A stretch of 64,000 nucleotides of DNA from Rugalucina vietnamica. Lineage: Eukaryota > Mollusca > Bivalvia > Lucinida > Lucinidae. Every line of letters begins with the position of its first letter. Within the stretch, counting starts at the first letter, position 1. A program made the position numbers and the translations under genes. The DNA lies in assembly GCA_964017185.1 (NCBI GenBank), contig OZ024876.1:13083726-13147725 (forward strand), in the 5' to 3' direction. The notes beneath the pieces are model-generated. The model did not search any database. It was not told where the DNA came from and worked only from the letters and a program-made list of their open reading frames with translations. This document shows, piece by piece, positions 1 through 64,000 of the stretch.

Positions 1-160
1 GCCACCGATTGGGAAATCGCTGCTCACTCGGCTTACGATATGTTCTCTATGTATAAGTACCTAATTGTCAATTTGGTTTTTTCCGCCTCGGTTTTTGGAA
101 TTTGAATTTCTTTCTGATTGTGCCTTTTCCTGATCATTGTACCTTTTTAGTCAAGGCTTG
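1..160 (+). repeat. Segment duplicated next to the MEK promoter region
   Basis: This stretch aligns by eye with 15513-15660 on the same strand. Both share ATTGGGAAA, GCTGCTCA.TCGGCT, TTTTTTCC, TCGGTTTTTGG, TTTCTGATTG and TTTTCCTGATC in the same order, at roughly 75-80 percent identity. The second copy lies directly between the zinc-finger inverted repeat and MEK exon 1, so this may be a duplicated promoter or 5' flank. No reading frame is apparent. Confidence 0.6.
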
Positions 161-482
161 TTTTCCAACGCCCTTTGATTTTGTCGACATGCGACAGGCT
201 TTGACTTTAAAAAGAACTTAATGACTGTGGAATTTAAATTTAATTATCTTTTATTCAACGATTTCTTTTATAATAGTCCAATTATCGGGTATATAAGATG
301 CTCAAATTCATTTAGCATCACTCTTTGAATTCTCCATAATGCCTGATCTGTGCATTGCTTGTAATGTGCAAACAGCACAAAAATTCAAAACCAAAACTTA
401 AAACAATTAGAACCAAAACAGAAGCCTCGCCTTGGAACGATCAGTAATATGAAATTATGTGTGTGTGTGTGGGGGGGGGGGC
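161..482. other. No gene seen; ends in a TG/G simple tract
   Basis: AT-rich sequence without a supported coding region. It finishes with a (TG)n run and about eleven G at 459-481. The boundary repeat begins just after it. Confidence 0.5.
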
Positions 483-716
483 TTAAATCGGATTTACAGG
501 GGCCTAACCTTAGCTTCAGCATTGGTTCGCAACATTTAGTTAATTGTTCGGTCCTCGAGGTAAATCATCAAGGAAAAACATAACTATGATGACCACCATG
601 ATGAATTAAAATCGAGGACTCACCGATACAATTGGAAATCCCCGTGCGCCAAACAACATCACTGAATTAAAAGAAAAACACCAAGCAACAGACAAGACGC
701 TACGGCCCCAACTAAC
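483..716 (-). repeat. Dispersed repeat R, part 1 (split by the LTR element)
   Basis: Read on the - strand this matches 11090-11400 on the + strand: GGGGCCG.AGC.TCTTGTCT, then GTGAGTCCT, then GAGGACCGAACAA.TAACTAAATGTTG and CTGAAGCTAAGGT-like sequence. Its continuation lies on the far side of the retrotransposon at 6712-6770, so the LTR element inserted into this repeat. Confidence 0.7.
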
Positions 717-1522
717 TGTTACGACCTAGCGTAACTAGACAGGTACAGCGAAAAACAACCAAGTAATTTAAACTTAACAATATTTAATCAAACAAATAAA
801 TGCTGCAAATACATACAAACAAACAAACAGATAAGTAAATAAATAAATAAATAACTTACAAAGTTAATGTCAAATAAGTCCTTGTCCCTCAAATGTAAGT
901 CCACAATCCAGTAACCAGAATATGAGCACATGTATATTTTAATCCACACTTTTCTTCTAATCCAAAACACTAGTGAAACAACCAAAATTATATACTTTAA
1001 ATCACTTCAAATTTCTGAATACCTACGACTGAATTGGGACCTATATTTATACATCTAAGGAAATTCTCCAGGTTTCTAGAGAATGATATAATAAACTTTT
1101 CTCTAGAAAAGAAACGAACTAAACGAAAGTTCTTTTAAATTCTCCAAAGAGAATTTAGAATTCTCCAGAGAGAATTCAAGGCCGCAACGACCATCAAGAC
1201 TAAACGAGAGTCCACTAGACCCTTCGAGATCTCAGTATACATAGTCCAAATATATTTTAACTTATGGTAAAAAAAAAACACTCACTCCATTTTCATCTGG
1301 AATTATCCACAAAGTGCTCATAGAATTTTCTATACTTCTAAATTATATAACAGTGATAAAAATCAATGACATTCTTCTACAAAGTTCTAGATAATAAATT
1401 GTAGAAACATAAAAAGAAATATATATTAATTAATTGGGTTACTCCCCTTTGATTATATATATATAAATTATAAGTAATAGCTTTTAAAAGAATCAATATT
1501 ATTGAATCAATTATATATAACA
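717..1522 (-). repeat. 3' long terminal repeat of the gypsy-class element
   Basis: Read on the - strand this 806-bp segment starts TGTTATATATAATTG and ends GGTCGTAACA, so its ends form the TGTTA/TAACA inverted pair expected of LTRs. It follows a polypurine tract directly. A TATA box (GTATAAATATAG on the - strand, about 1042-1053) lies roughly 30 bases before a TCAGTCG start-like motif near 1030, as expected of a Pol II LTR promoter. No second full LTR is present on the other side of the element. Confidence 0.8.
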
Positions 1523-1537
1523 CTTCCCCTCTTCAAC
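1523..1537 (-). promoter_or_regulatory. Polypurine tract priming plus-strand synthesis
   Basis: On the - strand GAAGAGGGGAAG stands immediately before the TG that opens the LTR, about 70 bases past the gag-pol stop. Purine runs at this place prime second-strand DNA synthesis in LTR retrotransposons. Confidence 0.75.
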
Positions 1538-1606
1538 GAAAAGAAAGTTTTGTGAAATAAAACTTTCTTTTGCAATACTCATATGCAAACATACAAGGCA
1601 AAACTG

Positions 1607-4600
1607 TCAAGCTCTTGAAAGGGTGTCTGGAATTATATTATCTCTACCTTTTATGTGTCTAATGTCAAGATTGTGCTCTTGCAACATGAGACTCCATCTG
1701 AGCAAACGCTGATTCTTGTTTTTCATTTTGTGTATGAAGGTCAGTGGATTGTGATCACTGAAGACGACAATTGGTGAATTTGCAGAAGACAGATACACTT
1801 GAAAGTGTTGAAGGGCAAGAATAAGAGATAGACATTCTTTCTCTATAGTAGAATAATTTCTTTGATGTTTGTCAAACTTCTTTGAAAAGTAACAAACAGG
1901 ATGATCAACACCATTGTCATCTTCTTGTAACAATACACTGCCTGCACCAACATCACTTGCATCCACCGCCATTTTGAATTCTCTGTCAAAGCGTGGTGCT
2001 GATAGAACTGGAGCACTCTTAAGTATGGCCTTTAACTGATCAAAAGACTTCTGACAAGCCCCAGACCAAACATACCTGACCTTCTTACCAAGTAAATTTG
2101 TCAAAGGCTCAGCTATAACTGAAAAATTATTACAGAACTTTCTGTAATATCCAGCCATACCCAAAAAGCGCATCAGTTGCCGTTTTCCTGTAGGTACAGG
2201 AAAATCTGATATAGCCTCAACTTTGGCTTCTACAGGTCTGACCTGACCTTGTCCAACAATATGTCCTAGAAATGTCAAACTAGCATGGCAAAATTCACTT
2301 TTCGGTAAGTTTATTGTCAGTTTAGCATCACTGAGTCTTTTGAAGAATTCTCTGATGATCTCCAGGTGTTGTTTCCACTCTTCACTGTAGATGATGGCAT
2401 CGTCGATGTAAGCTTTACACCCATCCAGACCGAAAATCAAACTATTAACCAAGCGCTGAAATGTTGCTGGAGAGTTTTTCATGCCAAAAGGCATCACTTT
2501 ATATTGATAAAGTCCATCAGGAGTAACGAATGCCGAGATCTCCTTTGCTCTGTCTGTAAGTGGAATCTGCCAAAACCCTTTCAAAAGATCGAATTTCGTC
2601 ACATATTTGGCGTGACCAATGTTGTCGATGCAGTCATCAATTCTTGGTATGGGAAATGTGTCAGTTTTTGTGACAGAATTTACTTTTCTATAGTCTGTGC
2701 ACATTCGAAATGTCCCATCAGATTTTGGCACAAGTATACAAGGAGAACTCCATTCACTTTGACTAGGTTCTATAAAGTCATTGTCCAGCAAATACTTAAC
2801 TTCTTTCCTGAGATATTGTTGTCTTTCAGGATGAAGTCTATACGGATGTTGTTTCACCGGTTTTGCTCCTTCAATAATGTCTACATCATGGTAGATTTTA
2901 TCGGTTCTGGATGGAATGTCCGGAAATAAGTGCTCATATTCAAGAATTAATTGTTTTAGTTCATGTTTCTTGTCCGGATCTAGATGTGACAGTTTCTGAT
3001 CGAGGTCATGCAGAATGTCAGAATTCTGGAGTTTTGAGGATAATGGTTCACAGTTCACAGAGTTCATTTCTTCAAAGTCTGTCTGATTTTGTTCATGAGG
3101 GACAGAATTAACTATGCTTACTGAGGAAATAACTGAACTATCATTATCACTATCCCTATCAATGTACTTTTTAAGCATGTTAATATGACATAATTGTTTT
3201 TGCTTGCGCCTCCCAGGAGTGTTAACAATGTAATTTACATCACTTAACCTTTTCTCAACAGTATATGGACCATAATATCTAGCTTGTAATGGCCTGCCAG
3301 GAATGGGCAAAAGAGCAATCACCTTGTCTCCAGGGTCAAAATTTCTGTTCTGAGCATTTTCATCAAAATGCAACTTCATTTTGTTCTGAGCTGACTTAAG
3401 ATTGGACCGAGCAACTTCCCAAGCTTTTGTCAATCTAGTTTTGAAGTCAGACACATACTGAAGTAAGTTCAAAGGACTGTCATTACTTGAAAGAAACTTC
3501 TCTTTCATAAGTTTTAAAGGTCCACGAACAGTGTGTCCGAAAACAAGTTCAAACGGACTGAACCCAAGAGACTCTTGTACTGACTCTCTGACAGCAAATA
3601 ATAGCAAATGTATGCCTTCATCCCAATCTTTTTCGGTGTCAAAGCAGTAAGATCTGATCATGTTCTTCAAAGTTTGATGGAATCTTTCCAAAGCACCTTG
3701 ACTTTCAGGATGATAAGCTGATGACTTGTATTGTTTAATGCCAAGTTCATGCATTACTTGCTGAAATGTTCCTGACATAAAATTGGAACCCTGATCTGAT
3801 TGGACTGATTTTGGAAGACCTACAAGTGTGAAAAACTTTACAAGGGCCTTAACTATTGTTTTCGTCTTGATATTCCTGAGTGGAATTGCTTCAGGAAAAC
3901 GTGTTGAAGCACACATTATAGTCAAGAGATATTGACAACCTGATTTAGTCTTGGGTAACGGACCTACACAGTCAATGATAATCCTACTAAATGGTTCATC
4001 AAATGCAGGAATAGGCTGTAAATTAGCTTTTGGAATAGTCTGATTAGGTTTTCCTACCATTTGACAAGTGTGACAGGATTTGCAATGTTGGGAAACATCA
4101 GATTTTAATCCTGGCCAGTAGAAATGCTTGAGAATTTTATGATAAGTCTTATTTATCCCTAAATGACCTGACATGGGAGTTTCATGGGCCAAGTTTAATA
4201 TTTCAGGACGATAAGCCTTAGGAACCACAATTTGGTGATTTATGGTCCATTCGTCTTCCGCTGAAACATCAGGAGGACGCCATTTTCTCATTAAGATGTC
4301 ATTTTTGACATAAAAACAAGCAGGAACCTGAGAAATTTCATTTTCATCTAAAGCCCGTTCAAATAAAGGCGAGACTTCAGGATCACTGTGCTGTTCTTGA
4401 CAAAGTTGTGACCTTGACATTTGGTCGTGACCTTGGTCAAAAATTGAAGGTGAAAGGTCATTGTCTGACCTTTGATTGTTGAAGTCAGTTTGACTTGAAG
4501 AAAGAGATTTTGAAATCTCATCATGAAAAGACTGACCTATAAAAGTGTCAGTTAAGTCAATATCCTGTATCCCATCATTCAATTTGACTTTCTTTGCCAT

Positions 4601-6613
4601 AGCCCTTGTAACGGCACATGAAGGGTAAAGATCGGGAATTTCCTGCTCAATGGGATCAGGCAATTGATCCTCACAAGGTGTATTGGTCAAAAGTGGGTTT
4701 ACCACAACCTTATCTCCGGCTAAGTCATTGCCTAATAGCAAGTGAACACCTTTAAAAGGTAAAGAAGGCCTAATACCTACAGCCACAGGACCAGAAACTA
4801 AGTCTGAAGACAAATAAATGTTATGGAGCGGTACATTAACAAATCCACACTCTACTCCCTGAATAAGGACACTTGTCCCAGTTGAAGTCTTCTCGGAAAA
4901 AGGCAGGGTATCTGCTAAAATAAGAGACTGAGAAGCTCCGGTATCTCGTAAGATTTTAATAGGGGTAGACTGGGCAGAATCACTAGTAAGTGACACAAAA
5001 CCTTCTGATAAGAATGGTTCATAAATCTCCATAATACAATCAGTCGCAGACGTTTTGGCCAAAATAGGATTTTCATCCTGAATAATCGACTGTGGTTTTG
5101 ACCTTAAAGAAGTAAGACCTGTTGGTCTAGAATTATTTTGATTTTGTCTCTCTTTTCTTCTTTTCAAAGTTTCACATTCAGAAATGACGTGACCGTCACC
5201 TTTACAATAATTGCAAAACAGCCGGGGTAAGTATGAGGATCTTTGACCTTTGTTTTCACTAGTATCTTTATTTTTAGGATTATGTGAAGGACTGGAACTA
5301 TCAGCTGTTAGTCCAGCTTGTGGTTGTGGATTAGGTTGAGGAGAATTATTTCTCTGTTGAGGGTTAAATGGTTTTGACTGAGGTGTATTAGGTTTAAATT
5401 GAGGGTTAAAAGGTTTCTTGTAAGGCTTATTTACAAAAGACACCTTATGAGTCAAAGCATAATCATCAGCTAATCGTGCTGCTACATCTAAAGTTTCTAC
5501 TTCCCTTTCGTCAAGAAAAGATTTGACATCAGAGTGTATGCATCGTTTGAACTCTTCAACAAGCATGAGCTGTCTTAATTTTGCATGATCAGACTTTACA
5601 TCCTTTGAAGAACACCACCTATCAAATAATTGCTCCTTAGTTCTAGCAAATTCTACATGGGTTTGGTCATGTTCTTTCCTACAATTTCTGAATTTCTGCC
5701 TATAAGCTTCAGGTACTAACTCATAAGCCTTAAGAATCAGATTTTTGACTGTGTCATAATCTGAACTTTGATCAAGTGGAAGCTGAGTGTAAATTTCTCG
5801 AGCTTTACCAATAACAACACTCTGTAGAAGCAAGGTCCAATGCTCTTTTGGCCATTTCAAATTTTCTGCTACCTTCTCAAAATGTAAAAAGTACTTATCT
5901 ACTTCTTTTTCTTGAAATGGAGGAACGAGCCTGATATGCTTTGTAACATCAAATACTTTACTAGGATCAAAAGACACAGGAGGCATTGATTTACTGCTTA
6001 ATTCAAGCTCTTTCATTTTAATATCATAATGCATTCTTTCTTTTTCAAGTTCTATTTCTTTTAACATTTCTCTGTGTTTTTCCTTCTCTCGTTCTTCCAT
6101 TTCCCTTTGTTTTTCTTTCTCTCTTTCTTCCATTTCTCTTTGTTTTGTTTTTTCTCGTTCTTCCATATCTAATTTTTCCTTTAAAAGCCTTTCTTCTAAC
6201 TCTCTTTGTTTTTCTAATTTTTCTCTTTCAAACTGCATTTGTTTTTCTTTTTCTCGCTCTTCCTTTGCTAACTTTTCTTTTTCTAACTCTAACTTTTCTA
6301 TTTGTATTCTTTCCTCCCTTTCAGCCTTATCTCTTGCAAGTTTTTCTTCCCTTTCTTCCTTATCTGCCCTTCTTTTTTCTTCAAACTCTAATCTTAATTT
6401 TTCCAGTTCAAGATGCCTTTTTAATTCTAACTCTTTCAACTGTATGTCGGTTTGTGAGACCATAATAAGAGATGTAGCTGAGGGTTCAAAAAATTCCTCA
6501 TCAACAAGAAACTGAATGATAACATTCTTAATTTCACGTTTTAACATAGATGTTTTGACATCAGGTATGCTATAATGACTAGCAATGTCTAAAAGATCAC
6601 TCTTTTTGGCCAA
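1607..6613 (-). CDS. Gag-Pol polyprotein, gypsy-class LTR retrotransposon with integrase before RT
   Basis: A single 1668-codon frame without stops. Residue positions count from the TTG at 6611-6613. In order: helical N-terminal region (1-50); long E/K/R-rich coiled coil (60-205); SCAN-like capsid region (220-390); CCHC zinc knuckle C467-C470-H475-C480; aspartic protease DTGAS at 557-561; integrase zinc-binding H810, H817, C847, C850; integrase core D881, D940, E976 (a D,D35E spacing); GPY/F-like module at 1115-1117; reverse transcriptase with D1342 and YIDD at 1402-1405; RNase H with D1551, E1591, D1620 and a late D1663. Every catalytic residue I can place is present. Integrase before reverse transcriptase is the reverse of ordinary Ty3/gypsy and matches Gmr1-type elements. 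The frame is open upstream to a TAA at about 6662, but there is no in-frame ATG before codon 23, so this copy lacks a normal start. It is probably young but 5'-damaged. Confidence 0.92.
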   Translation of the reverse strand: MAKKSDLLDIASHYSIPDVKTSMLKREIKNVIIQFLVDEEFFEPSATSLIMVSQTDIQLKELELKRHLELEKLRLEFEEKRRADKEEREEKLARDKAEREERIQIEKLELEKEKLAKEEREKEKQMQFEREKLEKQRELEERLLKEKLDMEEREKTKQREMEEREKEKQREMEEREKEKHREMLKEIELEKERMHYDIKMKELELSSKSMPPVSFDPSKVFDVTKHIRLVPPFQEKEVDKYFLHFEKVAENLKWPKEHWTLLLQSVVIGKAREIYTQLPLDQSSDYDTVKNLILKAYELVPEAYRQKFRNCRKEHDQTHVEFARTKEQLFDRWCSSKDVKSDHAKLRQLMLVEEFKRCIHSDVKSFLDEREVETLDVAARLADDYALTHKVSFVNKPYKKPFNPQFKPNTPQSKPFNPQQRNNSPQPNPQPQAGLTADSSSPSHNPKNKDTSENKGQRSSYLPRLFCNYCKGDGHVISECETLKRRKERQNQNNSRPTGLTSLRSKPQSIIQDENPILAKTSATDCIMEIYEPFLSEGFVSLTSDSAQSTPIKILRDTGASQSLILADTLPFSEKTSTGTSVLIQGVECGFVNVPLHNIYLSSDLVSGPVAVGIRPSLPFKGVHLLLGNDLAGDKVVVNPLLTNTPCEDQLPDPIEQEIPDLYPSCAVTRAMAKKVKLNDGIQDIDLTDTFIGQSFHDEISKSLSSSQTDFNNQRSDNDLSPSIFDQGHDQMSRSQLCQEQHSDPEVSPLFERALDENEISQVPACFYVKNDILMRKWRPPDVSAEDEWTINHQIVVPKAYRPEILNLAHETPMSGHLGINKTYHKILKHFYWPGLKSDVSQHCKSCHTCQMVGKPNQTIPKANLQPIPAFDEPFSRIIIDCVGPLPKTKSGCQYLLTIMCASTRFPEAIPLRNIKTKTIVKALVKFFTLVGLPKSVQSDQGSNFMSGTFQQVMHELGIKQYKSSAYHPESQGALERFHQTLKNMIRSYCFDTEKDWDEGIHLLLFAVRESVQESLGFSPFELVFGHTVRGPLKLMKEKFLSSNDSPLNLLQYVSDFKTRLTKAWEVARSNLKSAQNKMKLHFDENAQNRNFDPGDKVIALLPIPGRPLQARYYGPYTVEKRLSDVNYIVNTPGRRKQKQLCHINMLKKYIDRDSDNDSSVISSVSIVNSVPHEQNQTDFEEMNSVNCEPLSSKLQNSDILHDLDQKLSHLDPDKKHELKQLILEYEHLFPDIPSRTDKIYHDVDIIEGAKPVKQHPYRLHPERQQYLRKEVKYLLDNDFIEPSQSEWSSPCILVPKSDGTFRMCTDYRKVNSVTKTDTFPIPRIDDCIDNIGHAKYVTKFDLLKGFWQIPLTDRAKEISAFVTPDGLYQYKVMPFGMKNSPATFQRLVNSLIFGLDGCKAYIDDAIIYSEEWKQHLEIIREFFKRLSDAKLTINLPKSEFCHASLTFLGHIVGQGQVRPVEAKVEAISDFPVPTGKRQLMRFLGMAGYYRKFCNNFSVIAEPLTNLLGKKVRYVWSGACQKSFDQLKAILKSAPVLSAPRFDREFKMAVDASDVGAGSVLLQEDDNGVDHPVCYFSKKFDKHQRNYSTIEKECLSLILALQHFQVYLSSANSPIVVFSDHNPLTFIHKMKNKNQRLLRWSLMLQEHNLDIRHIKGRDNIIPDTLSRA

Positions 6614-6652
6614 GTTTAACAGCTCTTGAGAAGGCGCAGCAATGAAATCTTC

Positions 6653-6711
6653 AAGTTTAAATTACTTGGTTGTTTTTCGCTGTACCTGTCTAGTTACGCT
6701 AGGTCGTAACA
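6653..6711 (+). repeat. Inverted 59-bp copy of the LTR 3' end, replacing the 5' LTR
   Basis: This is the exact reverse complement of 717-775 (59 of 59 bases by eye). In the element's own - strand orientation, its 5' edge starts TGTTACGACC, an inverted LTR end, and runs straight into gag. The element therefore has two identical outward-facing U5-type ends, with no 5' LTR, no primer-binding site and no gag start. No 4-6 bp target duplication is visible: the flanks are CTAAC and GATGT. Confidence 0.85.
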
Positions 6712-6775
6712 GATGTTTAAGATGAAAAGCTTTTAAATCGGGACCATCATAGAGTCTGACGCCCGACCCATCTCT
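6712..6775 (-). repeat. Dispersed repeat R, part 2
   Basis: On the - strand GCGTCAGACTCTATGATGG and following bases match 11042-11080 (GCGTCAGACTCTATGGTGG). Together with 483-716 this reconstructs the repeat around the retrotransposon insertion. Confidence 0.7.
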
Positions 6776-6778
6776 ATG

Positions 6779-6997
6779 TTACATGGGCATGTTTTCGTAT
6801 TTGTAACATAGGTTTCCAATTAATTGAGCGCTAACCAGTCTGCTCGTATACGGTGCTTCTTTATGTTTATGATAACGCCGGAAAACATCATAATCGTTTA
6901 TGCTACTTCTTACAACTGTAATGTTGATGCCAAAATGCTCCAAATCTTTGAGTATACCCAAACTATCTTCGGGTGAAAAGAGTTTGCTCTTGATCGT
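6779..6997 (-). CDS. Unrecognised short frame, possible exon or transposon remnant
   Basis: An open frame of about 72 codons on the - strand runs from after a TGA near 7000 to a TAA at 6779. Its composition is protein-like, with mixed charged and aromatic residues and the string YHKHKEAPYTSRLVSAQLIG. I recognise no family. The only start-like codon in the body is TTG at 6961, so if real it is an exon or a fragment. It lies next to a repeat and may be transposon debris. Confidence 0.2.
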   Translation of the reverse strand, partial: TIKSKLFSPEDSLGILKDLEHFGINITVVRSSINDYDVFRRYHKHKEAPYTSRLVSAQLIGNLCYKYENMPM

Positions 6998-7773
6998 ATC
7001 TCATAATTATCGTAAAGTTTGCTAAATTAATGAAATTAAACATAATACAAGTTTACATATTTAGTTACATATAATAGAATTGCTGAACCGAGAAAAAAAT
7101 ATAAATGTGTATGAAAGAAGAAAACATTATTATTTCAAATTAGGTAACATTTTGAGTCATTTAATCTCATTTCAAAATGTTCTGATAATTCAATTATCAG
7201 AGATTAGTAGCCGATCATTATAAAACCTTGTAAACAGACGTGTGGCTGATAATAATCATTCAATTACCGCACTAGTAACCTGACAGACGTTTTCACACCT
7301 TTTACACGATTTCCAATAAACGGTATTAGTCCGAATTCTTTCTTCTTCTCTTCATTAATATACACATAAAACAGTCTTATTTAAAATATAACAAGGAATA
7401 AAAACGAAATATTTGACGAGATACTTGATATTTCACTGTAAGCTTGACACTTTATAAAAGAGATAATGCCAGTCAAAAGTTTCAGTGCTTCAAAAGTAGC
7501 ATTGCTTCTTTCGGTAACATTTTGTGTAAAATCTGAAACCCACACTCTATGTAGCAAATCTTATCATGTTAGGCCTGTTGAGAAGAGTAAAGTGCTTTTG
7601 AACTTGAACTCATCACCATTGTCTTATTACAAAAAAAAAAAAAAAAAGAATCTGTTCGACAGATTATGTTATGCCCGACCTCCCCTCGTATATGTGGATT
7701 TAAGTGACTAAAAGTGTACCATCTGCCTCATATTTGATAAGTAGTGCGCCTTAATAATGCTTTTATGCTATTA
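6998..7773. other. No gene seen
   Basis: AT-rich intergenic sequence with an A17 tract near 7630. Short frames here have no recognisable content. Confidence 0.5.
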
Positions 7774-8261
7774 CAGTGGTGTTATGGCTAAAAACCCAAT
7801 TTCTTTTGCACAGTTCGCGCTGATCACTTGTGATTTTTCGCGGCGAAACCACCGCGAAATTTCACCGGCCAAGGGAAAATTTAAACGTTTAATCGGTTAA
7901 TTTTTTCGCCGCGAAAATCCGATTTTCGCGGTGAAATTCCGCCGTGTTTCGCGGCGAAATTTGTTTTTTAACGTTTACAACAGGTAAGTTAAAATTTCCT
8001 TTTTCGCCGCGAAACACGGCGAAATACCTGTAAATATTAACATAAAATAATTAATTTTTAATTTAATGACAACTATGATTCATCTGTTCCATAGATCATT
8101 ATTTACGTGCGCATAATATGTACGATTATACATCTATAGAAATGAAAAACGTGCATAACGCGACTTTGCCAATGGTTTTTCGTACGTGTTAGGATAGCGA
8201 AATCACGGATTGACGAAAATAATTATAACGTAATGCGCTAGCTCGTTGAATCTAACTTTGT

Positions 8262-8475
8262 TGTTTGTTTGTTTGAATAGATGCTTTACGTCCTAATCAA
8301 CAGCAATGGTCATGTCGGGACGCTGCCTCTATTTTATGGGACATGTTTGAAATATAACGATCCCTCTAAGCCAATACTGCTTATATGTATGGATGGTTTT
8401 ACCTGAAACCATTTTTCATAGGCAGACACAGACCTGAGCGGTAAACCTGTAATCAGATGATCAGCCAATAGCTTA
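8262..8475 (+). repeat. Dispersed repeat G, copy 1
   Basis: Contains GTCCTAATCAACAGCAATGGTCATG, then a GGGACG.TGCCTCTATTTTAT block and TATATGTATGGATGG. The same ordered blocks recur at 58448-58695 and in part at 63262-63376. No coding content. Confidence 0.6.
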
Positions 8476-9489
8476 TAAGTTTTGCCTGGAGGCACAAGCA
8501 GTCTATATATTTGTTTAGGTCCCAATAGGCAGGGGCCATCTAACTTTGTGCCTTGTTTTGTAGCAGAAAATTGTCTAAAGGGTAATGCTAAATAAACAGT
8601 TAGATTCCTTACTTTCTTTTTTGTAAATTTTCCTGAACTACGATAACTTAATTTGAGCTCAACCATGTAAAAATGACAAAGCAAAAAGAGGCATATTGAC
8701 ATTTGGGCACACTCTATGAATGCCAGCATAAGACTAATCACAATCATATCGATTTATACATTATACTTGCCTTGTAGAAGTACAACTAGCGAAGATCAGT
8801 TTAACAGTCAACAGTCCTATGGTGACAACACTTTCAGGGTAATACATGTATACCGGTTTTGCTCAGGTACGCCCAACGAATATAGGAATCGAACACAGGA
8901 CATTTAGATTCCGTTCAATTTCTTTAATCCACCACCAGGCTTCTGCGCTCAACTTTGTTCTAATTAATCTAATGCGGCATGCGCTCATATTGCGACGGTG
9001 CGTACACGGCCCTTACTGTATATATGTGTTCAAAAATAAACTGAAAACTTCATATACTGACGTCAGTACTTTGTTTTAAACACATTATCTTCCCTTTTCT
9101 AGTGTATTGCGCCTTGTATACAATGAGGTTTTGTCATTCGATATTCGACGTGTTCCAAGCCATTAGTACATGAGGATTTTGGAAGGAACACAACACGCTA
9201 TTAAACTCAAAACGGTGAGCAAAAAATCGACAATTTCGACGCAATTTTGTACATGTACGTTTCTGTATTGCTCGTATTCGACCGAATATCGTATCGACCC
9301 GGTGAAGGTCGTATGCGACCAAATGTCGTTTCGACTAAATTGATTTCAACGAAACGGCATCCACTTGAGGTAATCGAAAATCATTGTTTTTTTAGCAGTG
9401 TCATTAACCACAGGCGATTAAATGTCTAAAACAGAGTTGAAGCCGATTGCTTCATCATGTTGAATCCAAAGACTTGCATTAATATATGG

Positions 9490-9705
9490 GATGGGATCGC
9501 GGTGGCATAGTTGTAGTGCATCAGACTCCGAATCGAGAGGTCCTGAGTTCGATCCGCACTGGCGAAACCGTGTTGTGTCCTTGAGCAAAGCACATTGATT
9601 ACCCACAGTACTATTAATACCCAGGAAACGGTAACACCGTCCAGACATGACTAAAAATTGGTGACTGGGACGTCCAGCCTCAATACAAACAAACAAATCT
9701 GTGGG
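9490..9705 (+). repeat. tRNA-derived SINE, copy 1
   Basis: It shows an A-box-like GTGGCATAGTTG (about 9500) and a B-box-like GAGTTCGATCC (about 9545), the spacing of a tRNA-derived Pol III promoter. A central block TCCTTGAGCAAAGCACATT then follows, recurring in the other copies at 36955 and 44295. That block resembles the conserved middle domains of metazoan SINEs. It is not a functional tRNA gene, since no cloverleaf 3' half or acceptor stem is evident. Confidence 0.65.
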
Positions 9706-10310
9706 CAATCATACCATATAAAATTGCTAACGCCGCTATGAGCTTTTGTCTGTTAATTAAGCTAGATAATAGGATCTAACATTATCGGGTAAGTCTGATT
9801 AATCTGAAAAAGAAGCATGAAAATAAATAAACACAACGCCAATAATCAGGGTCTCAGAAACTTCAAAGTAGTAAAGACACGAATAAAACACGATAATTAT
9901 ACAAAAATTGAAAAGAAAACAAAACTTGAAAAGTAATAGATGCATACAAATTAAAATGAAATTTAAACAATAAAACTGTTGTGACTGTCGGGACTAAAAC
10001 GATAATTATACAAAATTGAGATGTTAACAAAATATTGATATAACTTGAAATGAAAAAAAAAAAAAACATCCCATTTAAAATATTATTTAAACAACAAAAA
10101 ATTTTTTGTGACTGTCGACTTTTTCGCCGCGAAACACTGCGAAACACCGGCCAATTGATTTTATGCGTTATAACAGGTAAACTTTTTTCGCGGCGAAATT
10201 CCGCGCTGACTTTTATTTTACACACAATTTCGCCGCGAAATTTTACAATTAGCCGTTAACAAATTAGCCGTTAAAACGGCTAATTTGGGTTTTTAGCCAT
10301 AACACCACTG

Positions 10311-11029
10311 TATATACAAGTTTGCACCACCTTTACGCCCCTTCGCGCTTCTTTACGGAACTTAACGATACTTTTCTGTATTTAGTGGCATAGTTGTTTG
10401 TCTTTACATGACGCAAAATGATGTAAAAAGGTAATTATAGTATATTTATATGCTGTCTTCCCTTTCATGTATACTTGGGGGTGAAACAACTTGGGGGCGG
10501 TACGAATAGTGGGGCGTAACGACTAGAGGCGGCGAAACAACTTTGTTTTGTTTTCTTGTTACTCCTATCAATCAATTTCTGATTATTCTTGGGATGTGTA
10601 CATTGTACACGCCGGTGTGTTTGCAGGATGAGCCTACATGCATGAGGATAGAACATGTGTAGGGATCTTTAACCTGCACAGGGGATGGCTGTCCCTGCAC
10701 AGGGGGGCCTCCAGTTAACTTCCCGATCCGAAGGACGGTGCACTACTGTATCATGTCATTCCAGGGGTGGGGGAAGATTAGGGAAGAAACGTCTTAGGGC
10801 GAAACGACTAGGGTGTGAAATTGATGGATACTGAATGTTATATGATTTGCAAATAAATTGAGTTGAGTTGACCTGAGTCATTTGGGAAAAACGTCCCGGA
10901 TTCTTCAATTCATAAAAATCATAACACGTTACAGACGTATAGGTCTCGGATATAACTTAAATGTTATGCGACAGTTTGCTTGCTTAGTTTTTAACCCAAT
11001 TATGGGTTACGCTGCTTTCTTTAATTGCA
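10311..11029. other. No gene; degenerate GCGAAACGACTAG-type simple repeats
   Basis: Units such as GGGGCGTAACGACTAG, GGCGGCGAAACAAC and GGGCGAAACGACTAGGG are scattered at 10490-10540 and 10780-10815. A self-complementary CCTGCACAGGGG block lies near 10670-10705. Nothing looks coding. Confidence 0.5.
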
Positions 11030-11143
11030 CGCCAGTGTGTCGTGCGTCAGACTCTATGGTGGCCCCGACATAAAGCTATTCAATTTAGTTGGTTGGGGCC
11101 GGAGCTTCTTGTCTTTTGCTTAGCACACCAGGGTTCAACTGGT

Positions 11144-11187
<44 letters not shown>

Positions 11188-11400
11188 CCGGAGATAGTAA
11201 GTTATTTGGCGCCCAGGGGTCTCCATCGTCGGGCAGCTTTCTCAAACTGTGAGTCCTAGTTTTTGATTCATCTTGGTATTTATCATGATTTATTTGTTTG
11301 TCCAAGATGATTCATTGACTAGCTAGAGATTCACCATGAGGACCGAACAACTAACTAAATGTTGTGAACCATTGCAGAAGCTGAGGTAGATTCGTACCTC
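11030..11400 (+). repeat. Dispersed repeat R, uninterrupted relative
   Basis: Matches the two halves that flank the LTR element (6712-6775 and 483-716, reversed) and so behaves as an empty-site relative of that insertion. It contains a pure T tract of about 43 bases (11142-11184), unlike the other copy, and ends in a G tract. Confidence 0.65.
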
Positions 11401-11838
11401 GGGGGGGGGGGGGGGGGGGGGGAGGGTAACTACTTATATATGACGTAGTAGGGATGTGCCGCCCGAATAGCCCCCTTTTTCAGCCTCGCCAGATATATGG
11501 AAGGTTACCTTTTTCAAGTCAAAATATATGAATGGCCCCATTTTTCCATATTTAGTCTATGAATGACCAAATTTTTCAGACATCCATGTTTAAGAGCACT
11601 TTTTTGCTGACATACACAGCTCAGAAAGTTGAAATATTTGTATATAATTGTGTATAGGTCAAAAATTTGTACAATCAAATATATGAATGGGTCACTTTTT
11701 TCGAAGGCATGATATATAAATGGGTCCCTTTTTTCGATTACCAGATATATGAATAGGGTATGTTTTAAAGTATCGGGCGGCACGTCTGTACCAAAATTAC
11801 CTCCGAGTTACCCCCCACCCCCCAGTTACCCCCCCCCG
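11401..11838. repeat. Element bounded by a G22 tract and C-rich tracts
   Basis: The left end is CTC(G)22AGGGTAACT. The right end is AGTTACCCCCCACCCCCC, then AGTTAC and (C)9GAG, so the ends are reverse-complementary and G-quadruplex prone. The interior carries repeated ATATATGAATGG units (11525, 11680, 11715, 11750). No coding sequence. Confidence 0.5.
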
Positions 11839-12146
11839 AGACTCGTACAACTCATCTGATGTGTACAATCTACACGGGCCGAAGTGACTCGTCATCCATT
11901 CCGAATGCACTCTCAGATATGGAACATATATGTGTAATCTAGCGTAGTGAGATTTCGCAACTGGTAAGGTACCTGTAAAATCGATTTAAGCCCGCCAGTG
12001 ATTTTATATTACTGATCGCTACAAGGCGATACTACTGTGGTGGTTCTTATTGTTTTATGCCTTTATATTTAAAATATTTTGTGCTGTTGGTGCCTTATGT
12101 ATGTTATCATATTTTAGACAAGTTTACTGAATGACCACCTATTTAC
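11839..12146. other. No gene seen
   Basis: Mixed sequence between the G/C-bounded element and the zinc-finger inverted repeat. No frame or repeat was recognised. Confidence 0.4.
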
Positions 12147-12226
12147 CACACTGGTAAATGTAAACGAACCGGAGGTTAATGCAACGACGAGGTGGTGGCA
12201 AAATTCCGCACAGGAGTAGGCATAAA

Positions 12227-12238
12227 ATGGCGGAAAAG
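12227..12238 (+). pseudogene. Possible first coding exon (MAEK) of the zinc-finger gene, left copy
   Basis: AAAATGGCGGAAAAG is followed by a GTAAAC donor. The only good downstream acceptor is TTTCAG at 12791-12796, which opens the zinc-finger exon. The same arrangement exists in the right arm. The ATGGCGG context also resembles the YY1-type motif common at animal start sites. This is inference from splice signals only. Confidence 0.35.
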
Positions 12239-12796
12239 GTAAACAATTTATGTTCCTCTTTTCTTTTTGATTTCTATATAAGCTGTGTTCTGTTTTATTT
12301 GTGATGACATAGGGCGAAAAGTACCTCGGTAACATCGCAGTTTATGGTTCTGTCATGCAAATGGTGATTTATTTAATGGTTTAGCCTGCAAATCGCGCAC
12401 AGTTCTGGACATTGACTCTGTCATGGGCTTTTTTCCAATGAAACTGTCCTAAATTGAGACAAATATGCATGTCGTAGCATATTAATTGTTGCGAAGCCGT
12501 AATATAACATTAAAAACACGATTACCATGCCCAGGTTTTTTCTTGGTGTCACGAGAAAGGTTTTATTTATGATTTTTATTACACCGCACTGAGAGCATTT
12601 TTGAAGGCTTGACACAACTCACCGATGGTGGCACTAAATCTTGAACAAGCGTCGGATTGGATTTTGCTTACAGCATAAGCTACCTTTCCAGGGGCGAACC
12701 CAGGATTTCTGGAAGTGGGGTTCAAATTCATCAAGAGGGGGTTCGTTTTCAACATTTTACCTGATTGTTCGTAAATTTCCCCATGTTATATTTCAG

Positions 12797-13430
12797 ATGT
12801 TCCCATGCCATCTGTGCGATCGGGATTATTGTTGGCGATCGAGCCTAGAAAAGCATTTGGGAGCATACCATGGGGAGCCACAGTTTTCATGCCCGTTATG
12901 TCCAAGGATTTTCCGACATAAAGCTTCCTTCGAGCAGCATTCCTTCGAGCAGCATTCCTTCAGCTAGCACAACCCGGGGTTCCAAAAGTTTATGTGCGAT
13001 TTGTGTGGCAAAAACTATCTGACAAAATGGGGACTTACCAGGCACGCACGAATACACAGTGACCCAAACAACAACAGCAAAGCAGTACTATGCAAAACGT
13101 GCGGAAAATCTTACAAAAGGAATAATCTCTTACAGGCACACGAACGGACTCACTTACCAAAAACAAAATGCCATGCGTGTGACAAAGAAGTATTTCATAT
13201 TAAGGAACACTCAAAATGCTATCCATCTTTAAAAAAGAAGCAGCATTTTGTGTGCAACATTTGCACAAAAAAGCTCAAAGAAAGAAGGTACCTTAATGAA
13301 CACAAGAAAAGTAAACACACTCCAACGGAGCCATATCATTGCTAGAATTGCGACGCCAGCTTTAACTACCGCGCCTCTCTTTCAAATCATCGAAAAATAT
13401 GCAGAAAGTGACAATGCTTGTCTTAAGTAA
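12797..13430 (+). pseudogene. C2H2 zinc-finger protein exon, left copy, broken
   Basis: After a TTTCAG acceptor the frame encodes consecutive C2H2 fingers. The first begins FPCHLC and has paired histidines after a 12-residue loop. A second is FSCPLC. Then follow CDLCGKNYL, CKTCGKSYK, a short C-x2-C finger and CNICTKKL. They fit the C-x2-C-x12-H-x3/4-H pattern of DNA-binding fingers. The frame is interrupted by TAG at 12965-12967, where the right copy has a lysine codon. A second TAG lies at 13343-13345, where the right copy has a glutamate codon. A 15-bp tandem duplication (TCCTTCGAGCAGCAT) near 12930-12960 is unique to this copy. It is most likely a pseudogene. The fingers alone do not identify an orthologue. 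Confidence 0.75.
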
Positions 13431-13613
13431 GTTGTACTCGTGTACGTAGAGTGTTGACGGTATCAGTCCCCTGGGAAATAGCTTCCGGTGTCCATTAGAA
13501 TGCCTAAATAGTTCCAAGCCAATTTTGAATTGCTTTCAGTGGGAGCATTTCTCAGGGGACCGGCACCGTAATTGCAATGTACATGCACACAAACCATGGT
13601 ATACCATTTTTAA

Positions 13614-13950
13614 ACCTCCATGGTGGTGAGGTAAATTATGATGTCAGTTGGATAGTGTCCATGTTAAGTTCAAATACAGGACAGGAACCATTAATGAATG
13701 AAAATGTGCATGCATTTTTAGCTCACCTGAGCCGAAGGCTCATGGGGAGCTTATAGTATAGTGGTCGAGCCAGCGTGCGTGCGTGCGTGCGTGCGTCCGT
13801 CCGTCCATTCACATTTTCAAACTTGAATATCTCTAAGACAACAAGCCCAATCGTAATCAAATTTGATCTAAAACATCACTGAGGAAGGGGAAAGGTTGCA
13901 TTAGGTTTTGGGCCAAGTCGGATCAGAACTCTGGTTTCCATGGCAACAGG
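13614..13950 (+). repeat. Spacer of the inverted repeat, with a truncated AGCTCACC-type element
   Basis: It starts AGCTCACCTGAGCC at 13722, followed by the GAA-loop hairpin and a (GTGC)n(GTCC)n microsatellite. It shares GGATCAGAACTCTGGTTTCC with 42297-42320. It is only a 5' fragment, lacking the hairpin plus CTGGT 3' end seen in complete copies. Confidence 0.6.
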
Positions 13951-15512
13951 TTAAAAAATGGTATACCATGGTTTGTGTGCATGTACATTGCAATTACGGT
14001 GCCGGTCCCCTGAGAAATGCTCCCACTGAAAGCAATTCAAAATTGGCTTGGAACTATTTAGGCATTCTAATGGACACTGGAAGCTATTACCCAGGGGACT
14101 GATGCCGTCAACACTCTACGTACACGAGTGCAACTTAGTTAAGACAAACATTGTCACTTTAGGCATATTTTTCGATGATTTGAAAGAGAGGCGCGGTAGT
14201 TAATAAAAATAATTGTTAGATCCTTTGGAAGCAGTAAAATACATAGCTAGAAGATGGGCCATATTGTACAATTTCGGGTAATGAACTTTCATCAGTGACC
14301 CTTTATAAAACTGGCAGTTAAAGCTGGCGTCGCAATTCTCGCAATGATATTGCTCCGTTGGAGTGTGTTTACTTTTCTTGTGTTCATTAAGGTACCTTCT
14401 TTCTTTGAACTTTTTTGTGCAAATATTGCACACAAAATGCTGCTTCTTTTTTAAAGATGGACAGCATTTTGAGTGTTCCTTAATATGAAATACTTCTTTG
14501 TCACACGCATGGCATTTTGTTTTTAGTAAGTGAGTCCGTTCGTGTGCCTGTAAGAGATCATTCCTGGTATATGATTTTCCGCACGTTTTTCATAGTACTT
14601 ATTTGCTGTTGTTGTTTCGGTCACTGTGCGTGCCTGGTAAGTCCCCATTTGGTCAGATAGTTTTTGCCACACACATCGCACATAAACGTTTAGAACCCCG
14701 GGTTGTGCTTGCTGAAGGAATGCTGCTCTAAGGAAGCTTTATGTCGGAAAATCCTTGGACATAACGGGCATGAAAACTGTGGCTCCCCATGATATGCTCC
14801 CAAATGCTTTTCTATGCTCGATCGCCAACAATAATCCCGATAGCACAGATGGCATGGGAACATCTGAAATATAACATGGGAAAATTTACGAACAATCAGG
14901 TAAAATGTTGAAAACGAACCCCCTCTTGATGAATTTGAACCCCCCTTCCAGAAATCCTGGGCCCGCCCCTGGAAAAGTAGCTTATGCTGTAAGCAAAATA
15001 CAATCCGACGCTTGTTCAAGATTAAGTGCCACCATCGGTGCGTTGTGTCAAGCCTTCAAAAATGCTCTCAGTGCGGTGTAATAAAAATCATCAATAAAAC
15101 CTTTCCCGTGACACCAAGAAAAAACCTGGGCATGGTAATCGTGTTTTAATGTTATTTTACGGCTTCGCAACAATTAGTATGCTACGACATGCATATTTGT
15201 CTCAATTTAGGACAGTTTCATTGGAAAAAAGCCCATGACAGAGTCAATGTCCAGAACTGTGCGCGATTTGCAGGCTAAACCATTAAATAAATCACCATTT
15301 GCATAACAGAACCATAAACTGCGATGTTACCGAGGTACTTTTCGCCCTATGTCATCACAAATAAAACAGAACAAAGCTTATATAGAAATCAAAAAGAAAA
15401 GAGGAACACAAATTGTTCACCTTTTCCGCCATTTTATGCCTACTCCTGTGCGGAATTTTGCCACCACCACGTCGTTGCATTAACCTCCGGTTCGTTTACA
15501 TTTACCAGTGTG
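13951..15512 (-). repeat. Right arm of the large inverted duplication
   Basis: Reverse complement of 12147-13613, with the same gene structure including an intron. It differs by small indels and is slightly longer. The outer edge abuts the duplicated segment that leads into MEK. Confidence 0.85.
14190..14863 (-). pseudogene. C2H2 zinc-finger protein exon, right copy, broken
   Basis: The - strand exon opens at ATG 14863 right after a TTTCAG acceptor and encodes the same finger series as the left arm. Its lesions differ: a TAA stop at 14690-14692 after the second finger, a loss of about 8 bases in the third-finger linker near 14625, and an altered C-terminal end. Sites that are stops in the left copy are sense codons here. 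The independent lesions suggest both copies decayed after duplication, or that a third functional copy exists elsewhere. Confidence 0.72.
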
Positions 15513-15859
15513 TATTGGGAAAATAGCTGCTCATTCGGCTAACGATACGTATTCATGGTATTGTTAATTTAGTTTTTTCCCCACTTCGGTTTTTGGGGTG
15601 GGAGTCTTTTTCTGATTGCGGTTTTTCCTGATCGTTGCCTACTTTTACCTCCCAGTCGAAAACGGCGTGCAAACAGGTTTATCAAACAAGTCCCATAAAT
15701 TTGACAGGTGCCCGAACGTCATTTCCGGTTTATAATAGACTTCTCAGAACATTGAAATTTCAGCAATTTGAGGAAAGCATTCTACATTTATTGAACACAT
15801 TTGTCATGCCACATTGCTTTTTGTGGAAAAACAATTGATTTTAACTTGGTTTTGATAAA
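15513..15859 (+). promoter_or_regulatory. Probable MEK 5' flank and 5' UTR
   Basis: Sequence between the zinc-finger duplication and the MEK start codon. The first 150 bases resemble 1-160. No clear TATA box at a convincing distance was found. The assignment rests on position only. Confidence 0.4.
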
Positions 15860-15933
15860 ATGAAGAAAAACAAGTTTAATTTGCGACTGCCCACGCAGTC
15901 TGGCGAAGGCGATGGACAGGGTGATAATTCAGA
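15860..15933 (+). CDS. MAP2K1: MEK1/2 (MAP2K1/2) exon 1, N-terminus
   Basis: ATG at 15860 opens a peptide beginning MKKNKFNLRLP, closely like the start of Drosophila Dsor1 and, more loosely, vertebrate MEK1. The cluster of basic residues followed by hydrophobic-x-hydrophobic (FNL/LRL) fits a D-site that docks ERK. The exon ends TCAGA with a GTAAGT donor at 15934, in phase 2. Joining to exon 2 gives GAT (Asp) and keeps the frame open. The gene product is a dual-specificity kinase that phosphorylates ERK on Thr and Tyr in the cytoplasm. Intron 1 is about 12.9 kb and full of repeats. An upstream untranslated exon cannot be excluded. Confidence 0.8.
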
Positions 15934-16140
15934 GTAAGTTGATGGGGAAATTACATGGAATATCTCACTTGCCTTGAATGTCTGTGTGGGAAAATTAGAA
16001 AAAGATACTGAAATGTCCTGCAGGCTGCAGCTTATCTGTCAAAGTCTTCATGGAAAGTGCAGACCTGTCTCCAGAACAGAAAATGCATTGTTGCGGTTGG
16101 CAAGGTACCCATTCGTGAGAAGAAAATATTTGTCACCTGA

Positions 16141-16262
16141 ACTCAGGGATCTCACTAGGATTTTAAAAACAGGAGTCCGGGACTCCTCCAAAAGAAAAAG
16201 TAGGAGTCCCAGACAAAATTTAGGAGTCCCACTAAAGAAACTCAATTACAATCCTAATTTTT
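16141..16262 (+). repeat. Dispersed repeat D1, copy 1
   Basis: CAGGGATCTCACTAGGATTTT to AAACTCAATTACAA recurs at 30932-31310, where another MITE splits it. An A-rich tract follows at 16268-16286. Confidence 0.65.
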
Positions 16263-16596
16263 TCGACAAAAAAAAAAAAAAAAAAAGAAAAAAATTATTT
16301 TACCTCTTTATAAACAGGGTTTGGGGCTTCTATTTCTTAAGACAATAATATTGACCATGGCACTTGTCAAAACCTTACTCTCACCTGATGGTATACAATG
16401 ACATGCTATCAATTGTAGAATTGGTTAAATTAAACAGTCTATCATATAATGTTAGGTGTATATCATTTACTTTCGCCTGTTCAATAATGAGTTTGGGGTG
16501 TCAATGAGGTGTGACCCCTCAAAGGCTGTATTTCCTACTGTCAATTTGGTAAGAATTATAAGATTGGCTTGCATCTTCCAGTACTACAGATAACAC

Positions 16597-17906
16597 GGCT
16601 AACAAACCTTTAAATGCGTAACCGCCGGTTAAGAAAGAAAATCCGATTAATGCCCTTCCGGTTACGCATATGCGGACCAAGAAAAGGTAAACAAAACATA
16701 CACTACTACGATCAATTGATGATTATATTTTAGTACAGAAATGTATGGATTATTTATGAATGCTATTTTGTCACTTATTTACTATTGTTAGTCAGCACCA
16801 AAGTAGGTCGCAAAATAATTTGATGGTCTTTGAGTTTATAATTCCCTCCTTCGAACCTGGTGTTACAACAAGGCCAAAGTCGGCGAAATACAACTGAAAA
16901 TTGGACAATTTGCTGGTAAATATCGAATTTTAATGATTGTTCCACGACAAATTTAAAGATATATATTAAATAAATTGCAACTGATGTCTGTGCCAGAATT
17001 TCGTTGTGTTAGTGCCCGGTATTACCGATTTGAAGGGAAGGAAAAGATGGTTACGCATTTAATCATTAAAATATGAAGGATATATTTCAAGATATTTTAG
17101 AAACCTCCACCGGTTCAAATTATGTTATTTAATTTTCTCTGTAAAGCGTTTTGAATGACATAAAACCAGGAAAAAGCAAATAAAGTATACATAATGCTGT
17201 AAAATCGTCGTCATGAACAGGATTATCATGCATGTGAATTATTGTATTACATAGACTGTTTGTATTATTTCATATCAAACATTTTCACTGCAAATATCAC
17301 AAACACACCAATTTTAGTTAGAACCCATTCAGAGAGGACGAGAGAATGTGACAAATAAAACTTGAGCGTAAAACTATTAACAATAACAAAAACTTTTATA
17401 CATGTGTTTTATGTTGATTATATTCTAATGATTAAATTCGTAACCAATTTGTTGACACAGCTTTTAATCACATATGCATAGAATGCAGTGGCCAGAGGCA
17501 ACAAAACTGTCAACAGACCTCGCACCATGTTAAAATCATCTGCACGCTGTATTGCTAGCCGTTAATATGGACGTAATTGATGGATATCTAAAAAATATCC
17601 CTGCAACTGACCCACATTTTCTTCATGTACAAGGCAATCCCAACATGTATTTGAAGGAGGGAATAAAAATCACAATTATAAAGAAAAGTTTCTGGAAATC
17701 CTTTGGGATCCAAATATTGCAATGTCTAACTGATAAAATAGCATTGAGAGAATTATCATATCTGTCTTCGAATCAAAATATTTTACTCGGAAACAGGAGT
17801 TGCAAAAGTTTGTTTACCTTTTGTTGGTCATCTGATGCTTAACCGGAAAGGCGTGAATCGGATTTCTTTTCTTAACCGCGGTTACGCATTTAAAGGTTTG
17901 TTAGCC
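16597..17906. mobile_element. DNA transposon with about 50-bp TIRs
   Basis: The left end GGCTAACAAACCTTTAAATG continues to GCGTAACCG..GGTTAAGAAA. The right end is its reverse complement, finishing CATTTAAAGGTTTGTTAGCC. The TIRs are about 50 bp with a few mismatches, and the element is 1310 bp. No transposase was recognised; the longest interior frame (17552-17842) has no familiar motif. Superfamily unassigned, with no clear target duplication. Confidence 0.75.
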
Positions 17907-18358
17907 ATGAGATAAGCAGCGTATCTGCGTATTTACCCAATTAAAATGTCTTAAAACCCAATTAAGATTTACAACTCTGCGTACAGAAAAGCAAAAGAAA
18001 TCTTCGATACGCAAATCAGATTATTTTCTTTGCGTACAGCCCTATAATTTGTCAAAAGCATTATCTTGTACACAGGATGTTTACCCTGTGCCTGCACATG
18101 CGTACAGTAAAAATCGAGCACATGGGTCTATTTTTGGAATTTGATTCATATCAGCCAATCGATTTTCGCAGCCAGGTTGCGTGTCAGAATAGAATTGTAC
18201 TTTCAGTTTGACTGGGAGAAAAGGAAGCCCAATCCTTTAGCCTATTTCTTTCAATAATGACCCATCAGTTTTGTTTTATTGAATGTAAAGTTAAGAACAC
18301 TTGTTAAAATTTTATTTTTCATTATTTCCACACAAATAATTTATTGATTCTGCAATTA
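17907..18358. other. MEK intron 1 sequence, no gene seen
   Basis: AT-rich. ACCCAATTAA strings at 17937-17965 recur near 19185-19240, hinting at a split dispersed repeat. Confidence 0.4.
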
Positions 18359-18677
18359 ATGCACCAGTCATTTGCAACCACGTCCCCCTCGGGGCTTGGG
18401 AATAGCGGGGATATTGACTTTTCTCTTTCCAAAGCCCGGGTATATGCCCAGCACTGCAGGGATACTCTTATGGTCAAAGCTCTGCCAAAGTCCCCGCTCA
18501 AATCCCGGCAGGTAAATTTAAATTTTCATGGCCATTTTGGGACAGGAATCAAAACCCCTGCTATTCCTCGGCACTGCGGGGACAATGCTGAAGTCAAAAC
18601 CCTGCAGTTAAGCCCAGCTATGCCCCCGCTATTCCCGGCCCCGAGGGGGCCGTGGTTGCAAATGACTGGTGCATAAC
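18358..18677. mobile_element. MITE with GC-rich TIRs and TAA target duplication
   Basis: The ends TGCACCAGTCATTTGCAACC and GGTTGCAAATGACTGGTGCA are perfect inverses, extended by CACGTCCCCCTCGGGG and its near-complement. TAA borders both sides, as in the TWA target duplications of PIF/Harbinger-like elements. The interior is palindrome-rich with no protein. Confidence 0.7.
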
Positions 18678-20462
18678 AGCTTTAGGTCATCCTAAATTCT
18701 TAAGCAACTTACGATCTCTGTTAACCGTACCCCACCCACTATGCCTGTATTATAGAGCGTGATGGCTTTGCTATAGTTGCAATAGGAGTTTAAATATCAA
18801 AAATAGATCATTTCCAGATATTACCTCATTCAGTAAAATACTTTTTACAACAAGAAGCAGCTTCCAAAATATTTTGTGTCATTTAAAATGCAGATTTTTG
18901 TCTTATCTTGTTGCTTAACAAAATAGATTACAAGTATTAGCTTTAAAAAAAAAAACTTAATCACATAGACCTGTAGTCAGTGATAATTGAGATAATTTTT
19001 TCAAGTACCACTTCCAATGTTATAGGAAATTAGCTGAAAACCCCCAAAACAAACGGAAATCAGTTATTATTGAAATACATGATTTTTGTTTTTAATTTTA
19101 ACTTTATTTTCATCCTCGATTACGATACCCAATACAAAAACATGAAGTACCCATTTCGAAATTTTAAAAATTATAATTTTACCCAATGGATTCGAAATAC
19201 CCAATTAAGCCAAATGAGGTGGGTAAATACCCATTGACCATCAATCCTTATCTGGAGCACTGATCTTCATTACTAAATTTTGGACACTTATCCTGTTTTG
19301 ATCACTTTAAACAAAGTTTTACTAACAAATTATGATTTAGAGGCAACAAGAACAAACAAATAATCACGATTTTTTCATTAATTCTAAAGTCGCGAATACT
19401 AATGACATTTCAAAAATCGGTCCAAAAGTATAAATTTTTGCTTTTTTTAATTGTTTATGTAGTTCAGTTGATTTTTAAATGAAAATCGCTAGGTTTTCAC
19501 AAGATTTTATGACTGTTTAAGAAGAAAATTATTTTATTGTAGCTGACCGATCAACCGTAACATGTTTAGACAAAGACACGTGTTTTGAACGCGATTGTCA
19601 CATTGTTCGGACGCCGGAGGCGTGAAACTTTATAGCATGTCTAATTTGCATTGGGACAACACCGTTAATTTGAGTAATCCCTATCTTGATTGGAGATAAT
19701 TGATTCTTGGAGCTAATAAACAACAAAGCCAAGGTAAAGATGGGAATTTTGGGACGTCTCACGGCGAAAAATTCTTGCGTCCCGGGAATCATCTCTTGGC
19801 AGAGGCAGAATTATGCGTCCGGGCACGAGTTTTCTCGTCCCGGGACGCCGAATCTGGCGTCCTCGAGATCTCTGTCAGAACTGCTCTTTTCCTGCCTTCT
19901 TGCTCATTCGGTCCAGGGTACATGTATATGTTGGTCAAAATCGGTATGGTTACGTTTAATCATTTTAGTCGCTTATACAGGCCAGCCGGGATTTTCTGAT
20001 ATTATTCTCAAATCGGGCTTTTTGCTTATGACTGTGTTTGTTACTGGCAAATTAAAAAAGGAGATACATTGAAACTTCAGAAATCCATGACACTGGCTAT
20101 CCGCACTACAGGGAAATCGATCTGAATCTGCCGGATACTCCATACACATCAAAAAGATAGTGTGTTAAGTGGAGTATCGATTTTCAGATGTTAAATGTTT
20201 AAAAAAAAAAAAATGGATACATTTTAAGTTGATAAATATTATGCATTGGTTTCAAAACAGAAACAGAATATTATCCATGCAGGAAATTTCACTTTACAAT
20301 TAACACAATTTATCTATCTTCATATACTCAGTCGATCAATTTCTGATCATCATCTCAGGTGTGGGGTGGGTGCTAAATTTTGAATTTAGCAAGATGAGGA
20401 GTCTCACATTCATGAATCGGGATGAGCCGTTAAAACTATTAACAAGAAGCTAAACAGAGGCA
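18678..20462. other. MEK intron 1, no gene recognised
   Basis: Mostly AT-rich. A GC-richer patch at 19600-19920 carries GGACG.C and CCCGGGA repeats and overlapping short frames without family features. A palindrome GATACTCCA..TGGAGTATC lies at 20134-20178. Confidence 0.4.
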
Positions 20463-22720
20463 TACTAAAATGCATACCTCTGAGCCCCTGATCTAAATAA
20501 AAGAGCCTTGAATTCTTCAGCAGTCTTTGATGAGACCACTAAAGAGGGAAGACTATTCCATAAAGGGGTAGTCATAGGGAAAAAAAAAGAATTCTTCAGA
20601 GCATCACTATAGGCCATAAATCTTTTGTATTGTGAATCATGAGATGCCCTGGTACTTCTTAAGTTGGGTGCTGGAGTCATATATCTATTTTTATCAAGAG
20701 ACACTGTACCGGAGTGAATCTTGTAAAAGAAAGTTGAGGAGGACTTCACCCTGCGGTCCTCGAGGGATGGCCACTCGAGTTTGTCCAACATATAATCAAT
20801 GCTACTCCTGTTCCACCATTGCCTGCAGGTCCACCTGGCTGCTGTCTTCTGCCCTTTCTCTACCTTTTTTTTGAGCTCACCTGAGCCTTAGGCTCACAAG
20901 GTGAGCTTATAGGATGGCCATGATCCGACGTCCGTCCGTCGTCCGTCTTCCGTCCTCCACAATTTCAAAGATCTTCTCTGAAACCACTTGGCCGATCAAG
21001 TTGAAATTTTTATGTTGAGCCTCATTGGGTAATGGCATTAATATTTTGTTCTTGATATCTTGGTCACATGACCAAGATGGCCGCCACGCCCATATATGGT
21101 AAAAACCCTTCAAAAATCTTCTTCTCCAGAACGGGCAGGCCAATTTTCACGAAACTTGATATGTAGCATTTGGGACTCCAGCCCATCATAGTTTGATCAA
21201 ATGATGATTGTAGGATGACCTTGACCTATATATTTTATGGCAAGGTCAATTTTGGAAACATAGGCTTTTACATGGGAAAAAGTGAAAACTATGGATTTTT
21301 TTGAAAACTATTGCAGCCTGAGACCTGAAAAGTGGTAGATGCAAACAACTAGTGGAGTAGATGACGGTATATGATTAATTTAGGTCAAGGTCATTTCTTG
21401 ACCTTGGCCAGTCTGTGGTCCATACACATTTCAAAGATCTTCTTCTCTGAAACTGCTTGGCCAGTCAAAGTGAAATTTTATGTGGAGCATCCATGGGTAG
21501 GGAAACGAAAGTTTGATAGCGAAATCCGGGTCACATGACCAAGATGGCCAGTATTGGCCACCATGCACATATATGGTAAAAACCACTCAAAAATCTTCTC
21601 CAGAACTGGCAGGCCAATTTTTAGAAACTTGGTATGTAGTATTTGGACTCCAGTCCATCATACTTTGTTCAAATGATGACCCTAGGATGACCTTGATCTA
21701 TTTTATGGCAAGGTCAATTTTGGAAAAGTAGATTATGGTTTTCTCAGAAATCACTGGGTTTCAATAAAGGTGTGTGAGTATTCAAGGTCAAGGTCATTTT
21801 ATGATGACTTAATGCTCCAAGATCAGGCTTCAGGTGAGCGTTCTCAGTCTGGTTTTATCTCAGTTTCATAATAGGGATGCCAAATAGGAGCTGCATACTT
21901 GAGTTGAGGACGAACCAATGTTTTGTATGCAACTTCCTTTGTATGCAGGGGTGCAAGAGCCAAATTGTGCCGAAGACAACCCAATGTCTTAGTTGCTTTA
22001 CAAGAAATTTCAGAAACAAGTTGACCCCATTCCAAGTTGTCAGTGATAGTAAGTCCAAGGTATTTGGCGGATCGAACCTGTTCCAGAGTTTGTTGATGTA
22101 GAGAGAAGTTGAAGTGTATTTGATTGCTAGGGAGGTGCCGGGTCACCCTCATTGAGTGACATTTGGCAATGTTGAATTTCATTTGCCAATCAGTCTCCCA
22201 TTGTACAAGGCTATTCAGGTCATCTTGTAGAATCTGACAATCAATGAGTGATTTGATGTTCCTGTATAAAACACAGTCCTCTGCAAAGAGACAAACAGAT
22301 GACCTGATAAGGCTGATATTGTCCGGAAGGTCGTTAATGAATATCAAGAAAAGGACCGGTCCCAAGACTGATCCTTGTGGGACTCCAGATAAGACCGGGA
22401 CTGGATCTGAGGCTTGGCCATCTAACACCACTTTTTGAAAGCGCTCAGAGAGCCATGAAGGGATGCACTTGTGAGTAGATCCTCTAATCCCATTATAATA
22501 GTGCAGTTTGTAAAGTAACCTCTTATGTGGTACCTTGTCAAAGGCAGTAGCGAAATCCTTGATGATCCCATCCATTTGTCTCATAATGACCCCGCCAGGT
22601 TACTAACCATGTCATGAAAGAACTGACCCAACTGGGTCTCACAAGACCTCTGACTACCGAAACCATGCTGACAGTCAGCAAGAATGTTTTCAATGGAAAG
22701 ATGCTTATTTATGTTGCTGA
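20463..22720 (-). pseudogene. Non-LTR retrotransposon RT (jockey/CR1-like), 5'-truncated, split by a Helentron-like element
   Basis: On the - strand, 21854-22720 encodes RT palm blocks: AFDKVPHKRLL, then SGVPQGSVLGPVLF and FINDLP, then FAEDCVLY. Thumb/connection sequence with KYLGLTITDNLEW follows. The frame then breaks at a 980-bp insertion and resumes at 20465-20873 with the typical C-terminus, including ALKNSFFPMTTPLWNSLP. The catalytic FADD box reads FAED, losing one metal-binding aspartate. A stop and frameshift occur near 22580. It is an inactive copy. Confidence 0.8.
20874..21853 (+). mobile_element. Helentron-like non-autonomous element, family P, copy 1
   Basis: It opens AGCTCACCTGAGCC, which folds with GGCTCACAAGGTGAGCT around a short loop, then a GTCC microsatellite and about two tandem core units. 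It ends with subterminal CAGGTGAGCG and CTGGT. The usual 3' hairpin has been deleted here. The flanking RT frame resumes exactly at A/A, meaning a TT target. Confidence 0.7.
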
Positions 22721-23399
22721 CTACAATTATTAATTTGCTGAAATTTGGCTTACCTGTGAATTTACCTGTAAAAATCAGCCATGCAAATGCGTAAATGAGA
22801 AAGTAATTATCGCAAACCTAAATGATAAGAGACTGTGATAATCCAATTTTAGAATAAGCAACGTTTGATTTAATAATAATGGGACGATGAGTATTGTAAC
22901 AAAGTAGTCTAGCTGAGTGGTTATGAAACATGAATTGGCTGTAAGTAATTTTCCTCAGGCTACTTTGCCAAATGATTCGATTTATGCATAAATATGATTT
23001 CAATAATCAACTTATTTTAAAACAAATGATTTCCCAACGATTTGCAATGATTTTGAAAATACAATGAATAATTCAACAAATGCAATTTACCCTTGATTCA
23101 GAACGACCCTCTGTCTTCTGAACAACACAAATTTCAGAACCACTTGTTCTAAAAAAACCTAAATGCTCCCAGTGCAATACTAGTAAGCAATGAAGTTTCT
23201 CTGACTTCACACCACCATATACTCTATCTCACATAACAACTAACTCTACTATCTCGACTACTGCTTGTTGTTAGCGCAATGCTAGACAACTACTTATTCT
23301 TACTGCTCTTAGTGGAATACTCTCCTCGACTTCAAACTGACAAAGATGTGATTCACACTGTTCGCTCTCCTTATATACCCCCAAGGTTCAGTCCATTAT
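22721..23399. other. MEK intron 1, no gene seen
   Basis: AT-rich. CTTATATACCCCCAAGG at 23370-23386 looks like a TATA element but no transcript unit follows, only the next element. Confidence 0.4.
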
Positions 23400-25378
23400 T
23401 AGCTCACCTGAGCCGTTAGGCTCACAAGGTGAGCTTATAGGATGGCCATGATCCGGCGTCCGTCCGTCGTCCGTCCGTCCGTCCACAATTTTAAAGATCT
23501 TCTTCTCTGAAATCGCTTGGCCAACCAAAGCCAAATTTTATATGAAGCATCTATAGGAAGGGGGAATCAATGTGTATATAAGAAATCCAGGTCACATGAC
23601 CAAGATGGCCGCCATGCCCATATATGGTAAAAACCCTTCAAAAATCTTCTTCTCCAGAACCGGTGGACTGATTTCAACGAAACTTGGCATGAAGCATTGA
23701 TGGCTCAAGCACTACAATGTGTATATACATGTAAATCATGACCCTGTGATGACCTTGACCTATTTTACGGCAAGGTCAACATAGGTCGCCAATGCATTTG
23801 AATGGGGAAAACTTTTAAAATGTCATTTAAAGTGAAAGTCTTGCAGGAAATGGGCAGTAGGACTGAATATTAATGATTCTGAATAAAATTGGACCCCAGG
23901 GGCTCATATGCCCCCACCCCGGGGCAGTATACATGTATATTACCATAATATTCAAACATCATCTCCTCTGAAACCGCTTGGCCAGTCAAAGCCAAATTTT
24001 ATGTGAAGCATCAATAGGAAGGGGTAATCAATGTGTATATAAATAATCCAGGTCACATGACCAAGATGGCCGCAATGCCCATATATATGGTAAAAACCCT
24101 TCAAATATCTTCTTCTCCAGAACCGGTGGATCGATTTCAAAGAAACTTGGCATGAAGCATCGATGGCTCAAGTACTACAATGTGTATATAAATCATGACC
24201 CTGTGATGACCTTGACCTTTTTTTTACGGCAAGGTCAACATAGGTCGCCAATGCATTTGAATAGGGAAAACTTTTAAAATGTCATTTAAAGTGAAAGTCT
24301 TGCAGGAAATGGGCAGTAGGACTGAATAGTAATGATTCTGAAAAAAAATGGACCCCAGGGGCTCATCTGCCCCCACCCCGGGGCAATATACATGTATATT
24401 ACCATAATATTCAAACATCTTCTTCTCTGAAACCGCTTGGCGAATCAAAGCCAAATTTTATGTGAAGCATCAATAGGAAGGGGTAATCAATGTGTATATA
24501 AATAATCCAGGTCACATGACCAAGATGGCCGCGATGCCCATATATGGTAAAAACCCTTCAAAAATCTTCTTCTCCAGAACCGGTGGATCGATTTCAAAGA
24601 AACTTGGCATGAAGCATCAATGGCTGAAGTACTACAATGTGTATATAAATTATGACCCTGTGGTGACCTTGACCTATTTTAGGACAAGGTCAACATAGGT
24701 CGCCAATGCATTGGAATGGGGAAAACTTTTAAAAAGTCATTTGAGGTGAAAATCTTGCAGGAAATGGGTAGTAGGACTAAATATTAATGATTCTGAAAAA
24801 AAAATGGACCTAAGGGCTCATATGCCCACACCCCGGGGCAATATACATGTATATTACCATAATATTCAAACATCTTCTCCTCTAAAACCACTTGGCCAAT
24901 TGAAGCCAAATTTTATGTGAATCATCTATAGGATGGGGGAACCAATGTATATATTAATAATCTAGGTCACATGACCAAGATGGCCGCCATGCCCATATAT
25001 GGTAAAAACCCTTCAAATATCTTCTTCTCTGAAACCAATAGATTGACTGCAATGAAACTTGGCGTGAAGCATCCATGGCTATAGTACTACAATGTATTTA
25101 TAAATCATGACCCTGTGATGACCTTGACCAAGTTTATGGCAAGGTCAACATGGGTTGCCCATGCATTTGAATGGGAAAAACTGTTAAAATGTCATTTGAA
25201 GGGAAAAGCCAGCAAGAAATTGGCAAATGGACAGAATATTGATTATTCTGAAAAAAGAAAACGGCCCAAGGGCTTCATCTGCCCCTGCACTGGGGTTAAA
25301 TACCATAATATTCAAACATGCTTATTGGTATATGCAGCAGACTCAGGTGAGCGTTTACAGGACCATTGGTCCTCTGGT
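23400..25378 (+). mobile_element. Helentron-like family P, copy 2, four core units
   Basis: The 5' hairpin AGCTCACCTGAGCC...GGCTCACAAGGTGAGCT precedes (GTCC)n at 23458-23485. Then come core units of about 458 bp, each with GGTCACATGACCAAGATGG (23590, 24051, 24510, 24965). The 3' end is CTCAGGTGAGCG, hairpin GGACCATTGGTCC and CTGGT. It is very similar to copy 3 at 51508. Short frames inside are not genes. Confidence 0.85.
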
Positions 25379-25521
25379 TATCTATAGGGTAGTCCACTTT
25401 TTCTAATCATTAAAAACTAATATTTCCTCAACGCAAATTAAATATCTCAATCAACAAATATGCAAACCTATCCTTAAACACTCGAAAGGGATACTTTTGC
25501 TTTAATATTTATTATTTTAAT

Positions 25522-25945
25522 TGCACCTGCTTATAGCAGGGTGCGATATAGGAGTCCAAATTTCCGTCCGTTCGTCCGTCCGTCAACATTTACGTCGAAG
25601 TTTGACATTTACGTCGAAGTTTTTGTTTTCTCTGCATTAGTGATAGCTGTGACTGTGAAACCTTACATAGTAATTGTCCTTGACATACCCTTCAAGCACG
25701 CACCTTGACCCAGAGCCCTTGACCTAGATTTTGCAATCCATACTTTGCAAATTTTTACTTCAAAGTTACTTTAAAGTTTGGTTTTCTCTGCATCATTGAT
25801 AGCTGCGAGTGTGAGACCTTGCATAGTATTTGTCATTAACATACTCTTCAAGCATGCAGCTTGACCCGGTGCCCTTGACCTATATTTCACATTCCATTGA
25901 CTTTGCCAGATGCAGGTGCGATATCAACCTCCGCGGAGTTCTTGT
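25522..25945 (+). mobile_element. Small Helentron-like element, family S
   Basis: It starts with the hairpin GCACCTGCTTATAGCAGGGTGC, followed by GTCCGTCCGTC and repeated TTTACGTCGAAGTTT. A subterminal GCAGGTGCGATAT inverts the 5' end, and the palindrome CTCCGCGGAG closes it before TTCTTGT. It has the architecture of families P, T and Q, though its last bases are not CTRRT. Confidence 0.6.
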
Positions 25946-26348
25946 ATTTGTTAGCTTAAAAACATAAAATCGTCTGTAAGACCCTTAACGAAAATGCACC
26001 ATTCCAAACTACTTCCGCGATACCGGCTTTTTTTTATTTATCCATAATTCAACGGAATTGACATCGGGTACCGGTACGTACGAGTTACCGATTAAAACAA
26101 GTAGTGGCTTTTGACAAATTCAAAACTCCCTTCACCACATTATGGAAACATTTCTCTAACACACAAAACAGCATTTATAAATGTTATATTTTTTCTCTGC
26201 TGATAGTAGACATCAGATGGAATAATCAAATCAGATTAGTTTCCCATTCATAATTAACAAAAATGTTAAATTTTAGTGTACACGTATTTCAATAACGAAA
26301 TGCATTATTAATTTATTTAATTGCAAATTAACAGTTTAATGCTTGTTA
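25946..26348. other. MEK intron 1, no gene seen
   Basis: AT-rich. No repeat or frame recognised. Confidence 0.4.
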
Positions 26349-26559
26349 GAAAATCTCATACTCCTGTTGTGCCGATAGCGAATAATGTTGCACTGGCTAT
26401 CTGTATGACTGTCTTGCCAATAACGCTGCTTATCGGCAGTTTCGGCATGACCATCATGCGGATAATTCCGCTTATCGGCACGACTGTCATGTGGATAGCC
26501 TCAGCCGAAAGACATTGACCTTTAAGGGAGCTGGGCCTGAAAATGGGGTATGAGATTTC
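26349..26559. mobile_element. Short palindromic MITE
   Basis: Ends GAAAATCTCATAC and GGTATGAGATTTC are inverse. The interior holds GATAGCGAATAA, CTTATCGGCA and similar direct and inverted motifs. The in-frame reading across it is incidental. Confidence 0.5.
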
Positions 26560-26594
26560 AACCTGTCAAATGCAATCTGAAGCAGCTGACAAAT

Positions 26595-27250
26595 AAACAG
26601 ATTAATTAAATTGAGGCCTCCTACACCCTTGAGGGTACAATACTGGAAAATGTTGATAGTATTAAATATCTAGGTGTAACAATTACAAATGACTTGAAGT
26701 GGAATACCCATATTATAAATATCTGTACTAAAGCCAACAGAATACTTGGATCCTTGAAGACAAACTTATTTGCTTACCCCAAGATGTTAAAAAAGGACTG
26801 GGTGCACACAGTCCTGGAATATGGAAGTTCTGTTTGGGATCATCATACCAAAGGCCTCCAGGAGGAATTGGAGAAGGTACAGAATCGTGCTGCTAGATTT
26901 GTTACTAGGAATTATACTTTCGAGGAAGGAAGTATGACTGGCATTCTTGAACAACTCAAATGGGAATCTTTCAAGAAAAGGAGGACAGATAATCAACTTA
27001 TATTGCTATACAAAGGTCTGAAGGGTAAAGCCAGAATACCTACAAATGACCTTATCCCGAAGAATAGGCGTTGTAGAAATCAACACTCTATGGCATTGCA
27101 GATACCATCAGCTAGCAAAGAAGCGTACACAAGTAATTTCTTTCCAAAGACTATCAGGGACTGGAAATGACAGCCATGATTCTCTGATCTCCTCTGCTGA
27201 AATGTCTGATGACTGTATGTGCATTTTCACATCTCTTGTGAGAGGCAGGG
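26595..27250 (+). pseudogene. Non-LTR retrotransposon 3' end (jockey/CR1-like RT C-terminus)
   Basis: The + strand frame contains SIKYLGVTITNDLKW, a VLEYGSSVWDHH block, EKVQNRAARFV and FFPKTIRDWK, standard for the thumb and C-terminal part of jockey-type RTs. The catalytic palm is absent. A frameshift at 27165-27170 moves the last 30 residues (SSAEMSDDC, TSLVRGRD) to another frame. This is a dead fragment. Confidence 0.8.
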
Positions 27251-27297
27251 ACCAGGCATTGTAGAAACAATCACTCCATGACATTTCAGATACCATC

Positions 27298-27535
27298 CGA
27301 GCCGCGACGTGAGAAAACCTGTCTTCGGGGTTTCCGACCAGGTCCGACACAAACCGGCCTGTACAAGCTCAGAAAAGAGCTAGAAGCTTGAAATTTCGGA
27401 TTTAAGTAGAAGAGGAATAGTACTATCCGTGTAGCGAAAACAAAGGCGCTGATCAGCTTCGCGGTTACCGCGAAGCTGATCTGCGCCTTTGTTTTCGCAT
27501 AGGCAAAAATCCGGTTTTCTCGCGTCCCGGCTCAT
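27298..27535 (-). mobile_element. MITE A, copy 1
   Basis: Family A layout: TIR GAGCC..(8)..GAGAAAACC, a near-perfect palindrome GCGAAAACAAAGGCGC...GCGCCTTTGTTTTCGC, and an arm with TGTACAGGCCGGTTTGTGTC (here inverted). It is inserted in the 3' part of the non-LTR fragment. Confidence 0.8.
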
Positions 27536-27539
27536 CTGC

Positions 27540-27692
27540 TAGTAGTATAGAGGCCTACAAATGTAGTTTCTTTCCCCAGACTATCAGGGACTGGAATGAC
27601 ATGCCTGACCCTCTCTCTTTTCCACGGCTGAAATGTCTGATTATTGTGTGTCCAAGTTCGCTTCGTTCATGTGTTCTAGTGACAAATTTCTG
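27540..27692 (+). pseudogene. Second copy of the non-LTR C-terminus
   Basis: CAGACTATCAGGGACTGGAATGACA repeats 27150-27172 and continues with a KCL.. tail. A duplicated or second truncated 3' end lies beyond the MITE. It is too short to assign further. Confidence 0.5.
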
Positions 27693-27976
27693 CCCCATCT
27701 GAACCCCCTGGTGAAATAATGTCATTTGGCATGTCACCAGTAAACTATTTAGATTCAGAACTATTTAAATCGTCACATTGTCACAATACTTGGGCTTTGA
27801 TTTTTGACGGTATAAAACATGGCGTAAACGAAGCTGGAAAATAGTGTTTGCTGATGTTTAGTGGGAATGCAAGCGGTGTACAAGCAGTCACATTCATATT
27901 TTCATACATATTATTATATTCTATTTTTTTCATACCCTTTTTAGCCTCCATAAAGTGAGAAACTATGGAAAGATAA

Positions 27977-28776
27977 TAGTGTTGTAACGATGATCGATGT
28001 ATATCGATAATTATTGGTTTGCTGTCGACTGATTGATGATCAAGCATAATGATAATCGATCGATGATAATCGATCATAATCGATCATCAGTCTAAATTCT
28101 ATGGGTCATGTTTAGCTGAGATATTTGGTCTTTTATCAAGTTTCAGTCACAAAATGACATTTAGGCTGTTTCTAAGTTCATTTCCAAGTAGTTTTGATAC
28201 ATAAGCCTGTGCATGAGAAAACCAACAACTTGCATATATGCGAAAACAAAGGCGCAGACCAGCTTCGCGGTAACCGCGAAGCTGATCAGCGCCTTTGTTT
28301 TCGCCACTCAGATAGTATAATTACTCTTCTTCTTAAATCTGAATTTTCAAGCTTCTAGCCTGCTTCTGTGACTGTACAGGCCGGTTTGTGTCAGACCTGG
28401 TCGGAACCCAAATTGTTGGTTTTCTCATGCACAGGCTCACATGTATCAAGTCATTGCAATAAGTAAATGACATTGTAATCTTCCCTTGCACCTGTCTTAT
28501 TACGTATAAGCATTTCAAAATAAGTTTGCAGTAAATGTGACAAAACTTTGTACATGTATTTGCACAGATATAAGTTTTTCTAAGAACTAAACCAAATAGT
28601 AAAACAATCTAACCAAATCTTTATTAAAGTATTGGTATCAAGCCCAGATACTTTTTAAATACTATAATATTTCCAATTTCAATTATAATCGATAATAATC
28701 AATGATTGAGCGAAAAGTCATGTCTGATTAGTTTGGATGATTGATTATGAAAATTCCATATAATCAAACAACACTG
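27977..28776. mobile_element. hAT-like non-autonomous element carrying MITE A
   Basis: Left end TAGTGTTGTAACGAT and right end ATAATCAAACAACACTG are imperfect inverses. Flanks AAAGATAA and AAAGAAAA match at 7 of 8, an 8-bp duplication typical of hAT elements. The interior is rich in ATCGAT palindromes (27985-28090, 28685-28720). Confidence 0.6.
28202..28439 (+). mobile_element. MITE A, copy 2 (nested in the hAT-like element)
   Basis: TIR GAGAAAACCAACAA / TTGTTGGTTTTCTC. The palindrome around CGCGGTAACCGCG is essentially perfect over about 65 bp. Being nested, it is younger than the host element. Confidence 0.85.
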
Positions 28777-28867
28777 AAAGAAAATTGACTTTTTAAGCTT
28801 TGGCTGTGCGTTTTTGACCTTTCGTTCTTTTACGTGTCGCTATAAATCTTCCTTTTCGATTCTTCAG

Positions 28868-29087
28868 TAAGCCTAATCCCAACATAGAATCTCTAACACA
28901 AAAGCTGAAAGAACTGGACATAGATGACCAGCAGAGACAAAGGCTAGAACATTTCCTCACGCAGAAACAGACAGTTGGCGAGCTGACCGCAGATGTATTC
29001 GACAAGATCGGAGAACTGGGGGCTGGAAATGGTGGGGTGGTGATGAAGGTTCTCCACAGGACAACAGGCCTTGTAATGGCTAGGAAG
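28868..29087 (+). CDS. MAP2K1: MEK1/2 exon 2: export signal, N-lobe glycine loop
   Basis: Acceptor TTCTTCAG and donor GTAGGA. The first base completes Asp with exon 1, and the exon ends in phase 0. It encodes about 73 residues. [19 protein letters not shown] corresponds to the MEK nuclear export signal and negative regulatory helix. FLTQK.. follows, then [20 protein letters not shown] with the Gly-rich loop GAGNGG. The exon ends GLVMARK, whose Lys is the ATP-binding lysine (K97 of human MEK1). The match to animal MEK1/2 is unmistakable. Confidence 0.97.
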
Positions 29088-29517
29088 GTAGGACACAGTG
29101 TTTTCCTTGGGGCACAAAAAGATGTGCATTTTGACACTGTTGGCCTCAGATGACCCCCAAAACTGTCCAGAGAGGGGACAATGATGTCCCCCAAAAATTC
29201 TAAAAAATGTCTGTTTCTTGTCTTCAAAAACCTCAACATTATTGTCAAAATGTCCATCAGAGGCTGCCAGTTAAAAGTGGGACATTGGTCCCCTTAAAAA
29301 ACTCCAAGGGAAAACACTGGTAGATCAGGGGACTTGGTTATTTAAGAACATTTTATGTTTAATATCCCAGGGGACAGTTTTCCAGTCATATGAACCTGAC
29401 GCCAAAAATTACTGGTGAGTAGTTTAATACCTTGTGTTGGGCAGTCGGTTATCGGAAGGACTAAACCAACTAGCTATCTATTGGGTAATTGATTCAAGCA
29501 GCTATATATTGTGCACT
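29088..29517. other. Intron 2, no gene seen
   Basis: Contains CCCCAAAAA-type and TGTCC repeats around 29140-29320 without recognisable coding content. Confidence 0.4.
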
Positions 29518-30447
29518 TGCCCATCATGCTTGTCATCACCATGGTGAGAGGTTCATGTCAAGGAGAGCCATGTAAATTGTGACTATCTGTTTAGTTATTT
29601 GTGACTATCTATTTAGAACGATTCCACTTACATGATAGCCCGTCACTCCTAAATTTACAAAATATGATCCAACTTCACACTGCAAACTTGTATTACCAGC
29701 CTTCTCATTTTAAAAAAAATATCATATTTTCTCATGATCTAGCTAATTCCTTTGGTCTATGAGAACAAACAATAATTGTATCCAATATTCATGAAGATTG
29801 TTCAGGAATTGCTTTTATATGGCATAGTGATCAGAGCCAGTGAGAAATTAAACATGTTAACCCATATATGAAGAATGGACTTGCCCATCATTATCATTTG
29901 GGTGAGCCCACTGTCATTTTTAGGAGCATCAGTAGTGATTTTGAATGTTGATTCCATTTTTCGATGAAATTCCTCTAGATGGGACACGGCTTTCTTTGGC
30001 ATCACATCTGGGGCTATACTGTTTACCTATGTTCCATAAAAAAGTCTCTAGGCTTATATGAGTTAAGGTGTACATATTTCATGAGGTTTGAACCAAAATA
30101 GAATTATTGTCTCCTCTATATGTCGTGACAACTTGTTGAATATCCATAGTAAAATAGCATTTTATATGTTGAGAATTCACAAATACTATGTAGGAATAAT
30201 TTTCAATGAAAATCTCCCAGTATCTCATGCAAGCTTTGAAATAAAGATAATCTTGTGAGTAGCATCATAAAGAAACATTTTCTTTTGGCAATCTGGTCAA
30301 GTTTACACACGGCTATACATCCAAAGAAGGTGATTGTACTTTAATAGATAGTCACAATTTACAGAGACTTAAATTATGGCTCTCCTTGGCCCCTTGAGCA
30401 GTCTGCATATAAACATCTCACCATGGTGATGACAAGCATGATGGGCA
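29518..30447. mobile_element. TIR element of about 930 bp with nested MITE C
   Basis: Left TGCCCATCATGCTTGTCATC and right GATGACAAGCATGATGGGCA are inverse, continuing through ACCATGGTGAGA and AATTGTGACTATCT with gaps. No coding sequence. A family C MITE lies inside at 29850-30065. Confidence 0.7.
29850..30065 (+). mobile_element. MITE C, copy 1
   Basis: Family C centre: AGATGGGAC...GTCACATCTGGGGCTAT and TTGCCTATGT.CCA. This copy has CCCATCATTATCATTTGG upstream, shared with 47388-47403. Confidence 0.6.
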
Positions 30448-30931
30448 ATGTGGCAAAACAAATTTGCTGATTAACCTGTGCATTTACCACATTACTAGTC
30501 TGTGACTTCATGCAAAATATATATTTTAGGTTTTCGTTATAAGCTTTTCTTACTTTCATTACGAAAACATAAGAAAAATAGGTTTACCCCTGTATAGTGC
30601 ATATCATAGTTTTACTATATAAAAGTGGGGTATAAGGGGGAATGCATTACATGAACATGTTATTGTGATGGCGCAGTAGCTTGTTTAGTAGCATGTCTGA
30701 TTTGTATTGAAGCAGACTGGAGATATACTGCAGTGTCCATTACATTGCTTCAGTCGCTTGAATTTAAAATATTTCTACGACATTTCTGACTCTCTTGCTG
30801 ATTTAAGAAGAACTTTTGTTAGTTAATGAAATATGCCTCAGGAAGACATGCTAAGGTAAATATGGTAATATAATGTGACCATCCCATCACGACCACAACT
30901 GTTGGCTGTGGACATAAAGCACATAACCAAA

Positions 30932-31310
30932 CAGGGATCTCACTAGGATTTTGATAACATGAGTCTGGGTTCCGAGGTTATGAAACTTTTAACATGCTCA
31001 ACTCAGCTGAGAACGAAATTTAAACTGCTCATAAATACAGAAATATTTAAAATTGGTAGAAAATCCAGGCTGAGATTAGCAAAGCCTGTAATTTATCCTG
31101 CTCATAAATGTTAAAATGCCAACAATTGTTGGCATTTTAGCATTTATGAGCAGGATAAATTTTAATCTCAGCAACTGTTGAGTTGAGCATGAAAAAAGTT
31201 TTATAACCTTGGGGTGGGGACTCCTAAAAATGAAAAAGTAGGAGTTCCAGAAAAAATTTAGAAGTCCGACTATAGAAACTCAATTACAAGCCCAATTTCT
31301 TTTGGCCGAA
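30932..31310 (+). repeat. Dispersed repeat D1, copy 2, split by D2
   Basis: CAGGGATCTCACTAGGATTTT at the left and AGGAGTTCCAG..AAACTCAATTACAA at the right match 16141-16262. The palindromic unit D2 sits between them. Confidence 0.65.
30970..31207. mobile_element. Palindromic MITE D2, copy 1
   Basis: Outer inverse arms CGAGGTTATGAAACTTTT and AAAAGTTTTATAACCTTGG. Inside, 31090-31162 is a 73-bp inverted repeat centred on AACAATTGTT with about one mismatch, able to form a long RNA hairpin in the MEK pre-mRNA. Confidence 0.7.
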
Positions 31311-31383
31311 AAATCATAAATTTGTTAAGTACTCTACTTAAAAACATGGTTTGGTCCAAACAAAGTATTCTGTTTTATTTCAG

Positions 31384-31530
31384 TTAATTCACTTGGAAAT
31401 CAAGCCAGCAATCAGAAATCAAATCATTCGTGAGTTGAAGGTATTACATGAGTGTAATTCTCCATACATTGTGGGGTTTTATGGAGCATTCTACAGTGAC
31501 GGGGAGATCAGCATATGTATGGAATATATG
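31384..31530 (+). CDS. MAP2K1: MEK1/2 exon 3: helix C and hinge
   Basis: Acceptor TTTCAG and donor GTAAAG, phase 0 to 0, 49 codons. It opens [18 protein letters not shown], continues with [20 protein letters not shown] and [10 protein letters not shown], and is nearly identical to animal MEKs. It carries the helix C glutamate (in REL) that pairs with the ATP-binding lysine, and the M-E-Y-M hinge. The human MEK1b splice form lacks this exon's equivalent; skipping here would also keep frame. Confidence 0.97.
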
Positions 31531-31639
31531 GTAAAGTCAAAGCTTTTCTTTATATCAGAATTTTCATGTGAGATATGTAATTGTTTTTAACCCTACTTTG
31601 AGTAAGTCACCAGGGGCTATACTGCTTTTATCTTGTCCT

Positions 31640-31925
31640 ACCTTAATGTTTTACATTACGACAATTGTCCATGCTATAAGCAGAGATTTTTTCTGCTGTA
31701 AAAATAGAAAATTTCATTAGAAATTTTTTTTAATATTTTTGCTGAAAAACATTGGTTGTGTCTACATGTTACAACAGCTGTTGAGGCGGATCTAACGAGT
31801 AACCACTATCTGTCTTTGTTTTGGATCAAAAATAAGTAAAATATGTGTATCCCTGTAAACCCCAGTTTTATGTTTTAAACGTGGGGTAGGAGTGAGGATT
31901 ATTTCACAGACATGTTAGCATGATG
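31640..31925 (+). mobile_element. Repeat E, copy 1
   Basis: Shares CAGAGATTTTTTC, ACATGTTA.AAC and the block CCCCAGTTTTA...GTGGGGTA..AG with copies at 43645, 53461 and 56640. Its central hairpin is degraded here. Confidence 0.5.
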
Positions 31926-32239
31926 GCTTGAGATCTTTCACGTTATTCTCCATAGACTGGTAAAAAGAGCTACAGCCCTATGAGTGGATTAGTAAAAATT
32001 CTGTTTACCTTCAAAATTTTGAGAATTGCAAAATCCTTTCATTCTAGTCGAGATTTGTCAGATCCACTTGTAAGTTGTCATTCTCAGAATGCATATTGCA
32101 TAAATTTATGCAAATTGTCTCCAATTTTCGAGTGATTACTTTTATCTAAAAATCTGAAACAGATGTAATGGGATAAAAATACTGTAAACCAGTTTATTTT
32201 TGCTAATCCATTTTTGACACAGTCATAGTTTTATTACAG
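31926..32239. other. Intron 3 remainder, no gene seen
   Basis: AT-rich spacer ending in the TTATTACAG acceptor of exon 4. Confidence 0.4.
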
Positions 32240-32317
32240 GATGGTGGTTCATTAGATTTGATCTTAAAGAAGGCTGGGAGGATACCAGAACCCATACTCG
32301 GCAAAATATCTGAGGCT
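32240..32317 (+). CDS. MAP2K1: MEK1/2 exon 4
   Basis: Acceptor TTACAG and donor GTAAGT, phase 0 to 0, 26 codons. It encodes [20 protein letters not shown] and GKISEA, continuing the hinge (MEYM-DGGSLD) and the start of the C-lobe. This matches Dsor1/MEK position by position. D-x-x-S of this block lies at the rim of the ATP pocket. No lesions. Confidence 0.97.
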
Positions 32318-32446
32318 GTAAGTTCATTACGAATATACACCCATGCAATACGCAGTTTTTTCATCTGTGAAAAATCATAATTTTCCATGGAAAAAAGATT
32401 TTATTTTCATATTATATGTTCAAAACATTGATTTTGTATTAATTCT

Positions 32447-32575
32447 TTGATGAAACTCCTCTAAACATACAGAATAGCCCCAGATGGGACGCCGTGGTCA
32501 GTGGCGTCACATCTTGGGCTATTCTGTTTACCTATGTCCCAGAATTAGGATGCCCGGCTTAAATGAGTTAATACT
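32447..32575 (+). mobile_element. MITE C, copy 2
   Basis: ACAGAATAGCCCCAGATGGG and its inverse CACATCTTGGGCTATTCTGT, around GACGCCGTGGTCAGTGGCGTC. Short palindrome in intron 4. Confidence 0.65.
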
Positions 32576-32645
32576 ATCCATGTTGCAAAAACAAAGGCAT
32601 ATTGCAGACTCTATGTGTTTACTACAAGTCTCGTTATAATTTCAG

Positions 32646-32697
32646 GTTCTTAAAGGACTTATCTACTTGCGAGAAAAACATTCAATCATGCACAGAG
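32646..32697 (+). CDS. MAP2K1: MEK1/2 exon 5
   Basis: Acceptor TTTCAG and donor GTAAGC. It encodes VLKGLIYLREKHSIMHR and the first base of the Asp codon, so the catalytic HRD motif is split across the exon 5/6 border (HR|D). Phase 0 to 1, 52 bp. Exon 6 must supply AT to give the catalytic aspartate, and every decoy acceptor upstream of exon 6 also begins ATG and restores the same aspartate. Confidence 0.97.
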
Positions 32698-32722
32698 GTA
32701 AGCTGATTTAAATCATCTTTTT

Positions 32723-32767
32723 TATGCCCCCAACTTTGAAAAAGTTGGAAGGGCATATTGCTTTTGG

Positions 32768-32800
<33 letters not shown>

Positions 32801-34700
32801 GTGTGCGTCCGTTAACTTTTGAACGGTGAATGCTAGGGTTTTGAAATTTCATGTGTGTATTCCTCATGAAAAAATAGTTGACCCGTATTTTTTTTCATGT
32901 CCGAGTTATGCCCCTTTTCTGAGTTATGTCCCTTTGAAAACAAAATTTGAAAATCTTGTGTGCAAGATATCTCAAAAAGTATTTAAGCTAGAGCCTTCAT
33001 ATTTGGTATACTGGTTGGGGCTGAGGAGTAGATGACCTGATTAACTTTTGAGAACTTTCCGTCGAATTTTGACAAAAATACGGAATTTTGAAATTTTGAT
33101 TGATTTTTCCACTTTTCGGTGAAATTTGACACTTTTGAAAGGTGAATGTTAGGGTTTTGAAATTTCATTTACACATTCCTCATGAGAAAATAGTTGACCC
33201 ATATTTTTTTTCATGTCAGAGTTATGCCCCTGTTTGGAGTTATGCCCCTTTGAAAACAAAATTTGAATATCTTGATTATGCCCCCAACTTTGAAAAAGTT
33301 GGAAGGGCATATTGCTTTTGGCTTGTCTGTCTGTCTGTCTGTCTGTGTGTGTGTGCGTCCGTTAACTTTTGAACGGTGAATGCTAGGGTTTTGAAATTTC
33401 ATGTGTGTATTCCTCATGAAAAAATAGTTGACCCGTATTTTTTTTCATGTCCGAGTTATGCCCCTTTTCTGAGTTATGTCCCTTTGAAAACAAAATTTGA
33501 AAATCTTGTGTGCAAGATATCTCAAAAAGTATTTAAGCTAGAGCCTTCATATTTGGTATACTGGTTGGGGCTGAGGAGTAGATGACCTGATTAACTTTTG
33601 AGAACCTTCCGTCGAATTTTGACAAAAATACGGAATTTTGAAATTTGATTGATTTTTCCACTTTTCGGTGAAATTTGACACTTTTGAAAGGTGAATGTTA
33701 GGGTTTTGAAATTTCATTTACACATTCCTCATGAGAAAATAGTTGACCCATATTTTTTTTCATGTCAGAGTTATGCCCCTGTTTGGAGTTATGCCCCTTT
33801 GAAAACAAAATTTGAATATCTTGTGTGCAAGATATCTCAAAAAGTATTTAAGCCAGAGCCTTCATATTTGGTATACTGGTTGGGGCTGAGAAGATGATCA
33901 CCTGATTAACTTTTGAGGACTTTTCGTCAAATTTTGACAAAATAACCCCATTTTGAAATTTTCACTCCATTTCTAACTTGTCTGTAAAAAGCTTACATTC
34001 TGTTTCTGGACTGAGGTCAAAACAGAGGCAACCGAACAGCTTTGAAAATCTTGTGTGCAAGATATCTCAAAAAGTATTTGAGCTAGAGCCTTCATATTTG
34101 GTATACTGGTTGGGGCTGAGGAGTAGATGACCTGATTAACTTTTGAGAACTTTCCGTCGAATTTTGACAAAAATACGGAATTTTGAAATTTTGATTGATT
34201 TTTCCACTTTTCAGTGAAATTTGAAACTTTTGAAAGGTGAATGTTAGGGTTTTGAAATTTCATTTACACATTCCTCATGAGAAAATAGTTGACCCATATT
34301 TTTTTTCATGTCAGAGTTATGCCCCTGTTTGGAGTTATGCCCCTTTGAAAACAAAATTTGAATATCTTGTGTGCAAGATATCTCAAAAAGTATTTAAGCC
34401 AGAGCCTTCATATTTGGTATACCAGTTGGGGCTGAGAAGATGATCACCTGATTAACTTTTGAGGACTTTCCGTCAAATTTTGACAAAATAACCCCATTTT
34501 GAAATTTTCACTCCATTTCTAACTTGTCTGTAAAAAGCTTACATTCTGTTTCTGGATTGAGGTCAAAACAGAGGCAACCGAACAGCTTCTTCAGGAAATT
34601 AAATTTCACTTCATTCAAATGAAATGAATCGTACAAGCTGCCAGTTTAGGGGCAAGCATACAGTTGGGGGCATTGTGTTTTACAAACACGCATTTCTAGT
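32723..34700 (+). mobile_element. Helentron-like family T, copy 1
   Basis: The 5' end TATGCCCCCAACTTT folds with AAAGTTGGAAGGGCATA around GAA. (TCTG)n follows at 32769-32800. Core units contain AACTTTTGA.CGGTGAATG and TTGTGTGCAAGATATCTCA, with a second 5' end nested at 33277. Subterminal AGTTGGGGGCAT inverts the 5' end, then hairpin GTGTTTTACAAACAC and terminal CTAGT. Its short repeated frames are not genes. Confidence 0.85.
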
Positions 34701-34974
34701 TCAAATTTCATTATTGCATGTACCAGTTGGACAGAATTGTCAGTTTCTTGTTTTAGAGAATAAATAAACATGATGAATGTACCAATTAACAGGGTTAGAT
34801 AGCTTGGCCAGTATTGTGTCTGATTTGTTATGAAACAGATACAAGATCAATCCATCAAACACCACCCACCCACACATATGGCACAAACATTTCATTCTTG
34901 AACATAATTTAATTGAGATGAAATTACTTTATTTCTGTCAGGATTCTTCCTCTTCCTCTGGATTAGCACCATAA

Positions 34975-35211
34975 GTGAGCTGTGTCATGTGAAAACTAAC
35001 AATGAGGTTTCTGAACAGGTCTGACACAAACCGAGCTGTACATTCACAGAAGATGGCTAGAAGCTGGAATGTTGGATTTAGAAAGTAGAGGAATTGTACT
35101 ATCTCTGTAGCGAAAACAAAGGTACTGATCAGCTTCGCAGTTACTGTGAAGCTGATCTGCCCCTTTGTTTTCGCATACGCAAAACAATGGTTTTCTCAAG
35201 AAGTGGCTCAT
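34975..35211 (-). mobile_element. MITE A, copy 3
   Basis: TIR GAAAACTAACAATG / CAATGGTTTTCTC, palindrome GCGAAAACAAAGG..CCTTTGTTTTCGC, inverted TGTGTC-side arm. It lies in intron 5 upstream of the decoy array. Confidence 0.8.
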
Positions 35212-35400
35212 ACTGAAACTAGGATGTGCCAAAGCATGTATTATGGGTACTCACTAGAAACACCTCGGTGAGGCATTTCTGACATGTTACCACAATGTTT
35301 TATGGAAATAGCTGAAAATTTTAAGTTTGTACATCTTAGGAAAAACCTGTATATATGCATGCTTTGGTAATGATGATGCTTTGAAAAATTGTCCTCAAAA

Positions 35401-36269
<869 letters not shown>

Positions 36270-36273
36270 TAAT

Positions 36274-36506
36274 ATGAGCCGCCTCGTGGGAAAATAAACA
36301 ATGTGGTTTCCGACCAGGTTCGACACAAACCGACCTGTACAGTCACAGAGCTAGAAGCTTGAAATTTCGGATTTAAGTAGAAGAGGAACTGTACTATCCG
36401 AGTAGCGAAAACAAAGGCGCTGATCAGCTTCGCAGTTACTGCGAAGCTGATCTGCGCCTTTGTTTTCGCCTATGCAGATTGTTGGTTTTCCCATGAGGTG
36501 GCTCAT
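36274..36506 (-). mobile_element. MITE A, copy 5
   Basis: ATGAGCCGCC..GTGGG..AAACAATG at the left, CATTGTTGG-type end at the right, full palindrome. It is inverted relative to the array upstream of exon 6, so exon 6 lies between complementary sequences. Confidence 0.85.
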
Positions 36507-36619
36507 ATGTTTGCACATTGCAAAAACATGCTGATGTACAGAGAGATTTTGACAACTGTAAAAACACCACAAAATTTTTACCTGAAATTTTTTTATATCT
36601 TTATAAATTTTACGCAAAA

Positions 36620-36695
36620 CAGAGATCATGGGTGTATGTTGGAACCGCCTTGCCTAGGTGGTTCTAACGAGTACCCATAATCTATGTTTCAGAGA
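36620..36695. mobile_element. Repeat E hairpin, copy 3
   Basis: GGGTGTATGTTGGAACCGCC and its inverse GGTGGTTCTAACGAGTACCC form a hairpin. A half copy lies at 35225-35250. Confidence 0.6.
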
Positions 36696-36698
36696 AAA

Positions 36699-36802
36699 TT
36701 GTCTTTCCATAGCCCCAGATGAGATGTCGCTTTCAGCGGCGTCACATCTGGGACTATTCTGTTTGCCTTTGTCCCACAAAAAGGATGCCAGGCCAGTTAA
36801 TA
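36699..36802 (+). mobile_element. MITE C, copy 3
   Basis: ATAGCCCCAGATGAGATG..CACATCTGGGACTATTCTGT palindrome, then TTTGCCTTTGTCCCACAAAA, the family C right side. Confidence 0.6.
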
Positions 36803-36841
36803 CTATCCATATTGCAAAATCAAAGGCAGGTTTTCTCATGA

Positions 36842-37050
36842 TGGGGAGTGTGGTGGCCTTGTGTTAACAGTACTGGACATTGAAGAAAGAGGTCCTGGAT
36901 TCAGTACCTACCTCTGCCTTGTAGTGCCCATCGAGCAAGACACTTTTAAGCTCACACAATACTGGTTAACACCCAGGAAGTCTTGGCTCCATCCCGGCAT
37001 TACTGAAAAATTGTTGAATTAGATATGACGGCATAACCAACCCAAATCAA
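36842..37050 (+). repeat. tRNA-derived SINE, copy 2
   Basis: A-box region GTGGTGGCCTTGTG, B-box-like GTCCTGGATTCAG and the central block CATCGAGCAAGACACTTTTA. It ends 14 bases before the exon 7 acceptor. Its Pol III boxes are degraded. Confidence 0.6.
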
Positions 37051-37064
37051 ATTATAATCCACAG

Positions 37065-37254
37065 CCAGAGAGATTGCAGGGCACACACTACTCAGTACAG
37101 TCAGACATCTGGAGTGTAGGGCTTTCATTGGTTGAAATGGCCATAGGGCGGTACCCAATCCCGCCCCCGGACCCAGGAGATGTGAATAGTATTTTTGGTG
37201 CCAACGTTATGGAAGAACATCTTGATGCAGCCAAGACAGGGAAACCACTCAAAG
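37065..37254 (+). CDS. MAP2K1: MEK1/2 exon 7: APE-region to insert
   Basis: Acceptor ATCCACAG and donor GTTAGC, phase 0 to 1. It encodes [20 protein letters not shown], then [20 protein letters not shown] and a divergent tail [23 protein letters not shown]. The P-E-R is the MEK version of the APE motif, and SDIWS is the conserved helix F region. The tail enters the variable proline-rich insert of MEK1/2, which binds RAF and scaffolds in vertebrates. The last G begins a glycine codon completed by either exon 8. Confidence 0.97.
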
Positions 37255-37454
37255 GTTAGCTAGTTTTAGTCTGAGTTATCTTAGGCTTAGTTATATCTAG
37301 CCTTAGTGGCTACCACAAGTTATATATAGCTTTAGTGGTTACTAAGCAAGAATAATTGTTGTGAAACAAATGAATACATAATGTTTGACGCATGAGAGAA
37401 CAATAAAAACTTGCCAAGGAATAGGTTTTAATGAAAAAGGGAGCAAAATATTGG

Positions 37455-37806
37455 AACCTCATCATGAGGAAACAGGATTTTTACTTATGCAAAAATAAAG
37501 CAGTGGTGGATTTAGAGGGGGTTCGGGGGGTTCAAGGGAACTCCCCTTTGGGACCAAATTATTTCAGTTTCATGGGGAAATCTCTAAATTTCCTGGATCC
37601 ACCCCTGTAAAGGTGCAGATCAACTGTACAGTAACTTCATGCTATGGCTCCTCACTGCCTTTGTTTTTGCTATATGGACAGTAAGATCCCTCTTCTTCTT
37701 AAATCAAAAATTATAAGGTTTTACCCTTCTTCAGTGACTGTACAGGCCGGTTTGCATCGAACCTCATCGGAAACACTGAAGACCGGTTTTCTTGTGAGGC
37801 AGCTCA
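37455..37806 (+). mobile_element. MITE A, copy 6, with a nested short element
   Basis: Family A ends ATCATGAGGAAACAGG and GTGAGGCAGCTCA. The palindrome is split at 37500-37615 by a unit with ends GTGGTGGATTTAGAGG and CTGGATCCACCCCT, itself TIR-like. Confidence 0.7.
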
Positions 37807-37829
37807 ATTATCATCAGATACTCTCATCT

Positions 37830-38092
37830 GGCCCCGAGGTTATAAACTTTTTTCGTGCTCAGCAAGAAATTTAAACAGCTCATAATTAATGAAATAGTCA
37901 AATTCAGTGGAAATGTTAGGTTTAAAGGAAATTTTAGGTTTTATTCACAAAAGCTAGTAATTTATCCTGCTCATAAATGTTAAAATGCAAACAATTGTTG
38001 GCATTTTAACATTTATGAGCAGGATAAATTTTAGTCCAGCTGAGTTGAGCCCAGCTGAGTTGAGCAAGAAAAAAGTTATATAATTTTGGGGC
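37830..38092. mobile_element. Palindromic MITE D2, copy 2
   Basis: CCCCGAGGTTATAAACTTTT to AAAAGTTATATAATTTTGGGG outer arms. A 72-bp hairpin at 37959-38030 matches that of copy 1. Confidence 0.7.
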
Positions 38093-38228
38093 CAGATCTT
38101 GTGGTTAAGGAGCGTGTGGAGGCCTAGTGGCAAAGTCTTGGATTCTGAAAATGCTTAACCTATTCAAATGCAAGATGGCTAAATGCTTCAATTTTTGGTC
38201 TGATAGAATAATTATAGGGACTTCACTA

Positions 38229-38466
38229 TATGACCTTTGTCAAGAGAAAACCAGATTTTTGCCTATGCATATAGGAAACCAAAAGCGCAGATCAGCTGTG
38301 CAGTAACTGCACAGCTGATCAGCGCCTTTGCTTTCACTACTCGGATAGTACAATTCCTCTTCTTTATAAATGCGAAGCTTCTAGCCATCTTCTATAGCTG
38401 CACAGGCTGGTTTGTGTCAGACCTGGTCGGAAACCCTGAAGGCCGGTTTTATCGTGTCACGGCTCA
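38229..38466 (+). mobile_element. MITE A, copy 7
   Basis: AAGAGAAAACCAG..TTTTGCC, palindrome centred on TGCAGTAACTGCA, then the right arm to ACGGCTCA. Confidence 0.8.
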
Positions 38467-38639
38467 AATGTCATTTGTGAATAGCTGGCCCTTTGTATTG
38501 CTTACAAACTAACTGCCTCATAAGAAAACTTGACTTCAGAGTGTTCGGCCAAGTTGGACACAAACTAGGATTCAAAATTGCAAGATGACTAGATGCTTCA
38601 ATTTTTGGTCTGAGGAAATGCAGGGACTTCACTATTTAT

Positions 38640-38790
38640 ATAAGAAGCCACCATGGTGTAGTGGTTAAGCCTTAAACTTTAATTGAGACTTAATACTGTC
38701 AGAGATCCTATCTCCATAATGACTTGAACTGTTGCGTGTGACTCAAAACAGAAAATTAACCAACTTGCCAGTTGCAAAAACAAAGTCGTT
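38640..38790 (+). repeat. Possible degraded SINE fragment
   Basis: CACCATGGTGTAGTGGTTAAG is A-box-like, but no convincing B box or central block follows. Low support. Confidence 0.25.
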
Positions 38791-38883
38791 TAACCATGCC
38801 AGTGATGTGTGTTAAGGTTGTAGACATAAAAAGCAGGTTTTCTCACATATAGGCTGAACTTATTGTGGATCAATGGAATATGT

Positions 38884-39107
38884 ATGCCACGTTGTGAGAA
38901 AATGGGATTATTGCCTATGCAAAAACAAAGGTGCTGATCAGCTTTGCAGTAACTGCGAAGCTGATCAGCGCCTTTGTTTTCACTACACGAATAGTGCAAT
39001 GCCTTATCTACTTATATCCAAAATTTCAAGAATGTAGCTTTATTCTATGACTGCAGAGACCAGTTAATGTCGGACCCGGAAGACCTGTTTTCTGAAGGCA
39101 TGGCTCA
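38884..39107 (+). mobile_element. MITE A, copy 8
   Basis: GTGAGAAAATGGG left end, palindrome around TTTGCAGTAACTGCGAA, and TTTTCTGAAGGCATGGCTCA right end. The right arm is diverged. Confidence 0.75.
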
Positions 39108-39396
39108 TATAAGTGGCTATATGGATCTTAATATAGATGCCATATCACAAGAAAGCCTGTTGTTATGGTTTCTGACTGGGTTTTTTGTTTATGCACAGTA
39201 TAAGGCTAAAACTTTGAAATTTTGGGTTAAGGTAGAAGAATGATTGTACTATCCATAAGGCATTTTCTCTTGATGTGACTACTATGGTTGTTGTGATTTG
39301 TCAAATTTTATCCTCAAAGGTTTGACAAAGTATAGTTCCTGGTTAGTGTTACCATGCACAAACAAAACATTAAGACAAAAAATATTATAATTTATT

Positions 39397-39628
39397 ATGA
39401 GCCACTGCATTAGAAACCAACAATTTGCATAGGCGAAAACAAAGCCGCAGATCAGCTGTGCAGTAACTGCACAGCTGATCAGCGCCTTTGTTTTCGCTGC
39501 TGGGTAGTACAATCTTCTTCTAAAATCCAAAATTTCAAGCTTCTAGCCTGCTTCTGTGGCTGTACAGGCGGGTTTGTGTCAGACCTGGTTGGAAACCAAA
39601 TTGTTGGTTTTCTCATGCACAGGCTCAT
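39397..39628 (+). mobile_element. MITE A, copy 9
   Basis: ATGAGCCACTGCATTAGAAA left end; palindrome around GTGCAGTAACTGCAC; right end TTGTTGGTTTTCTCATGCAC. Confidence 0.85.
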
Positions 39629-39630
39629 AT

Positions 39631-40105
39631 ATGAGCGGCATCATGGGAAAACTAGAATTTTGCATATGTGAAAACAAAAGAGCAGACCAGATATGCAATA
39701 AATGCACAGCTGATCTGCACCTTTGTTTTCGCTTCACAGACAAAACATTCTTCTTGTTAAATCTTGAGTTAAATCCAGGGGCCAGTTGTTCAAAACTAAC
39801 GACGTCGTTAGTTAACGTTTCGTTAAAATTTCAAACATTAATATTACAAATACACTGTCATTTTTTGTTGAAAAAATGTGAGAATCCTTTGCACTGCAAA
39901 GGATTCTCACATTTTTTCAAAAAAAAAATAACAGTGTATTTGTTACTTTAGCTGATATTTGCATAACAAACTTATGTCTTAACGATATCGTTAAGCTAAC
40001 GATGCTTTGAACAACTGGGTCCTGAATTTCAAGCTTCTAGCCTTCCTCTGTGGCTGTTTAGTTTGAATTGTGTCAGACCTGGTCAAAAACCTCGATGTGG
40101 CTCAT
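39631..40105 (+). mobile_element. MITE A, copy 10, split by another MITE
   Basis: Adjacent to copy 9. Left half 39631-39774 and right half 40025-40105 flank a separate TIR unit. It ends 35 bases before the exon 8a acceptor. Confidence 0.75.
39775..40024. mobile_element. Palindromic MITE nested in MITE A copy 10
   Basis: Ends CAGGGGCCAGTTGTTCAAA and TTTGAACAACTGGGTCCTG are inverse. Inside, GAGAATCCTTTGCA/TGCAAAGGATTCTC forms a hairpin, and ACGTCGTTAG / CGATATCGTTAAG palindromes flank it. Confidence 0.7.
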
Positions 40106-40140
40106 ATATTGCCCTTTATCTGTTACCATGGTAATTTCAG

Positions 40141-40226
40141 GTTGCCTTGGAGATTTTCAGGTTGTTAGTGGTGATGGGCCTTTGCCCATGGCTATATTTG
40201 AACTCCTTGAATATATTGTTAATGAG
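40141..40226 (+). CDS. MAP2K1: MEK1/2 exon 8a (alternative): short insert, PMAIFELLEYIVNE
   Basis: Acceptor GTAATTTCAG (40140) and donor GTAAAA. With the G of exon 7 it encodes G, then CLGDFQVVSGDGPLPMAIFE and LLEYIVNE. The last 14 residues are the conserved MEK helix that follows the proline-rich insert. A nearer AG at 40160 would give an immediate stop, so 40141 is the right border. The length is 86 bp (2 mod 3). Exon 8b covers the same segment with the same phases. It has no Ser/Thr-Pro site. Confidence 0.85.
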
Positions 40227-41279
40227 GTAAAAGATGGAGGACTTATGATTTTACAATTTTTACCAGTCATTTTCCATTGATTAGCTCCTTTTTGTTGCAT
40301 ATTTTGAGAACAACACCAAAATTTAATCCATGCATATATAACCAAAATAGGTAAGATGTGTTTTATGTTTGAATGAGCCACACTGGGACACCGTTGCAAA
40401 ATCTATATGGAAGTAAACATAATATACACTGATTGGCCTGGGCTTAAGCTTGGTCTAATCAGAAATTTTGGCTTCTTTATATCATGAAACAAAAGAAATA
40501 AAAAAAAAAAAAAATCGTTTGATTGATTTCTTTAACTTCTCGAAAGAAATCTTTTGATTCTACCTCGTTTATAACAAAACTCGCTGTGTAGTGAAAAGGA
40601 AGAAACATTTTAATTTTTTGGACATCATATGGAAACATTTGCATGTGCCAAGATACCCTATATTTTGCAAGCTTTAGCTGTTTGCCTATACAAATCCAGT
40701 ATACCTTTGCATGGCATATGGCTAGTGACCAATAATGCAAGCTTGCAGCAAAGAATAGAGCATTTGATAAGTATTTAACAGTCAGTCATCAGGCAAATGC
40801 ATGAGACATTCATCTTTATAAACTTGATTCATACAAAAGGGAGCTAATTCTATGTATTTTAATTGCTTAAGTTTTTTGCAGCATGATGTTTTTGTAAAAT
40901 CAATTTAAAATTATATTATGGTTATATGAGCCTCATTATAAAAATTCCCTGCCTTTTTGCATTCCGGTATATGACAAACAATTGATTTTCTACATAGATA
41001 CATGTACATGTACATCCCTCTTCCTAAAGTAGACATTTCATTGCCTCAATACAACTCTGTCTGTAAAGACCTGTTTGTAAGAGTTTCATAGTGTCACCTA
41101 TGAATAAAGGGTATTTTAAATGATGAGGCTCATATTAGTGCTCTAAGTCAGATGGTATATAACTTCTCTTTTAATTCATAATACCTGGGTTTGGTCCATA
41201 AAATGTGTATCACAAAAATGTCTTTTACCAACAACACAAAAATTTCTTTGGTTGTGGTCAGTATACTGGTAAGATCTAA
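40227..41279. other. Intron between 8a and MITE A copy 11, no gene seen
   Basis: AT-rich with an A16 tract near 40500. No repeat recognised. Confidence 0.4.
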
Positions 41280-41519
41280 ATGAGCCTTCGTACGGGAAAA
41301 CCAACAATTTGGGATGCCTACCAGGTCCGACACAAACCAGCCTGTACAGCTACAGAAGCAAGCTAGAAGCTTGAAATTTTGGATTTAACAAGGGGAGTGA
41401 TTGTACTATCTGTATAGCGAAAACAAAGGTGCTGAACAGCTTCACGGTTACCACGAAGCTGGTCTGCGCCTTTGTTTTCGCATATGCATCTATTGCTGGT
41501 TTTCTTATGCAGTGGCTCA
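41280..41519 (-). mobile_element. MITE A, copy 11
   Basis: TGAGCCTTCGTACGGGAAAA left end; inverted GACACAAACCAGCCTGTACA arm; palindrome; right end TTTTCTTATGCAGTGGCTCA. Confidence 0.8.
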
Positions 41520-42179
41520 AATATTTTCTCTGTACTAACAGATTCTGATGACATTCAGTGAAACCATTTTTATTTTGGACCTGCAACTTGTAAACAGAAC
41601 TTACAATACTTCGGAAGAAAATTCTAGTAGGGGTGGGGAGGGGCCAGGGAATAAATATGGAACTTGACCCTCTGACTTGGGTTTCAAAATGGTAAAATGC
41701 TGTGTGCAGTGTCTTCCAAATTATATACACATATCTTTGTCTACAGATCTGCCTCCCAAAATCATGTGTCAAATACTGTGTGTTACTTCATCAAATACTG
41801 TGTACCTTGTCTTCAAAAGTTGTGTTTTGTCATCAATTCATGTGTTCTATGTCATCAGGTTTTGTACTTTAGTCCTGGAAGCTATGGCTGGCTAGCTTGC
41901 CTCTAGAATGACATAAACATATGGATTAACCATTACAATGGGGACAGTTGATGACATTAATGTTGTTTAGCAACATTATGATTGGATGCATACTTTCAAT
42001 TCAGAGTAAGCTACCTTTTTAAAGTGAAATGAGTTAAATTCTGAAAATTTCAGCATCTTAGAATGATTGCATCCTAAATAAGAAAAATTGTGCTTGCAGA
42101 AAAAAGGGGAACACATCACAAAAACATGCCTGTGCACAAATACAAAATAATTTTTCAGCTAGGAAAACTGATAATTCTC
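41520..42179. other. Intron, no gene seen
   Basis: Repeated TCATCAAATACTGTGT and TGTGTTCTATGTCATCA phrases at 41760-41860 look like a weak tandem repeat. No coding feature. Confidence 0.4.
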
Positions 42180-43625
42180 AATTGAGAAACCCGAGCCAGC
42201 GTCCATCTGTCCGTCCGCCAGTCTGTTAGTCTGTCTGTTCACACTTTCAAAAATGTATATCTTGGAGACGAGCTGGCTTAGGTTTTAATGCAGGTAGGAT
42301 CAGAACTCTGGTTTCCATGGCAAAAGATAGCATTCATAGTGTTATAATGGGTAAAACCTTGTCAACACTCTTACCCCTACATTTTTTATCAGAACTTCTT
42401 CATTCTTGCAGGCAAAAATAACAACCATAATATCTCAGATGGCTCTGAATTTTGTCCAGATCACGGACTAGCTGCCTCTGAGCATTTTGAAAAATTCCAT
42501 AGACTTATAATGGGGAAAATGGTGTCAGCACATTTTCTCTGCTACAAATCTTTTTCATACTTGCTGGTATCAATGACAACCACAATATTTCAAGATGAGT
42601 TTGAATTTCGACCAGATCCCTTTGCTGATTGCGGAGTTAGCTGCCCTTGATAGTTTGAAAAATTGATATTTGGTGTTTTCAACTCTAGCGCTTTTATTTT
42701 TGATTGGATCTTCACCATTCTTTGTAGTAGAGATGAATAATAAAATCTTGGAAGAGTTCAAAATTGGACCATATCCCATGAATGATAGCGGAGTTAGCCG
42801 CCCTTAAATATCTGAAAATTTCATATTTAGTGTCGTCAACACACTCAGATCAGATCTTCATTATTCTTCACAGTAACAAGGACAACCATAATATTCGGAT
42901 GAGTTTGAATTTCGACCAGATCCCACCACTGATTTTTGAGTTGGATGTTCTTGAATGTTTGAAATTGATGTTTAGTGTTGTCAACACTCAACCACTTTCA
43001 TTGTTTATCTGATCTTCATCATTCTTCACAGTAACAAGGACAACTATTAAATCTCTGACGAGTTTGAAATTCAACCAGATCCCATGAATGATTGCAGAGA
43101 AAGCTGCCCTTGAATGTCCAAAAAATAAACATTTAGTGTTGTAGCCGTCTAGCACCATTATTTTTGATCGGATCTTCATATTCTTCACGATAAAAAGGAC
43201 AACCATATCTCGGATGAGTTTGAATTTCGGCCAGATCCCACTACTGATTGTGGAGTTAGCTGCCCTTGAATGTTTAAAAAAAATGATATTCAGTGTTGTC
43301 AACACTATAGCGCCTTCATTTTTTATCTGATTTTCATCATTCTTCAAAATTCGGCCAGATCACATGAATGATTGCAGAGTTAGCTTCAATCTGAAAAAAA
43401 AAAAAAAGATATTTAGTGTGATCAATACTCCAGTCCCTTTAGTTTTGATTGGATCTTCTTCATTCTTGTTGGCAGAAACATGGAAAACCATAATACATTG
43501 CATGAGTTCAAATTTGGCCAGATTCAACCTTAGACTGTGTCTGAAAAAATGCCCATGGAGTTAGAATGGCAACATGTTTTTAGAACACTAGTAGTTCAAT
43601 TTGTTGGTTCTCAGATGAGCGATTG
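42180..43625 (+). mobile_element. Tandem-core element related to family P
   Basis: It opens at palindrome TTCTCAATTGAGAA, then CCGAGCCAGCG and (GTCC/GTCT)n. About eight units of roughly 140 bp follow, with GGATCTTCAT.ATTCTT, GAGTTTGAATTTCG.CCAGATC and GTGTTGTCAACACT. It closes near TTCTCAGATGAGCGATTGTTGCC. Frames across units are artefacts of the repeat. Confidence 0.65.
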
Positions 43626-43644
43626 TTGCCCTTTGTTTGCTTGA

Positions 43645-43800
43645 AACATAGATTGTGGGTACACGTTAGAACTGTCTATTTTTTGAAGCAAAAGAAAGAA
43701 AAATGTATACACCTGTATGCCCCAGTTTTACTACATTAAATTGGGGTATAAGTGGGTTTATATTTCACTGACATTTTATATTAATGTAACAAAAATACAC
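43645..43800 (+). mobile_element. Repeat E, copy 4
   Basis: ACATAGATTGTGGGTACACG..TAGAAC and CCCCAGTTTTACTACATTAA..TGGGGTATAAG, the family E blocks. Confidence 0.55.
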
Positions 43801-43914
43801 TATTCATGCAGTTTTGTAAGTTGGTGCATTGACTGTCCCTTGCTGTTATGGTTTTTGAAATTTTGCCTATTTGTATTGATGATTCTGTTGCAGTTTTGTT
43901 GTTTGCTTTTGTAG

Positions 43915-44018
43915 GAACAAATCGGAATAGTTATAATTTTCCTACGCCACCTGCAGTCGGCATTGATGGGCCTCGCCCTATGGCCATTTTTGAGCTTTTA
44001 GATTTCATTGTGAATGAG
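43915..44018 (+). CDS. MAP2K1: MEK1/2 exon 8b (alternative): longer insert with Thr-Pro, PMAIFELLDFIVNE
   Basis: Acceptor TTTTGTAG and donor GTATGT. With the G of exon 7 it encodes G, then TNRNSYNFPTPPAVGIDGPR and PMAIFELLDFIVNE. It is 104 bp (2 mod 3), the same phase as exon 8a; including both would shift the frame. The insert is longer and proline-rich. It contains a Thr-Pro, placed like the ERK feedback threonine (T292) region of human MEK1, right after a YNFP string. This version looks more like canonical MEK1/2 than 8a does. Confidence 0.93.
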
Positions 44019-44198
44019 GTATGTTATGAGAGGACGTTTGAGCTTTAAGAAGCTCTGGTAACATCACACTAAAACCTGTTCTTGTATGGTACTGTACCAC
44101 ACAGGGTAACGGAGCAATTGAAAATTTTCCGACTGTCATTCAACAAGGAATAATAAGGTTTAGAACCTTCAGTTTTGATTGCAAGTAGTCAATGGGTC

Positions 44199-44400
44199 AG
44201 TGAGGGGAGTATGGTGGCTAGTACTAGAGTGTCAGACTCCTCATTAAGAGACTGTGTGCTCAAAATCTTCCGGGGACCCTAGTTGTGTCATTGAGCAAGA
44301 CACGTTAACTCCCTATAGCACTGGTTCATACCCAGAAATCTGTGCCTTCTTTCAGACGTAACTTCAAAAGTGGTCAACTGGGATGTTAAGCCACAACCAA
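44199..44400 (+). repeat. tRNA-derived SINE, copy 3
   Basis: GGGGAGTATGGTGGCTAGTA head, and central block GTCATTGAGCAAGACACGTTA shared with copies at 9575 and 36947. The B box is degraded. Confidence 0.6.
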
Positions 44401-44633
44401 AAGAAGGTGAATCAAATACCTCTTTGAAATAAAGAATTTCTGTTTGATAATTTGTTATCAAGAAACTTCTAATTAAGAAAGAGTTTAATTTTACGGTGAA
44501 TTATCATGATTAACGCTGGATGTTGGAGGGCAGATTGTGATTTATTAATTCACGACGGCAGTGAATTAAATATCACATCTGACTTACAACATCACACATT
44601 AATCAAAGATAATTCACTATAAAGTAAAATTAT
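44401..44633. repeat. Palindromic repeat at the insertion point of family Q copy 1
   Basis: TTAATTTTACGGTGAATTAT and AATTCACTATAAAGTAAAATTA are approximate inverses, a possible MITE into which the next element inserted. Confidence 0.4.
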
Positions 44634-46642
44634 TATACCCCCCGCAAAACGAAGTTTTAGGGGTGTATACTGTTTTCAGTCTGTCCGTAATTCCGTGATT
44701 CCGTCATTCCGTGATTCCGTCATTCCGTCAACATTTTGACATCTTTGCTGAATAACTTAAGTAGTTTTTGCCCGATGTTCTTCAAATTTTCAACACACCT
44801 GCACCATTAGACAACACATGTGTGATATGAATTTAGGGGCCAAAGGGTCAGTTTTGCAAGAGTTATGGGACTTTTTAAACCTATACATAGAATGTTTGCC
44901 ATAGTGCTAATAGTGCATACTTTGTGAAATCAACTCCTCCTACAGCTTTCAATATTCTCTTTTGATACTTTGCAGATATGTGCCAGAGATATTGAAGGTA
45001 TGCATGAAGAAGTATTATGCTGAAAAAATGAATTTTGACAAATTTACGGCATTTTGAACTTAGCCAATTTTCGATAATTGCCATATTCAATAATGGTTGG
45101 TAGTGCATAGTTTGTGAAATCAACTCCTCCTAGGGCTTTCAGTATTTCTTTTCAATACTTTGCAGACATGTTCCACACATATTGAAGATGTGCATGAAGA
45201 ATTATAATGCTGAAAAAATAATTTTTGACAAATTTACAGCATTTTTTAACATAGCCATTTTTTGACCATTGCTTAAACAATAATGGTTGGTAGTGCATAT
45301 TTTGTGAAATCAACTCCTCCTAGGGCTTTCAGTATTTCTTTTCAATACTTTGCAGATATGTTCCACACGTAATGAAGATGTGCATGAAGAATTATAATGC
45401 TGAAAACATAAAATTTTTGACAAATTTACAGCATTTTTCAACATAGCCATTTTTTGACCATTGCTTATATACAATAATGATTGGTAGTTCATAGTTTGTG
45501 AAATCAACTCCTCCTAGGGCTTTCAGTATTTCTTTTCAATACTTTGCAGACATGTTCAACACATATTGAAGATGTGCATGAAGAATTATAATGCTGAAAA
45601 AATAATTTTTGACAAATTTACAGCATTTTTTAACATAGCCATTTTTTGACCATTGCTTAAACAATAATGGTTGGTAGTGCATATTTTGTGAAATCAACTC
45701 CTCCTAGGGCTTTCAGTATTTCTTTTCAATACTTTGCAGATATGTTCCACACGTAATGAAGATGTGCATGAAGAATTATAATGCTGAAAAAATAATTTTT
45801 GACAAATTTACAGCATTTTTCAACATAGCCATTTTTTGACCATTACTTATATACAAAAATGGTTGGTAGTGCACATTTTGTGAAATCAACTCCTCCAAGG
45901 GCTTTCAGTATTTCTTTTTGATACTTTTCAGACATGTTCCTCACATATTGAAGATGTGCATGAAGAATTATAATACTGAAAAAATAATTTTTGACAAATT
46001 TACAGCATTTTTTAACATAGCCATTTTTTGACCATTGCTTTTATACAATGATGGTTTGTGAAATCAACTCCTCCTGGGGCTTTCAGTATTTCTTTTCAAT
46101 ACTTTGCAGACATGTTCCACACATATTGAAGATGTGCATGAATAATTATAATACTGAAAAAGTGATATTTGACAAATTTACATCATTTTTCAACATAGCC
46201 ATTTCTTGACCATTGCTTATATACAATAATGGTTGGTAGTGCATACTTTGTGAAATCAACTCCTCCTAGGGCTTTCAATGTTTCTTTAAGATTCTTTGTA
46301 GATTTGTTCCAGATATATTTTAGATGTGCATGAATAATTTTCATGCTGAAAATTTAATTTTTGACAAACTTACAGCTTTTATTTAACTTAGCCAATTTTT
46401 ACCATTTCTCATGATAAACAATGATCATAGTGCATACAGTGAAATCAACCTCAAGCTTTCAATATATTCTTTTAATATCTTATAGATGTGACTGGCATAC
46501 TGGGGATGTACATGAAGGATTATAATGCTGAAAAGATATCTTTGACAAATTTTTTGCATGTTTGACTTAGGAAGTTATTGGCCAGCTTCAGATAATTTTG
46601 CGGGGGGTATACTGAAAGCCTTGCTTGCAGCCAATTTCTAGT
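44634..46642 (+). mobile_element. Helentron-like family Q, copy 1
   Basis: The 5' hairpin TATACCCCCCGCAAAAC-GAA-GTTTTAGGGGTGTATA precedes a (TTCCGTGA/TTCCGTCA)n tract. About eight core units of roughly 190 bp share TGTGAAATCAACTCCTCC and AAGATGTGCATGAAGAATTA. Subterminal TTTTGCGGGGGGTATA inverts the 5' end and it terminates at ATTTCTAGT. Confidence 0.85.
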
Positions 46643-47359
46643 TTCGATTCTAACATGACTAAGAAATAAATGCTTACATTTTAAAACATTTTCAAGTGGA
46701 CTCATTCGCGGCAGACATGAATGTTACTGTGCGACGTCGCAAAAGCACCACCTTGTTTACAGTGAATTATTGTTAATTTGCAAACGGTGACATTTCCATT
46801 AGGTTCAATGGGAAAGACAATAACATCGTATCAGAATGCTTATTAATTCTTGTTTGATTGTCAAGGATATTTTTGATCGCTGCTCAACCTGTGTGTGTAC
46901 CTCTGTAGTCTTGTGGCATTCTCACTCTGTTGTTATTAGCCAGTAATAAACAATCTTGCCTGATTATCCTGAATTTGAATAAAGAGGCCATGATACAGTA
47001 TTCGTCTGAAAATTAATACATGAAAGAAGAAAGTCTGAAAATTAATACATGAAAGAAGATCCATACAAGGAAAAGAATTATGCTAGAAGTAAAAATAAGG
47101 ATGGCTGTAGATAAACTTTTCTCTTCAAGTGTCTTGAATCTCTAAAATCTTAACTGTCTAACGCAATATACTGTAGATGCCATGCATGTAATTAACATAG
47201 TTTTTTACTGCAATAAGTGTAGAAACTGCACTATAATCTGATTATTAGTATTTTTATGAACGTGCCATGTGACTGTAAAGTCATAACATTAAATTTTTGG
47301 CACAATCTTATGAAGTGGAAGAATGAAATCAATCTTTGAGTTTTTTTTTTCTTGTACTT
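46643..47359. other. Intron 8 sequence, no gene seen
   Basis: A 25-base direct duplication AGTCTGAAAATTAATACATG occurs at 47005 and 47031. Otherwise unremarkable. Confidence 0.4.
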
Positions 47360-47605
47360 TAACCCATTAATGATGAATGGATTCACCCATCATTATCATT
47401 TGGTTGCGTCCACTTCAACTTTTAGGGGCTTCAGGTGTGATTTTATAATTTGATTCCATTTTCAATGAAATTCCTATAAGCAAACAGAATAGCCCCAGAT
47501 GGGACGCCGCGTTCTGCGGACGCCGCTTCTACGGCGTCACATCTGGGGTTATACTGTTTGCCTATGTCCCATAAAAAGGACACCAGGATTAAATGAGTAA
47601 AAACA
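47360..47605 (+). mobile_element. MITE C, copy 4
   Basis: Fullest family C copy: AACCCATTAATGATGAATGG start; palindrome CAAACAGAATAGCCCCAGAT with its inverse around GACGCCGC...GCGGCGTC-type stems; end TTAAATGAGT. Confidence 0.65.
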
Positions 47606-47946
47606 TTATTGTTAGGACCTCTCAAGTTCACCAAATGTGCTGAGTTTTGTCTTATGGTTTGGTTAGTTAATGTGGCACCATTTCATGTTCTGTTCCGTCA
47701 TGTTCTGTTGCATGGCATGTAGGTGCATTTTGAAACTACATTTAACCCATATTTGACGAATTGATTCTCCCTTAACTGGTACCCCGTTATCACCAAGTGA
47801 CAACTGGCATAAGTAACTGTTTCGTTGGTTTTGATTTGCTTATCTTAAAATATCGATAATCCAATCAAACCTAGCGTTACATAAATTCAAATAATATGCA
47901 AATCATTTTGGTATTATTTCTTACTATTTATCGCTATATATTTCAT
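47606..47946. other. Intron 8, no gene seen
   Basis: AT-rich. The repeated words CATGTTCTGTT at 47685-47705 are the only structure noted. Confidence 0.4.
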
Positions 47947-49793
47947 TATACCCCCCGCAAAACGAAGTTTTAGGGGGGTATACTGTTTTCAGCCTGTCCG
48001 TCATTCCGTCATTCTGTCATTCCGTCATTCCGTGATTCCGTGACTCCGTGATTCCGTCATTCCGTCATTCCGTCAACATTTGGACATCTTTGCTGAATAA
48101 CTTGAGTAGCTTTTGCCTGATTTGTTTCAAATTTTTACCACACTTGCATCATCAGACAATACATGTGTGGTATGAATTTAGGGGCCAAAGGGTAAGTATT
48201 GCAAGAGTTATGGGACTTTTTAAGTCTTCCTTTAACATGTTTGCCATAGTACTGAAAGTACATACTTTGTGAAATCAACTCCTCTTACATCTTTCAATGT
48301 TTCATTTTAATATTTTGCTGATATGTTTCAGATATATTGCAGATGTGCATGAACAATTGTCATGCTGAAAAAAATCATTTTTGACAAATTTACAGCATTT
48401 TTAACTTAGCAAATTTTCTATAATTGCTTATATTCAATAATGGTTGGTAGTGCATATTTTGTGAAATCAACTCCTCCTAGGGCTTTCAGTGTTTCTTTTC
48501 AGTACTTTGCAGACATGTTACAGACATATTGAAGATGTGCATGAAGAATTATAATGCTGAAAAAAATAATTTTTGACAAATTTACAGCATTTTTTAACTT
48601 TGCCATTTTTCGACTATTTCTTACATACATACTTTGTGAAATCAACTCCTCCTAGGGCTTTCAGTATTTCTTTTCAGTACTTTGCAGACATGTTACAGAC
48701 ATATTGAAGATGTGCATGAAGAATTATAATGCTGAAAAAATAATTTTTGACAAATTTACAGCATTTTTTAACTTGGCCATTTTTCGACTATTGCTTACAT
48801 ACATACTTTGTGAAATCAACTCCTCCTAGGGCTTTCAGTATTTCTTTTCAGTACTTTGCAGACATGTTACAGACATATTGAAGATGTGCATGAAGAATTA
48901 TAATGCTGAAAAAATAATTTTTGACAAATTTACAGCATTTTTTAACTTAGCCATTTTTCGACTATTGCTTACATACAATAATGGTTGGTAGTGCATACTT
49001 TGTGAAATCAACTCCTCCTAGGGCTTTCATTGTTTCTTTTTAATTCTTTGCAGATTTGTTCCAGATATATTGAAGATGTGCATGAAGAATTTTTATGCTG
49101 AAAATTTTAGTTTTGACAAATTTACAGCTTTTTAAACTTAGCCAATTTTGACCATTTCTGCTTATATTCAATTATGGTTGATAGTACATACTTTGTGAAA
49201 TCCAACTCCTCCTGGGGCTTTCAGTAATTCTTTTCAATACTTTGCAGACATGTTACAGACATATTTAAGATGTGCATAAAGAATTTTATTGGTGAAAAAA
49301 TAATTTTTGACAAATTTACAGCATTTTTCAACTTAGACATATTCCAACCATCGCTAATATACAATACGGCTGGTAGTGCATACTTAATGAAATCAAGTCC
49401 TAGTGCTTTCATTGTTTCATTTGAATTCTTTGCACACTTGTTCCAGATATATTTCAGATGTGCATGAATAATTCTTATGCTGAATAATTTATTTTTGACA
49501 AATTTACAGCTTTTTTTTAGCATAGCCAATTTTTGACCATTTCTCATGATAAATAATGATCAACAGTGTACAGTGAAATCAACAATTATTTTACTCCCTG
49601 AGCTTTCAGTATATTATTTAATACCTTACAGACATGAGTCAGACATACGGAGGATTTTCATGAAGGATTATAATGCTGAAAAGATATTTTTGAAAAATTT
49701 TCTGCATGTTTGACTTAAAGGCCTTTAAGTTATTGGCCTTAGATAATTTTGCGGGGGGTATACTGAAAGCCTTGCTTGCAGCCAATTTCTAGT
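47947..49793 (+). mobile_element. Helentron-like family Q, copy 2
   Basis: Same 5' hairpin with GAA loop, ATTCCGTC repeats, about seven core units, and GCGGGGGGTATACTGAAAGC to ATTTCTAGT at the 3' end, as in copy 1. Confidence 0.85.
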
Positions 49794-49949
49794 TACTCTT
49801 TATTTTATAACAATTTCTAAGACTTATGTTACGAAATAATGAAATAAATTTACAGAATTATGCAATTTTACTCGAAATCTCGTGAAATCTCGCTGAAGTC
49901 TCACGGGCAGAATTCTGCCCGTTTTCATTAGCATATACATGTCCCTATA

Positions 49950-50175
49950 AACGTATAGGGCAGGTACAAGTCAAGATTCTCCCATCATTTTCAGTTGGGT
50001 GAGTCCACTTCCATTTTTAGGGATATTAAGAGTGATTTCATTTTTTATCTCATTTTTAGATGAAATTTCTCTGTGCAAACAGAATAGCCATAGATGGGAC
50101 GCAGCAGAATCGTCACATCTGGGGCTATGCTGTTTGCCTATGTCCCACAAAAGGACGCCAGGCTTAAATCTCTTT
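49950..50175 (+). mobile_element. MITE C, copy 5
   Basis: CCCATCATTTTCAGTTGGGTG start and CAAACAGAATAGCCATAGAT..CACATCTGGGGCTATGCTGT palindrome; central stem shortened. Confidence 0.6.
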
Positions 50176-50777
50176 CTAAGCTGAGGCTGCAAGTCCAAAA
50201 CAAACCCAGTAAATATTCCAGGTTTGTTTTTTTCTGTCATACTGCATTCTGTGAAAAACACAGTCCACTTAATTTTTAGTAATGGTGCCAAGTAAAAATT
50301 CTTCTCAGTAAAATAAAGTGAGCTATTAAGAATGAGCATTAAATTACAGACTTGTCAAGCATTTTAGGGGACATGAGTTTATTATATCATTAACTAGCTG
50401 CGCAGCGTGTTCTTATGCACAGTTTGATTGGAAAAGTCCTGTAGAATGAATATAGCTTTCATTGGTCACTGTCATGTTATCTTTGAGAATGTCACAAGAT
50501 ATTCAGACAATCTGCTTTATTTTAGCGTACAGTTAGTTTATTCAGCTTGGCTTTGTAGAAATTGATGCCACACTGCTTAGCAAGAAATCTATGCAACTGA
50601 TAGATTCTAAAATAGGCTGATGCTAAAGTATTAACAAGTTTAAAACACCTAAGAGAGTCATTTATCATGTCCTGACATTTATACTGACATTTGTTTTACC
50701 TTTGGCTTTAGCTTTATGAGCTAGATAAATATCATGCTTTTTCTAGATGAGCATAAAAAGTAATCTATGATTGGAAA
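50176..50777. other. Intron 8, no gene seen
   Basis: No repeat or exon recognised. Confidence 0.4.
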
Positions 50778-51014
50778 TGAGCTGCCGCATCAGAAAACCA
50801 ACAATCTGCATATGCGAAAACAGGCACACTGATCAGCTTCGCAGTAACTGTGAAGCTGATCAGTGCCTTTGTTTTTGCTGCACGGACAGTACAATTCCTC
50901 TACTTTCTAAATCCAAAATTTCCAGTCACTAGCCATCGTCTGTGCTTGTACAGCTCAGTTTGTGTCAGACCTGATCAGAAACCTACCTTGTTTGTTTTCT
51001 TATGCTAAGGCTCA
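50778..51014 (+). mobile_element. MITE A, copy 12
   Basis: AATGAGCTGCCGCATCAGAAAA start, palindrome GCGAAAACAGGCACAC..., right arm with TGTACAGCTCAGTTTGTGTC. Confidence 0.8.
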
Positions 51015-51507
51015 AATTGCACACTAAGATTTGGACTGTGAATTGTGTTGTTGACAGAATCAGGTCATGCAAGGTTTTACATAACAGACTTTGAGGCCAG
51101 ACTGTATACAGCTTCATGAACACAGTAACTTATTCCAAAAAATAATGATTTAAATAAAAATTGCACATAACTTCTGTTGGTGAAAGTAGAGGTGAAGAGT
51201 TTTGTCCCTTGTGCATGCTGTTCTGTAGCTAGACTTGAGTTTCTTTTTAGGGATCTAACAAAACTACTAACATTATACATCATAATAATACAAGTTAAGA
51301 TCCATTTACAAAAAAACACAACTACTATTGTATTTGCACTAATTGCTTTGGTGCGAAGCATAAAATTTCTTATGATCATTAAATTTATTCAATGGGTAAG
51401 TAAATGAAGAATAGCCTTTGGAGAAAGCATTTTGTCTTAACAAATTATTGACAGCATATCTGATTTAATCACCCATTTTGAAAGTTTTTGATATTGTTTT
51501 TCTTTTT
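51015..51507. other. Intron 8, no gene seen
   Basis: Overlapping short frames on both strands at 51077-51407 have no family features. Confidence 0.4.
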
Positions 51508-53458
51508 AGCTCACCTGAGCATTTAGGCTCACAAGGTGAGCTTATAGGATGGCCATGATCCGGCGTCCGTCCGTCCGTCCGTCCACAATTTCAAAGATCT
51601 TCTTCTCTGAAACCGCTTGGCCAACCAAAGCCAAATTTTATATGAAGCATCTATAAAATTATATGAAGGGGGAACCAATGTGTATATAAGAAATCCAGGT
51701 CACATGACCAAGATGGCCACCATGCCCATATATGGTAAAAACCCTTCAAAAATCTTCTTCTCCAGAACCGGTGGACTGATTTCAACGAAACTTGGCATGA
51801 AGCATTGATGGCTCAAGCACTACAATGTATATATAAATCATGACCCTGTGATGACCTTGACCTATTTTACGGCAAGGTCAACATAGGTCGCCAAAACATT
51901 TGAATGGGGAAAACTTTTAAAATGTCATTTAAATTGAAAGTCTTGCAGGAAATGGGCAGTAGGACTGAATATTAATGATTCTGAAAAAAATTGGACACCA
52001 GGGGCTTATATGCCCCCACCCGGGGCAATATACATGTATATTACCATAATATTCAAACATCATCTCCTATGAAACCGGTTGGCCAATCAAAGCCAAATTT
52101 TATGTGAAGCATCAATAGGAAGGGGTAATCAATGTATATATAAATAATCCAGGTCACATGACCAAGATGGCCGCAATGCCCATATATGGTAAAAACCCTT
52201 CAAAAATCTTCTTCTCCAGAACCAGTGGATCGATTTCAAAGAAACTTGGCATGAAGCATCGAAGGCTAAAGTACTACAATGTATATATAAATCATGACCC
52301 TGTGATGACCTCGACCTTTTTTTACGGCAAGGTCAACATAGGTCGCCAATGCATTTGAAAAGGGAAAACTTTTAAAATGTCATTTAAAGTGAAAGTCTTG
52401 CAGGAAATGGGCAGTAGGACTGAATATTAATGATTCTGATAAAAAAATAGACCCCAGGGGCCCCGGGGCATTATGTATATTACCATAATATTCAAACATC
52501 TTCTCCTCTGAAACCGCTTGGCGAATCAAAGCCAAATTTTATGTGAAGCATCTATGGAATGGGGGAATTAATGTATATATAAATTATCCAGTTCACATGA
52601 CCAAGATGGCTGCCATGCCCATATATGGTGAAAACCCTTCAAAAATCTTCTTCTCCAAATCTGATGGTTCGATTTCAAAGAAACTTGGCATGAAGCACCA
52701 AAGGCTGAAGTACTACAATGTGTATATAAATCATGACCCTGTGGTCACCTTGACCTATTTTACGACAAGGTCAACATAGATCGCCAATGCATTGGAATGG
52801 GGAAAACTTTTAAAAAGTCATTTGAGGTGAAAATCTTGCAGGAAATGGGTAGTATGACTAAATATTAATGATTCTGAAAAAAAAAAACGGACCCAAGGGC
52901 TCATATGCCCACACCACGGGGCAATATACATAAATATTACCATAATATTCAAACATCTTCTCCTCTAAAACCACTTGGCCAATGGAAGCCAAATTTTATG
53001 AGAAGCATCTATAGGATGCGGGAACCAATGTATATATTAATAATCTAGGTCACATGACCAAGATGGCCACCATGCCCATATATGGTAAAAACCCTTCAAA
53101 TATCTTCTCTGAAACCAATAGATTGATTTCAGTGAAACTTGGCGTGAAGCATCTATGGCTATAGTACTACAATGTATATATAAATCATGACCCTGTGATG
53201 ACCTTGACCAAGTTTATGGCAAGGTCAACATGGGTTGCCCATGCATTTGAATGGGAAAAACTGTTAAAATGTCATTAGAAGGGAAAAGCCAGCAAGAAAT
53301 TGGCAAATGGACAGAATATTGATTATTCTGAAAAAAGAAAACGGCCCAAGGGCTTCATCTGCCCCTGCACTGGGGTTAAATATCATAATATTCAAACATG
53401 TTTATTGGTATATGCAGCAGACTCAGGTGAGCGTTAACAGGACCATTGGTCCTCTGGT
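51508..53458 (+). mobile_element. Helentron-like family P, copy 3, four core units
   Basis: Near duplicate of copy 2 (23400-25378), with the same unit order and the same end variants, including TATGCAGCAGACTCAGGTGA and GGACCATTGGTCCTCTGGT. An internal 13-base duplication ATAAAATTATATG lies at 51651. Core units sit at 51698, 52154, 52594 and 53047. Confidence 0.85.
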
Positions 53459-53460
53459 TT

Positions 53461-53640
53461 AAGTTTGTCCAAAACATGGATTATGTGACTGTGTCATTAG
53501 AACTGTCTAAGGCTGTTCTACCAACTTTTTTTTGGATCATAAATGAGACAAATAGGTACACCACAGTTTTACGAAATAAAAGTGGGGTATAAGGGGGTAT
53601 ACATTTCACGGACATGTTTTGCCAATGGGTTGTAGGTTAT
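53461..53640 (+). mobile_element. Repeat E, copy 5
   Basis: CATGGATTATGTGACTG.. and CCACAGTTTTACGAAATAAA..GTGGGGTATAAG. It directly follows the P element. Confidence 0.5.
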
Positions 53641-54100
53641 AACTCCTTAACATACCTCACAATTGCTTGGTTTTCTAGTTTTGCTTCTGTTATTACACAT
53701 CAATGTTTTAAGTTCTATATAGTTAGATTGTTAGAGTTGATACACATACCCACAGATCAGAATGGTTTTGTAGAAGGATTCTTGTCAAGATCTGCACTGT
53801 TTGATTTGCATCTGTTTTTGGGCTCAAATTAGGTCAGTACAGCATAATCTTATAGGATATTGTCTGCTTTGTTTGTTTAGTGCTTTTATTATTTTTGTAT
53901 ATTTGTTGTTGTCTGCTATGTTTGCACTTAGTACAATAATTTCATCTAATATTTGTGATAAAAGAAATCATGAAAAAATTTAAGAAAATTTACAATCATG
54001 GATGTTTTCTTTGAAAATATTTGCTTATTAAAAGGAATGGAAAAAGATATTTAAAAGATTTGTATAAATCATCAGGAAAACGATATTTTTTTTTTTAAAT
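53641..54100. other. Intron 8, no gene seen
   Basis: T-rich hydrophobic short frames only. Confidence 0.4.
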
Positions 54101-54334
54101 TGAGCCACGTCATGAGGAAAACAACATTTTGCATATGGGAAATCAAAGGGGCAGATTAGCTTTGCAGTATCTGCAAAGCTGATAAGTGCCTTTATTTTTG
54201 CTTCATGGATTGTACATCCATTACTTTGTAATTCAAAATTTCAAGCCTCTACTGACTTCTCCTGTACATGTACAGCTAGGTTTGTGTCAGACCTGTTGGG
54301 ACACCACATTGTTAGTTTTCTCATGATGCAGCTC
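54101..54334 (+). mobile_element. MITE A, copy 13
   Basis: TGAGCCACGTCATGAGGAAAA start; diverged palindrome; CATGATGCAGCTCA end. Confidence 0.75.
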
Positions 54335-54348
54335 ATGTTGGTATAGAT

Positions 54349-54585
54349 GTGAGCAGCCTCATGATAAAACCAACAATCTGCATATGCGAAAACAAAGACG
54401 CAGATCAGCTTCGCGGTAACCGTGAAGCTGATCAGCGCCTTTGTTTTCGCTACTCAGATAGTACATTTCCTCTTCTACCTAAATCCGAAATTTCAAGATT
54501 CTAGCTCTTTTCTGTGCTTGTACAGGCCGGTTGTGTCAGACCTGTTCGGAAACCACATTGTTGGTTTTCCTATGAGGCAGCTCAT
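54349..54585 (+). mobile_element. MITE A, copy 14
   Basis: GAGCAGCCTCATGATAAAACC start; near-perfect palindrome around CGCGGTAACCGTG; CCTATGAGGCAGCTCAT end. Closest to the family consensus among the right-hand copies. Confidence 0.85.
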
Positions 54586-54789
54586 ATTGTACTGACCTTG
54601 AGCAAAACTCTATAAGCTTTCCATATAAATGGTGAATTACTCAAAAAGTGGTTGATACATCTCAACATGTCTGAAAAATCGTTGGCTGTATCACTAAGAA
54701 TCAAATTGAAAAAATACACTGAATTTTCATTTTTAGCTCAAACTGAATTTTCACCAAGCATTCATGGTCTTGGTCGAGCTTTTTTTAAT

Positions 54790-55025
54790 TAAGCCGCATT
54801 GTGAGAAAACCGGATTTTTGCCTATACGAAAACAAAGGTGCAGATCAGCTTCGCAGTCACTGCCAAGTTGATCAGTGCCTTCGTTTGCTACACAGATACT
54901 GCAATTTCTCCTTTTCTTAAATCTGAAATTTCAAGCTTCTAGCTTGCTTCTATGACTGTACAGGCCGGTTTGTGTCAGACCTGGTCGGAAACCCCAAAGA
55001 CCAGTTTTCTTGTGTAGCGGCTTAA
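54790..55025 (+). mobile_element. MITE A, copy 15
   Basis: AAGCCGCATTGTGAGAAAACC start; palindrome with several mismatches; TGTACAGGCCGGTTTGTGTC arm. Confidence 0.8.
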
Positions 55026-55144
55026 TTATAAGTGACTGATTACTTCATCATAGCATTTTTCTGTTGGACACACTATAACAGTTACAGTAGTTCTACTTTC
55101 ACTTTGAATGATTGTCTTTTCTCAGTCAAACAAGCACGCATAAT

Positions 55145-56187
55145 TATACTCATCAAAAGAAGTTTTGCACCAGTTAATATTTTTCTCATTTTAAAATAAT
55201 GTATAGTATAGACATTTTTCAAATAAACTTTTAAAACTGAATACCATCTTAAAGGGCTGGACTTCCTGAATGACAAATCAATATTTCTTCTAAAAAAGAT
55301 TAAATAAAAATGTGCAAAAATGCATGTTTTTGAAAACACCAAAATTTGGGATGCAGCAAAAAGCCCATATCTTTATTTCTGGGCTTCCAACCCCGAATTC
55401 GTTTCACATCCTCATTCGGGATACTGAAAGCAATCATTTAAAGCAAAAAACTAAAAATTGAATTTTTTTGACAAAAACACTAATTTTGACCAAAAATAAC
55501 GATTTTTGAGATTTTGTTTAAATTCTCAGATAAAGCTTAGTAACTCATCTCTCCAATAAAATGGGTTGTTTTTCTTTCAAACACAGCATGCAGCACCCAT
55601 TAATGTTTAACTGAAAGTACTGGTTTTCAACTCATCCAAATTCAGAATTTTTAAAAAGCTGCATGTCAAAAAAGTCCTCATGCAACATCTTTGACATGAG
55701 ATTGCCTTTAACAGAAAGAAAACAGGCGGCAACTTTTGGTGTCAAAACATCTCATAATAATCAAAAATTGAAATGAATTTCGATTTTACTCATTTTTACC
55801 AATATTTATCATTTTTTTCTCAAAAATTGCAATTTTGTCAAAAAATGATTTTTTACTAAAATTTTGAGTTTTTTTAAATTGTTTTTAGGCTTAATCTTTA
55901 GCTTTGGAGCTCTTGTGTGTAAATTTGGAAACAAAAATGTGTTCTTGATGCTGTGGCATTTTTTGTGGAATTTTTTCGATTTTCCAATTTTCAGCATTTA
56001 CAGAAAAATGGAATTTTCAATTTTTCCTCAAATCGTTTCCGCAACAACTTTTAGTCTTATCACACACATTATCAAACTTTTTCAGACTGTGCAAATTCAA
56101 AAAGCTAACTTTAAATTTTGTTAGTTAAAATGTCACTTAAAAATATGAAAAAATCTAAATGATGCAAAACTTCTTTTGATGAGTATA
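55145..56187. mobile_element. TA-flanked TIR element of about 1.04 kb
   Basis: TATACTCATCAAAAGAAGTT at the left and AACTTCTTTTGATGAGTATA at the right are perfect inverses, extending to GCA. TA at both borders suggests a Tc1/mariner-type non-autonomous element. The interior is AT-rich with repeated TTTTTGA/TCAAAAA and no transposase. Confidence 0.75.
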
Positions 56188-56639
56188 TATGAACTATAGT
56201 AAGTTATTCAAGGGTCAGAGAAACAAGGTATTTTGGTCATTTTTTCTCATGAGAAAAAAGCATTAGTAGTTGTTTTGTTTTTCTTTTTGTAGTTTTTGCT
56301 GTACACAGGCTATATTTGTGCAATAAAAGGCCTTTAATGATTTCCACAAGGCTGTAATACTTTTAATTATTGGCATATTTCCCGTTTTGTAGCTATAAAT
56401 TTCAATAAGCTTCCATCAAAGCCTTAATAACTTTTAAGTCCATTTTATCTCATTCTATGAAGATTGAATATTATGTTGGGGTATGTTTTACCTAGTGAAC
56501 TTAAAATCTAAAATGCCCCATCTTTATTTTGACTCAAAATGGATCTGAAAGAAACTTTGATGCACTGGCCCCTTCGGTTAGGGAAAAATATTTAACCCAG
56601 TTGTTGCTGATAACGTCATGCATTCATTACGAAAACTAG
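56188..56639. other. Intron 8, no gene seen
   Basis: No repeat or frame recognised. Confidence 0.4.
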
Positions 56640-56888
56640 CCCATGCATTATACAGAGATTTTTTCAGGGGCAAAAATTGAAAATGTCTTTGGAATGTTTT
56701 TTATCTTATTAATATTTTCGATCAAAACATGCATTGTGGGTACATGTTAGAACCGTCTCAGAGAGGCGGTTCTAACAAGTACCCACAATGTATGTTTTGT
56801 ATCAAAAATAAGGTATACCCCTGCAAACCCCACTTTTTCTGTATAAAAGTGAGGTTTAAGGGGGTATACTTTTCAAGGACATGTTTTC
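56640..56888 (+). mobile_element. Repeat E, copy 6 (most complete)
   Basis: Head CAGAGATTTTTTC; hairpin CATTGTGGGTACATGTTAGA with its inverse around AACCGTCTCAGAGAGGCGGTT; tail CCCCAC...GTGAGGTTTAAGGGGGTATA. It ends 17 bases before exon 9. Confidence 0.65.
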
Positions 56889-56904
56889 CTGATGTTCTTT
56901 TCAG

Positions 56905-56966
56905 CCTCCCCCAACATTACCTAAAGAGAAATTCTCTGATGAGTTCATCGACTTCGTAGATAGGTG
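56905..56966 (+). CDS. MAP2K1: MEK1/2 exon 9
   Basis: Acceptor TTTTCAG and donor GTAAGT. It starts in phase 0 after either exon 8 and encodes PPPTLPKEKFSDEFIDFVDR plus TG of a Cys codon, matching PPPKLP...FxDFVxxC of animal MEKs. It ends in phase 2. The remaining C-terminal segment (from C-L-x-K-x-P-x-E-R-A-D-L to the end, about 50 residues) was not found before 64000. Confidence 0.93.
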
Positions 56967-56984
56967 GTAAGTTAATTTGGTCCT

Positions 56985-57155
56985 AAATGAAAAAAAACAA
57001 CAATGTGGTTTCTGAACAGGGCCGATACAGACCGAGCTGTACAAGCACAGAAGATGGCTGGACTGGCTGGATATTTTTGATTTAGAAAGTAGAGGAATTG
57101 TATTATCCATGTTGAGAAAATAAAGCCGCTGATCATTGTAAAGCTGATATTTAAA
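56985..57155 (-). mobile_element. MITE A, copy 16, truncated
   Basis: AACAACAATGTGGTTTCTGA..ACAGACCGAGCTGTACA and GCCGCTGATCA fragment. Only one palindrome half remains. It begins 18 bases after exon 9. Confidence 0.65.
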
Positions 57156-57510
57156 ATAAATTACATGTAGATGTTTAAAATAAAATGTGACACCTTTGTG
57201 TTATGACAGTAAAAAGCTTACTAGTTTAAGCAGAACACTTCGTTCCAAAAGCAGGGTTTTATGTCATTGTGAGCACCATACATGTACACAAGTGTACAAG
57301 TTCTGAAAGTATTAACTTGCATGCTTTCATGTGTCTGTCTGAATTTTAGATTTAGAAAGTATAGATAGGATTTGTGCAGCCAAAGAAAAGCATCACCATA
57401 ATCAAAAATACATTACTGTAAATTCGGATATGTTCCTGAGAACTTAATTTTTGTTTATGTTTGCAAATTTGTTGTCTCGCAATTTCAAAGTTCTGCATTA
57501 TAAAGAGTAA
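57156..57510. other. Intron 9, no gene seen
   Basis: AT-rich; no feature recognised. Confidence 0.4.
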
Positions 57511-57748
57511 TTGAGCTTGTGTGTGAGAAACCAACAGTTGTGTTTTCTGACCAGGTCAGACGCAAACCGGCCTGTACAGTCACAGAAGCAAGCTAGAAGC
57601 TTGAAATTTCAGATTTAAGAAGAAGAAGGATTGTACTATCTTTATAGCGAAAACAAAGGCACTGATCAGCTGTGCAGTAAATGCCTAGCTGATCGGCGGC
57701 TTTGCTTTGGCCTATGCAAATTGTTGGTTTTCTCATGCACAGGCTCAA
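57511..57748 (-). mobile_element. MITE A, copy 17
   Basis: TTGAGCTTGTGTGTGAGAAA start; GCAAACCGGCCTGTACAGTC arm inverted; palindrome; CTCATGCACAGGCTCA end. Confidence 0.8.
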
Positions 57749-57824
57749 TTATAAGCTTTATAGACACAAGTACTCATTCTCAAATTCTAGAACTCTCAAA
57801 TAACTTAAGGTAAAGAACCATAAA

Positions 57825-58260
57825 ATTGCTGATCCATAGAATTTTTTTATTTTTTGATATTTTAGAGAAAATATTTATATCTATCGATTCGTGTAATAAA
57901 AAAACATGGTTACCAGGTTAGTTTTCCTGCAAATCGCTCCCCTAAAATGGCTAAAATTGCCTTTATTTGTACGTGACGTAATGGGAAAGAAATTAAAACG
58001 CGTCGCTTTTTGCACTTGAGCGCCGTTTACAAGAGAACTAATCCATAGAATTTTTTTAAAAACTAAATATGGTCTCGTTTTTGTATTGTAAGTCAAAAAG
58101 TTAAATAAAAGTCCTTGACTACCAGGTTGGTTTCGGCGGTATTTGTCAACGAATGAAGACAGGTAAGCTAAAAATCTTAATTTTCCGTAAGTGACGTTGA
58201 CGTCATAAAAATGGCGCCTTTTGACTTTTCGGACGTCTTTCATAAACGTTCGGCATTTGG
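57825..58260. repeat. Two-unit direct repeat with CRE-like sites
   Basis: Units share ATCCATAGAATTTTTTT, ACCAGGTT.GTTT and a GTGACGT block (57970-57980 and 58190-58205). The second unit includes TGACGTCA followed by AAAATGGCGCC. No coding content. Confidence 0.45.
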
Positions 58261-58447
58261 TTTATTAGAATGTGCTTTAGGCGGCGAATTTAAGATCATT
58301 AACGCGTGCTTGTATCTGTCTGAGTAATTTTCAACTCGAATGATCTTTCAGTCATATCACGACCGTGAATGGTTCAAATTCGGCCCAAGTTCAACAGTAT
58401 GTATACATAGAGGTACTGTTCAAAATATTTGACCCCAAATTTCAGTC

Positions 58448-58695
58448 AAACGTGTTTGTTTGTTAGTTTGTTTGGATTGATGCTTAACGTCCCAGTCAAC
58501 AGCTATGGTCATGCCGGGACGTTGCCTCTATTTTATTGGACTTTTACCCCAAATTAGGATGTCAAAATGACGGCTTAACATATAACCACCCAACTAAGCC
58601 AGTAATGCGTATATGTATGGATGGTTTGACTTGAAACCACTTTTCCTGGGCAGGCTCAATCCTGAGCGGTTAACCAGAAATCAGATGGCATTCAA
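58448..58695 (+). repeat. Dispersed repeat G, copy 2
   Basis: GTCCCAGTCAACAGCTATGG, GGGACGTTGCCTCTATTTTA and TATATGTATGGATGGTTTGA, as in copy 1 at 8262. Confidence 0.65.
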
Positions 58696-58834
58696 TTAAA
58701 CTTATCACAATTATTGTTCAACAAAACTATCATTTCATCAAACGCGCAATGCATGCGATGTAAGGGCTGTCTTTTAGTATAATTAATTGCTTGTAAAGGA
58801 TATAAAGAGTCTGTTTTAGTTTTATTTCCCGTAC

Positions 58835-58837
<3 letters not shown>

Positions 58838-58885
<48 letters not shown>

Positions 58886-58895
58886 AAAAAAAAAA
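58838..58895 (+). repeat. Long poly-A tract
   Basis: Nearly uninterrupted A over about 58 bases, with a single C at 58885, directly adjoining the T element. It could be a retroposed tail or simple-sequence growth. Confidence 0.8.
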
Positions 58896-59622
58896 ACTAG
58901 AAATGCGTGTTTGTAAAACACTATGCCCCCAACTGTATGCTTGTCCCTAAACTGGCAGCTTGTATGATTCGTTTATTTCATTTGAATGAAGTGAAATTTA
59001 ATTTCCTAAAGAAGCTGTTCGGGCCTCTGTTTTTGACCTCGATCCAGAAACAGAACTTTTTGCAGACAAGTTAGAAATGGAGGAAAAAATTCAAAATGGA
59101 GTTCCTTTGTCAAAATTTGACGGAAAGTCCTCAAAAGTAAATCAGGTGATCTTCTTCTCAGCCCCAACCAGTATACCAAATATGAAGGCTCTAGCTTAAA
59201 TACTTTTTCAGATATCTTGCACACAAGATTTTCAAATTTTGTTTTAAAAGGGGCATAACTCCAAAAAGGCCCATAACTTGAACATGAAAAAAATACGGGT
59301 CAACTATTTTTTCATGAGGAATTTGTATATGAAATTTCAAAACCCTAACATTCACCGTTCAAAAGTTTCAAATTTCACCGAAAAGTGGAAAAAATTAATC
59401 AAAATTTCAAAATTCCGTATTTCTGTCAAAATTTGCCAGAAAGTTCTCAAAAGTTAACCAGGTCATCTACTTATCAGCCCCAACCAGTATACCAAATATG
59501 AAGGCTCTAGCTCAAATACTTTTTGAGATATCTTGCACACAATATTTTCAAATTTTGTTTTCAAAGGGACATAACTCAGAAAAGGGGCATAACTAGCCAA
59601 AAGCAATATGCCCTTCCAACTT
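58896..59622 (-). mobile_element. Helentron-like family T, copy 2, interrupted at its 5' hairpin
   Basis: On the - strand it ends with hairpin GTGTTTTACAAACACGC and CTAGT, here read ACTAGAAATGCGTGTTTGT at 58896. Two core units precede. Its 5' hairpin is cut within CCAACTTTTT by a family P element. Confidence 0.8.
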
Positions 59623-59625
59623 TTT

Positions 59626-62600
59626 AGCTCACCTGAGCCGAAGGCTCACAAGGTGAGCTTATAGGATGGCCATGATCCGGCGTCCGTCCGTCCGTCGTCC
59701 GTCCGTCCGTCGGCGTCCACAATTTCAAAGATCTTCTTCTCTGAAACCGCTTGGCCGATCTTGTTGAAATTTTATGTGGAGCCTCCTTGGGTAGTGGCAT
59801 TTCAAGTTTGATCGCGAAATCTAGGTCACATGACCAAGATGGCCGCCACGCCCATATATGGTAAAAACCACTCAAAAATCTTCTTCTCCAGAACCGGTGG
59901 GCCGATTTCCATGAAACTTGGTATGTAGCATTGGGGACCTCAGCCCATCATAGTTTGATAAAATGATGACCCTTGGCTGACCTTGACCTATTTTACGGCA
60001 AGGTCAAATTTGGAAACATAGGCTTTTACATAGGAAAAAGTGAAAACTATGGAATTTTTTTAAATCTGTTGCAGCCTGAGGCCTGAAAAGTGGTAGATGC
60101 AAACAACTAATGGAGTAGATGAAGGTATGTGATTAATATTGGTCAAGGTCATCTCTTGACCTTGGCCAGTCTGTTGTCCATACAAACTTTTCAAAGATCT
60201 TCTTCTCTGAAACTGCTTGGCCAATCAAAGTGAAATTTTATGTGGAGCATCCATGGGTAGGGGAGACGAAAGTTTGATCGCGAAATCCAGGTCACATGAC
60301 CAAGATGGCTGCCACGCCCATATATGGTAAAAACCACTCAAAAATCTTCTTCTCCAGAACCGGTGGGCCGATTTCCACGAAACTTGGTATGTAGCATTGA
60401 GGACCTCAGCCTATCGTAGTTTGATAAAATGATGACCCTTGGATGACCTTGACCTATTTTACGGCAAGGTCAAATTTGGAAACATAGGCTTTTACATAGG
60501 AAAAAGTGAAAACTATGGATTTTTGGAAACTATTGCAGCCTGAGGCCTGAAAATTGGTAGATGCAAACAACTAATGGAGTAGATGAAGGTATGTGATTAA
60601 TATAGGTCAAGGTCATCTCTTGACCTTGGCCAGTGTGTTGTCCTTACACACTTTTCAAAGATCTTCTCTGAAACTGCGCGGCCAATCAAAGTGAAATTTT
60701 ATGTGGAGCATCCATGTGTAGGGGAGACGAAAGTTTGATTCCGAAATCCAGGTCACATGACCAAGATGGCCGCCATGCCCATATATGGTAAAAACCACTC
60801 AAAAATCTTCTTCTCCAGAACCGGTGGGCCGATTTCCACGAAACTTGGTATGTAGCATTGGGGACCTCAGCCCATCATAGTTTGATAAAATGATGACCCT
60901 TGGATGACCTTGACCTATTTTACGGCAAGGTCAAATTTGGAAACATAGGCTTTTACATAGGAAGAAGTGAAAACTATGGATTTTTAGCTCACCTGAGCCG
61001 AAGGCTCACAAGGTGAGCTTATAGGATGGCCATGATCCGGCGTCCGTCGTCCGTTGTCCGTCCGTCGGCGTCCACAATTTCAAAGATCTTCTTCTCTGAA
61101 ACCGCTTGGCCGAACTAGTTGAAATTTTATGTGGAGCCTCTTTGGGTAGTGGCATTTCAAGTTTGATTGCGAAATCCAGGTCACATGACCAAGATGGCCG
61201 CCAAGCCTATATATGGTAAAAACACTTCAAAAATCTTCTTCTCCAGAACCGGTGGGCTGATTACCACGAAACTTGGTATGTAGCATCGGGGACTTCAGCC
61301 CATCATAGTTTGATCAAATGATGACCCTTGGATGACCTTGACCTATTTTACGGCAAGGTCAAATTTGCAAACATAGGCTTTTACATGGGAAAAAGTGAAA
61401 ACTATGGATTTTTTTAAAACTATTGCAGCCTGAGGCCTGAAAAGTGGTAGATGCAAACAACTAATGGAGTAGATGAAGGTATGTGATTAATTTAGGTCAA
61501 GGTCATCTCTTGACCTTGGCCAGTCTGTCGTCCATACACACTTTTCAAAGATCTTCTTCTCTGAAACTGCTTGGTCAATCAAAGTGAAATTTTATGTGGA
61601 GCATCCATGGGTAGGGGAGATGAAAGTTTGATTGCGAAATCCAGGTCACATGACCAAGATGGCCGCCACGCCCATATATGGTAAAAACCACTCAAAAATC
61701 TTCTTCTCCAGAACCAGCTGGCCGATTTTCATGAAACTTGGTATGCAGCATTTGGGACTCCAGCCCATCATAGTTTGATCAAATGATGACCCTAGGATGA
61801 CCTTGACCTATTTTACGGCAAGGTCAATTTTGGAAACATAGGCTTTTACATGGGAAAAAGTGAAAACTATGGATTTTTTGAAAACTATTGCAGCCTGAGG
61901 CCTGAAAAGTGGTAGATGCAAACAACCAATGGAGTAGATGAAGGTATGTGATTAATTTAGGTCAAGGTCATCTCTTGACCTTGGCCTGTCTGTCGTCCAT
62001 ACACACTTTTCAAAGATCTTCTTCTCTGAAACTGCTTGGCCAATCAAAGTGAAATTTTATGTGGAGCATCCATGGGTAGGGGAGACGAAAGTTTGATTGC
62101 GAAATCCAGGTCACATGACCAAGATGGCCGCCACGCCCATATATGGTAAAAACCACTCAAAAATCTTCTTCTCCAGAACCGGCAAGCCGATTTTCATGAA
62201 ACTTGGTATGTAGCATTTGGGACTCCAGCCCATCATAGTTTGATCAAATGATGACCATAGGATGACCTTGACCTATTTTACGGCAATGTCAATTTTGGAA
62301 ACATAGGCTTTTACATGAGAAAAGTTAAAACTATGGATTTTTTGAAAACTGTTGCAGCCTGAGACCTGAAAAGTGGTAAACAACTAATGGAGTAGATGAA
62401 GGTATGTGAATGATTTAGGTCAAGGTCATCTGTTGACCTTGGCCAGTCTGTCGTCCATACACACTTTTCAAAGATCTTCTTCTCTAAACCTGCTTGGCCA
62501 ATCAAAGTGAAATTTTATGTGAAGCGTCCATGGGTAGGGGGAATGAAAGTTTGTTCGCGAAATTCGGGTCACATGACCAAGATGGCCGCCATGCCCAACT

Positions 62601-63112
62601 ATGGTAAAAAACACTCAAAAATCTTCTTCTCCAGAACTGGCTGGTCGATTTACGAGAAATTTGTTATGTAGCATTTTGGACTCCAGCCCATCAGATGACC
62701 CTAGGATGACCTTGACCTATTTTACGGCAAGGTCAATTTTGTAAACATCGGCTTTTACAAGGGAAAAGGAGAAAACAATGAATATTTTGGAAACTGTTGC
62801 AGCCTGCAACCTGAAAGTTGCTAGATGCAGACAACTAATGGAGTCAATGAAGGTAAGTAATTAATGAAGGCCAAGGTCATTTCTTGACCTTGACCCAAGG
62901 TCATTTAAATATCAAAATTAAAATTATGGTTTTCTCAGAAATCACTGGGTTTGGAAACTATTGCAGCCTGAGACCTGAAACTTTGCAGATGCAGACAACT
63001 TATGAAGTCAATAAAGGTGTGTGAGTATTCAAGGTCAAAGTCATTTCATGATGACTTAATACTCCAAGATCAGGCTTCAGGTGAGCGTTCTCAGGACCAA
63101 TGGTCCTCTGGT
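59626..63112 (+). mobile_element. Helentron-like family P, copy 4, with a nested second 5' end
   Basis: 5' hairpin and GTCC tract at 59626. Core units recur about every 461 bp (59816, 60282, 60744). A second complete 5' end follows at 60986, then units at 61175, 61636, 62102 and 62562. The 3' end is CTTCAGGTGAGCG, hairpin AGGACCAATGGTCCT and CTGGT. Core units carry CCATATATGG and TGACCTTGACC. Not coding. Confidence 0.85.
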
Positions 63113-63261
63113 GTTGGAAAAACTGAGAATATTTTAGCATTTTGACCAACAAAATAAAGTTGTATTTGTGCGCATACTTGGCTTTTACTTGAAAAGAATC
63201 CAACGTCGTAAAGGCCTTGTCACACAAGCGAAAATCTCTTGATGTAAACTCGAGTTTGATT
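63113..63261. other. Intron 9, no gene seen
   Basis: Short spacer without recognised features. Confidence 0.4.
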
Positions 63262-63376
63262 GCGAAAACTAGTTTTTGTTTGTTTTATTTATTGCTTTAT
63301 GTCCCAGTAAACAGCTATGGTCATGTCGAGACGCTAGCTGTTGAAAGGGACATAAAGCAATAAATCAAACAAGATT
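63262..63376. mobile_element. Short palindromic element related to repeat G
   Basis: GTTTGTTTTATTTATTGCTT and AAGCAATAAATCAAAC are inverse, with ATGTCCCAGTAAACAGCTA and TAGCTGTTGAAAGGGACAT as inner arms. It looks like a folded-back repeat G fragment. Confidence 0.6.
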
Positions 63377-63654
63377 TCTTTTTTGCAATAAAACGCAAGT
63401 CTACGTGGAGGGAATTTCGTTAGTCTGGTTAAACTGAGAATTCTGTGAACAACCAGCCATAAATTTCTATTTCTATTGCCATAGTTACCATAGTTATTTC
63501 TTAGCTTCTTATGTTTAAAGATTTCTACATGTATATGCTTGTTAAAAAAAGAAAAGAAAAATATACATAATATGCATTACATCTTTGTAAGACAAGAAAT
63601 ATGGTTATATAAAATAAACTCATTATTTGATATAGCAATGTGTTTCTTGTTTTT
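63377..63654. other. Intron 9, no gene seen
   Basis: AT-rich, no feature recognised. Confidence 0.4.
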
Positions 63655-64000
63655 AGCTCACCTGAGCCGAAGGCTCACAAGGTGAGCTAATAGGATGGCC
63701 ATGATCCGGCGTCCGTCCGGCGTCCGTCCGTCGTCCGTCGTCGTCCGTCCGTCCGTCCGTCGTCGTCCACAATTTCAAAGATCTTCTTCTCTAAAACCGC
63801 TTGGCCGATCTAGTTGAAATTTTATGTGGAGCCTCCTTGGGTAGTGGCATTTCAAGTTTGATCGCGAAATCCAGGTCACATGACCAAGATGGCCGCCACG
63901 CCCATATATGGTAAAAACCCTTCAAAAATCTTCTTCTCCAGAACCGGTGGGCCGATTTCCACGAAACTTGGTATGTAGCATCGGGGACTTCAGCCCATTG
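63655..64000 (+). mobile_element. Helentron-like family P, copy 5, cut by the window end
   Basis: AGCTCACCTGAGCC with its GAA-loop hairpin, a long (GTCC/GTCGTCC)n tract at 63710-63770 and the beginning of a core unit. It belongs to the same subfamily as copy 4. Confidence 0.85.

What the first reader, a model, noticed from the sequence alone, without database searches (positions are those of the whole stretch)
40141..44018. Two interchangeable versions of one MEK exon (8a/8b), apparently mutually exclusive
Seen: 40141-40226 and 43915-44018 both encode a variable stretch followed by PMAIFELL(E/D)(Y/F)IVNE. Each has its own AG acceptor and GT donor, both start in phase 1 and end in phase 0, and both are 2 mod 3 long (86 and 104). 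Using either keeps the frame to exon 9; using both, or neither, breaks it. Both frames are intact and the conserved part is preserved with synonymous divergence, so neither looks dead. Known: this is the helix after the proline-rich insert of MEK1/2. Inference: the gene makes two MEK isoforms differing only in the insert. I do not recall such a pair being described for MEK in molluscs, but could not search.
Basis: partly seen in the sequence, partly recalled or inferred. Interest (0 to 1): 0.88.

Follow-up and report, generated by a model that had tools for sequence, protein, structure and literature searches.

The report
Swappable exon pair in bivalve MEK
A bivalve's single gene for the signalling enzyme MEK carries two alternative versions of one exon that cannot be used together without breaking the protein, and matching versions are found in other molluscs, ringed worms and some related phyla, so it looks like an old splice switch that gives one gene two MEK enzymes.

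Summary
40141-40226 (8a, 86 nt) and 43915-44018 (8b, 104 nt) are homologous, correctly bounded exons of a MAP2K1 (MEK) gene, phase 1 in and phase 0 out. I completed the gene: exon 1 at 15860-15933, exons 10 and 11 at 3.6 and 4.7 kb beyond the window. Either exon alone gives an intact MEK (391 or 397 aa). Both, or neither, gives a stop 125 or 88 nt before the last junction, a predicted decay target.

8a is neither dead nor young. Of 155 retrieved proteins 23 carry an 8a-type segment, from 21 named species (bivalves, gastropods, annelids, a nemertean, a brachiopod). Mya and Babylonia each have one record per type, identical outside this stretch. A tree groups the 8a forms (99/95; 81/83 without the classifying columns). 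Transcript-size contigs 97-99% identical to the window's protein carry 8b; I saw no 8a transcript from this species or its nearest relatives, and no RNA reads were available.

Exclusive exons are a known kind, and databases already list these isoforms; seven searches listed no paper on the pair. Likely function (inferred): 8b keeps a variable, phosphorylatable insert; 8a replaces it with a fixed, conserved one.

The parts
15860..15933 (+). MEK exon 1, coding part from ATG (74 nt, ends phase 2)
   Evidence: tblastn with the N-terminus of P0007, 96% over 25 aa (the last codon is split by the donor); GTAAGT follows
28868..29087 (+). MEK exon 2
   Evidence: tblastn to human MEK1, AG/GT borders, open joined frame
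31384..31530 (+). MEK exon 3
32240..32317 (+). MEK exon 4
32646..32697 (+). MEK exon 5
36133..36257 (+). MEK exon 6 (DFG and activation loop)
37065..37254 (+). MEK exon 7, ends phase 1 (GKPLK G|)
40141..40226 (+). alternative exon 8a, 86 nt: CLGDFQVVSGDGPLPMAIFELLEYIVNE
   Evidence: own AG and GT, phase 1 to 0; matching segment in 21 named species
43915..44018 (+). alternative exon 8b, 104 nt: TNRNSYNFPTPPAVGIDGPRPMAIFELLDFIVNE
   Evidence: own AG and GT, phase 1 to 0; present in transcript-size contigs P0007, P0013, P0014
56905..56966 (+). MEK exon 9 (62 nt, ends phase 2); exons 10 and 11 lie beyond the window, in L009 at 4337-4382 and from 5410

Best explanation
The gene is the MEK1/2 orthologue of a bivalve (closest named record Ruditapes), apparently single-copy. 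Its exon 8 was duplicated in tandem, most likely in an ancestor of molluscs, annelids, nemerteans and brachiopods. The downstream copy, 8b, keeps the type shared with other animals; the upstream copy, 8a, diverged and then became strongly conserved. Splicing joins exon 7 to one copy and that copy to exon 9. Exclusivity is enforced at least by frame: neither exon length is a multiple of 3, so transcripts with both or none should be removed by nonsense-mediated decay. The two MEK proteins share the rest of the kinase and differ in the end of the regulatory insert and in the helix after it. Inferred function: 8b supplies a variable insert with a basic-x-Ser motif (and Thr/Ser-Pro in 7 of 9 bivalve rows), comparable to the PAK- and ERK-regulated insert of mammalian MEK1. 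8a replaces it with a short conserved segment (C[PL]G-x-F-[QE]-V-x-x-G-[DE]-G in most examples) that lacks those sites, giving a MEK with different feedback, scaffold or docking behaviour. Shown here: exon anatomy, frame logic, conservation, both isoform types among annotated proteins. Inferred: decay of the wrong products, regulated choice, functional difference. The confidence given is for the exclusive exon pair; for the functional difference along these lines I would give about 0.35.
For: Anatomy and frame. Copy number: in the assembly the 7 matches of 74-96% identity lie in this locus, the other 61 of 68 listed matches are 60% or less (125 of 202 candidates were scored). 8a and 8b in one species with identical flanks: Mya X2/X1 share 299 N-terminal and 68 C-terminal residues; Babylonia X1/X2 share 297 and 74, X1 with 16 extra residues before the 8a segment. 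Same order 8a then 8b: Lamellibrachia P0017 and Dimorphilus P0057 models hold both motifs in that order; Mactra P0033 reads 8a and then what looks like 8b in the wrong frame, as predicted for double inclusion. One group for the 22 8a rows of the tree, 99/95, and 81/83 with the two classifying columns blanked. 8a is 28 residues in 10 of the 14 8a proteins measured (11 if Mya is counted from its split codon), whereas 8b runs from 29 to 37. Purifying selection between 8a and 8b. Basic residue within 3 before a Ser in 22 of 27 lophotrochozoan 8b rows against 3 of 22 8a rows; [ST]P in 8 of 27 against 0 of 22. Insert function in mammals: T292, S298 (PMC5075022, passages), AKT binding (PMC5320536, passages).
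Against: No RNA reads were available. The transcript-size contigs nearest to this species (P0007, P0013, P0014, P0018) all carry 8b, and only one unnamed transcript-size contig with 8a was seen (P0024). The protein database is clustered at 90%, which can hide either isoform, and only 120 of 251 and 120 of 209 hits were listed. Only 8b was seen for Octopus, Argonauta, Patella, Lottia, Liolophura, Pomacea, Physella, Biomphalaria, Candidula, Nucella, Argopecten, Ruditapes, Sinanodonta, Tegillarca, Solemya, Pinctada, Mytilus coruscus, Owenia and Arenicola; whether 8a is absent there was not tested. Gigantopelta, Lineus and Elysia 8a deviate in length. Basic-x-Ser is missing in 5 of 27 8b rows and Thr/Ser-Pro in 19 of 27, so the phospho-switch reading is not uniform. 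The exon-8 trees rest on 38-39 columns.
Confidence: 0.88

Rival explanations
1. 8a is a decaying duplicate or pseudo-exon that is no longer spliced in.
For: No 8a transcript of this species or its nearest relatives was seen. The 8a acceptor has fewer pyrimidines than 8b (10 against 13 of 17).
Against: Intact borders and frame; omega about 0.02; the best one-lineage-neutral model tried is about 9 lnL units worse. The 28-residue 8a versions of other molluscs and annelids are 20-25 of 28 identical. Predicted U1 pairing of the 8a donor equals that of 8b.
Confidence: 0.03
2. 8a works mainly as a poison exon: joint 8a+8b inclusion yields decaying transcripts that set MEK level, and the 8a protein matters little.
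For: Joint inclusion gives an early stop with two junctions downstream of exon 8b. The Mactra model P0033 is such a product.
Against: A poison exon needs no conserved protein sequence, yet 8a is conserved in amino acids over phyla, and complete 8a isoforms are annotated in many species.
Confidence: 0.06
3. The exon was duplicated independently in several phyla and the 8a-like forms converged.
For: Support falls to 81/83, and to 77% of bootstrap trees with one change, when the two classifying columns are blanked. Independent origin of exclusive exons in molluscs, annelids and helminths is on record for mrp-1 (stated in PMC7434440, passages).
Against: Shared CPG-x-F-[EQ]-V-like insert and order 8a-8b in annelids and molluscs; 98% of bootstrap trees with one change in the full analysis.
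Confidence: 0.08
4. Mutual exclusion is enforced by long-range RNA pairing (docking and selector sites) in addition to frame.
For: Among 15 pairs of 400-nt intron pieces, three reached z of -2.8 to -3.4.
Against: Only 15 shuffles per pair, no correction for 15 pairs, repeats and hairpins near 8a, no second genome for covariation: inconclusive.
Confidence: 0.15

Closest known systems
JNK (MAPK8/MAPK9) alternative exons 6a/6b (review PMC8699841, passages)
   Same: MAPK-cascade kinase gene; alternative forms of one exon, with altered substrate binding reported in the review's table.
   Different: Different tier and gene of the cascade, mammalian; that exon 6 lies at another place in the kinase domain (recalled).
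MEK1b splice form of human MAP2K1 (PMC8699841, passages)
   Same: Alternative splicing of the same orthologous gene that changes MEK specificity.
   Different: MEK1b is a deletion of 26 residues in subdomain 5, not a choice between two homologous exons.
MEK1/MEK2 gene pair of mammals (PMC5075022, PMC8699841, passages)
   Same: Two MEK proteins that differ, among other places, in the proline-rich insert; only MEK1 has the T292 feedback site.
   Different: Two genes, against one gene with two exons here; the sites are not positionally homologous.
coq-2 exclusive exons of helminths, annelids and molluscs (PMC7434440, passages)
   Same: Exclusive homologous exon pair found in molluscs and annelids, not in human or mouse, with a biochemical role shown in C. 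elegans.
   Different: Metabolic enzyme; exons of equal length.
Human tandem duplicated exon substitutions such as FYN (PMC9741552, start of abstract and passages)
   Same: Tandem homologous exons in a kinase, one used at a time; most such events are described as ancient.
   Different: Human genes; words beginning MAP2K or MEK do not occur in the main text.

Membership tests
Mutually exclusive tandem homologous exons | Two adjacent exons of common origin in one gene | tested here: met
   15 of 18 core residues identical, blastn match of the cores E 1.2e-4, same gene, 3688 nt apart
Mutually exclusive tandem homologous exons | Each has its own acceptor and donor with the same phases | tested here: met
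   AG/GT, phase 1 in and 0 out for both
Mutually exclusive tandem homologous exons | Inclusion of both or none is non-productive | tested here: met
   In silico only: stops 125 and 88 nt before the last junction
Mutually exclusive tandem homologous exons | Transcripts contain one or the other, not both | tested here: inconclusive
   Annotated isoforms in Mya and Babylonia have one each; Mactra, Lamellibrachia and Dimorphilus gene models hold both; no reads available
Mutually exclusive tandem homologous exons | Regulated (tissue- or stage-specific) choice | not testable with these tools
   No expression data
MEK1/2 (MAP2K1/2) orthologue | Kinase domain with the glycine loop, HRD, DFG and the MEK activation loop SMANSFVGT | tested here: met
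   Joined exons; Pfam PF00069 E 5.6e-58; motif names recalled
MEK1/2 (MAP2K1/2) orthologue | Insert after the kinase core followed by the PMAIFELL helix | tested here: met
Mammalian-type regulated insert (T292/S298) | Thr-Pro feedback site and basic-directed Ser in the insert | tested here: inconclusive
   Similar motifs in window 8b (RNS, TPP), not in homologous positions and not in all relatives; no [ST]P in 22 8a rows

The most novel reading that the evidence does not exclude
A splice switch that arose in the ancestor of molluscs, annelids, nemerteans and brachiopods lets one MEK gene make two enzymes: a feedback- and PAK-regulated 8b form and an 8a form uncoupled from that control, with its own conserved docking segment. 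It would parallel, inside one gene, what vertebrates did by duplicating MEK into MEK1 and MEK2.
Probability: 0.27. Interest if true: 0.8.

Novelty: new member of a known kind. Interest (0 to 1): 0.6.

Why it matters
MEK is the step through which growth-factor signals reach ERK. A choice of exon placed at its regulatory insert, and conserved in several phyla, would mean that ERK signalling in molluscs and annelids can run through two MEK forms from one gene, so that work which treats oyster or snail MEK as one protein would need to be read again. It also offers a natural experiment on what the MEK insert does, a question that in mammals is put by comparing MEK1 with MEK2.

Tried and rejected
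Chance match: rejected, since the motif occurs only at these two places in six frames of 64 kb and each is bounded by matching splice sites. Third copy in the 12.9-kb intron 8b-9: none seen with human MEK1 by tblastn or with the motif. Recent duplication: rejected, the flanks (1.5 kb each side) do not align beyond the exon core and the donor's first bases. Steric exclusion by a very short intron: rejected, the exons lie 3688 nt apart. Incompatible splice-site classes: every intron border examined in this gene is GT-AG. A strong default exon from splice-site strength: predicted U1 pairing is equal for both donors and only the pyrimidine count differs. Long-range RNA pairing: inconclusive. RNA families at gathering scores and tRNAs in the window: none. 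My first search for exon 1 and exons 10/11 with human-like fragments found none; P0007's own sequence found exon 1 and, beyond the window, exons 10 and 11. Structure prediction of the Mya 8a and 8b proteins (alignments A1, A2) never started because the queue was full. A whole-genome DNA search for further 8a copies did not complete. The species was not identified.

Results against the phospho-switch reading: Thr/Ser-Pro is absent in 19 of 27 8b rows; the basic-x-Ser motif is absent in 5 of 27 (Physella, Biomphalaria, Arion, Candidula and the Lamellibrachia model).
Full report
What is there. The window holds most of a MAP2K1 (MEK1/2) gene on the + strand. tblastn with human MEK1 located exons 2 to 9. 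All have AG acceptors and GT donors and join into one open frame. The N-terminus of P0007, a transcript-size contig (1408 bp) from an unnamed source, placed exon 1 at 15860-15933. The window is G000:C8:13083726-13147725 in a 1.09-Gb assembly of 47 contigs. Exons 10 and 11 lie 3.6 and 4.7 kb past its end, in L009 at 4337-4382 and from 5410. The full product is 391 aa with 8a and 397 aa with 8b. The 8b product differs from P0007 at 4 of 397 residues, so P0007 is from the same or a close species; P0013 and P0014 differ at 13 and 12. The closest named record is Ruditapes, 295 of 327. Of 68 matches listed in the assembly, the 7 in this locus have 74-96% identity and the other 61 have 60% or less (125 of 202 candidates scored), so the gene appears to be single.

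The pair. 8a (40141-40226) and 8b (43915-44018) have their own borders, both start in phase 1 and end in phase 0, and both are 2 mod 3. With both exons the frame stops inside 8b, 125 nt before the last junction; with neither it stops in exon 9, 88 nt before it. By the usual 50-55 nt rule (recalled) both are decay targets. The 18-codon core has 8 identical codons, 7 synonymous differences and 3 amino-acid differences. On a codon model with fixed kappa 2, assumed base frequencies and a coarse grid, omega is best near 0.02 (lnL -106.5) against -119.1 for omega 1; letting one lineage be neutral for the same time gives at best about -115.5 among the settings tried. This is one short pair, so the numbers are rough. 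Outside the exon core the two 1.5-kb flanks do not align, which fits an old duplication.

Relatives. Three protein searches returned 251, 209 and 14 hits, of which 120, 120 and 14 were listed; the listed ones are P0001-P0155. 23 of the 155 carry the 8a-type signature (recounted): 21 named species, a second Saccostrea record (P0011) and one unnamed transcript-size contig (P0024). The species are Saccostrea, Ostrea, Crassostrea, Dreissena, three Mytilus, Mya, Mactra and Mercenaria (bivalves); Arion, Aplysia, Babylonia, Gigantopelta and Elysia (gastropods); Lamellibrachia, Ridgeia, Dimorphilus and Capitella (annelids); Lineus (nemertean); Lingula (brachiopod). Many are NCBI models called isoform X2 or the like. 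Such models normally rest on RNA alignments (general knowledge, not checked). Mya X1 and X2 share 299 residues before and 68 after this stretch and carry 8b and 8a. Babylonia X1 and X2 share 297 and 74, but X1 also has 16 extra residues before its 8a segment. The two Arion records differ at 12 of the first 280 residues, so they may be two genes rather than isoforms.

Gene models that show the order. The Mactra model P0033 reads 8a and then a stretch that resembles the window's 8b in the wrong frame, and ends: the double-inclusion product predicted from the window. The Lamellibrachia and Dimorphilus models hold an 8a motif, other (probably intronic) residues, then an 8b-type motif. So 8a lies upstream of 8b in annelids too. 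I take these three as annotation errors; they could also be real joint-inclusion transcripts.

Age. A tree of exon-8 segments from 52 of the 155 proteins, chosen by hand (two of them with two segments each), the two window exons and human MEK1 (57 rows, 39 columns) puts the 22 8a rows on one side of a branch, 99/95, with one change in 98% of bootstrap trees. The rows were classified by two core columns. With those blanked the split stays but support falls to 81/83 and 77%. 8a records P0008 and P0011 were left out of the tree. 8b shares its core type (DGPRP...LLD or close) with the single exon-8 stretch seen in arthropods, human and other animals. I therefore read 8b as the ancestral form and 8a as a copy gained before molluscs, annelids, nemerteans and brachiopods parted. 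Only 8b was seen in Octopus, Argonauta, Patella, Lottia, Liolophura, Pomacea, Physella, Biomphalaria, Candidula, Nucella, Argopecten, Ruditapes, Sinanodonta, Tegillarca, Solemya, Pinctada, Mytilus coruscus, Owenia and Arenicola; absence of 8a there was not tested, and 90% clustering can hide isoforms.

What differs. 8a is 28 residues in 10 of the 14 8a proteins measured (11 with Mya counted from its split codon); the others are P0011 (6 more), P0012 (16 more) and Elysia P0026 (5 fewer). Identity to the window's 8a is 20-25 of 28 over the 28-residue versions. 8b is 29-37 residues and variable. A basic residue within three before a Ser occurs in 22 of 27 lophotrochozoan 8b rows and 3 of 22 8a rows; the scanned stretch includes some exon-7 residues, and for Mya the hit lies in residues shared by both isoforms. 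[ST]P occurs in 8 of 27 (7 of the 9 bivalve rows, and Octopus) and 0 of 22. In mammals the insert carries T292 (ERK feedback; no equivalent in MEK2) and S298 (PAK) (PMC5075022, passages). It is reported to bind MP1 and AKT, the latter under S298 control (PMC5320536, passages). The mollusc motifs are not in homologous positions, so similarity of function is an inference. The helix after the insert, which in MEK faces RAF/KSR (recalled), differs by E/D and Y/F in the window.

Mechanism. Frame-locking is sufficient for exclusive protein output. The 3688-nt spacing speaks against steric exclusion. Donor pairing to U1 is equal (-6.9 kcal/mol each); the 8a acceptor has 10 pyrimidines of 17 against 13 for 8b. 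RNA pairing between introns is inconclusive.

What is known. A review of MAPK splicing gives MEK1b as the spliced form of MEK1, and JNK exon 6a/6b choices (PMC8699841, passages). Seven of my ten literature searches were aimed at this pair (they listed 20 of 43, 1 of 1, 15 of 978, 4 of 4, 15 of 364, 12 of 18 and 2 of 2 papers); none of the listed titles or abstract starts describes it. The other three were for background. I opened only the passages cited. The library lacks most subscription papers, so a description in print is not excluded. The isoforms themselves already stand in public protein databases.

Verdict. A real, ancient, frame-locked pair of alternative exons; a new member of a known kind, in an unexpected gene and place and of great age. 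The functional reading is open and testable.

Noticed in passing
35406-36142: The acceptor and first bases of MEK exon 6 (TTCYTTATAGATGTAAAACC, up to 3 mismatches) occur six more times upstream of the true exon 6 at 36133, in or next to a tandem array, against 0 expected by chance. Four of the six keep TAG before ATG and could be decoy 3' splice sites.
   Followed up: partly
1607-6661 (-): One 1684-aa open frame that reads like the gag-pol of an LTR (Ty3/gypsy-like) retrotransposon, upstream of the MEK gene (named from recalled motifs, no family search).
   Followed up: no
21844-22599 (-) and 26610-27170 (+): Fragments resembling reverse transcriptases of non-LTR elements in MEK intron 1 (named from recalled motifs).
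   Followed up: no
23493-25256, 51583-53336, 59723-62892: Tandem arrays with units of 454-465 bp that begin alike, at three places; a different 190/384-bp array fills parts of the 8b-9 intron at 44911-46552 and 48257-49541.
   Followed up: no
39414-39927: Palindromic hairpin-like repeats 0.2-0.7 kb upstream of exon 8a.
   Followed up: no
P0012 (Babylonia areolata X1): The 8a isoform carries 16 extra residues that begin CPGGIDVL, like a second partial 8a start, before the usual CPGAPEVV.
   Followed up: no
P0011 (Saccostrea X1) versus P0001 (X3): Six extra residues before the 8a segment, as if a second acceptor of 8a were used.
   Followed up: no
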